A stretch of 27,352 bases of DNA from a virus: IMG/VR virus record IMGVR_UViG_3300025154_000336, positions 1-27,352 of that record. One strand, given 5' to 3'. The translations under genes and the position numbers were made by a program. Shown here piece by piece: positions 1 through 27,352 of the stretch. Position 1 is the stretch's first letter. The number at the start of each line of letters is the position of its first letter. Under the pieces are notes generated by a model. It did not search any database. It was given only the letters and a program-made list of their open reading frames with translations, and was not told where the DNA came from.

Positions 1-2
1 TG

Positions 3-230
3 GCGTTGCGGTATGTGATCTTCGAAGGCCTGAGCAGCGCCGGGGCGATCCCACTGCCGGGCGCCAGGCGCGGCGACCAAGTCACGCAGTTGATCGGCGT
101 GGTCAATGTGAGTGGAGACCAGTCGGGCAGTTTTGAGACGGTGATCACCTACGATGACGAAATCCAGCAGACCAGCAGCAGCGACCTGGAGGAGAAATAC
201 TTCCGGGCGCTGCTGGAGAGGCCGGCATGA
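3..230 (+). CDS. Phage structural-region protein, 5' end cut by window
   Basis: The open frame runs in from the left edge, so the true start is not visible; the earliest in-frame start codon is a TTG at position 6. About 75 residues are seen, beta-rich in appearance, with the stretch GARRGDQVTQLIGVVNVSG followed by a Gln/Ser/Thr-rich segment (EIQQTSSSDL). Its stop overlaps the ATG of the head-closure gene (ATGA), so it belongs to the head-completion operon. I do not recognise the family. Position suggests a small head-decoration or connector-region protein, but this is inference from neighbours only. Confidence 0.55.
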   Translation, partial: ALRYVIFEGLSSAGAIPLPGARRGDQVTQLIGVVNVSGDQSGSFETVITYDDEIQQTSSSDLEEKYFRALLERPA

Positions 231-571
231 ACCTGAACGGCAAACCAACTAATCCAGGCGAAATGCGCACATCGATTTCGATCCAAAAGAGAACCGTTTC
301 CACGGAAACGGGCGGTTTCCAGGTGCCGGGGTGGACGACTCTGGCGACGGTGTGGGCGAAGTGGGCGAATTTGCACGGCAGCGAAGTCTGGTTGGCGAAT
401 ACGGTCCAGGCCAGCCAGCCGGCGACGGTGTGGATCCGCTGGCGCAGCGACATTGATGAGACCTGCGCAGTGTTGAAAGGCGGTGTGAGGTATGAAATTG
501 TGAGCCTGGACAATGTCCAGGAACGCAACGAGTACATTGAATTGAAGGTGAAGCGGATGGCAGGTGGATAA
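227..571 (+). CDS. Phage head closure / head-tail adaptor protein (SPP1 gp16-like)
   Basis: The 114-residue product has the layout of the Phage_H_T_join family: an N-terminal 'MRTSISIQKR' beta strand near residue 14, a G-G-x(5)-W segment, a VWAKW motif in the middle, then V-x-I-R-W and G-V-R-Y-E-I-V-S, ending in a strand containing YIELKVKR. Proteins of this family form the ring that closes the head connector and receives the tail. Length fits the family (about 100-120 residues). The start overlaps the previous stop by ATGA, and the next gene (gp10-like) is the usual neighbour. Identification is by pattern and synteny, with no catalytic motif expected. Confidence 0.8.
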   Translation: MNLNGKPTNPGEMRTSISIQKRTVSTETGGFQVPGWTTLATVWAKWANLHGSEVWLANTVQASQPATVWIRWRSDIDETCAVLKGGVRYEIVSLDNVQERNEYIELKVKRMAGG

Positions 572-572
572 C

Positions 573-605
573 GGTAGCCTGTAGCCTGTAGACAGTAGAC
601 TGTAC
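573..605. repeat. Dispersed 7-nt-period repeat, copy 1
   Basis: Directly after the stop of the head-closure gene lies a run of GTAGCCT/GTAGACA/GTAGACT heptads. The same heptad family recurs near 7393, 16458, 19860 and 21864. This copy fills the space between two structural genes and encodes nothing visible. Confidence 0.7.
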
Positions 606-617
606 CTAACCCCCTAG

Positions 618-641
618 CCCCCTTCCCTAAAAGGAAGGGGG
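618..641. repeat. Perfect 9-bp hairpin in a C-rich/G-rich dispersed-type element
   Basis: CCCCCTTCC at 618-626 and GGAAGGGGG at 633-641 form a perfect stem around the loop CTAAAA. The preceding CCCCCTAGC makes this look like a known style of intergenic repeat (family assignment from memory). There is no T tract after it, so it is more likely an inserted repeat or mRNA-stability hairpin than a strong terminator within the structural operon. Confidence 0.6.
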
Positions 642-670
642 AACAGAAGAGAAAACGTGGAGATGATTAT

Positions 671-1204
671 ATGCCGACAAAAGTGACACTAACTTTGGAT
701 GGTTTTGACCAATATCTGGAAGACCTGGTTAAGGCCGGCGAGGACATTGACCAGGTTGCCGATGAGGCGCTGGCTGCCGGCGCGGATGTGCTGGTTGAAG
801 GTATGAGACGCCGGGCCAGTTGGAGCAGGCGCATCCCTCCGTTTATCAATCGCAGTCGGGTTATGAGAGATGGTAATAAGCATTTTGTGTATATCGGGGT
901 ACTGCACGGTTCGCCGCTGCCGATTGCGCGCATGGCAGCAACTTATGAGTTTGGAGGGCGCAAGGTAGCGAGAGAATATAAGCGAAAAAATGAGGATGGC
1001 ACCACTCGGGAGCGTTCTGATGTGCGCCGTTATGACACGCGCTACGGGAAGAAGGGGACAAAGATCGAGTGGAAGACGGCCGGGCGACGGGTGTCACGGC
1101 CATGGATCAAGGCGAGACCGTGGATGCGGAGGACGCTGCGTAGTGACGCCGAGTCCGCCAAGGCGGCGATGGAAGAAGTCTTCCAGGAGTGGTTGAACAA
1201 ATGA
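671..1204 (+). CDS. HK97 gp10-like tail/head-tail joining protein
   Basis: The 177-residue protein starts with the typical gp10 pattern: a hydrophobic/charged strand (VTLTLDGFDQYLEDL), a long amphipathic helix with 'AADEALAAGADVLVEGMR'-like spacing, and a C-terminal part with 'RPWIKARPWMRRTL' before a final helix (AMEEVFQEWL). This arrangement and its place between head closure and the DUF3168-like gene support an HK97-gp10/tail-joining role in attaching the tail tube to the head. Residues 94-140 are unusually basic (KRKNEDGTTRERSDVRRYD), which may be a family-specific insertion. GGAG lies about 8 nt before the ATG. The start of the next gene overlaps the stop (ATGA). Confidence 0.75.
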   Translation: MPTKVTLTLDGFDQYLEDLVKAGEDIDQVADEALAAGADVLVEGMRRRASWSRRIPPFINRSRVMRDGNKHFVYIGVLHGSPLPIARMAATYEFGGRKVAREYKRKNEDGTTRERSDVRRYDTRYGKKGTKIEWKTAGRRVSRPWIKARPWMRRTLRSDAESAKAAMEEVFQEWLNK

Positions 1205-1560
1205 CAGCGACGATCTGGGAGTTGACGCAGAGTGCATTAACCGGCCTGGGCATTCCGTTGGCGGCTGAGGCCTATTTGATGGAGACGCCGGGGGGAGCGC
1301 TGCCGGACCAGTACATCACTTACCAGTTGATTGACATGTCGCCGCTGCAACACGCGGATAACGAAGAAACGCTGCGGGACGAATTGGTGCAGGTAACCGT
1401 CCGCAGCCGCAGCGGCCTGGCAGGGCTGCCAGACGTCATCGGAGCGATGACGGCAGCCGGGTTTATGTTTAGCAACGGACGCGAATTGGAGTACGACCCG
1501 GACGGCCGGCACTTTGGGATTGCGTTCGATTTCGATTATGTTCGGGATTTGGGCAGTTAG
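1201..1560 (+). CDS. Tail completion/terminator protein, DUF3168-like
   Basis: The product is about 119 residues when started at the ATG at 1201, which overlaps the previous stop by ATGA; a GTG twelve bases upstream is possible but less attractive. It has the DUF3168 profile: a short N-terminal helix, 'PDQYITYQLIDMSP' with the conserved P-x-x-x-x-Y strand, then a central strand 'LVQVTVRSRSGLAGL' and a C-terminal strand (FDFDYVRDL). Members of this group cap the tail tube at the head-proximal end. The gene order gp10, DUF3168, major tail protein is standard for long-tailed siphoviruses. Confidence 0.75.
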   Translation: MTATIWELTQSALTGLGIPLAAEAYLMETPGGALPDQYITYQLIDMSPLQHADNEETLRDELVQVTVRSRSGLAGLPDVIGAMTAAGFMFSNGRELEYDPDGRHFGIAFDFDYVRDLGS

Positions 1561-1584
1561 GCGCTGCCCAAGGAGGATGAGAGT

Positions 1585-2493
1585 ATGCCAATTAATCCAA
1601 ATGCGAATGAATATCGCAGTGTGGTCGGGCTCGACAGCCTGTATGTGGCCGAGGTGACAGTCGACAGCGCAGCAGCGTACACGGCCGACACGCCAGAGTA
1701 CCTGGCGCCGGCGGCTCAAGCGAGCCACAAGCCAAGCGTTTCGCACGAACCGCAATATGCGGATAACCAGACCTTCGATGTCATGTCGGCAGAAGGGGAA
1801 ACGGTCATTGAATTAGATTTGACCGGGGTGCCGAACGAAATGTTGGCGAAGATTTCCGGCGAGACTTTCGACGCCGGGAGTGGGCGGGTGTTCGACAGTG
1901 GGAACGCTGAACCGCCCTATTTTGCGCTGATGTTTCGGGCCGAAAAGAGTGGGGGCGGGCATCGCTACTACTCGTACTTGAAAGGGCGCTTCGAAAAGCC
2001 GGCGGAAGAGGCGGCCACGAAGGCAGATAAGGTCAGTCCGAAGACGACCAAGCTGATCTACCATGCGATCGGGACGAAGTACCAGTTCGGGCTGAGCAAG
2101 AGTTACAAGCGGGTGTTCGGCGACACCGACACGACCAGCTTTAGCGCGACGGGCTGGTTCAGCCAGGTGCAGACGCCGACCAGCAGCGCCCCCAGCGCTC
2201 TGGCGTTGAGTTCGTCTGACCCGACGGATGGCGCCAGCGGTGTGGCGGTCAATAAGACCATCACCCTGACCTTCAACAATGCCCTGGTGAATGCGGCGAT
2301 CAACGGTGTGATCGTGTCGCTGGCGGATGGGACGCTGAAGGCGACCACCAACAGCCTGGATACCACCAAGAAGATCATGACGGTTGACCCGACTACCGAT
2401 CTGACCGGCGGCAGCACGTACCTGGTGACCATTGCGGTAACCGATATCTACGGGCAGACGCTGAGCAGTGTGGTGAACTTCGCAACTGTCTAA
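1585..2493 (+). CDS. Major tail (tube) protein with C-terminal Ig-like domain
   Basis: A strong ribosome-binding site (AAGGAGG, about 8 nt upstream) precedes the ATG, fitting a highly expressed tube protein. Residues 1-200 carry the tube fold pattern (N-terminal 'YVAEVTVDSAAAYTADTPEYLAP', a central 'ELDLTGVPNEMLAKISG' and 'YFALMFRAEKSGG' followed by an aromatic 'YYSYLKGRFEKP'). Residues about 210-302 form a separate domain with the SbsA/Big_5 Ig-like signature: DPTDGASGVAVNKTITLTF, then TTKKIMTVDPTTDLTGGSTY and a closing 'VTIAVTDIYGQTL' strand. Such domains decorate phage tubes and can bind cell-surface glycans. It sits between the tail completion protein and the tail chaperones, as expected. 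Confidence 0.85.
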   Translation: MPINPNANEYRSVVGLDSLYVAEVTVDSAAAYTADTPEYLAPAAQASHKPSVSHEPQYADNQTFDVMSAEGETVIELDLTGVPNEMLAKISGETFDAGSGRVFDSGNAEPPYFALMFRAEKSGGGHRYYSYLKGRFEKPAEEAATKADKVSPKTTKLIYHAIGTKYQFGLSKSYKRVFGDTDTTSFSATGWFSQVQTPTSSAPSALALSSSDPTDGASGVAVNKTITLTFNNALVNAAINGVIVSLADGTLKATTNSLDTTKKIMTVDPTTDLTGGSTYLVTIAVTDIYGQTLSSVVNFATV

Positions 2494-2514
2494 CCCTACC
2501 CTACCCTAAAAGAA

Positions 2515-2553
2515 GCCTGCGGGTACGGCTGCTCCTCGGCCGTATCCGCAGGC
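2515..2553 (+). terminator. 15-bp hairpin after the major tail gene, probable attenuator
   Basis: GCCTGCGGGTACGGC (2515-2529) pairs with GCCGTATCCGCAGGC (2539-2553) with a single G-U pair and a 9-nt loop. It lies between the major tail gene and the tail chaperone gene. No U tract follows, so it may partly terminate transcription or protect the 3' end of the tail mRNA and so keep tube protein above the downstream proteins. That role is inference; the structure is seen directly. Confidence 0.6.
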
Positions 2554-2569
2554 AACGGAGATCGAACCT

Positions 2570-2878
2570 ATGCCCACTATGATGACGATTACGCTATATG
2601 ACGAAAACAGCGAGCCCAAAAAGAAGTTTAACCGCGGCTTTGTGCCGTGGAAGTTGCTTAAAAAAGCGGTGCGGCTGAGCAAGAGCATTGATGTCGACGA
2701 CCTGGGCGAAGAGAGCCTGGATGAGTTGGCCGGATTGGTGGTCGAGACATTCGGCAACCAGTTCACGATTGACGAATTGAACGAAGGGGCCGACATCACA
2801 GAGATGATCACGGTGCTGCAAACCGTGATCAGCAAAGCGAAACAGGCGATGGGAAACCCTATCAAGCCGGACCGTTGA
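2570..2878 (+). CDS. Tail assembly chaperone, zero-frame product (gpG-like)
   Basis: This 102-residue acidic/helical protein sits between the major tail protein and the tape measure, where siphoviruses keep the G/GT chaperone pair. It has a short beta start (MTITLYDENSEPKKKFN), 'VPWKLLKKAVRLSKS', then acidic helices ending in 'AKQAMGNPIKPDR'. Chaperones of this class coat the tape measure during tail assembly and are absent from the virion. The codons ATG-GGA-AAC near the 3' end contain a GGGAAAC slippery heptamer in the correct phase for a -1 slip. GGAG lies about 8 nt before the ATG. Sequence conservation in this family is low, so the call depends on position, size and the frameshift signal. 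Confidence 0.8.
   Translation: MPTMMTITLYDENSEPKKKFNRGFVPWKLLKKAVRLSKSIDVDDLGEESLDELAGLVVETFGNQFTIDELNEGADITEMITVLQTVISKAKQAMGNPIKPDR
2851..2857 (+). promoter_or_regulatory. Programmed -1 ribosomal frameshift site GGGAAAC
   Basis: The heptamer is phased G-GGA-AAC in the zero frame, the X-XXY-YYZ form, and differs from the well-known lambda G/T site only in its last base. Eight nucleotides downstream a hairpin can form: GCCGG 2866-2870 with CCGGC 2887-2891, and an inner CCGT 2872-2875 with ACGG 2879-2882. The zero-frame TGA at 2876-2878 lies in the apical loop. After slippage, reading continues without a stop through the second chaperone frame to 3093. Confidence 0.85.
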
Positions 2879-3093
2879 ACGGCGGCCCGGCGCAGGCAAT
2901 TGAGAGCGACGGCAGCGTGTGGATGATTGACCTGGAGATCACACTGGCGCAAGCCTTTGGCTGGTCGCTGAGAGATATTGACGAAACAGATATCGAAAGC
3001 CTGCTGCCGTTTGTAGCACGGATAGGCAAGCAGAAAAGCGCAGCAGGCGGCAAGCCAGAAACGGCTTATTGCGATGAGGTGAACTGGCTATGA
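2857..3093 (+). CDS. Tail assembly chaperone, T part of the -1 frameshift product (gpGT-like)
   Basis: This frame is open from the slippery site and reads, after the slip, PYQAGPLNGGPAQAIES, then a conserved-looking helix 'LEITLAQAFGWSLRDID' and 'ESLLPFVARIGKQK'. The A-x-x-F-G-W-S-L motif is characteristic of T-domain partners that touch the tape measure. A free-standing start would have to be the TTG at 2875, which has no Shine-Dalgarno sequence, so expression as a fusion 2570-3093 of about 174 residues is favoured. Its stop overlaps the ATG of the next gene (ATGA). The relation of the frames (shift from codon phase 2 to phase 1) is exactly -1. Confidence 0.8.
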   Translation, partial: PYQAGPLNGGPAQAIESDGSVWMIDLEITLAQAFGWSLRDIDETDIESLLPFVARIGKQKSAAGGKPETAYCDEVNWL

Positions 3094-4130
3094 TCAACGG
3101 CAAAGGGATATTTATCTGGAAGAGCAAACACTGCGAAGATGGTTCGATCAGCGCGATCGTGCAGGCGTGCAAATCGCTGGGTTTGAACTGGGTGACGCTG
3201 AAGATCGGAGATGCAGCGTCTCAGTTCTTCGCGAGTTTCTCGGATATGCCGGCAGCGGTGGCGGCGTTCCGGGCGGCAGGAATTAGCGTTTGGGGATGGC
3301 ATTATGTGTATGGCGGGGTACACCTGAAAAAAGACGGTACGCCATACAATTACGGGCCAACCCCAGAACAGGAAGCGTCTTTTGCGTTGAAGCAGGTGCA
3401 CGAACTTCAATTAGCCGGATACATTGTTGATGCAGAATCGCAGTACAAGGTTTTCGGCCAGGTAGAGCGGGCCAAGCGCTTTGTGGCTGGGATTGCTCGG
3501 ATTGACGTTCCGGTGGCGCTGTGCAGTTATCGATTCCCGTCGCTGCACCGGGAGTTGCCGTGGGCAGAGTTCCTGAGTATTGCAGATCTGCATATGCCGC
3601 AGGTCTATTGGGGCAAGGGTAACGCAGTGTCCGACCTGGATCGGAGCATGCAGCAATTGAGCGCCCTGAAGGCGCTACCATTTGCACCGGTAGGACGGGC
3701 CTACATCGGCGACGGCTACGCCTCGCCGGGTCCAGACAGAGACGAAATCCGGGCATTCCTACTCAGGGCAGTCGAACGGGGCTGTCTGGCTGCGAGCTTC
3801 TGGTCGCTGGATCATTTGTACCTGCATGACGGCGGCCCGGAGCGGGGAGGCGCGATTGCGGCGTTTGTGTGGGCGGGAGAGGTTCCCCCACCACCCCCTG
3901 ATCCGGAGAGCAGGCCGACGGTGATCGGAAAAATCCGGGTGCTGGCCGGGGCGTTGAATGTGCGGGCCGGCCCTGGTGCGCAGTACCGCGATGTGGGCGA
4001 CCTGGTGCACGATACGGAATGGTTTGTGATCAGCAGTAGCGGCGATTGGGCACAGATTGGCCATGGTGTTTGGTGCAAGACCGGCCCAGGCCTGGCCGAA
4101 TGGTTGACACGGTATACCTTACACGAATGA
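3090..4130 (+). CDS. TIM-barrel glycosidase-like protein with C-terminal SH3b domain
   Basis: The 346-residue protein has two parts. Residues 1-262 follow a GH25-like barrel rhythm: GIFIWKSKHC at strand 1, GISVWGWHYVYG near 64-75, an acidic strand end YIVDAES with D114 and E116 as possible catalytic residues, VALCSYRF, HMPQVYWG near 168-175, and a late AASFWSLDHL strand. A poly-proline linker (266-271) leads to an SH3b domain (about 278-335; LNVRAGPGAQYRDVGDL). SH3b domains bind peptidoglycan, so a wall-degrading role is likely. No signal peptide or membrane segment is visible. It lies between the tail chaperones and the tape measure, overlapping the chaperone stop by ATGA, so it could be a tail-associated lysin or the endolysin itself. 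The exact glycosidase family is uncertain. Confidence 0.65.
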   Translation: MINGKGIFIWKSKHCEDGSISAIVQACKSLGLNWVTLKIGDAASQFFASFSDMPAAVAAFRAAGISVWGWHYVYGGVHLKKDGTPYNYGPTPEQEASFALKQVHELQLAGYIVDAESQYKVFGQVERAKRFVAGIARIDVPVALCSYRFPSLHRELPWAEFLSIADLHMPQVYWGKGNAVSDLDRSMQQLSALKALPFAPVGRAYIGDGYASPGPDRDEIRAFLLRAVERGCLAASFWSLDHLYLHDGGPERGGAIAAFVWAGEVPPPPPDPESRPTVIGKIRVLAGALNVRAGPGAQYRDVGDLVHDTEWFVISSSGDWAQIGHGVWCKTGPGLAEWLTRYTLHE

Positions 4131-4144
4131 TGAGGATGTGAGCG

Positions 4145-6514
4145 ATGGCTGGAGATAAACGGTTAAGCGCCAGATTTGGGGCAGATACGACGGATTTCAA
4201 GACCGGAATATCGGCAATTAACCGGGATATCAGAGTCCTGGAATCGGGCTTCCGGGCTTCCGCAGCCAGCCTGGGGGATTGGACGAAATCGGCTAACGGC
4301 CTGGAGCAGCGGGCGAAGAGCCTGACCGACCAGATTGCCCTACAAAAAGAGAAAGTTGCGGCGCTGACGGTCGAATATGAGCGCCAGGTTGAGGCTGAGG
4401 GAGAGAACAGTGTAGCGGCGCAAAACGCCCTGATCGAGCTGAACAAACAGACCGAAGCGCTGGGCAAGATGGAAAGCGAGCTGGGCAGCACAGAAAGCGC
4501 CCTGGCTGAGATGCAGAGCGGTTCGGAAGATGCGTCGGAGTCGGTCGCCGACCTGGGGGAGAAAAGCGAAACTACCGGCGGGCTGCTGGCGGGGATGGGT
4601 GGAATTGCCAGCGGGCTGGGAACGGCTCTGAAGGCCGGAATTACAGCAGTGCTCAGCCTGGCCGCGGCCGTGGCCGGGCTGAGCGCCGGGATCGGTAAGC
4701 TCGTATTAGATGCGGCTGCCGGCGCCGGGGAACTGGTGGATCTGAGTATCAAAACCGGAATCAGTACCACGCGCTTACAGGAGCTGGATTATGTGGCCAA
4801 ACAGGTCGGCACAACTACGGAGACGATCACCGGGGCCATGGCGCGTTTGACCCGGGGGATGGGGGCGGCGGTAGAGCAGACAGGAGATTTCAACGATAAA
4901 TCAAATGAAGCCTTCAGAAAATTAGAGAATGTAAGAAAAGAATTATCGGGGCTTACTGAAGGAACAGATGAATACAATAAAAAGCTTGAGGAACTGAAAG
5001 CTGCTGGAAGAGCTTATGGCGATATCAATATGGGGCCTCAAGCCGCCGCTTTTGATCAGTTAGGTGTATCCGTTACAGATGTTGACGGTAATTTGCGTGA
5101 CAGCGAAGCGGTTTTCTCGGACGCGATCACAGCCCTGGGCAATATGACAAACGAGACCGAGCGAGATGTTATCGCCATGGATCTGTTTGGCAAGAGCGCC
5201 CAGGAGCTGAACCCGTTGATCAAGGCCGGCAGCGAAGAAATTGCCAGGCTGAGCGAAGAGGCAAACACCATGGGGGCGGTGATTGGAGAAGATGACGTTG
5301 ACAGCCTGGAAACCTTCGGGGATACGCTGGAGTCGTTGAAAAGCGGAATGCAGGGCACGGCTGGCACCATTGCAGCGGCGCTGGTACCAGGGTTTCAGAG
5401 CCTGGCCGACGAGGCCGGCGGCTATATGCAGCAGTTTGCGGAGGTTGTCAAAGGGTCGGACGGGGATATCGGCAAGATGGCCGAGGGAATTGGGGGGGTG
5501 ATCGGCGATATCGTCGGCAGCCTGGCCAAGCAGGCGCCGCAGATGCTGCAGGCGGGGCTCGGCATCCTGCAGGGCATTATTACCAGCGTGATCGGGCTGC
5601 TGCCGACTCTGCTGCCGATGGTGATCGAACTGGTGCTGACGATCGTAAATTTCATCGTGGCGAATTTGCCAATGCTCATCGACGCGGCGGTGCAGATTAT
5701 CGTGGCGTTGGCGCTGGGGATTGCCCAGGCGCTGCCGACTCTGATTCCAACGATTTTAGGGATTATCCCAACCGTGATCTACGCGCTTCTCGAAAATCTG
5801 CCGCTCCTGGTTGGGGCGGCCCTGCAAATTATTGTAGCGTTGGCTGCCGGGTTGATCGAGGCGATTCCAACCCTGATCCTGGAAATCCCAAAGATCATCG
5901 TGGCGCTGGAAATGGCGCTGCGAGAATCCAAGCCACTGCTCCTGGCGGCCGGCAAACAAATGCTGGTCGATATCCTCTCGGCTATCGCAGAGAGTATTCC
6001 GGCTCTGCAGCAGGGTGCAATCGATTTGATTACCCAGTTTTCATCGGGTATTGCCCTGGCCGCCGGGGCAATTTCAGACATGGGCAAGGCGATTGTGGAT
6101 GGCCTATGGGAGGGAATAAAAACACAGTGGGAGACGCTGACGACGAATGTTTCCAGCCTGTTCACCGGGCTCGTGGATTGGATCAAGGGGCTGTTGGGGA
6201 TCGCGTCGCCATCCACCGTATTTGCAGGGATTGGACAGAACATGGCCATGGGCCTGGGCAGCGGGTTTAGCAAAGCCTTCGATGGGATCGAACAAAGGAT
6301 CGCTGGAGCGGTCCAAGATCTAGGAGCGGCTATTGGTGGTGGGGCTACTCTGGCCGGCGCCGGGGCGATGGGGCCTGGTTCGATCCAGATCAACCTGGGC
6401 GGGATCAATATCCCGATTACCGGAAACGGCGACGCAGCAGCGATTGGCGCAGCGGCGCGGCGGGGAGCCAAGCAGGGCCTGGTCGATGCCATGCGGGCTC
6501 ACGGGATGATTTAG
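4145..6514 (+). CDS. Phage tail tape measure protein
   Basis: The 789-residue product shows the usual tape-measure plan. An N-terminal coiled coil carries 'INRDIRVLESGFRASAASLGDW' and heptad-rich helices to about residue 130. A Gly/Ala hydrophobic stretch follows (about 150-190), then the motif 'AAFDQLGVSVTDVDGNLRD' (about 298-316) found in many tape measures. Long hydrophobic repeats span about 485-588 (AALQIIVALAAGLIEAIPTL type), and the C-terminus includes 'GLLGIASPSTVFAGIGQNMAMGL', a conserved tape-measure tail motif. The protein sets tail length and is ejected into the cell envelope with the DNA. Residues about 248-316 are encoded by conspicuously AT-richer DNA than the rest (see findings). 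Confidence 0.92.
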   Translation: MAGDKRLSARFGADTTDFKTGISAINRDIRVLESGFRASAASLGDWTKSANGLEQRAKSLTDQIALQKEKVAALTVEYERQVEAEGENSVAAQNALIELNKQTEALGKMESELGSTESALAEMQSGSEDASESVADLGEKSETTGGLLAGMGGIASGLGTALKAGITAVLSLAAAVAGLSAGIGKLVLDAAAGAGELVDLSIKTGISTTRLQELDYVAKQVGTTTETITGAMARLTRGMGAAVEQTGDFNDKSNEAFRKLENVRKELSGLTEGTDEYNKKLEELKAAGRAYGDINMGPQAAAFDQLGVSVTDVDGNLRDSEAVFSDAITALGNMTNETERDVIAMDLFGKSAQELNPLIKAGSEEIARLSEEANTMGAVIGEDDVDSLETFGDTLESLKSGMQGTAGTIAAALVPGFQSLADEAGGYMQQFAEVVKGSDGDIGKMAEGIGGVIGDIVGSLAKQAPQMLQAGLGILQGIITSVIGLLPTLLPMVIELVLTIVNFIVANLPMLIDAAVQIIVALALGIAQALPTLIPTILGIIPTVIYALLENLPLLVGAALQIIVALAAGLIEAIPTLILEIPKIIVALEMALRESKPLLLAAGKQMLVDILSAIAESIPALQQGAIDLITQFSSGIALAAGAISDMGKAIVDGLWEGIKTQWETLTTNVSSLFTGLVDWIKGLLGIASPSTVFAGIGQNMAMGLGSGFSKAFDGIEQRIAGAVQDLGAAIGGGATLAGAGAMGPGSIQINLGGINIPITGNGDAAAIGAAARRGAKQGLVDAMRAHGMI

Positions 6515-6522
6515 GAGAGTCT

Positions 6523-7392
6523 ATGTACCGATTGGTCAGGTTCGGCACGACGGATATCGAATACCTAAACCAGGTAGACATGATTGGCGGCGGGGGAACG
6601 CCAGTCTCGTATATGCGACTGCCGGGAGGCGGTGCGATCGATGGGTATGCCGGCCGGCAAATGTACCCGGGCGCGGTGGAGCGCACGAAAAACGTCCGGC
6701 TATGGTCCGCCACGGAAGCCGGGCTCGACAATGTGTACTATGCGTTGCTGGCGCTGCAGGGGAAACGTGACAGACTCTACCGCCGGACCAGCCAGGGAGA
6801 TATCCACTGGCAGTATGCCCGGCTGGCGGCGCTGGACGCCGAACGCAACTACGAGCAGGCGAAGTATCGACGGATCCAGGATATCAACCTGCGGTTCGTG
6901 ACGCAGGAGGCGGACTGGCGGGGGGCGCTGTGGACGCCGGGCGGACTGACGTTTGACAGCGGTTACTATTTTGACACCGGACTGCATTTTGACACCGGAC
7001 TGAGTCACAGCCTGGGCGCCAGCCCGGATAGTTGGGTAGTGACCGTTGGATCGGCGAGCGACCCGGGTCGGGCCGTGGTGCGCAACCTGAAGATCACGAT
7101 CAATGCGGGTGATGCGATTTTGACCAATCCGGTGATTGCACGCACCGGCGGCGAGACGCTAACATACACAGGGAATATCCCCAGCGGGGGAAGCCTGGTA
7201 ATTGACTGTGGGTTGATGCAGGTGAGCTGCACGGGGGTGTCCAATGCCTATGATAACCTGACCTTTGCGGCTACGGCCGACATGGCAGCCTGGTTCACGT
7301 TGCTGGCGGGGAGCAACACGCTCACGATCACCTACAGCGGTGGGGGAACCGGCAAGAGTATAAGTATGGAATATTATGAGGCTTGGGCTTAG
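6523..7392 (+). CDS. Distal tail (Dit-like) protein
   Basis: This 289-residue protein lies directly after the tape measure with an AGGAGA ribosome-binding site, the standard place for the distal tail hexamer that joins tube and baseplate. Its N-terminus (MYRLVRFGTTDIEYLNQVD) and the middle 'QDINLRFVTQEADWRG' resemble Dit-type proteins, where a tube-like domain is followed by a galectin-like domain. The second half (about 150-289) is a beta sandwich-like sequence with 'GETLTYTGNIPSGGSLVIDC'. A tandem DNA repeat encodes FDTGL twice near residue 150, at the domain boundary. Function is assigned by position and architecture; sequence similarity is limited. Confidence 0.7.
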   Translation: MYRLVRFGTTDIEYLNQVDMIGGGGTPVSYMRLPGGGAIDGYAGRQMYPGAVERTKNVRLWSATEAGLDNVYYALLALQGKRDRLYRRTSQGDIHWQYARLAALDAERNYEQAKYRRIQDINLRFVTQEADWRGALWTPGGLTFDSGYYFDTGLHFDTGLSHSLGASPDSWVVTVGSASDPGRAVVRNLKITINAGDAILTNPVIARTGGETLTYTGNIPSGGSLVIDCGLMQVSCTGVSNAYDNLTFAATADMAAWFTLLAGSNTLTITYSGGGTGKSISMEYYEAWA

Positions 7393-7434
7393 GAGTAGTC
7401 AGTTGACAGTAGTCAGTAGCCAGTGAATGCAGGC
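7393..7434. repeat. Dispersed 7-nt-period repeat, copy 2
   Basis: Immediately after the distal tail stop is AGTAGTCAGTTGACAGTAGT and further heptads, ending in GTAGCCAGTGAATGCAGG. That tail matches the copy near 16458 almost exactly (GTAGCCAGTAAATACAGG), so the shared unit is longer than the heptads alone. Confidence 0.7.
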
Positions 7435-7475
7435 TACGAGATAGCAAAAGCAGCGTGATGGTGTGGCTCTGGATG

Positions 7476-7514
7476 AACCACAAAGGACACAAAGGGCACA
7501 AAGGTTTCAAAGGA
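7476..7514. repeat. ACCACAAAGGACAC dispersed repeat, copy 1, supplying a ribosome-binding site
   Basis: AACCACAAAGGACACAAAGG is followed by two further CAAAGG-like units. The last AAAGGA (7509-7514) lies exactly 7 nt before the GTG start of the hub gene and is its only good Shine-Dalgarno candidate. A second copy sits at 25152-25180 in the same relation to another gene. Confidence 0.7.
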
Positions 7515-7521
7515 TAATTGC

Positions 7522-9375
7522 GTGAAGGTTAGTAATTTTTGGGTTGATATCGAGAATGGCAGCGGGGATAAATATGGCCCTGGGCCGTTACGGGCGGTGA
7601 GGGTCTTTCGGGTGCAGAATCCGCTGAGCAAGAGCGGGGAGTATGGTTTTGAGGTATTGGGGGCCGACCCGAATATCAGCGCTCTGGCACAGAAGCGAAT
7701 TGCGGTATGCCGGTACGTGGATAAGAATGGCGCCATCCAGGTGTTTGGCGGCGGAGTGGTGGATAAGATCGATTACAGGTCAGAACAAGGGCTGGGAGTC
7801 TTTGTCGTGAGCGGGAACAACCTGTCGAGAGAGCTGAATTATCTCTCGGTAGGCAGCCTGGCGCTGACGGATGGCGCCGGGGGTGGCGTGAGCGATGCAC
7901 CAGACCAGATTATGGCGCTGGCGCCGGCGGGCTGGACGATCAGCGACGGCGGGGCGACGGCAACCGGAGTCTACGCGGGCTTAGATGGAGAGTCTGTTTT
8001 GTCTGCGCTGGTACGGACCGGTGAGGCGATTGGGGAGCACTGGCGGCTGGGCAGCGGGCGCAACATCGAATGGTTAGGACCAGCCAGCGGGTTTGCCAGC
8101 AGCGGAGTGAGGGCGGTGCAGCAAGTGCATGATCCGGTGGCATTCGAGGCCCAAACAGAGATCGCCGTGATCCTGGATATCCAGGAAATCAACGATGCTG
8201 CAGATGTGCTGAGTAGAGTCATCCCCAGGGGAGCAGGAAATGGGGGAGTGCAACTGACGCTGGCAGATGCGACCGATGCTGCGCCGAGCGGATATACGTT
8301 GAGCACAGCCAGCAATTATCTAAAAAACGATGCGGCAGAAACCGCTTATGGCCGAATTGAACGGGTGCTCGACTTCAAGAATATTGGGCCGATCAGCAAT
8401 ACTACGGCGGATATCCAGGGGGCGGCGAATGCGCTTTTGGAGGCGGCTCACCAGCATTTGGAGCGCTATAGCCAGCCGCTGCGCGCTTATAAGATCAGTA
8501 TTTGGGCCAATACGATGATACTGCCAGGCGAACTGCTTAGAGTGGTCTATCGTCAGGTGCTGGACGGGGTGGTGCTGTACGACCTGGATGATGACTTGAT
8601 TGTTTTGGGAGTGGAGCATACGCTGGATGCAACGGGGTTGCACACGAGTCAGTTGACTGTTGGAACCGTGGACCGGCAGCCACTGAGTGATGTAGATGTG
8701 CTGTTGGGCCAGGCGACCCAGGGCAAGGTAGTGGCAGCTCACCAGCAGCTCTCAGCGTCCGTGGACACGCTGACCTGGCGTGACGAAATGGATGACGTAA
8801 AGGCGGCGAATTTCCGCTTCTGGTTGGGGGATGAGTATGTGCGGATCAGCCAGGCCATTTTCCGATTCCGGGTGCAGCCACTGCGCAGCACGGTCAAGTC
8901 GATTTCAGGATCCAGCACCACCACAGATGGGAGTATGCATACCCATCAAATTTATATTATTACCGGTACGGAAGGCGAGGCCGTGCGGGTGGCAACTGAT
9001 GCAGGCGGTGATTATCTGGTTGCGACCGGCGGAGATTATCTATTGACGGCATTAGGAGACACTCCAGCGCACACCCATACGCTGACGCCAGTACTGGCGA
9101 CCGTCTACGGGCTCTTCGAGGAAACGGCGGGAAACACGCTGGCAGAGTCTAACCTGGTCTATAAGCTGAATGGGGGCAGCGATCTGGGCGCAGGCGTGAG
9201 CGATATCGGAAATGGCTGGTTCGAGCTGGACCTGACGGCCGAGCTGGTGGACAGCGCCGGCAGGCCGGATCAGGAGAATAATGTTTTGGAAATTTCAACG
9301 GCGACCGCAAAAACGGCCCGGATCGAAGCGCAACTGACCGTGCGCGGCGTGGTCCAGGCCGTAGCCTACAGTTAA
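7522..9375 (+). CDS. Tail hub / baseplate protein (Gp37-like, Tal position)
   Basis: The 617-residue protein begins at a GTG with AAAGGA 7 nt upstream; no better upstream start is seen. Residues 1-380 resemble siphovirus hub proteins of the Gp37-like type: 'FRVQNPLSKSGEYGFEVLG', 'YVDKNGAIQVFGGGVVDKI', 'VVSGNNLSRELNYLSVG' and later 'AYKISIWANTMILPGELLRV', a pattern of the gp27/Tal ring fold. Residues about 415-617 form a separate part with two His clusters (MHTHQ and HTHTLTP), similar to metal-binding tips of tail spikes, and tandem Gly-Asp repeats (GGDYLVATGGDYLL). No peptidase motif was recognised. It follows the distal tail gene as hub proteins do. Confidence 0.7.
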   Translation: MKVSNFWVDIENGSGDKYGPGPLRAVRVFRVQNPLSKSGEYGFEVLGADPNISALAQKRIAVCRYVDKNGAIQVFGGGVVDKIDYRSEQGLGVFVVSGNNLSRELNYLSVGSLALTDGAGGGVSDAPDQIMALAPAGWTISDGGATATGVYAGLDGESVLSALVRTGEAIGEHWRLGSGRNIEWLGPASGFASSGVRAVQQVHDPVAFEAQTEIAVILDIQEINDAADVLSRVIPRGAGNGGVQLTLADATDAAPSGYTLSTASNYLKNDAAETAYGRIERVLDFKNIGPISNTTADIQGAANALLEAAHQHLERYSQPLRAYKISIWANTMILPGELLRVVYRQVLDGVVLYDLDDDLIVLGVEHTLDATGLHTSQLTVGTVDRQPLSDVDVLLGQATQGKVVAAHQQLSASVDTLTWRDEMDDVKAANFRFWLGDEYVRISQAIFRFRVQPLRSTVKSISGSSTTTDGSMHTHQIYIITGTEGEAVRVATDAGGDYLVATGGDYLLTALGDTPAHTHTLTPVLATVYGLFEETAGNTLAESNLVYKLNGGSDLGAGVSDIGNGWFELDLTAELVDSAGRPDQENNVLEISTATAKTARIEAQLTVRGVVQAVAYS

Positions 9376-9389
9376 AAAAGGAACCTCTC

Positions 9390-11276
9390 ATGAGTACTAA
9401 CAACCATACACCCATAGCAACGTACGCTGCATTAGATGCCAGCGTGGCAAATAGCCCACTGGCGCAGCTCGATGCGGCGATCGGCGACCTGACCACGTTG
9501 AACACCACGCCGAAGAGCAGCCTGGTGGCTGCGATCGGAACAGCCGAACCTACGACCACGGCCAAAACGTTGGTCGGCGCAATCAACGAACTGGACGGCG
9601 AGATCGGCGATTTGACCACCCTAGGAACCACGCCAAAAAGCAGTCTGGTAGCTGCGATCGGAACCGCCGAACCTACGACCACGGCGAAAACACTGGCCGG
9701 AGCGATCAACGAACTGGACAGCGAACTGGGCGACCTGGCTACCTTGACCACAACTGCTAAAAGCAGCCTGGTGGATGCAGTGAACGAACTGGACGGCGAG
9801 ATCGGCGACCTGGCGAGCCTGACCACAGCCGCCAAGAGCAGCGTTGTGGCTGCGATCAATGCCGTGAATGAGTTCTTCGTCTCCGGCGGAAGCATCCCTG
9901 GGGACGTTGCCGTAACCGGAACGGTGACCGCAACCGCATTTGTGGGCGATGGCGCCGCGCTGACCGGAATCGGCAGCGGGACGGGCGGGGTGATCAACAC
10001 CGGCTCTACCACGGTGGGAGCGGACAGCGGTGACTCCGGCATAGGAGTTATCGCGCTGCAAACTCGAGGTGTGACACGTGTAACCATCGAAAACAACGGC
10101 AATGTCACCGTTGCCAACGCCGCCAACGTTGGCACCACGCGCACCGCCCGGAATCTCGATGTAACGGGCAACGCAAGGATTTCGGCGGACGTGGCCCCCA
10201 GCTCGGGGGCGGGTGCTGCAATGCTGGTAGACGGTTATGCCTACGACGGCGCAGGCGCCCAATGGACAGCACTATTTACCCGCACTTATTCGGTAGCTGG
10301 ACAATCGAGCGTTGCTCAACTCAACGGCCTGTTGACAGCGTTATATCATTCGGCCGGGTTTACAGTCAGCGAGTGGCAAGGGGTAGAGACGGGGGGATGC
10401 TTTGTTAGCGGCGCAGGCAGTGTAGTGACAGACTCCTGGGGGTTGGCGGCTGCACTACCAACGGTGAGCGGCGGCGGGGCAGTTACGCGGGCGGGAGCGA
10501 TCCACATCAAAGCGATGGCGACCACCGGGATTACCACGGCGTATGCGATTTTCAGCGAGCTGACCAGCACCTCCTACTTTAGTGGAAAACTTGAGGTGGT
10601 GAATGTGTCGGTAGCGCTGGATCTGCACCGCAGCGGCGGCGGGGTCACTGCTCAAAACACCACTTATTTCGACAGCGCTTCCACCGGAACGAACTTCACA
10701 GGCCGCTTCGCCCGGGGGACTGACGCTGCGCCGGTACAGGTCAATACGAGCGACCTGATCAGCCAGTTTAGCGCTCAGGCGTATATCAACGGATCGTTCC
10801 GAACCATCGGCAGCCTGCAATTTTATGCGGCTGCTACCCCAGGGGTGGGGAGCTACCCGGGGAAATTGTATGTGCGGCTGGTGAGCGACGGCGCTACATC
10901 CGTCAGCACCAAGGCGATATTCGATGCAGACGGCAGCCTGACGCTGGGAAGCAGTGTCAAATCCGGCAGCGGCGTTTTCTACGGCGGACGGGTGGCGCTC
11001 GGAAAGAATTCGGCCGGGGCAATGCTGGATGTCTATGCAGACGCAGCGGACTGCGTCGGGCTGATCATCAACAGCCGGGCCAGCCCGAGCCAGCCACTGG
11101 CACAATTCAAGCAAGATACCACGCTAAAGTTAGTGATCGGAATCGAAGGTATTTTGGAATACAAGGGCACGATGGGGAACAGCGCTTTAGATCCCGCCAC
11201 AGACGCACCGGCTGACTGGGTGCAGGTGGTGATCGGGTCAACAACTTATTACTTGCCGGCGTATGCGGCATCATAA
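9390..11276 (+). CDS. Tail fibre / receptor-binding protein with N-terminal repeats
   Basis: The 628-residue product opens with a short anchor and then four tandem repeats. Two of 41 residues are encoded at 9480-9602 and 9603-9725 (IGDLTTL..TPKSSLVAAIG..., ending AINELDGE). Two shortened copies of 25 residues lie at 9726-9800 and 9801-9875. These repeats look like a trimeric helical shaft. The later 'VTATAFVGDGAALTGIG' motif is common in fibre proteins before beta-helical parts, and the rest is Gly/Ser/Thr-rich beta sequence with no cysteine-rich or enzymatic motif visible. An intramolecular chaperone domain is not evident. RBS AAGGA is present, and the gene directly follows the hub gene. Confidence 0.75.
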   Translation: MSTNNHTPIATYAALDASVANSPLAQLDAAIGDLTTLNTTPKSSLVAAIGTAEPTTTAKTLVGAINELDGEIGDLTTLGTTPKSSLVAAIGTAEPTTTAKTLAGAINELDSELGDLATLTTTAKSSLVDAVNELDGEIGDLASLTTAAKSSVVAAINAVNEFFVSGGSIPGDVAVTGTVTATAFVGDGAALTGIGSGTGGVINTGSTTVGADSGDSGIGVIALQTRGVTRVTIENNGNVTVANAANVGTTRTARNLDVTGNARISADVAPSSGAGAAMLVDGYAYDGAGAQWTALFTRTYSVAGQSSVAQLNGLLTALYHSAGFTVSEWQGVETGGCFVSGAGSVVTDSWGLAAALPTVSGGGAVTRAGAIHIKAMATTGITTAYAIFSELTSTSYFSGKLEVVNVSVALDLHRSGGGVTAQNTTYFDSASTGTNFTGRFARGTDAAPVQVNTSDLISQFSAQAYINGSFRTIGSLQFYAAATPGVGSYPGKLYVRLVSDGATSVSTKAIFDADGSLTLGSSVKSGSGVFYGGRVALGKNSAGAMLDVYADAADCVGLIINSRASPSQPLAQFKQDTTLKLVIGIEGILEYKGTMGNSALDPATDAPADWVQVVIGSTTYYLPAYAAS

Positions 11277-11291
11277 ACAAAAGGAGATGGA

Positions 11292-11687
11292 ATGGCTACG
11301 TTTAAGATAAGTGAACTTTATGACGCGAATGAGGGGCTGGCGTCTTTGGTCAAGGACCGAATCCCGTCAAAGGTGGCGTTGAAGCTGCGTAAGCTGGCGC
11401 GCGTGGTTGGTCAGCGGGTGGAAGACGGTGAGGCCGAGCGCGCGAAGCTGCTGGATGTGTATGGCAAAAAAGACGAAAACGGAAAGCTGGTACAAGGCCC
11501 ACGGGGGGCCCAGGGGGAAGTTACTATTCGTTTGGCGGATCCTGATGCGTTTAACCGAGACCTGGCCGAACTGATGAGCCAGGAGACGGAGATCGCGGAC
11601 GATCTGCTGATTGATCCTGGGGAGATCGAGACGATAGAAATGATTTCAGTAGAAACGCTGCTGGCGCTGGGCGGGCTGCTGAAGTAG
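11292..11687 (+). CDS. Small protein ending the structural operon, possibly DUF1617-like
   Basis: The 131-residue acidic protein has a good ribosome-binding site (AAAAGGAGA, 6 nt before ATG). The N-terminal half is helical and charged (DRIPSKVALKLRKLARVVGQ, then a helix with VEDGEAERAKLLDVYGKKDE). The C-terminal half ends with an acidic hydrophobic helix (ETLLALGGLL). The pattern of a 'P-x-K-x-A-x-K-L' helix followed by 'LLDVYGKKDENG' is reminiscent of DUF1617 phage proteins found among tail genes, but I cannot confirm that. It is the last plus-strand gene before a hairpin and a convergent minus-strand gene. Confidence 0.6.
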   Translation: MATFKISELYDANEGLASLVKDRIPSKVALKLRKLARVVGQRVEDGEAERAKLLDVYGKKDENGKLVQGPRGAQGEVTIRLADPDAFNRDLAELMSQETEIADDLLIDPGEIETIEMISVETLLALGGLLK

Positions 11688-11721
11688 AGCCTGGCGGATT
11701 TTTGTAGTATACTTAAAAAGT

Positions 11722-11758
11722 AGCCCGCTCGATCTGCCCCCCTCAGACCGAGCGGGCT
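11722..11758. terminator. Intergenic terminator hairpin between convergent genes
   Basis: AGCCCGCTCG (11722-11731) pairs with CGAGCGGGCT (11749-11758). On the minus strand the stem is followed by ACTTTTTAAG, a plausible U-rich tract, so it best terminates the restriction-modification transcript. On the plus strand the following GCGCGTTTAAGCGC is a weak second hairpin and may still help end the structural operon. Confidence 0.65.
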
Positions 11759-11830
11759 GCGCGTTTAAGCGCATGCAGCCTTGTTGGAATTGGGTGTGGG
11801 TGCCCGGGTGGGCTGTAAAGGTAATGTAAG

Positions 11831-11947
11831 TTATTGAAACAGGCCGGAAAAGAAGGTGATAAAGGCTTCTCGGAGTTGTGGTGAAACCAGGAGCAGCAGG
11901 AGTAGCAGACCGATGGTGGCAATGAATCCAAACTGTACTTTAGTCAT
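11831..11947 (-). CDS. 38-residue single-span membrane protein coupled to the MmeI-like gene
   Basis: A small reading frame starts at an ATG inside the last codons of the restriction-modification gene, overlapping it by 8 nt. AAAGGG lies about 6 nt upstream. It encodes MTKVQFGFIATIG, then seven leucines and VSPQLREAFITFFSGLFQ. That gives a short N-tail, one strongly hydrophobic span (about residues 6-21) and an amphipathic C-tail. The overlap suggests translational coupling with the upstream enzyme. No family is recognised. It could be a holin-like or toxin-like peptide, a membrane anchor for the enzyme, or an accidental frame. The good ribosome-binding site, the overlap and the terminator downstream favour a real gene. 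Confidence 0.5.
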   Translation of the reverse strand: MTKVQFGFIATIGLLLLLLLVSPQLREAFITFFSGLFQ

Positions 11948-14681
11948 GTTTTGCCCTTTCTAAATTAAGTTTTAGCAATCGTTCAAGGATTTCTTCGTCA
12001 TTGAGATTATCCGGCCAGCCGTAGGCGGCGAATACTGCCAGGTCAAGTTTGCGATGGGCGTTGACTAGCCAGGTTGGGCGCTTATTGTAAAGACCGGTGA
12101 GAGTCTCTCCGTCTTTTAGGACATTATCGCGCATTTGCAACAGTTCGCGGGCGGCCTGAGTGATGGCTTCGACACGAGAATCTCCAACTGGTTCTTGACC
12201 GGGTGACCAAGGGAAGGGGTAAGTTTCAAAACATGTGGTGCTGTTGTATGTTGGATCATTGCCAACACCATGTCGAGCTCCATTAGCAAGTGCCCATATT
12301 TCATGCGGGCGTGCATGTAGGATGCCAAAAAAATAATCATCCTCGCGAGCAAATACCATAACCTTTGCATCCGGTAGTACTGTTGAGTCCAACCAAACAA
12401 AAATTCGATATTTTGAAACTACAGGGGTGGCGATGTATCTTTTTAATCCTGAAATTGCCTGACGCATCTCGGGGCGAGAGCGCTCAAACAACCACCATTG
12501 ATTTCTTATTTTTTCGATGCGTTCCTTTTCTCGTCCTGGCTTGACCTGTGTTTTTACATACTCATAAGGCAGTTCATATTGAGATGCCTGTCCTTCGGTC
12601 ATTTGCACACCAAAATCAATAATCCACTTGTTTTTGTTTTTGCCTACTAGATCGCTGCCATTTCTCCAAGGTTTGATAACATCGCGATTTGGCCTGCCAT
12701 TTGGATTGTTTTGAGCTGCTAAAAAGGTTTGTGCAGTTTCATAGTCTATATCAAAATCGCCGTATTTTTTTGTACCTGGGAAGACGATTTGATCGTTTTC
12801 CATTAGGCGAATTGCGGTGTTGACGTCAACTGTTGCGCTTAAATCTGAATTTATTGTTTCTACTGGCTTTTCGTCTAGTCTCCGACTGTTTTCTTGACCT
12901 TGATCGAAACATACAATGGAAACACGGACAGCAGCTCCATCTAATATCCAGGGGCGATCGCTGTAAGCCATGAATATATCGCCAGTTTCTTTGATGCGAT
13001 CTAATACTGTACGACTGAGGCCCTTGCGAATGGACTGTGTTGCAATTAATCCTGCTCTTTTGCACTTGCCGTTTTCAATTTGTCGGCGAGCCTTTTCAAA
13101 CCAATAACATACAAGATCACTTTTTCCTGGTACTCGATCCCGATAGAGTGCATTCATTTGTTGGGTGTATTTTCCGCCCAACTCAGACAATTGTTTTTGA
13201 CTTCCTAAGAATGGAGGGTTTCCTATGATCGCAGTTGCTTCTGGCCAGTCGGGTTCATGTGGAACGCCTTTTTCATCTACAAACATAATGGCATCCATGT
13301 GCTGAATATTATTCAGTGGCTTTAAAACTGGATCTGCCACCCCGAAACCGTGGTCTTTTAGCCATTGTAAGTAACCGATCCAGATGGTGGCCTGTGCAAG
13401 TTGGTGGGCGTATTCGTTGATCTCAATTCCATGAAGTTGATGCGGCCCAACGTTTGGAAAAAAGTTGCCGATTCCAAGATACCCAGCCATGCGGATGACT
13501 TCTTGTTCTAACTCGAGCAGCAACCGCAACGCAACATAAAGAAAATTACCTGAGCCGCAGGCAGCGTCGAGAACCCGGACATGCCCGATTTCATACGCAA
13601 ATCCCATTAGAAGTTCACTTAGTTTCTTTTCCAGGTTCTCCCGTTCTTTACCTTTGGCCATGTCACGCTTGGCAGCTATCGCCAAGGCCTGGGCTTTGAT
13701 TTCAGTCCATTGCCGGCGCAATGGTTCCATCAGAACTGGTTCAATAATTAACAGAATATCCTCTTCGCTGGTGTAATGGGCCCCCAATTGGCTGCGTTTG
13801 GTGGGGTCTAACCCCCGTTCAAATAACGTTCCAAATATCGAGGGTCGAATACGGAACCAATCCAGGTCGCTGATTTCAACCAGAGTTTGCAGGCTTTTGC
13901 TATCCAGTAGCAAAGATGCAGCATTATCGAAAAGATAGCCATTGAAGTGCAGAATTTTATCAAAACCAAAACGCCCCCCAGCGGCCATCAGGCCAAAGAT
14001 TTGCTGTAAAAGATCGCGAAATTCTTTCGGCTGTGTGCTGGTGCTGTGAATTAATCGTGTGATCATTTGGTTGGGTAGTAAATCTGCATCTTCTGCAAAG
14101 AGGCAGAACAGAAGTCGAATCAGAAAATGGGCGACTTCTAACGGCGGGTATTTGGCCTGTAGCCGAATGGCGATTTCACCAAACTTTTCCGCGGCTTTTT
14201 CACTAACCTCGTCTGTTTCTTGTATATTTTTGAATGCATCTGGGTTGGTGAAAATATTATGTAAAAGGCTCATCCCTTCATGGGTGAGCAAATCATCCAG
14301 AGTCAGCGTATATTCACGAGTTGGTGTGTTTGTAAATTTGGTACGAATAACGATCTTTTGAGCATTGGCAACAATCAATAAGGGGGGATTTCCTAAAGCT
14401 CCGTGATATTGAAGTAGCTGATCAAAGGCTGCCTCAAAATTGCCATCGGGTCCTTTGTATTCCCAAGCAAAATGATCTTTGTACCAGACATCAGCATATC
14501 CCTTTGCCCCGCTGCTTTTTTTAAGGTCAGATTGGAAGCCAAAAATTTTTCCAGTTGGATCAAATGCATTTGGAGTTGGGTGGCCGATTAGAGCGCAAAG
14601 ATTGTTGAAATGTTCACGATCAAAAGAAGTTTCTTTTTGAGTATTATGTCGCCAGATGTTAACAAATTCCTGTGCATTCAT
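11940..14681 (-). CDS. Single-chain restriction-modification enzyme, MmeI-like (type IIL/IIG)
   Basis: The 913-residue product matches the MmeI plan and length (about 920). The N-terminal nuclease has D64 (YADVW) and E74-Y-K76, the D-x(9)-E-x-K PD-(D/E)xK form. A helical linker follows (about 160-340). The gamma-class N6-adenine methyltransferase carries motif I DAACGSGNF at 372-380 and motif IV NPPF at 488-491. A target-recognition region and C-terminal helices (about 600-913) complete it. Such enzymes methylate one strand of an asymmetric site and cut at a fixed distance when it is unmodified, with no separate partner protein. The gene is clearly AT-richer than its neighbours, suggesting transfer. 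AGGGAG lies 6 nt before the ATG, with a promoter just upstream. Confidence 0.88.
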   Translation of the reverse strand: MNAQEFVNIWRHNTQKETSFDREHFNNLCALIGHPTPNAFDPTGKIFGFQSDLKKSSGAKGYADVWYKDHFAWEYKGPDGNFEAAFDQLLQYHGALGNPPLLIVANAQKIVIRTKFTNTPTREYTLTLDDLLTHEGMSLLHNIFTNPDAFKNIQETDEVSEKAAEKFGEIAIRLQAKYPPLEVAHFLIRLLFCLFAEDADLLPNQMITRLIHSTSTQPKEFRDLLQQIFGLMAAGGRFGFDKILHFNGYLFDNAASLLLDSKSLQTLVEISDLDWFRIRPSIFGTLFERGLDPTKRSQLGAHYTSEEDILLIIEPVLMEPLRRQWTEIKAQALAIAAKRDMAKGKERENLEKKLSELLMGFAYEIGHVRVLDAACGSGNFLYVALRLLLELEQEVIRMAGYLGIGNFFPNVGPHQLHGIEINEYAHQLAQATIWIGYLQWLKDHGFGVADPVLKPLNNIQHMDAIMFVDEKGVPHEPDWPEATAIIGNPPFLGSQKQLSELGGKYTQQMNALYRDRVPGKSDLVCYWFEKARRQIENGKCKRAGLIATQSIRKGLSRTVLDRIKETGDIFMAYSDRPWILDGAAVRVSIVCFDQGQENSRRLDEKPVETINSDLSATVDVNTAIRLMENDQIVFPGTKKYGDFDIDYETAQTFLAAQNNPNGRPNRDVIKPWRNGSDLVGKNKNKWIIDFGVQMTEGQASQYELPYEYVKTQVKPGREKERIEKIRNQWWLFERSRPEMRQAISGLKRYIATPVVSKYRIFVWLDSTVLPDAKVMVFAREDDYFFGILHARPHEIWALANGARHGVGNDPTYNSTTCFETYPFPWSPGQEPVGDSRVEAITQAARELLQMRDNVLKDGETLTGLYNKRPTWLVNAHRKLDLAVFAAYGWPDNLNDEEILERLLKLNLERAKHD

Positions 14682-14699
14682 GTTGTGCTCCCTGGGATA

Positions 14700-14728
14700 A
14701 TGATAGCATGGGGGAGGGAGGCTGTAAA
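14700..14728 (-). promoter_or_regulatory. Sigma70-type promoter of the MmeI-like gene
   Basis: On the minus strand TTTACA (14728-14723) and TATCAT (14705-14700) are separated by 17 bp. Predicted initiation is near 14693, just at the AGGGAG ribosome-binding site (14693-14688), giving a very short leader. This would let the enzyme gene be expressed independently of phage operons. It is read from consensus only. Confidence 0.5.
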
Positions 14729-14759
14729 GATAATCACACTTATCAATACAGCAAAACGT

Positions 14760-14788
14760 GGCCCCAGAGTACTCATTACTCTGGGGCC
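14760..14788 (-). terminator. 11-bp perfect hairpin upstream of the MmeI-like gene
   Basis: GGCCCCAGAGT (14760-14770) and ACTCTGGGGCC (14778-14788) flank a 7-nt loop. On the minus strand the stem is followed by ACGTTTTGC, a weak U tract. It could stop read-through from the integrase side and insulate the restriction-modification gene. A second small inverted repeat (ATCCGAA...TTCGGAT) lies at 14811-14828. Confidence 0.5.
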
Positions 14789-14856
14789 TCCAAAGAAGTT
14801 GGCAGGATTATCCGAAGATGTTCGGATGTTAGCCGTTGTAAAGGACTTGGGCCCAT

Positions 14857-15127
14857 GTGTGCAAATCGTGTGCAAACAGCAGCGACGCAGTGAAACCAGT
14901 GACACGAAAGTCATGTTTTTCGGGGGTATAACGAGGTAAAATGAGAAGCATGGGACGTATGGCGATGGATAACACTAGAGAAATGAAAATAGCGATGCTT
15001 TCTTACCATTGCTATAGTCTAAAATAGCCTGTTTTTGGGCAAAAATACCCCCACTGGTGGGGGGTACACCCGTTTTTAGGGGGGTGTGGCATATTCTGAA
15101 AAATGTCGTGTGCAATTCGTGTGTAGT
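14857..15127. other. Candidate attP region with paired direct repeats
   Basis: GTGTGCAAA occurs at 14857-14865 and again at 14868-14876, an 11-bp period. GTGTGCAAT occurs at 15108-15116 and a variant GTGTGTAGT at 15119-15127, again with an 11-bp period. TTGGGCCC lies just outside both pairs (about 14848 and 15128). Between the pairs are 230 nt without a gene, containing several short inverted repeats in which G-rich and C-rich arms alternate (15040-15095). Paired helical-phase repeats flanking a noncoding stretch next to an integrase gene are what arm-type integrase sites look like. The core itself cannot be located without an attB or an integrated copy. Confidence 0.5.
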
Positions 15128-15273
15128 TTGGGCCCGCGGAAGCTTAAACAGTGAGCCGCCCGGCGGTGATGTGATCGGTGCGGGGGCGGCTCGGAGGCAT
15201 GACAGCCGGCAGAGGGGGGCGCCGGGTGGCATGGGTTGATATTATCAGTCTATGCCTGGGAATGCAAGGGCTG

Positions 15274-16455
15274 CTATCGCCGGATGGCGACAGGCCTTTT
15301 TATGGGTACGTCTATTGGCGTCGGGCTGGTGACGTTGTCCATGAGGAGGACCGCGTCTTCGCCTGGCGGCAGGTAGTGGCCGTATAGGTCGAGGGTGATG
15401 GATGGTTTGGCGTGGCCCAGGATCGTGCTAACCTGGATCAGGGGGATGCCGTTGTGCAGCATGATGGTGGCTGCGGTGTGGCGCATGTCGTGGATGCGGA
15501 TGATGGGGTTGCCGGCGGCGGCGCTGAGGCGCTGGAATTGGGGGCGCACGATGTCGGGGTGCTGGGGGTTGCCGACGGTTGAGGGGAAGACGAGGTCATT
15601 CTCGCTCCAGCGGGCTTTGGCGATTTTGCGGGCCAGGGTGATCAGGTCTTGTTGGCGGCGCAGGGCGTCGAGGAGGTTGGGGCCAATTTTGATGAGGCGG
15701 CGGGCGTTTTTGGTTTTGGGGGCGGCGAAGGACCAGCCACGGCCGCTGGGGTGCCGGGTGACCTGGCGTTGGACGCGGATGGTGGAGTCTAGCCAGTCGA
15801 CGTCTGTCCATTGGAGGCCGCAGATTTCGCCGATGCGCATGCCGGTGGTCAGGGCCAGGCGGTAGAGGTTTTCGTTTCGGTGCCCGGCCACTACAACCAT
15901 GAAGGAGCTGACCTGGGTTTCATTCCAGACCTGAAGGTCTGTGTCTTCGTCGTTCGTGGTGCTGGGTACCTGGGGCAGGTCTACCAGCTCGGCAGGGTTG
16001 CGGGTGATGATGCTGTATTTGAGGGCGTAGTCGAGGGCGGGGCGCAGGATGTCGGAGTGCATGATTTCGAGGGTGCGCTGCTTTGGCTTTTTGACGATGA
16101 ATTTGTTGTAGGCGTCCTGGATGATGAGGGGGGTGAGGTCGGCCAGCTTTCTGGCGCCCAGCAGGGGTTTGAGGTGCAGGCGGATGGTCCGTTCGTAGAG
16201 GGCGCGGGTGTTGGGGCGGAGTTTGGTCTTGGTTTTGTACCAGAGGTCTACGATTTTTGAGACGGTGGTGTTGTAGGCGTCGATGTTGAGGCCGCCGGCT
16301 TTCTGGTTGGCCATTTCGCGCAGCCAGTCGCGGGCCTGGGCTTGTTTTTTGAAGCTCTTGCCAATGCGGCGGCCATCCAGGGTGATTTGGGCGCGCCAGG
16401 ATCCGGAGGGTAGTTGGGAGAGGGAGCCTTCGTGGTTTAGGCGGCGGATGGCCAT
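15274..16455 (-). CDS. int: Tyrosine site-specific integrase
   Basis: The 393-residue protein has the three-part phage integrase layout. An N-terminal AP2-like arm-binding domain (about 1-50; SGSWRAQITLDGRRIGKSF) is followed by a SAM-like core-binding domain (about 60-155) and a catalytic domain (about 175-365). All catalytic positions are visible: R207 in TTGMRIGE, K247 in APKTKN, H322 and R325 in HDMRHT, H348 in LGHAKP, and nucleophile Y358 in LDLYGHY. It would integrate and, with an excisionase, excise the phage. The ATG has no Shine-Dalgarno sequence because a dispersed repeat abuts it, so low or coupled translation is possible. It is the last gene of the minus-strand lysogeny block. Confidence 0.95.
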   Translation of the reverse strand: MAIRRLNHEGSLSQLPSGSWRAQITLDGRRIGKSFKKQAQARDWLREMANQKAGGLNIDAYNTTVSKIVDLWYKTKTKLRPNTRALYERTIRLHLKPLLGARKLADLTPLIIQDAYNKFIVKKPKQRTLEIMHSDILRPALDYALKYSIITRNPAELVDLPQVPSTTNDEDTDLQVWNETQVSSFMVVVAGHRNENLYRLALTTGMRIGEICGLQWTDVDWLDSTIRVQRQVTRHPSGRGWSFAAPKTKNARRLIKIGPNLLDALRRQQDLITLARKIAKARWSENDLVFPSTVGNPQHPDIVRPQFQRLSAAAGNPIIRIHDMRHTAATIMLHNGIPLIQVSTILGHAKPSITLDLYGHYLPPGEDAVLLMDNVTSPTPIDVPIKRPVAIRR

Positions 16456-16457
16456 GT

Positions 16458-16495
16458 GTCAGTAGTCAGTAGACTGTAGCCAGTAAATACAGGGG
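16458..16495. repeat. Dispersed 7-nt-period repeat, copy 3
   Basis: GTCAGTAGTCAGTAGACTGT is followed by AGCCAGTAAATACAGG. It fills the whole gap between the HicB stop codon and the integrase start codon, displacing any ribosome-binding site for the integrase. Confidence 0.7.
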
Positions 16496-16840
16496 TCAGC
16501 GGGCGGAGACCAGTTGGAAGACGGAGAAGACGGCGTGCTCTTGGTTTTGGGTAACTACTGCTTCCCATAACTGGGCGCCGGCTGTGGAGACGGTGGCGAA
16601 TGAGGTTGGCTCTGGGACGGGGAGGCCGTCTTCGAGAAGGCTGTAGATAAAGTCGGCCCGGGCCGAGACAAGGTTTTGAAGGGCTTCTTCGGGGGTTTGG
16701 CCCTGGGCGTGGCAGCCTTCGATGTCCTGGCACGAGGCGAAGTAGATGGGTTCGCCGGTGGTGGTCTCGTCCAGGCGAACTTCATAGCGGTATGGACGGT
16801 TGGCCAGTTGCGTAGCTTGTTTAAGAAGGATCTGGTTCAT
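16496..16840 (-). CDS. hicB: HicB-family antitoxin
   Basis: The 114-residue protein shows the HicB partial-RNase-H fold pattern: YRYEVRLDETTTGEPIYFAS, the DIEGCHAQGQTPEEAL motif near residues 38-53 and 'NLVSARADFIYSLLEDGLPV'. The C-terminal 30 residues are variable and lack an obvious HTH or ribbon-helix-helix DNA-binding domain. HicB binds and masks the HicA ribonuclease, and often represses its own operon. Its start overlaps the 3' end of hicA by 20 nt, and AAGGA lies 7 nt before the ATG inside hicA, so the two are translationally coupled in the order toxin then antitoxin. Confidence 0.85.
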   Translation of the reverse strand: MNQILLKQATQLANRPYRYEVRLDETTTGEPIYFASCQDIEGCHAQGQTPEEALQNLVSARADFIYSLLEDGLPVPEPTSFATVSTAGAQLWEAVVTQNQEHAVFSVFQLVSAR

Positions 16841-17099
16841 GGTTGGTGTCCTTTCTTTGTAACTCTAAAAGTTGGTCTATCAGTTTGACTGCCTGCTCGA
16901 CGTATCCACGGGCAAGGGTGACGTGGCGCGGGAGGGTGGTGCGTAGATGCTGGTGATCGGGGTGCTTGACGATGTCGTGATTGCTACCATTTATTATAAC
17001 AAAACCATGGCCCAGATAGAGGGTATCTAGGTCAGCACGTTTCCAGCCGGCCTTGGAACGGCGCATTCGTTTGAGCAACCTGGCTGCTTTGGTGGTCAT
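16821..17099 (-). CDS. hicA: HicA-family mRNA interferase toxin
   Basis: The 92-residue protein has the small double-stranded RNA-binding-like HicA core. A helix with 'WKRADLDTLYLGHGF' is followed by 'GSNHDIVKHP', where H41 sits at the catalytic histidine position, and then 'LPRHVTLARGYVEQAVKLI' replaces the usual P-x-H-x-x-L ending. HicA cleaves mRNA until HicB binds it. The N-terminal 15 residues are basic and longer than in many HicA proteins. Its ATG overlaps the stop of the DUF6941-like gene (ATGA), so three genes form one unit. In a prophage such a pair can stabilise lysogeny or act in abortive infection; that role is inference. Confidence 0.82.
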   Translation of the reverse strand: MTTKAARLLKRMRRSKAGWKRADLDTLYLGHGFVIINGSNHDIVKHPDHQHLRTTLPRHVTLARGYVEQAVKLIDQLLELQRKDTNHEPDPS

Positions 17100-17512
17100 T
17101 GTTGAGCTGGGGCGGAAACATCCAGGGTTTCGACCAAGAGAGAGAGGCTGCTTTTGTGATCTTTGTCTACGATGAGGACGAAACTGTAGGGGCCGGGAAC
17201 AGGAAAGACGACATCACGGATGGCAATAATGGCGTTGATTTCGGGCTTTTGGCCTTTGGTGCGGTGGGGAACTTGCATTTCGCTACCTACTTCAAGAAGG
17301 CGGTGGCCGTCTGGGTCGAGAAGCAAGATACGGAGGTCGCGGGTTTGACCGTCTTCGCCGAGATCGGCTTCCAGTTTGACGATGAGGTGCATGGATGGGT
17401 GACGGGCAGGAAACTGGCGGGCGTAGATGACGCTGAATATGCCCATGATGTTCAGTTTACCTTCGGCGGTGAGATTGGCGTAGTCGGCGGTAAGAAAGAG
17501 GGAGGTGTGCAT
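17096..17512 (-). CDS. DUF6941-like conserved protein upstream of hicAB
   Basis: The 138-residue protein has a recognisable pattern: LFLTADYANLTAEGKLNIMG at residues 5-24, then 'FSVIYARQFPARHPSMHLIVKLE', a beta-rich middle, and 'FPVPGPYSFVLIVDKDHKSS' near the C-terminus. I associate this 'cDYAN..eGKLNi.GiF' pattern with DUF6941, whose function is unknown. The fold looks like a beta sandwich with no catalytic motif. It is transcribed with hicA and hicB (ATGA overlap with hicA), so it may modify or control the toxin pair, or simply share the promoter. The start has only a weak ribosome-binding site. Confidence 0.6.
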   Translation of the reverse strand: MHTSLFLTADYANLTAEGKLNIMGIFSVIYARQFPARHPSMHLIVKLEADLGEDGQTRDLRILLLDPDGHRLLEVGSEMQVPHRTKGQKPEINAIIAIRDVVFPVPGPYSFVLIVDKDHKSSLSLLVETLDVSAPAQQ

Positions 17513-17526
17513 AGTCTATTCTTTTG

Positions 17527-18357
17527 TCACGGCTTGGTTGTGATTTCCAGGGTCCAGGGGCCTTCAGCATGGATTGTGATCATGAATGTCTTTCTATCAA
17601 GTACAACGGTACCCTGATAGGGAGCGATTTCGTTGATCAGTAAATCACGGCCGGATGCGGTGTATCCCCAAACAGCGAAGTTTCCCCTTCCAGTAGCATC
17701 TGCTTTCAGCAAGTCGGGGATGCTGGTAGTAAGAACAATGACATCGTCTCCTTCGCCTGTGATGGTGCTGGGGATGGCCTCGGCACGTACGTAATCTTTT
17801 GTGAATGGGTAGACGTTGATTTCCCAGGGGCCAGACGCAGTTACTTCAAAGCGGGTAGTATTTTCGGTGATATCAATCAGCAGGGTGCCATGGTAGCTAC
17901 CGATGGTGTTGACCAGTAGGTCTATTTTTTCGCCATCCGCAGAGTAGTTGAATATAGAAAAATTACCTCCACCGGTATATCTGATTTTCAGAAGCGCTGC
18001 GCCATCCCATTTCGAGAGGTCTACCACGCTGTCACCTGTGCCGGTCAATATGATGGGGTCTGGGGCGGGGGTCGGCGTGTTTGTTGGAACGGGGGTGTTG
18101 GTAGGCGCAGTAGTATTTGTGGGCGCAGGTGTGTCTGTGGGACCTGTGGTATTTGTTGGGACAGGGGTCTCTGTGGGTGCGGTGGTTTTAGTTGGCTGAG
18201 CAGTCTGTGTTTGTTTTTCGGCGGCAACTTCGGTTAGCGAGGCTTTGCCGGCCGGGGTAGCATTGTAAATAGCAGCGGCGGTGATGCAGATAATACAGAG
18301 GGCGATCAATGCACCGACAATAATGAGAAGCGGTTTAGAGATTTTATTGGTTTTCAT
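17527..18357 (-). CDS. PT-rich, membrane-anchored surface protein with two tandem beta domains
   Basis: The 276-residue protein has an N-terminal membrane anchor (about residues 9-31), a Pro/Thr/Asn-rich stalk (about 48-98) made of PTNT/PTET units, and two related beta domains (about 105-184 and 200-273). The two domains share G-x-G-D-x-V/D-V, GGGNFSIFNYSA versus GRGNFAVWGYTA, LL-x-N-x-I-x-x-Y-x-GT, and an ending ASGPWEINV versus AEGPWTLEI. They therefore arose by duplication. Such PT stalks are common in Chloroflexota surface proteins. AAAGGGG lies about 9 nt before the ATG. In a lysogen it would face outside and could alter phage adsorption, as known lysogenic-conversion proteins do; that role is inference. 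Confidence 0.7.
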   Translation of the reverse strand: MKTNKISKPLLIIVGALIALCIICITAAAIYNATPAGKASLTEVAAEKQTQTAQPTKTTAPTETPVPTNTTGPTDTPAPTNTTAPTNTPVPTNTPTPAPDPIILTGTGDSVVDLSKWDGAALLKIRYTGGGNFSIFNYSADGEKIDLLVNTIGSYHGTLLIDITENTTRFEVTASGPWEINVYPFTKDYVRAEAIPSTITGEGDDVIVLTTSIPDLLKADATGRGNFAVWGYTASGRDLLINEIAPYQGTVVLDRKTFMITIHAEGPWTLEITTKP

Positions 18358-18399
18358 ATATATTCCCCTTTCGGGTGTTTCTGTGGAAACGGTTGAGAT

Positions 18400-18930
18400 T
18401 TATGCCCTGGGTGAGAGGGCGACGCCGGCGGTGGCGATGAATTTGACGGTGGCGCCGATGATGGTTACAACTACGGCAGCGAGGGCGACGGGGAGGATGA
18501 AGGCGAGGATGGGCGAGCGGGGGATGATGACGGGGGTGAGGTAGGCGCCGGCCATAGATACGGTGATGACGGCCAGGCCGGTGTAGAGGGTTTTGAGGCT
18601 GAGGGCCGATTTGTGCAGGTAGGCGATGGGAGCCGAGAAGGAGAGCGCCAGGCTGATCAGGGCCTGGAAGAGGGATAATGGGCCGGCCAGGTTGGCGAGC
18701 CCAATGGCGGCGCCGATCAGCGAAGCGGCAAGGATCAGGCGGCCGTAGTTAAAGGTGCTCAGGTAGCGGAGCTGGGCGGCGATCAGGAGCAAGGCGATGT
18801 GGATGCGCCGGAACGGTGGTACGTTGTTAAATGTTGCGGGGTCGAGTTTTGGCGGCGCCTGGGGCGCTGGCGCGCTGGGCGTTGGGTTGGGATTGGTCAA
18901 TGATCTCTTGGATTTTTCTTTTTTCTTCAT
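18400..18930 (-). CDS. Multi-spanning membrane protein of the lysogeny block
   Basis: The 176-residue protein has a basic, Pro-rich cytoplasmic-looking N-tail (1-42) followed by about four to five hydrophobic segments (roughly 44-56, 65-81, 89-104, 111-133 and 140-168). No family motif is recognised. The only ATG that gives this frame lies inside the repressor gene, so the two overlap by 104 nt in different frames and the first 34 residues share DNA with the repressor's C-terminus. No strong ribosome-binding site is seen, which fits coupling to repressor translation. It could be a superinfection-exclusion protein, but nothing in the sequence proves this. Confidence 0.6.
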   Translation of the reverse strand: MKKKEKSKRSLTNPNPTPSAPAPQAPPKLDPATFNNVPPFRRIHIALLLIAAQLRYLSTFNYGRLILAASLIGAAIGLANLAGPLSLFQALISLALSFSAPIAYLHKSALSLKTLYTGLAVITVSMAGAYLTPVIIPRSPILAFILPVALAAVVVTIIGATVKFIATAGVALSPRA

Positions 18931-19207
18931 CCGTTAGTATTCCCCAATTGGTTGTTATTTCGGTAAGAAGCGGATCGGGCGTGGCGATATTGAGGATGTC
19001 GTAGACTTCAACGCCGTATCTAGCAATGAGTTTTGATATAGAGTCTTGAGACCGAGGAACGCTACCACCTTTTGGTTTCATCCACAAAGACATGAGCGAT
19101 TGGGAAACGCCAATATATTCGGCAAAATCGGAGATGGTTTTTTCACGACCAACAGCATTGCCGCGCCATTCAACGTATTTGAGGGTAATCCAATCGCTAA
19201 ATCTCAT
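18827..19207 (-). CDS. HTH repressor-like protein (lysogeny regulator)
   Basis: With the ATG at 19207 the product is 126 residues. An in-frame ATG at 19246 is rejected because it lies upstream of the predicted -10 box. Residues about 20-65 form an XRE-type helix-turn-helix: KTISDFAEYIGVSQSLMSLW has the helix-G-V-S-helix pattern, followed by a helix with 'SISKLIARYGVEVYDIL'. The C-terminus is a charged helix and an Ala/Pro-rich tail, with no LexA-type Ser/Lys protease domain, so it is not a cleavable CI of the lambda kind. It is transcribed divergently from the early operon across a shared operator region, the expected place for the phage repressor. Confidence 0.75.
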   Translation of the reverse strand: MRFSDWITLKYVEWRGNAVGREKTISDFAEYIGVSQSLMSLWMKPKGGSVPRSQDSISKLIARYGVEVYDILNIATPDPLLTEITTNWGILTDEEKRKIQEIIDQSQPNAQRASAPGAAKTRPRNI

Positions 19208-19225
19208 AAGTGAATTGTAAAGCAT

Positions 19226-19253
19226 ATTATATAAACTGCTTGACATTTCAAAA
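19226..19253 (-). promoter_or_regulatory. Promoter of the repressor / lysogeny operon
   Basis: On the minus strand TTTTGA (19253-19248) and a perfect TATAAT (19231-19226) are 16 bp apart. Initiation near 19219 would give a leader of only about 12 nt before the ATG at 19207. The -35 box of the opposing early promoter lies within its spacer, so the two promoters cannot be occupied together. Confidence 0.55.
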
Positions 19254-19268
19254 GTATTCTGCTAACAT
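19240..19268 (+). promoter_or_regulatory. Early-operon promoter (consensus -35, extended -10)
   Basis: TTGACA at 19240-19245 and TAACAT at 19263-19268 are separated by exactly 17 bp, and TGC directly before the -10 box gives an extended -10. Initiation is expected near 19275, about 37 nt before the ATG of the ribbon-helix-helix gene. It is the strongest promoter match I see in the window. Confidence 0.75.
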
Positions 19269-19281
19269 ACAAGAGACTTGT
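19269..19281. promoter_or_regulatory. Operator candidate ACAAG-AGA-CTTGT
   Basis: A perfect 5-bp inverted repeat with a 3-bp centre lies directly after the early -10 box, covering the expected start of transcription. Either the XRE-type repressor or the ribbon-helix-helix protein could bind here. Only one clear copy is visible, so cooperative multi-operator control is not shown. Confidence 0.45.
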
Positions 19282-19311
19282 TATATACGAGTTACTCAAG
19301 GAGATTACGGA

Positions 19312-19524
19312 ATGGCTGAAGAAGCTGAGAAGATGCTTAATGTACGATTGAAGGGGCCGGAAATGTTGATGCTGGATGCGCTGTGTCGGCGTGAGATGCG
19401 GACGCAGTCCGGCATGATCCGATGGTTGATTGCTCGTGAGTACCAAAAGACTCTGCCGGCCGAGATATTACCGGTCCAGGATGAAGCGGCGACGACTCCG
19501 GTGATCCATAACAGCGAGGTCTAA
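19312..19524 (+). CDS. Ribbon-helix-helix (Arc/CopG-like) early regulator
   Basis: Started at the ATG at 19312, which has AAGGAG 8 nt upstream, the protein is 70 residues. Residues about 8-45 match a ribbon-helix-helix: the strand MLNVRLKGPEM, helix 'LMLDALCRREM', turn 'RTQSGMIRWLIAREY'. Proteins of this kind bind DNA as dimers through the strand pair. As the first gene of the early operon facing the repressor it holds the Cro-like or Arc-like position. The C-terminal 20 residues are probably disordered. The frame continues upstream of 19312, but that part overlaps the promoter and is not expected to be translated. Confidence 0.75.
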   Translation: MAEEAEKMLNVRLKGPEMLMLDALCRREMRTQSGMIRWLIAREYQKTLPAEILPVQDEAATTPVIHNSEV

Positions 19525-19525
19525 A

Positions 19526-19873
19526 ATGAGCGAAGAGATCGGCGGTTATGTCGTTCTTCCGACTGCGGTGATTGATATCGCTGATCCGCTTGAGCCAAGA
19601 GCGGACCTGGCTTCGATGATCGGGCCGGCGCCAACGCCGGAATGGGCGCTGAACCTGGACCTGCTGACTGTCGATGAGGCAGCGCAGGTGTTGAAGTGCG
19701 GGGCCAGTACGGTGTACCGGGCGATCAAAGACGGAAAGCTGGCGTCGCTGAGATTCGGGCGGTGCGTGAGGGTACGCCGGGTTGACCTGGCGGCGTTTGT
19801 GAGCCAGGCGGCATTGGTTAATAGTAGTGTAGCAGAAACAGAAGGGGAATGCAAACAAACCAGTAGTCAGTAG
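19526..19873 (+). CDS. Excisionase-like HTH protein
   Basis: The 115-residue protein contains the excisionase-family (HTH_17, MerR-like winged helix) signature at about residues 46-92: LLTVDEAAQVLKCGASTVYR, then AIKDGKLASLRFG, and VRVRRVDLAAFV. Such proteins bend DNA at attachment sites (Xis) or act as small regulators. The N-terminal 45 residues are acidic and unlike a minimal Xis. The gene begins 1 nt after the stop of the ribbon-helix-helix gene. Its last codons and stop (TAG) lie inside a dispersed heptad repeat, so the C-terminus was probably changed by repeat insertion. Confidence 0.75.
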   Translation: MSEEIGGYVVLPTAVIDIADPLEPRADLASMIGPAPTPEWALNLDLLTVDEAAQVLKCGASTVYRAIKDGKLASLRFGRCVRVRRVDLAAFVSQAALVNSSVAETEGECKQTSSQ

Positions 19874-19891
19874 TCAGTAGTCAGTAATTAC
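19860..19891. repeat. Dispersed 7-nt-period repeat, copy 4 (CAGTAGT tandem)
   Basis: CAGTAGT repeats perfectly about four times and ends with CAGTAATTACGGG. The stop codon of the excisionase-like gene is taken from the repeat. This is the most regular of the five copies in the window. Confidence 0.75.
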
Positions 19892-19902
19892 GGGAAGCTG
19901 CT

Positions 19903-20007
19903 CCGTTCGGGATAAGACCGGCTGCGTTGGTCGGGGCGATGCATCGAACGGCGGGGCGGCTGTCGAGGGGGGCCTGGGGATGATTTGAACCAGGTTCCCC
20001 CCTCGAC
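19903..20007 (+). ncRNA. Structured noncoding leader with two nested hairpins
   Basis: Hairpin A: CCGTTCG (19903-19909) with CGAACGG (19945-19951), and inside it GACC (19916-19919) with GGTC (19929-19932). Hairpin B: GTCGAGGGGGG (19962-19972) with CCCCCCTCGAC (19997-20007), extended by CCTGG (19973-19977) with CCAGG (19990-19994), leaving a 12-nt loop and a 2-nt bulge. Hairpin B is 16 bp and very stable. No T tract follows. It lies between the excisionase-like gene and the next gene's ribosome-binding site, so it could be an RNA switch, an antiterminator target, an mRNA-processing site or a DNA-level structure such as an origin. I recognise no known family. Confidence 0.45.
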
Positions 20008-20044
20008 GAGAAATCAGGAAAGGTTAGAAAAACGGAGGCATGTG

Positions 20045-20707
20045 ATGGACGAGAATATTCCTGAGGGTGTAGTTAAATTGGTAGAAGTTTGCCGGACGGC
20101 GCAGGCGGCCCGGCAGGCGACTAAGCAGATGGAAGCTGAGGCGGCGCGGTTGGCGGCTGAAGAGCGGTCGGTGCAGTGGTTGGCTCAGGTCAACCAAAAG
20201 CTGGTGCCGGAGCTGCTGCCGTATCACCAGGCGTTTGATACTCAGCGGTCGCTGTTGAAGATCCCGGGGATGGCGGAGATTGAGCTGGGTTGGCTGGGTG
20301 ACAATTATACGTCAGTCTGGGTGCGGGAGTACCAGGCGAGCTGGGCTGATTGGTACGATGGGCCAGTGTGGTCTTCGCACGAGGCTGATGGATTAGAGCA
20401 GGCGCTTGCAATGGCGAGCGATCCGGATCTGGCGGGGAGTTATGAGCGGGCGGTACGGAAGCTGCAGGAACCCAAGCCGCTCGATAGGGCGGTTCAGGAT
20501 GAAACGCAGTTGGCACTGCGGATTACGGTAACGGTACGAGTTGAGCGGGTGGGCGGATCGCTTGAGAGCTTGAACGAGTCGGCGTTTGATGCATCCGGCT
20601 CATTTTCGGCGCTGGTGAAGGCGGCCCAGATGCACGCCCAAGAGATGATCCCGGAAACTGTAGATGAGTTCTTCGATACCGAAATCGAGGCGCTGGAGGG
20701 GGAGTGA
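20045..20707 (+). CDS. Conserved-looking early protein of unknown function
   Basis: Started at the ATG at 20045, with GGAGG 6 nt upstream, the protein is 220 residues; earlier in-frame starts lie inside the stable hairpin and are unlikely. Residues 14-50 form an Ala/Arg-rich coiled helix (AQAARQATKQMEAEAARLAA). The middle is aromatic-rich (SVWVREYQASWADWYDG) and the C-terminal part has a beta strand 'ALRITVTVRVERVGG' followed by an acidic helix. No family is recognised. It heads a run of genes joined by 1-4 nt overlaps, so it is expressed with the zinc-binding and membrane proteins that follow. Confidence 0.6.
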   Translation: MDENIPEGVVKLVEVCRTAQAARQATKQMEAEAARLAAEERSVQWLAQVNQKLVPELLPYHQAFDTQRSLLKIPGMAEIELGWLGDNYTSVWVREYQASWADWYDGPVWSSHEADGLEQALAMASDPDLAGSYERAVRKLQEPKPLDRAVQDETQLALRITVTVRVERVGGSLESLNESAFDASGSFSALVKAAQMHAQEMIPETVDEFFDTEIEALEGE

Positions 20708-21150
20708 TGAACGAGATGGAGATTAGAGTCTTGAATATCCTGAAGCGGCGCGGGCCGCTGTCGCTGTGGTCGCTGCGGAGTCTGACCAAGCGCCAGGAGG
20801 AGCTGGTTGAAGCGGTGAACCAGCTCCTGGCGGATGATGTGTTGGAGTATGTGCGCGGTAAAAATGGCGCCTTGCTGCACCGGATTGTAGACCCTGAGTT
20901 GGTGATCCCGGAATACGAGGCGGACCTGTCGCAGAAGTACAACCCATTTGTAAAAAGCGGCAAAACTTGCCGGCACTGCGGGCTGGAGAAGAAGGTCAAT
21001 AAAAAGGGGCTGTGCAGCGCCTGCAATGTGCACGACAGCGGATTGGATCCGGAAATGCAGGCGCGGGTGGACAAGGTGGTGGCGAATGCGCAGCCGGGGC
21101 CGGCAGCCAGGCCGAGAGTCACGCGGAATGTCGCAGGGCGGCGGCTATGA
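20707..21150 (+). CDS. Winged-helix plus zinc-ribbon small protein
   Basis: The 147-residue protein starts at an ATG overlapping the previous stop (TGATG) and preceded by GGAGGGGAG. Residues about 1-60 look like a winged helix (MEIRVLNILKRRGPLSLWSL, then 'RQEELVEAVNQLLADDVLEYV'). Residues about 86-104 form a zinc ribbon with C-R-H-C and C-S-A-C pairs 13 residues apart. The C-tail is basic and Pro/Arg-rich. The combination suggests a DNA-binding early regulator. A restriction-blocking or replication role cannot be judged from the sequence. Confidence 0.6.
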   Translation: MNEMEIRVLNILKRRGPLSLWSLRSLTKRQEELVEAVNQLLADDVLEYVRGKNGALLHRIVDPELVIPEYEADLSQKYNPFVKSGKTCRHCGLEKKVNKKGLCSACNVHDSGLDPEMQARVDKVVANAQPGPAARPRVTRNVAGRRL

Positions 21151-21416
21151 GTATCCACGTCTGGCGGGCGCAGGTGAGCGAGGATCAACAGGCGAATAAC
21201 CTGGTGAATTACCATCGCCTGGATCAATTCGAGCTGCACCGGATCTTCCAGATGCGCAGCATCCGGGCTGAGCGCGCCCGGACCTGCCGGCATGAGTTCA
21301 TGGAACCAATCCATGGGCGCGCAGAGAGCTGGTGCCTGCGCTGCGTGTACTGCGCCGGAGTGATCAGTCTGCAATCGTCAGACAGTAGGCAGGTAGGGCA
21401 AGAGAGGTTGTTATGA
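21147..21416 (+). CDS. Small Cys/His protein
   Basis: The ATG at 21147 overlaps the previous stop (ATGA), giving 89 residues; longer frames upstream run through the preceding gene. The N-half is a helix rich in Gln and Arg (SEDQQANNLVNYHRLDQFEL). The C-half has CRHEF and WCLRCVYCAG, a possible zinc site with one Cys-His pair and two or three cysteines. The last 12 codons resemble a decayed dispersed repeat (CAGACAGTAGGCAGGTAGGG). No family is recognised. Confidence 0.5.
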   Translation: MSIHVWRAQVSEDQQANNLVNYHRLDQFELHRIFQMRSIRAERARTCRHEFMEPIHGRAESWCLRCVYCAGVISLQSSDSRQVGQERLL

Positions 21417-21622
21417 AACTAACAAAACGGGTTTTTATGGCGGTTTTGTCAGCGGCGCTGCTGGCAGCGCTGGCCTGGCTGGTGTTGGACGAGGCCGGCC
21501 TGGTGGTGGATTTTGGGCCGGTGGCCTGTGTGAGCGTGTTCAACCCGCAGAGCGGGATCGGGCGCCTGATCGGTTACTGCTCGTGGATCGGGATGCCGGC
21601 AACATGGATGATGAGTTGGTGA
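21413..21622 (+). CDS. Small membrane protein (69 residues)
   Basis: The ATG overlaps the previous stop (ATGA) and has GAGAGG upstream. The protein starts MKLTKRVFMAVLSAALLAAL and continues AWLVLDEAGLVVDFGP, so one membrane span or signal sequence is expected at residues 7-26. The remaining part carries two cysteines (VACVSVF, GYCSW) and an aromatic tail, which fits an extracellular domain with a disulphide. It is the first of several membrane proteins leading to the FtsK-like gene. Function is unknown. Confidence 0.55.
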   Translation: MKLTKRVFMAVLSAALLAALAWLVLDEAGLVVDFGPVACVSVFNPQSGIGRLIGYCSWIGMPATWMMSW

Positions 21623-21632
21623 GGAGGCTGCG

Positions 21633-22073
21633 ATGATTTTGGTTGTAATTTTGCTGGTGTTGGTGATGGGGGTGATGGCGCTGGGGTATATCGCCAGTTC
21701 GGCGGCGGCATTTGAGGCGGCGCGGGCGGCGGAAGCGGCGGCCCAGGCGGCGCAGATGGCGGTGGGTGTGACGCTGCTGGAGCAGGTGATCAGCCTGGTG
21801 GCGTGGCTGGTGGTGTTGGCTGCGGTGGGGGTGGTGGGGACGTGGATGTGGAGGAAGGCGAAGGGTAGCCAGTATCCTGTAGCCGGTAGCCTGAAAAGAC
21901 AAGCTCAGCCGGTTCTGTTGGCTCAGCCGGAAGCACTGCCTAAGCCGGCCGGGGATCCGCTGGATGTGATGACCAGGTTGATGGCGCTGCAGATGATGCA
22001 GCAGATCCAGCGGGAAAATGCAGCAGCCAGCCGGCAGTTGCCAGCAGCCAGTGAGGATAGGTGGGCACGATGA
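21633..22073 (+). CDS. Two-span membrane protein with repeat-derived linker
   Basis: GAGGAGG lies 5 nt before the ATG. The 146-residue protein has a span at about 2-23, an Ala-rich helix (EAARAAEAAAQAAQMAVGV), a second span at about 52-70 ending in WMWRKAKG, and a soluble C-tail. The linker codons GSQYPVAGSL are encoded by a copy of the dispersed heptad repeat (21864-21894). The end contains 'DPLDVMTRLMALQMMQQIQREN', a possible oligomerisation helix. Its stop overlaps the next start (ATGA). No family is recognised. Context suggests a part of the membrane complex with the FtsK-like protein. Confidence 0.55.
   Translation: MILVVILLVLVMGVMALGYIASSAAAFEAARAAEAAAQAAQMAVGVTLLEQVISLVAWLVVLAAVGVVGTWMWRKAKGSQYPVAGSLKRQAQPVLLAQPEALPKPAGDPLDVMTRLMALQMMQQIQRENAAASRQLPAASEDRWAR
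21864..21894. repeat. Dispersed 7-nt-period repeat, copy 5, inside a coding region
   Basis: GGTAGCCAGTATCCTGTAGC, then CGGTAGCCTGA, lies in frame within the two-span membrane protein gene, between its second membrane segment and its C-tail. It shows that the repeat can be tolerated or used as a protein linker. Confidence 0.6.
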
Positions 22074-22267
22074 TTACCGGACTTATGCCCCCTATGCCTG
22101 GATGGTTGATTGCGATTATATGTGTGTGTTTTTGGGTGATAGGTGCTCTGATGGTTTATGCCGTTATTGCCGGCGGATGCCGGTACGACAAGGAATGTGA
22201 AGATGAAAATCAAGATGTTAGTGCTGCTGATGTTGTCGCTGCTGTTGATGAACTGCATGTCAGTTGA
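22070..22267 (+). CDS. Small membrane protein overlapping a lipoprotein frame
   Basis: The ATG at 22070 overlaps the previous stop by ATGA, giving 65 residues. The sequence MITGLMPPMPGWLIAIICVC leads into one membrane span (about 11-36), followed by CRYDKEC with two cysteines and an acidic tail (ECEDENQDVSAADVVAAVDE). The 3' part overlaps, in another frame, a 38-residue lipoprotein-like gene beginning at 22203. The arrangement of a one-span protein with an out-of-frame embedded lipoprotein recalls Rz/Rz1 spanins, although this tail is too short for a periplasmic coiled coil. Function unknown. Confidence 0.5.
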   Translation: MITGLMPPMPGWLIAIICVCFWVIGALMVYAVIAGGCRYDKECEDENQDVSAADVVAAVDELHVS

Positions 22268-22319
22268 AGAGCGAGACGCCCGGGCGGTTAAGTTTGATAA
22301 CGGCGAGGCTGAAGAGTAG
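22203..22319 (+). CDS. 38-residue lipoprotein-like peptide in an overlapping frame
   Basis: This reading frame starts at an ATG with AAGGA 8 nt upstream and encodes MKIKMLVLLMLSLLLMNC, a compact lipoprotein-type signal with the lipobox-like LMNC, then MSVEERDARAVKFDNGEAEE. Of the 38 residues only about 20 would remain after processing at Cys18. The lipobox is not canonical at -1 (Asn), but the same -TSC/-MNC style is used by the larger lipoprotein encoded 0.5 kb downstream (LLTSC). It overlaps the preceding membrane protein gene by 65 nt in a different frame and its stop lies 4 nt before the next ATG. Confidence 0.5.
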   Translation: MKIKMLVLLMLSLLLMNCMSVEERDARAVKFDNGEAEE

Positions 22320-22323
22320 TGAA

Positions 22324-22764
22324 ATGCCTATTCTAAATTACACAACCCAGGTTATGTCTGAAAAGACGGTGATGGAAATACAACAGATCTTAGCGCGGGC
22401 AGGAGCGAAGACGATCAGCGTTGATTATGATGAGCTTGGCCAGCCATCAGCAGTGACGTTTGTTGTACAGATTTTGGGACGGTGGGTCAACTATAGACTG
22501 CCGTCTAATTTCAAAGGCGTGCAGACTGTGTTGCAGCTCGATCCTGCTGTACCAAATAAATTCAAAACCGCAGCACAGGCGCAGCGGGTAGCCTGGCGGA
22601 TTATCAAGGAATGGTGTGCGGCGCAGATGGCGCTTATAGAAGCCAATCAGGCTGAGTTGGCAGAGATTTTTTTACCTTATGCGGTGATGGATTCCGGAAG
22701 GACGCTCTTCCAGGAATTTCGATCTGGGACATTGTTGTTAGGTAAAGGCACCCAGGATGAATGA
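22324..22764 (+). CDS. Widely occurring phage-associated protein of unknown function
   Basis: The ATG at 22324 gives 146 residues; the frame is open further upstream but overlaps the small lipoprotein. The sequence has features I recall from many phage proteins without known function: MPILNYTTQVMSEKTVMEIQ at the start, then 'ILARAGAKTISVDYDELGQP', a R-L-P strand, 'AQRVAWRIIKEWCAAQMALI' and 'IFLPYAVMDSGRTLFQEF'. That set is found in phages and plasmids as an early gene. The protein is mixed alpha/beta with no catalytic motif. It overlaps the start of the lipoprotein gene frame by a few bases. Confidence 0.65.
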   Translation: MPILNYTTQVMSEKTVMEIQQILARAGAKTISVDYDELGQPSAVTFVVQILGRWVNYRLPSNFKGVQTVLQLDPAVPNKFKTAAQAQRVAWRIIKEWCAAQMALIEANQAELAEIFLPYAVMDSGRTLFQEFRSGTLLLGKGTQDE

Positions 22765-22780
22765 TAGAGGTACAGCAGTT

Positions 22781-23869
22781 ATGAAGAATACAATTATCTT
22801 TTTTGTTCTTGCCTTCCTGTTGACATCGTGTATGTCCGCCGACTATTACGCGGCGCAGGCGGACTCTCAGCGTTCCACGGCAACCGCTCAGGTGATCGGC
22901 GCTACTGCCACGATTGAAGCCGAACGTATCATGCGCACCACCACCGCTGAAGCTCAGCGGCTGGAAGCCGCCCGCGTGGACATGCGGCGCACCGACCAGG
23001 CCATCGAGGCCACTGCGACCGCTGGGGTACAACAAACAGCAGTGGCCCAGGCCACCGCGGCCGCGGCGCAGATCACAGCCGAATACAACCAGGCAGAGAC
23101 GGCGACGGCCGAGGCACAGAGCCAGGCGACGGCCCAGGCGCATGTGATTGAAACCCAGCGGGCCTGGGTGCAGACTCAGGCAGCGCAGGAAGCGCAGGGC
23201 ACGGCGACGGCCATTGGAATGGCGTTCCTGATCGCCGATAAAACGGCGACGGCCCAGGCGCAGGCGACCGGCACGCAGCGGGCCTGGGTGCAGACGCAGA
23301 CGGTGGTGACAGCAGAGCAGGCGGCTCTGGAGCGGTCCCGGATGGACGCTGATAAGCTGCGCAGTTTGGGTATCGTCCGCGCCGAACGGACGAACCTGCT
23401 GTTGGCGGGGGCGCCATATGTGGCCGGCAGCCTGGTGCTGGTGCTGCTGATCTGGCTGGGCTGGCGGTTTGGTCTGGCGGAGAGCAATCGGCGGAAGCAG
23501 CAGCCGGATGGAACGATCATAGATGAGCGCGGGGGGAGCCTGACGGTGCTGATACCTAACCGGTCGCTGTGGCCACAGTTGGAGAACACGGCGCAGGGTG
23601 CGGTGACTCAGGAGGTGAGCGAGGGGGCTCAGAGTGTTGTGGCAGGCCAGGCGCAGTTGGTTGAGGCGCTGCGAGCGCTGGCGGCGGCTGGTACAGCGCC
23701 GACTCTGCCGCAGATGCGGGAGATGATGCTGGGGGATCAGCGGCCGTTATCGAGGAGCGGGCCCAGGCCGCTCTTTCGAATTGTAAATAGTTTGCCGGCT
23801 GAGATTGGGGATCAGGCGGCAGTCGAGGCGATTGACGCCGATTGGAGTGAAGCAAATGCAGAACAGTAA
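22781..23869 (+). CDS. Lipoprotein with long Ala/Thr/Gln helix and C-terminal membrane span
   Basis: Start at the ATG at 22781 gives 362 residues and a clean lipoprotein signal (NTIIFFVLAFLLTSC, lipid Cys17); an ATG at 22757 would add 8 residues. Residues about 25-200 are a low-complexity helix of ATAQ/ATAE units with two related blocks (TQRAWVQTQ occurs twice, with surrounding ATAQAQ). A membrane span follows (about 208-232; VAGSLVLVLLIWLGW), then a cytoplasmic part of about 130 residues with helix 'QGAVTQEVSEGAQSVVAGQ'. The protein is thus anchored twice with an extracellular coiled segment between. It overlaps the FtsK-like gene by 14 nt, so the two are coupled, and its cytoplasmic tail may recruit the translocase. 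Confidence 0.65.
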   Translation: MKNTIIFFVLAFLLTSCMSADYYAAQADSQRSTATAQVIGATATIEAERIMRTTTAEAQRLEAARVDMRRTDQAIEATATAGVQQTAVAQATAAAAQITAEYNQAETATAEAQSQATAQAHVIETQRAWVQTQAAQEAQGTATAIGMAFLIADKTATAQAQATGTQRAWVQTQTVVTAEQAALERSRMDADKLRSLGIVRAERTNLLLAGAPYVAGSLVLVLLIWLGWRFGLAESNRRKQQPDGTIIDERGGSLTVLIPNRSLWPQLENTAQGAVTQEVSEGAQSVVAGQAQLVEALRALAAAGTAPTLPQMREMMLGDQRPLSRSGPRPLFRIVNSLPAEIGDQAAVEAIDADWSEANAEQ

Positions 23870-25142
23870 TCGGTTACACGAGGCGGTGGTTAAGGCGGCG
23901 GCGCTGGCATTTGAACGGTTGATCCGTCCGCACCTGGTGGAGGATCTGCCAGAAACGGTGTTCTGGGTCTGGCCCAGGGAAGACCGTGTGATTTTAGCGA
24001 TTGATCCGCTGGCGGTGAAAAGCATTGATACGCTGTTGAATGCGCGCTTTACGCACCACCTGAGCACGGCGCTGCAGGGGCGACGGGTGATCAAAACCAA
24101 TACGCGGGGCGTGTTCTTCCAGGTGGATTACGAACAGCAGCTTCAGGCGGAGCTGACGGCGGTGGTGCTGGATCTGAGTTCACAGCCCAGCCCGGTGGCG
24201 GTGCCGATTGGGATGACCAAGCGCGGGCCGCTGTGGTTGGATCTGACGGTAATGGATTCTGTATTGATCGGCGGCGCCCGGCGGATGGGTAAGAGTCGCT
24301 TCGTTCACGCCTGGATCCAGGCGCTGGAGCACGGCGGCCGGGCGCGCTTATTCCTGTGGGACGGCAAGGACGGTCAGGAATTTGGCCGCTACCAGGGCCG
24401 GATGGGCGTTTTGGTTGACAATGATCTGGAAGCGCTGCTGCTGATTGTAATGGCCGAGGCTGAGCGACGGCGGGAGCTGTTCAAACAGTCTGGTGTGACC
24501 AGTTTGCCGGAATACAATGCCCAGGCGGCACAGAAGCTGGATGTTTTGGTGCCGGTGATTGATGAGGCGGCGTTCATTCCTGAGGGCTGCCAGGGGCTGC
24601 TGCATGATCTGGTCGCTCGCTGTGGGGCATACGGGGTGCATCCGGTGATCGCAACGCAGCGGCCGGACGCCGGCGCAGTGCAGACGATTATCAAGGCGAA
24701 TTTGAGCACCCGGATCAGCTTTGCGGTGCCCAGCAGTTACGACTCTCAGGTGATCCTGGGCCGGTCGGGAGCGCAGGATCTGCCAAAGCGCCCAGGGCGG
24801 CTGTTGATCAGTCATGCTGCGCGAACGATCCAGGCGCAGGCGTTTTTGGTTGAGGTGCCGGCGGGGGCTACTGCTCAGGGGAATGGTCTGAAGGAACGGG
24901 AGCTGGCGGTACTGGAATGCGCGGCGCAGCGCGGCGGAAAGGTGACGATGGCGGATGCGCAGCGGCTGGGGTTGAGTGAGTGGGATGCTCGCCAGACGCT
25001 GGCCGGCCTGGCGGGGGTTGGGCTGCTGGAAAAGTCTATTGAGAAGGGGCCCAGAACGCTGACGAAGGCGGGGTGGGCGGCGGTTTCTCAAAGCAATCAA
25101 AGCGCTCAATATGCCTCAAAAGAACTATTTGGGGCTCAATAG
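23856..25142 (+). CDS. FtsK/SpoIIIE-type DNA translocase
   Basis: The ATG at 23856 (GGAG 8 nt upstream) gives 428 residues, without N-terminal membrane spans. The motor shows Walker A GGARRMGKS (139-147), Walker B VPVIDEAAF (233-240), and the FtsK signature ATQRPDAGAVQTIIKANLST (266-285) followed by RISFAVPSSYDSQVILG and 'AQDLPKRPGRLL'. The C-terminus (about 340-410) looks like a winged helix (LSEWDARQTLAGLAGVGLLE), the place of the DNA-guiding gamma domain. FtsK-type motors pump double-stranded DNA. In actinomycete integrative elements a single such protein suffices for conjugative transfer. Here the membrane spans are supplied by neighbouring genes. The N-terminal 120 residues match nothing I know. 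Confidence 0.88.
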   Translation: MQNSNRLHEAVVKAAALAFERLIRPHLVEDLPETVFWVWPREDRVILAIDPLAVKSIDTLLNARFTHHLSTALQGRRVIKTNTRGVFFQVDYEQQLQAELTAVVLDLSSQPSPVAVPIGMTKRGPLWLDLTVMDSVLIGGARRMGKSRFVHAWIQALEHGGRARLFLWDGKDGQEFGRYQGRMGVLVDNDLEALLLIVMAEAERRRELFKQSGVTSLPEYNAQAAQKLDVLVPVIDEAAFIPEGCQGLLHDLVARCGAYGVHPVIATQRPDAGAVQTIIKANLSTRISFAVPSSYDSQVILGRSGAQDLPKRPGRLLISHAARTIQAQAFLVEVPAGATAQGNGLKERELAVLECAAQRGGKVTMADAQRLGLSEWDARQTLAGLAGVGLLEKSIEKGPRTLTKAGWAAVSQSNQSAQYASKELFGAQ

Positions 25143-25151
25143 GGCTCAATT

Positions 25152-25180
25152 GAACCACAAAGGACGCAAAGGACACAAAG
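25152..25180. repeat. ACCACAAAGGACAC dispersed repeat, copy 2, supplying a ribosome-binding site
   Basis: GAACCACAAAGGACGCAAAG, then GACACAAAG, ends directly at the ATG at 25181. AAAGGA at 25168-25173 is 7 nt before the start, the same distance as in the copy before the hub gene (7476-7514). Confidence 0.7.
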
Positions 25181-25318
25181 ATGAACACTTATTTGACGGT
25201 CGGGCAGGAACTTGAGCGCTGGTGCAGCCGGTGCAATCAGCGGACGGTGCATGTGTGGAATCCGGCGGCGAAGAAGCCGATGGAGTGTCAGAAATGTAAG
25301 GATGAGGTGGCGAAATGA
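25181..25318 (+). CDS. 45-residue zinc-ribbon protein
   Basis: The frame encodes MNTYLTVGQELERWCSRCNQ and further to K-P-M-E-C-Q-K-C-K-D-E-V-A-K. Two Cys-x-x-Cys pairs, 17 residues apart, indicate a zinc ribbon. The only ribosome-binding site is the AAAGGA of the dispersed repeat. Its stop overlaps the ATG of the next gene (ATGATG). Small zinc ribbons of this kind are frequent in phage early regions. Function unknown. Confidence 0.55.
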   Translation: MNTYLTVGQELERWCSRCNQRTVHVWNPAAKKPMECQKCKDEVAK

Positions 25319-25746
25319 TGACAGAAGAAGAATTGCAAGAAATCACAGCGATTAATGCAGCCAGAACGCCAGGCAAGTGGAGATTATTCACTGGCATAAA
25401 GGGCCTGGTTGAGGTGCAAATAGCGGGCGTAAGAGCCCCAATCGTCGGTTGGCCCGGCTTTGACGATAGCGATAGATCTTCGAAAGAACATCGGAGAAAC
25501 GCCGCCTTTATCGCCCGCTCAAGCACGGCTGTCCCGGATATGCTCGCTGAAGTGAAGCGGCTGAATAAATATGTTGAGCTTCTTAAAAGCGATCGGGCGC
25601 AGAGTGACAGATTACAGGCGCAGATCTCGCGGCTTCGCGCTGTATTAGAGGCTATCCATACTATGGTGCAGCGCCCGCACTATTTTCGCGATTTCGAAGC
25701 CATTGATGATATTGTGCGCGAGGCCATGAAAGGCGACAAGCCATGA
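25315..25746 (+). CDS. Ead/Ea22-like early phage protein
   Basis: The 143-residue protein has the Ead/Ea22-type module: 'ARTPGKWRLFT' near residue 16, 'RRNAAFIARSSTAVPDMLAE' near 60-79 and 'VKRLNKYVELLKSD'. That pattern (TPG-W...NAAFIA...VP..LAEV) is seen in many dispensable early phage proteins. A coiled helix (RAQSDRLQAQISRLRAVLEA) follows. The N-terminus MMTEEELQEI recurs in modified form in the next two genes. It overlaps both neighbours by ATGA. Confidence 0.7.
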   Translation: MMTEEELQEITAINAARTPGKWRLFTGIKGLVEVQIAGVRAPIVGWPGFDDSDRSSKEHRRNAAFIARSSTAVPDMLAEVKRLNKYVELLKSDRAQSDRLQAQISRLRAVLEAIHTMVQRPHYFRDFEAIDDIVREAMKGDKP

Positions 25747-26024
25747 CCCCGGAAGAATTGAAGGTTATCGAAGACGGTCTGGATGAAGCTGAAGGTATTG
25801 GCGCTATATCCTTCGAGGCACGCCACACGATGGAGCGACTGATTGAGGAAGTGAGGCGGCTGCGTAAACTGGTTGCCATTGCAAAGCTCAACTTTGCAGA
25901 GATGGACAGGATTGACGGTCTGGATCAAATTGAATTTGCCGAGAGAAACGGCCTCTATGATGAATATCTATCTGGAACCAACTGGCAGGAAGTATTTGAG
26001 CGCTATGACGAGGTGGCGAAATGA
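25743..26024 (+). CDS. Small helical protein, paralogue-like, of the Ea22 cluster
   Basis: The 93-residue protein begins MTPEELKVIEDGL and contains 'ERLIEEVRRLRKLVAIAK', matching in style the helices of the proteins before and after it (EELQEI start and LLEEVxxLR helix). The C-half ends with 'EYLSGTNWQEVFERYDEVAK'. It overlaps both neighbours by ATGA. No family is recognised beyond likely common descent with its neighbours. Confidence 0.55.
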   Translation: MTPEELKVIEDGLDEAEGIGAISFEARHTMERLIEEVRRLRKLVAIAKLNFAEMDRIDGLDQIEFAERNGLYDEYLSGTNWQEVFERYDEVAK

Positions 26025-26419
26025 TTACATCCGAAGAACTGCAAGAAATCCAATCTATCATCAATCGGTTTCACGTTATTGCCGGCCCCGGTGAAGTTGA
26101 TATTCAGCTTGACGAGAAACTAGATCGTCTGTTGGAAGAAGTATATGCCTTGCGCATTCAGTTCGAAGAGAGAGACGCTGCTCTTGTGCAAGCACTTCAA
26201 AAAAATAGCCTACTGCAGGCTGAGGTTGAGAAATGGCAGAAACGTTCCGATACGCAGTATAAGGTTATTGTAGGGCGGGATGAATTATTCGAGAGAACCG
26301 TCAAAGAACTAAATGGGGTGCGCAAGTACATCATGTCGCATGACATTCTGCTGGGTGAATGCACCGGTTGGATTGCATTGAAAAAGATGTACGGCGTTGG
26401 GGAGTATGAAAAGAAATGA
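26021..26419 (+). CDS. Coiled-coil protein, third member of the Ea22 cluster
   Basis: The 132-residue protein begins MITSEELQEIQSIINRF, has 'LDRLLEEVYALRIQFEERDA' (about 43-62) and a long heptad-rich helix to residue 100 (ALQKNSLLQAEVEKWQKRSD). The C-terminus 'GECTGWIALKKMYGVG' is compact. The shared N-terminal motif and helix suggest that it and its two upstream neighbours are diverged copies with exchanged C-terminal parts. It overlaps both neighbours by ATGA. Confidence 0.55.
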   Translation: MITSEELQEIQSIINRFHVIAGPGEVDIQLDEKLDRLLEEVYALRIQFEERDAALVQALQKNSLLQAEVEKWQKRSDTQYKVIVGRDELFERTVKELNGVRKYIMSHDILLGECTGWIALKKMYGVGEYEKK

Positions 26420-27189
26420 CAAAGGGTAAATTCACGATCAACACGAACCATATTTTATGGGCGGTATACGTAGGGCTGCTGGCGGTTCTGCTGCCGCATA
26501 CGGCGTGGGCCTTCGAGCAATTTGAGCCGGCCGGTTTGTTCGGGACCGTGGTGGCCTGGATGGGGGCGTTTTCATTTGAAGCGGCGATTGCGGTGCTGAC
26601 GCACAAGTTGGCCGGCCACATCGAAAGGACGCCGAAGAAACTGCAGGGGAAAGCGAAGTTCGCCTACCGGTACCTGAATGCGTATGCGGCGGGACTGGTG
26701 ATTGCCTTAGGTGTGAGCGTACTCGCGAACCTGGCACATGCGGTGGAGTACGGACAGAGTGTAAAAATCTTCACTGCCTGGCAGATACCGTTCGGTGTGT
26801 ATGCGGTGACGTTCGGTGCAGTCTTGCCACTAACCTCGCTGTTGTTCGCCAGGGTGCTGTCGAACGTAGTCGAGAGCGAAGGCGAAGAAGACCCGATGAT
26901 CGCCGAACTTCGGAAGGTTATCGCTGAGCTTCGGTCGAAGCTGCAACTGGCCGAACAGGTAGTTCGGTCGGCTCAAGCAGAGGCGAACGAGTCCAAACTG
27001 CGAGCGATGGCAGCCGAAGAGCGACTGAACGGCGCGGCGGAATTTGCGGCCCGGTTGTTCGCTGAGGATAAGCGCCAGCGAATTCTAGCGGCGCGGGAGC
27101 AGTGGCCTGGCCTGGCGTCTTCGGTGATTGCGGTGATCGCTTCGGCGTCGCCGGCGTATGTTTCGGAAGTGCTGAACGGCGAGAAGTAA
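26416..27189 (+). CDS. Four-span membrane protein with coiled coil and C-terminal HTH-like end
   Basis: The 257-residue protein has four membrane segments (about 13-33, 42-63, 92-113 and 126-148), a Glu/Lys/Arg-rich coiled coil (about 156-215) and a C-terminal stretch 'KRQRILAAREQWPGLASSVI' ... 'SPAYVSEVLNG' that resembles a helix-turn-helix. The four-span plus cytoplasmic DNA-binding layout recalls the DUF2637/Spd-type proteins of actinomycete integrative elements, which accompany FtsK-like transfer proteins; this resemblance is by architecture, not by proven homology. The ATG overlaps the previous stop (ATGA). It would tether DNA or a DNA-protein complex to the cell membrane. Confidence 0.6.
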   Translation: MTKGKFTINTNHILWAVYVGLLAVLLPHTAWAFEQFEPAGLFGTVVAWMGAFSFEAAIAVLTHKLAGHIERTPKKLQGKAKFAYRYLNAYAAGLVIALGVSVLANLAHAVEYGQSVKIFTAWQIPFGVYAVTFGAVLPLTSLLFARVLSNVVESEGEEDPMIAELRKVIAELRSKLQLAEQVVRSAQAEANESKLRAMAAEERLNGAAEFAARLFAEDKRQRILAAREQWPGLASSVIAVIASASPAYVSEVLNGEK

Positions 27190-27208
27190 GAAAGATTGGA
27201 GGCATGGC

Positions 27209-27352
27209 ATGAACAGAGACAGGGTGAAGTATGTTACTGGCGGCCGGCGTGTTCCCGGCCTGGAGCGAGTGTACATACAGGGGTGTAAGAATCCACGCTG
27301 CTTTGAAGTGAGCGGCGAATTCAAATTCGGTAATACCAGACACGTGCTCCGG
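27209..27352 (+). CDS. Small early protein, 3' end cut by window
   Basis: The ATG at 27209 has GGAGG 6 nt upstream. Forty-eight residues are visible: MNRDRVKYVTGGRRVPGLER, VYIQGCKNPRC and FEVSGEFKFGNTRHVLR. The two cysteines (C-x4-C) may belong to a zinc site completed outside the window. The start is 19 nt after the preceding stop. No family can be named from this fragment. Confidence 0.5.
   Translation, partial: MNRDRVKYVTGGRRVPGLERVYIQGCKNPRCFEVSGEFKFGNTRHVLR

Follow-up and report, generated by a model that had tools for sequence, protein, structure and literature searches.

The locus considered here, in which a gene for an FtsK-type motor follows a row of small membrane genes and a lipoprotein gene in the early region of a phage genome, raises the question of whether these genes form a joint apparatus for pumping or tethering DNA at the membrane, as a preliminary description had proposed, or whether the motor handles the DNA of the phage with neighbors that need not cooperate with it.

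Genomic context of the locus

The window, namely the whole IMG/VR record of 27,352 b, derives from a temperate siphovirus-like tailed phage and encodes a complete tail module, a type IIG restriction enzyme, an integrase (at 15274) and a repressor-like ORF that reads leftward (at 18827), with further envelope genes at 16.4-18.9 kb. Rfam and tRNA scans of the record gave no match. The TPTP/TATA-rich surface proteins of the phage resemble those of Chloroflexota, a possible pointer to the host; searches of bacterial genomes recovered no near relative supporting a Chloroflexota host. The motor gene lies in a rightward early operon with the following features:

19210..27189, + strand: early operon, running from an HTH_17/excisionase-like gene at 19526 (Pfam HTH_17, 8.8e-14) to a TM protein at 26416
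21147..21416, + strand: 89-aa Cys-rich protein, possible zinc finger; in-frame ATG, 4-nt overlap with the preceding stop
21413..21622, + strand: M69, small protein with one predicted TM
21633..22073, + strand: M146, two predicted TMs around an Ala-rich loop, followed by a C-terminal tail
22061..22267, + strand: M68, small protein with one predicted TM
22158..22319, + strand: L53, possible small lipoprotein (lipobox LMNC); start uncertain, perhaps ATG 22203
22324..22764, + strand: gp166, small phage protein of the MPILNYTT family (phrog_17260, 4.3e-07)
22757..23869, + strand: Lip370, 370-aa lipoprotein with lipobox LTSC (Cys25), a long helix, one TM and a C-terminal tail
23856..25142, + strand: predicted soluble FtsK/SpoIIIE-type dsDNA translocase, 428 aa from the ATG or 445 aa from TTG 23805
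24867..25037, + strand: C-terminal helical domain of the motor (residues about 338-394), wHTH-like in the AF2 model

The Cys-rich gene, directly upstream of M69, had been absent from the gene set of the preliminary description. The latter had also emphasized that the genes are joined by overlaps, and the 14-nt overlap of the Lip370 and motor genes is indeed present if the ATG start is used. However, 11 of the 16 junctions between 19210 and 27189 overlap, mostly by 4 nt, and these include genes unrelated to membranes; overlap is thus general in the early operon, and that between Lip370 and the motor distinguishes nothing.

Four small membrane or lipoprotein genes had been described, of which M69, M146 and M68 are upheld by TM prediction. 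The fourth, L53, has a lipobox and ends 4 nt before gp166, but its uncertain start and its 110-nt overlap with M68 make it the least secure of these genes. An interpretation of M68 and L53 as an Rz/Rz1 pair was rejected, given that both are too short to span the periplasm. Searches of Pfam, PHROG and NCBIfam yielded no match for any of the membrane genes. The recognition of gp166 as a conserved early phage protein stands, with relatives encoded by 170 viral contigs, while the earlier gene call requires correction, the start being probably ATG 22324 (MPILNYTT). An FtsK gene occurs near relatives of gp166 in only one of the retrieved loci.

The motor protein

Comparisons of sequence and predicted structure suggest that the locus encodes an early-expressed phage dsDNA translocase of the FtsK/SpoIIIE type, for which pumping as a hexamer can be predicted. 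The protein scores 44 bits against the Pfam FtsK_SpoIIIE profile (PF01580; cut-off 24) and matches PHROG_1358 with an E-value of 4.4e-48, retaining every invariant residue of the Walker A, Walker B and ATQ motifs (G/K, D-E). Its AF2 model (pLDDT 80) recovers E. coli FtsK (PDB: 2ius) and TcpA (PDB: 6o1w) as the best Foldseek matches in the PDB, both at 1.7e-19 and with a TM-score of 0.60 for 2ius; by sequence, the best PDB match is TcpA (9.3e-18). No TM segment is predicted, so that the earlier characterization as a soluble FtsK-type motor is borne out. The protein is nevertheless divergent, sharing at most ~20-35% identity with any relative seen. Its tail contains helices at 344-358, 365-370 and 375-390, modeled with moderate confidence. 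Neither an FtsK-gamma domain nor a fused wHTH of the Replic_Relax type could be accepted as its identity, as the corresponding comparisons, including an HMM of gamma-like tails, scored it no higher than shuffled sequences.

Phage and plasmid relatives of the motor

Scans with single proteins for relatives of FtsK, Lip370 and M257 returned none, reflecting either poor automatic peptide patterns or nonexistence of such relatives; a query with an alignment then recovered relatives of FtsK. These motors are common in phages, being present in 212 phage records and at least 374 IMG/VR contigs, and FtsK/SpoIIIE-like proteins have been reported in 24 of 93 Bacillus phages (PMC4197329). Most are soluble and devoid of TMs; hence the supposition that membrane spans are normally built into FtsK motors is false for phages, where the soluble form is the norm. 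Our literature search found no experiment fixing the role of any phage FtsK, and the published proposals, namely sporulation (PMC4197329), genome segregation (PMC8597652), DNA injection (PMC3853050) and prophage induction (PMC9476937), are guesses that differ from one another.

In a phylogenetic tree, the motor falls outside the cellular FtsK clade and groups beside phage and plasmid FtsKs that are paired with Replication-relaxation (PF13814) proteins (support 97/97). Its branch is very long (2.7-3.2 changes per site), so this kinship may reflect long-branch attraction, and no PF13814 gene is present in the 27,352-b record. A hydrophobic N-terminus (at least 1.7 over 15 residues) is seen in 8 of the 9 members of the FtsK-Replic_Relax group versus 3 of 58 others; at a cut-off of 1.9 the counts are 5/9 and 3/58 (p 6e-4). 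The phage motor is devoid of this helix, usual in its nearest relatives. The sole near relative also without it is encoded by a Priestia plasmid (L229), in which an ORF with two TMs lies 12 nt upstream. While phage-borne FtsK motors are already known as a class, what appears to be new is this placement of a motor beside the FtsK-Replic_Relax group in combination with the loss or absence of the N-terminal helix typical of that group.

Membrane partners of phage FtsKs are also less unusual than had been supposed: in large phages, a conserved cassette encodes two membrane proteins (phrog_3528 and phrog_3750) followed by an FtsK (phrog_3551). In phages of 140-165 kb, FtsK is preceded by large ORFs of the + strand whose N-termini looked spurious; PHROG located a true membrane protein, phrog_3750, in the C-terminal portion of these ORFs. 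Two regularities thus emerge among these widespread motors, one being that members of a particular FtsK lineage tend to carry a membrane helix at the N-terminus and to be paired with Replication-relaxation proteins, the other that the membrane-membrane-FtsK cassette is conserved in large phages. Together they suggest the membrane as the site at which many phage FtsKs act on the DNA of the phage, and the present motor would offer a natural test case for an anchor supplied in trans.

The lipoprotein Lip370

The portrayal of Lip370 as a doubly anchored lipoprotein with a long helix is supported by its lipobox cysteine (Cys25), its single TM (about 214-232 by hydropathy; helix 220-238 in the AF2 model) and a confident helix at 4-193 in a single-sequence AF2 model. 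The latter spans ~170 residues (about 169 past Cys25), is rich in Ala, Thr and Gln, and would be about 25 nm long. The remaining ~130 residues form a tail that is predicted to be cytoplasmic and is modeled with low confidence. No homologue of Lip370 was found in 230 loci or in the phage and plasmid collections, and its pairing with FtsK was seen only once. Set beside the at least 374 IMG/VR relatives of the motor, this is the very distribution, a motor widespread without the lipoprotein, that the preliminary description had named as counting against its proposal.

Functional interpretation

On the whole, we regard it as moderately probable that the motor is a phage-borne early translocase of the FtsK/SpoIIIE type that handles the phage's own genome near the membrane. 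It would act on intracellular phage DNA in replication or segregation, or by stripping bound proteins from it, and its replication-associated relatives probably act likewise on their own DNA. Its place of work would be the inner membrane or its vicinity, to which one of the neighboring membrane proteins, for instance Lip370, might recruit it. An association with the membrane, possibly through an anchor in trans, is plausible in light of the hydrophobic N-termini of the relatives, missing here, and the cassette of the large phages. The remaining membrane genes would be ordinary early accessory genes, for host takeover or superinfection exclusion, with no need to cooperate with the motor.

A lesser but substantial possibility is that the membrane genes constitute an envelope-modifying set, for superinfection exclusion or with Lip370 as a spanin-like bridge, and that the FtsK gene is an unrelated neighbor. 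Exclusion proteins are frequent in early operons and lysogeny modules, and the record holds the further envelope genes mentioned above. Unimolecular spanins, such as gp11 of phage T1, combine an N-terminal lipid with a C-terminal TM, a topology that Lip370 reproduces on its ~170-residue helix. However, spanins are late lysis genes that act in diderm hosts and lack a cytoplasmic tail of 130 residues, whereas Lip370 is encoded in an early operon and has such a predicted tail; moreover, none of the membrane genes has a family match. Somewhat unlikely, in our estimate, is a two-part membrane pump in which the C-terminal tail of Lip370 anchors the soluble motor in place of the N-terminal helix, the pair pumping or tethering DNA at the envelope. 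The 14-nt overlap, the missing hydrophobic segment, the arrangement in the Priestia plasmid and the conserved cassettes all accord with it. Against it stand the generality of overlaps in the operon, the low confidence of the modeled tail and the failure to find any Lip370 homologue in the loci and collections searched. In its complete form, with the anchor of the motor moved into a separate lipoprotein that has a lipid at one end, a membrane span at the other and an extracytoplasmic helix of ~25 nm, and that holds or exports phage DNA at the envelope, this arrangement is improbable.

The preliminary description had further entertained transfer of dsDNA between cells; a system of this kind would be comparable to that of TraB in Streptomyces or TdtA in the Thermus element ICEth1. 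The fold of the motor matches TcpA as well as FtsK by Foldseek E-value, the integrase, excisionase-like gene and type IIG restriction enzyme recall ICEth1 (PMC5365140), and the small membrane genes resemble Spd proteins (PMC12857230). Yet the complete tail module, together with the head module of a sister contig (L221/L223, 99.2% identical), points to a working phage, and TdtA is of the HerA type. The scanned proteins of the record, which holds an incomplete element, include no relaxase or T4SS protein, and there is no match to TraB. No cluster of clt-like octamers such as TraB binds was found in the 27 kb, nor any strong polarised excess of clt/KOPS-like octamers. Such transfer is therefore very improbable. 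The clustered heptamers proved to be tandem intergenic repeats; they recur in 32 IMG/VR contigs, and at those loci, barring one weak integrase match, no counterpart of any protein of the record is encoded. A role as packaging ATPase or diverged terminase has a next to negligible probability. FtsK-HerA ATPases do package DNA in other virus classes, and the motor shows weak structural matches to A32/B204-type ATPases, but its match to FtsK and TcpA is far stronger. The sister contig encodes a portal, a protease, a coat protein and (in L223) a TerL of 557 aa that matches Pfam TerL_nuclease, and the presence of TerL and portal as separate genes indicates that packaging does not fall to the FtsK, contrary to the earlier suggestion.

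Comparison with known systems

Cellular FtsK (PDB: 2ius, 6t8b) shares the motor fold and Walker motifs with the phage protein, which differs in having no 4-TM N-terminus and a tail unrecognizable as gamma. TraB of Streptomyces plasmids and actinomycete ICEs is likewise a lone motor of the FtsK type encoded next to small membrane genes, but the phage motor scores only 13 bits against its profile (NF041214; E 0.026, cut-off 800), and the phage has full particle genes and no array of 8-bp repeats. TcpA of pCW3 (PDB: 6o1w-6o1z), the best PDB match by sequence and co-best by fold, has an N-terminal TM domain that the phage motor lacks; the partners of TcpA, namely a relaxase and a T4SS (PMC12857230), were not found in this phage. 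In the membrane-membrane-FtsK cassette (phrog_3528, phrog_3750, phrog_3551), membrane genes similarly precede FtsK, but their products are not homologous to those of this phage and the cassette FtsK has about 750 aa. The pairs of FtsK with PF13814 proteins in phages PM1, Pascal and 268TH (PMC9476937) and in Geobacillus and Thermoanaerobacterium plasmids lie on the same side of the tree (97/97), the present motor differing by the want of a PF13814 gene and a hydrophobic N-terminus and by an extra C-terminal helical domain. The general likeness is to the FtsK/SpoIIIE-like proteins of phages (PHROG_1358, PHROG_3551; Bacillus phages PM1 and Pascal), which are similarly phage-borne single motors of about 340-450 aa with the same motor domain and fold and mostly no TM, and from which this motor is set apart by its adjoining a lipoprotein gene without homologues.

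Genome context and relatives

The window, one complete IMG/VR virus record of 27,352 b, encodes a tail module of the siphovirus type, with major tail protein, tape measure, Dit and fibre, a tyrosine integrase, an MmeI-like restriction-modification gene of type IIG, a leftward lysogeny-type cluster, and a rightward early operon that starts at 19.2 kb and extends to the record end. Its close relatives in IMG/VR are two more contigs, L221 (99.2% identity across 6,453 b) and L222 (blockwise identity 79-98%), from which the upstream head genes are known, namely a 557-aa TerL, a portal (1.2e-70), a ClpP-type protease (6.7e-20) and a P22-type coat protein (1.2e-12). Taken together, this gene content makes the element a tailed temperate phage of conventional type that encodes a terminase itself. 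The main features are:

574-604, 7394-7424, 16458-16485, 19861-19886 and 21864-21893, heptamer repeats in tandem (GTAGTCA or variants of it), largely intergenic
7479-7504 and 25156-25180, tandem nonamer CACAAAGGA, immediately 5' of start codons 7522 and 25181
11940-14681, minus strand, MmeI-type IIG restriction-modification gene, GC about 45% versus about 57% for the phage
17096-17512, minus strand, DUF6941 protein of the lysogeny cluster (match 3.5e-29)
22158-22319, plus strand, L53, possible small lipoprotein
22324-22764, plus strand, gp166, MPILNYTT family
22757-23869, plus strand, Lip370, lipoprotein
23805 (TTG) or 23856 (ATG) to 25142, plus strand, FtsK/SpoIIIE-type motor

The MmeI-type gene is likely to be recently acquired defence cargo. 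The DUF6941 gene is adjoined by one for a TM protein whose stalk is rich in Thr and Pro (17527-18357). A 20-mer of the heptamer arrays recurs in 32 IMG/VR contigs, whose loci, one weak integrase match excepted, show no further similarity to the window; the nonamer arrays would represent repeated Shine-Dalgarno-like motifs.

The motor and its possible membrane association

The motor carries an FtsK_SpoIIIE domain (44 bits), matches PHROG_1358 at 4.4e-48, and keeps all residues invariant across a 42-member alignment, among them those of the Walker A (GGARRMGKS), Walker B (VIDE) and ATQRP motifs. An AF2 model built from this alignment (pLDDT 80) matches E. coli FtsK (PDB: 2ius) and TcpA (PDB: 6o1w) equally (1.7e-19, TM 0.55-0.60). 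No TM segment is predicted in the motor, and its C-terminal segment is predicted to be helical and wHTH-like, with no demonstrable tie to FtsK-gamma or the Replic_Relax wHTH. The reading that we consider the most likely, and somewhat probable, is that the motor is an early phage dsDNA translocase acting close to the membrane on the DNA of the phage itself.

FtsK motors are frequent in phages, being found in 212 records of the phage collection, in at least 374 IMG/VR contigs (374 of 431 pattern-matched stretches), in 24 of 93 Bacillus phages (PMC4197329), and, along with an integrase, in a lysogenic contig associated with Chloroflexus (PMC8597652); the majority of those fetched from phages are without TMs. 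In the motor-domain tree the window motor sides with the FtsKs of PM1, Pascal, L061, L087, L088 and L090 (97/97; 99/97 with L064 and a Thermoanaerobacterium plasmid included), away from the cellular FtsK proteins and from the majority of the remaining phage FtsKs, a placement concordant with an earlier tree and provisional because the branch is very long. The defining trait of the PM1/Pascal group is an adjacent Replication-relaxation gene, which is absent from the window. A hydrophobic N-terminus is seen in 8 of 9 non-redundant FtsKs of the Replication-relaxation group versus 3 of 58 others at a 15-residue mean of at least 1.7, a cut-off picked post hoc once the table was seen; the script cut-off of 1.9 gives 5/9 versus 3/58 (p 6e-4). 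The exception is Priestia plasmid L229, in which a 2-TM ORF ends 12 nt upstream of the motor. Phage and plasmid FtsKs paired with Replication-relaxation proteins, most with an N-terminal hydrophobic helix, occur in L007, L009, L014, L061, L064, L087, L090, L228 and L229, and a SpoIIIAC-family membrane protein precedes the FtsK of the Thermoanaerobacterium plasmid.

Independently of this group, large phages (contigs of about 140-180 kb) contain a conserved cassette of phrog_3528 (a ~178-aa membrane protein), phrog_3750 (multi-TM) and phrog_3551 (a soluble 750-aa FtsK), with the membrane-protein genes upstream of FtsK in L021, L029, L032, L039, L041, L051, L054, L057, L060 and L079. Phage FtsKs are thus recurrently accompanied by membrane segments, whether in cis or supplied by neighbouring genes, which contradicts the rarity of such partners asserted in the preliminary description and makes reasonable its idea that the spans of the window motor are supplied in trans.

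Lip370 and the flanking genes

Every gene previously listed in this operon exists, L53 being the weakest call. The Lip370 sequence shows a lipobox (Cys25), a TM corresponding to AF2 helix 220-238, and a long helix (residues 4 to 193 in the model) which, being predicted from a single Ala/Thr/Gln-rich sequence, is read as helical propensity; positive residues following the TM suggest a cytoplasmic C-tail. That Lip370 tethers the motor, a reading which partly overlaps both with that of an own-DNA translocase and with that of a transfer system, is possible but less likely than not. The two genes overlap by 14 nt given a motor start at ATG 23856; this alone is no pointer to a complex, because 11 of the 16 junctions between 19210 and 27189 overlap. 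Homologues of Lip370, M69, M146 and M257 are absent among 230 loci, in which the small membrane protein M68 has only weak chance-level matches, and no Lip370 homologue was found in the phage and plasmid collections. Relatives of gp166 are present in 170 viral contigs, with an FtsK nearby (within about 5 kb) in just one fetched locus, L178, a Saccharibacteria MAG. The MPILNYTT family (phrog_17260; L002-L005, L095-L186) is widespread and strongly conserved in phages.

Comparison with DNA-transfer systems

The earlier proposal of intercellular DNA transfer found no support, and we regard it as very improbable: hallmark features of dsDNA and ssDNA transfer systems were sought and none found, with no relaxase families or T4SS proteins among the proteins scanned, no clt-like array in the window, and its motor falling far below a TraB-level score (13 bits versus 800). 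Such absence is no proof, as the record is incomplete and lacks the replication region. In Thermus ICEth1, the TdtA motor is without a membrane signal and a type IIG restriction enzyme lies in the operon (PMC5365140), a suggestive parallel since the window likewise has a type IIG enzyme; however, the gene in the window is on the opposite strand, 9 kb off and adjacent to that for the integrase, and TdtA belongs to the HerA type.
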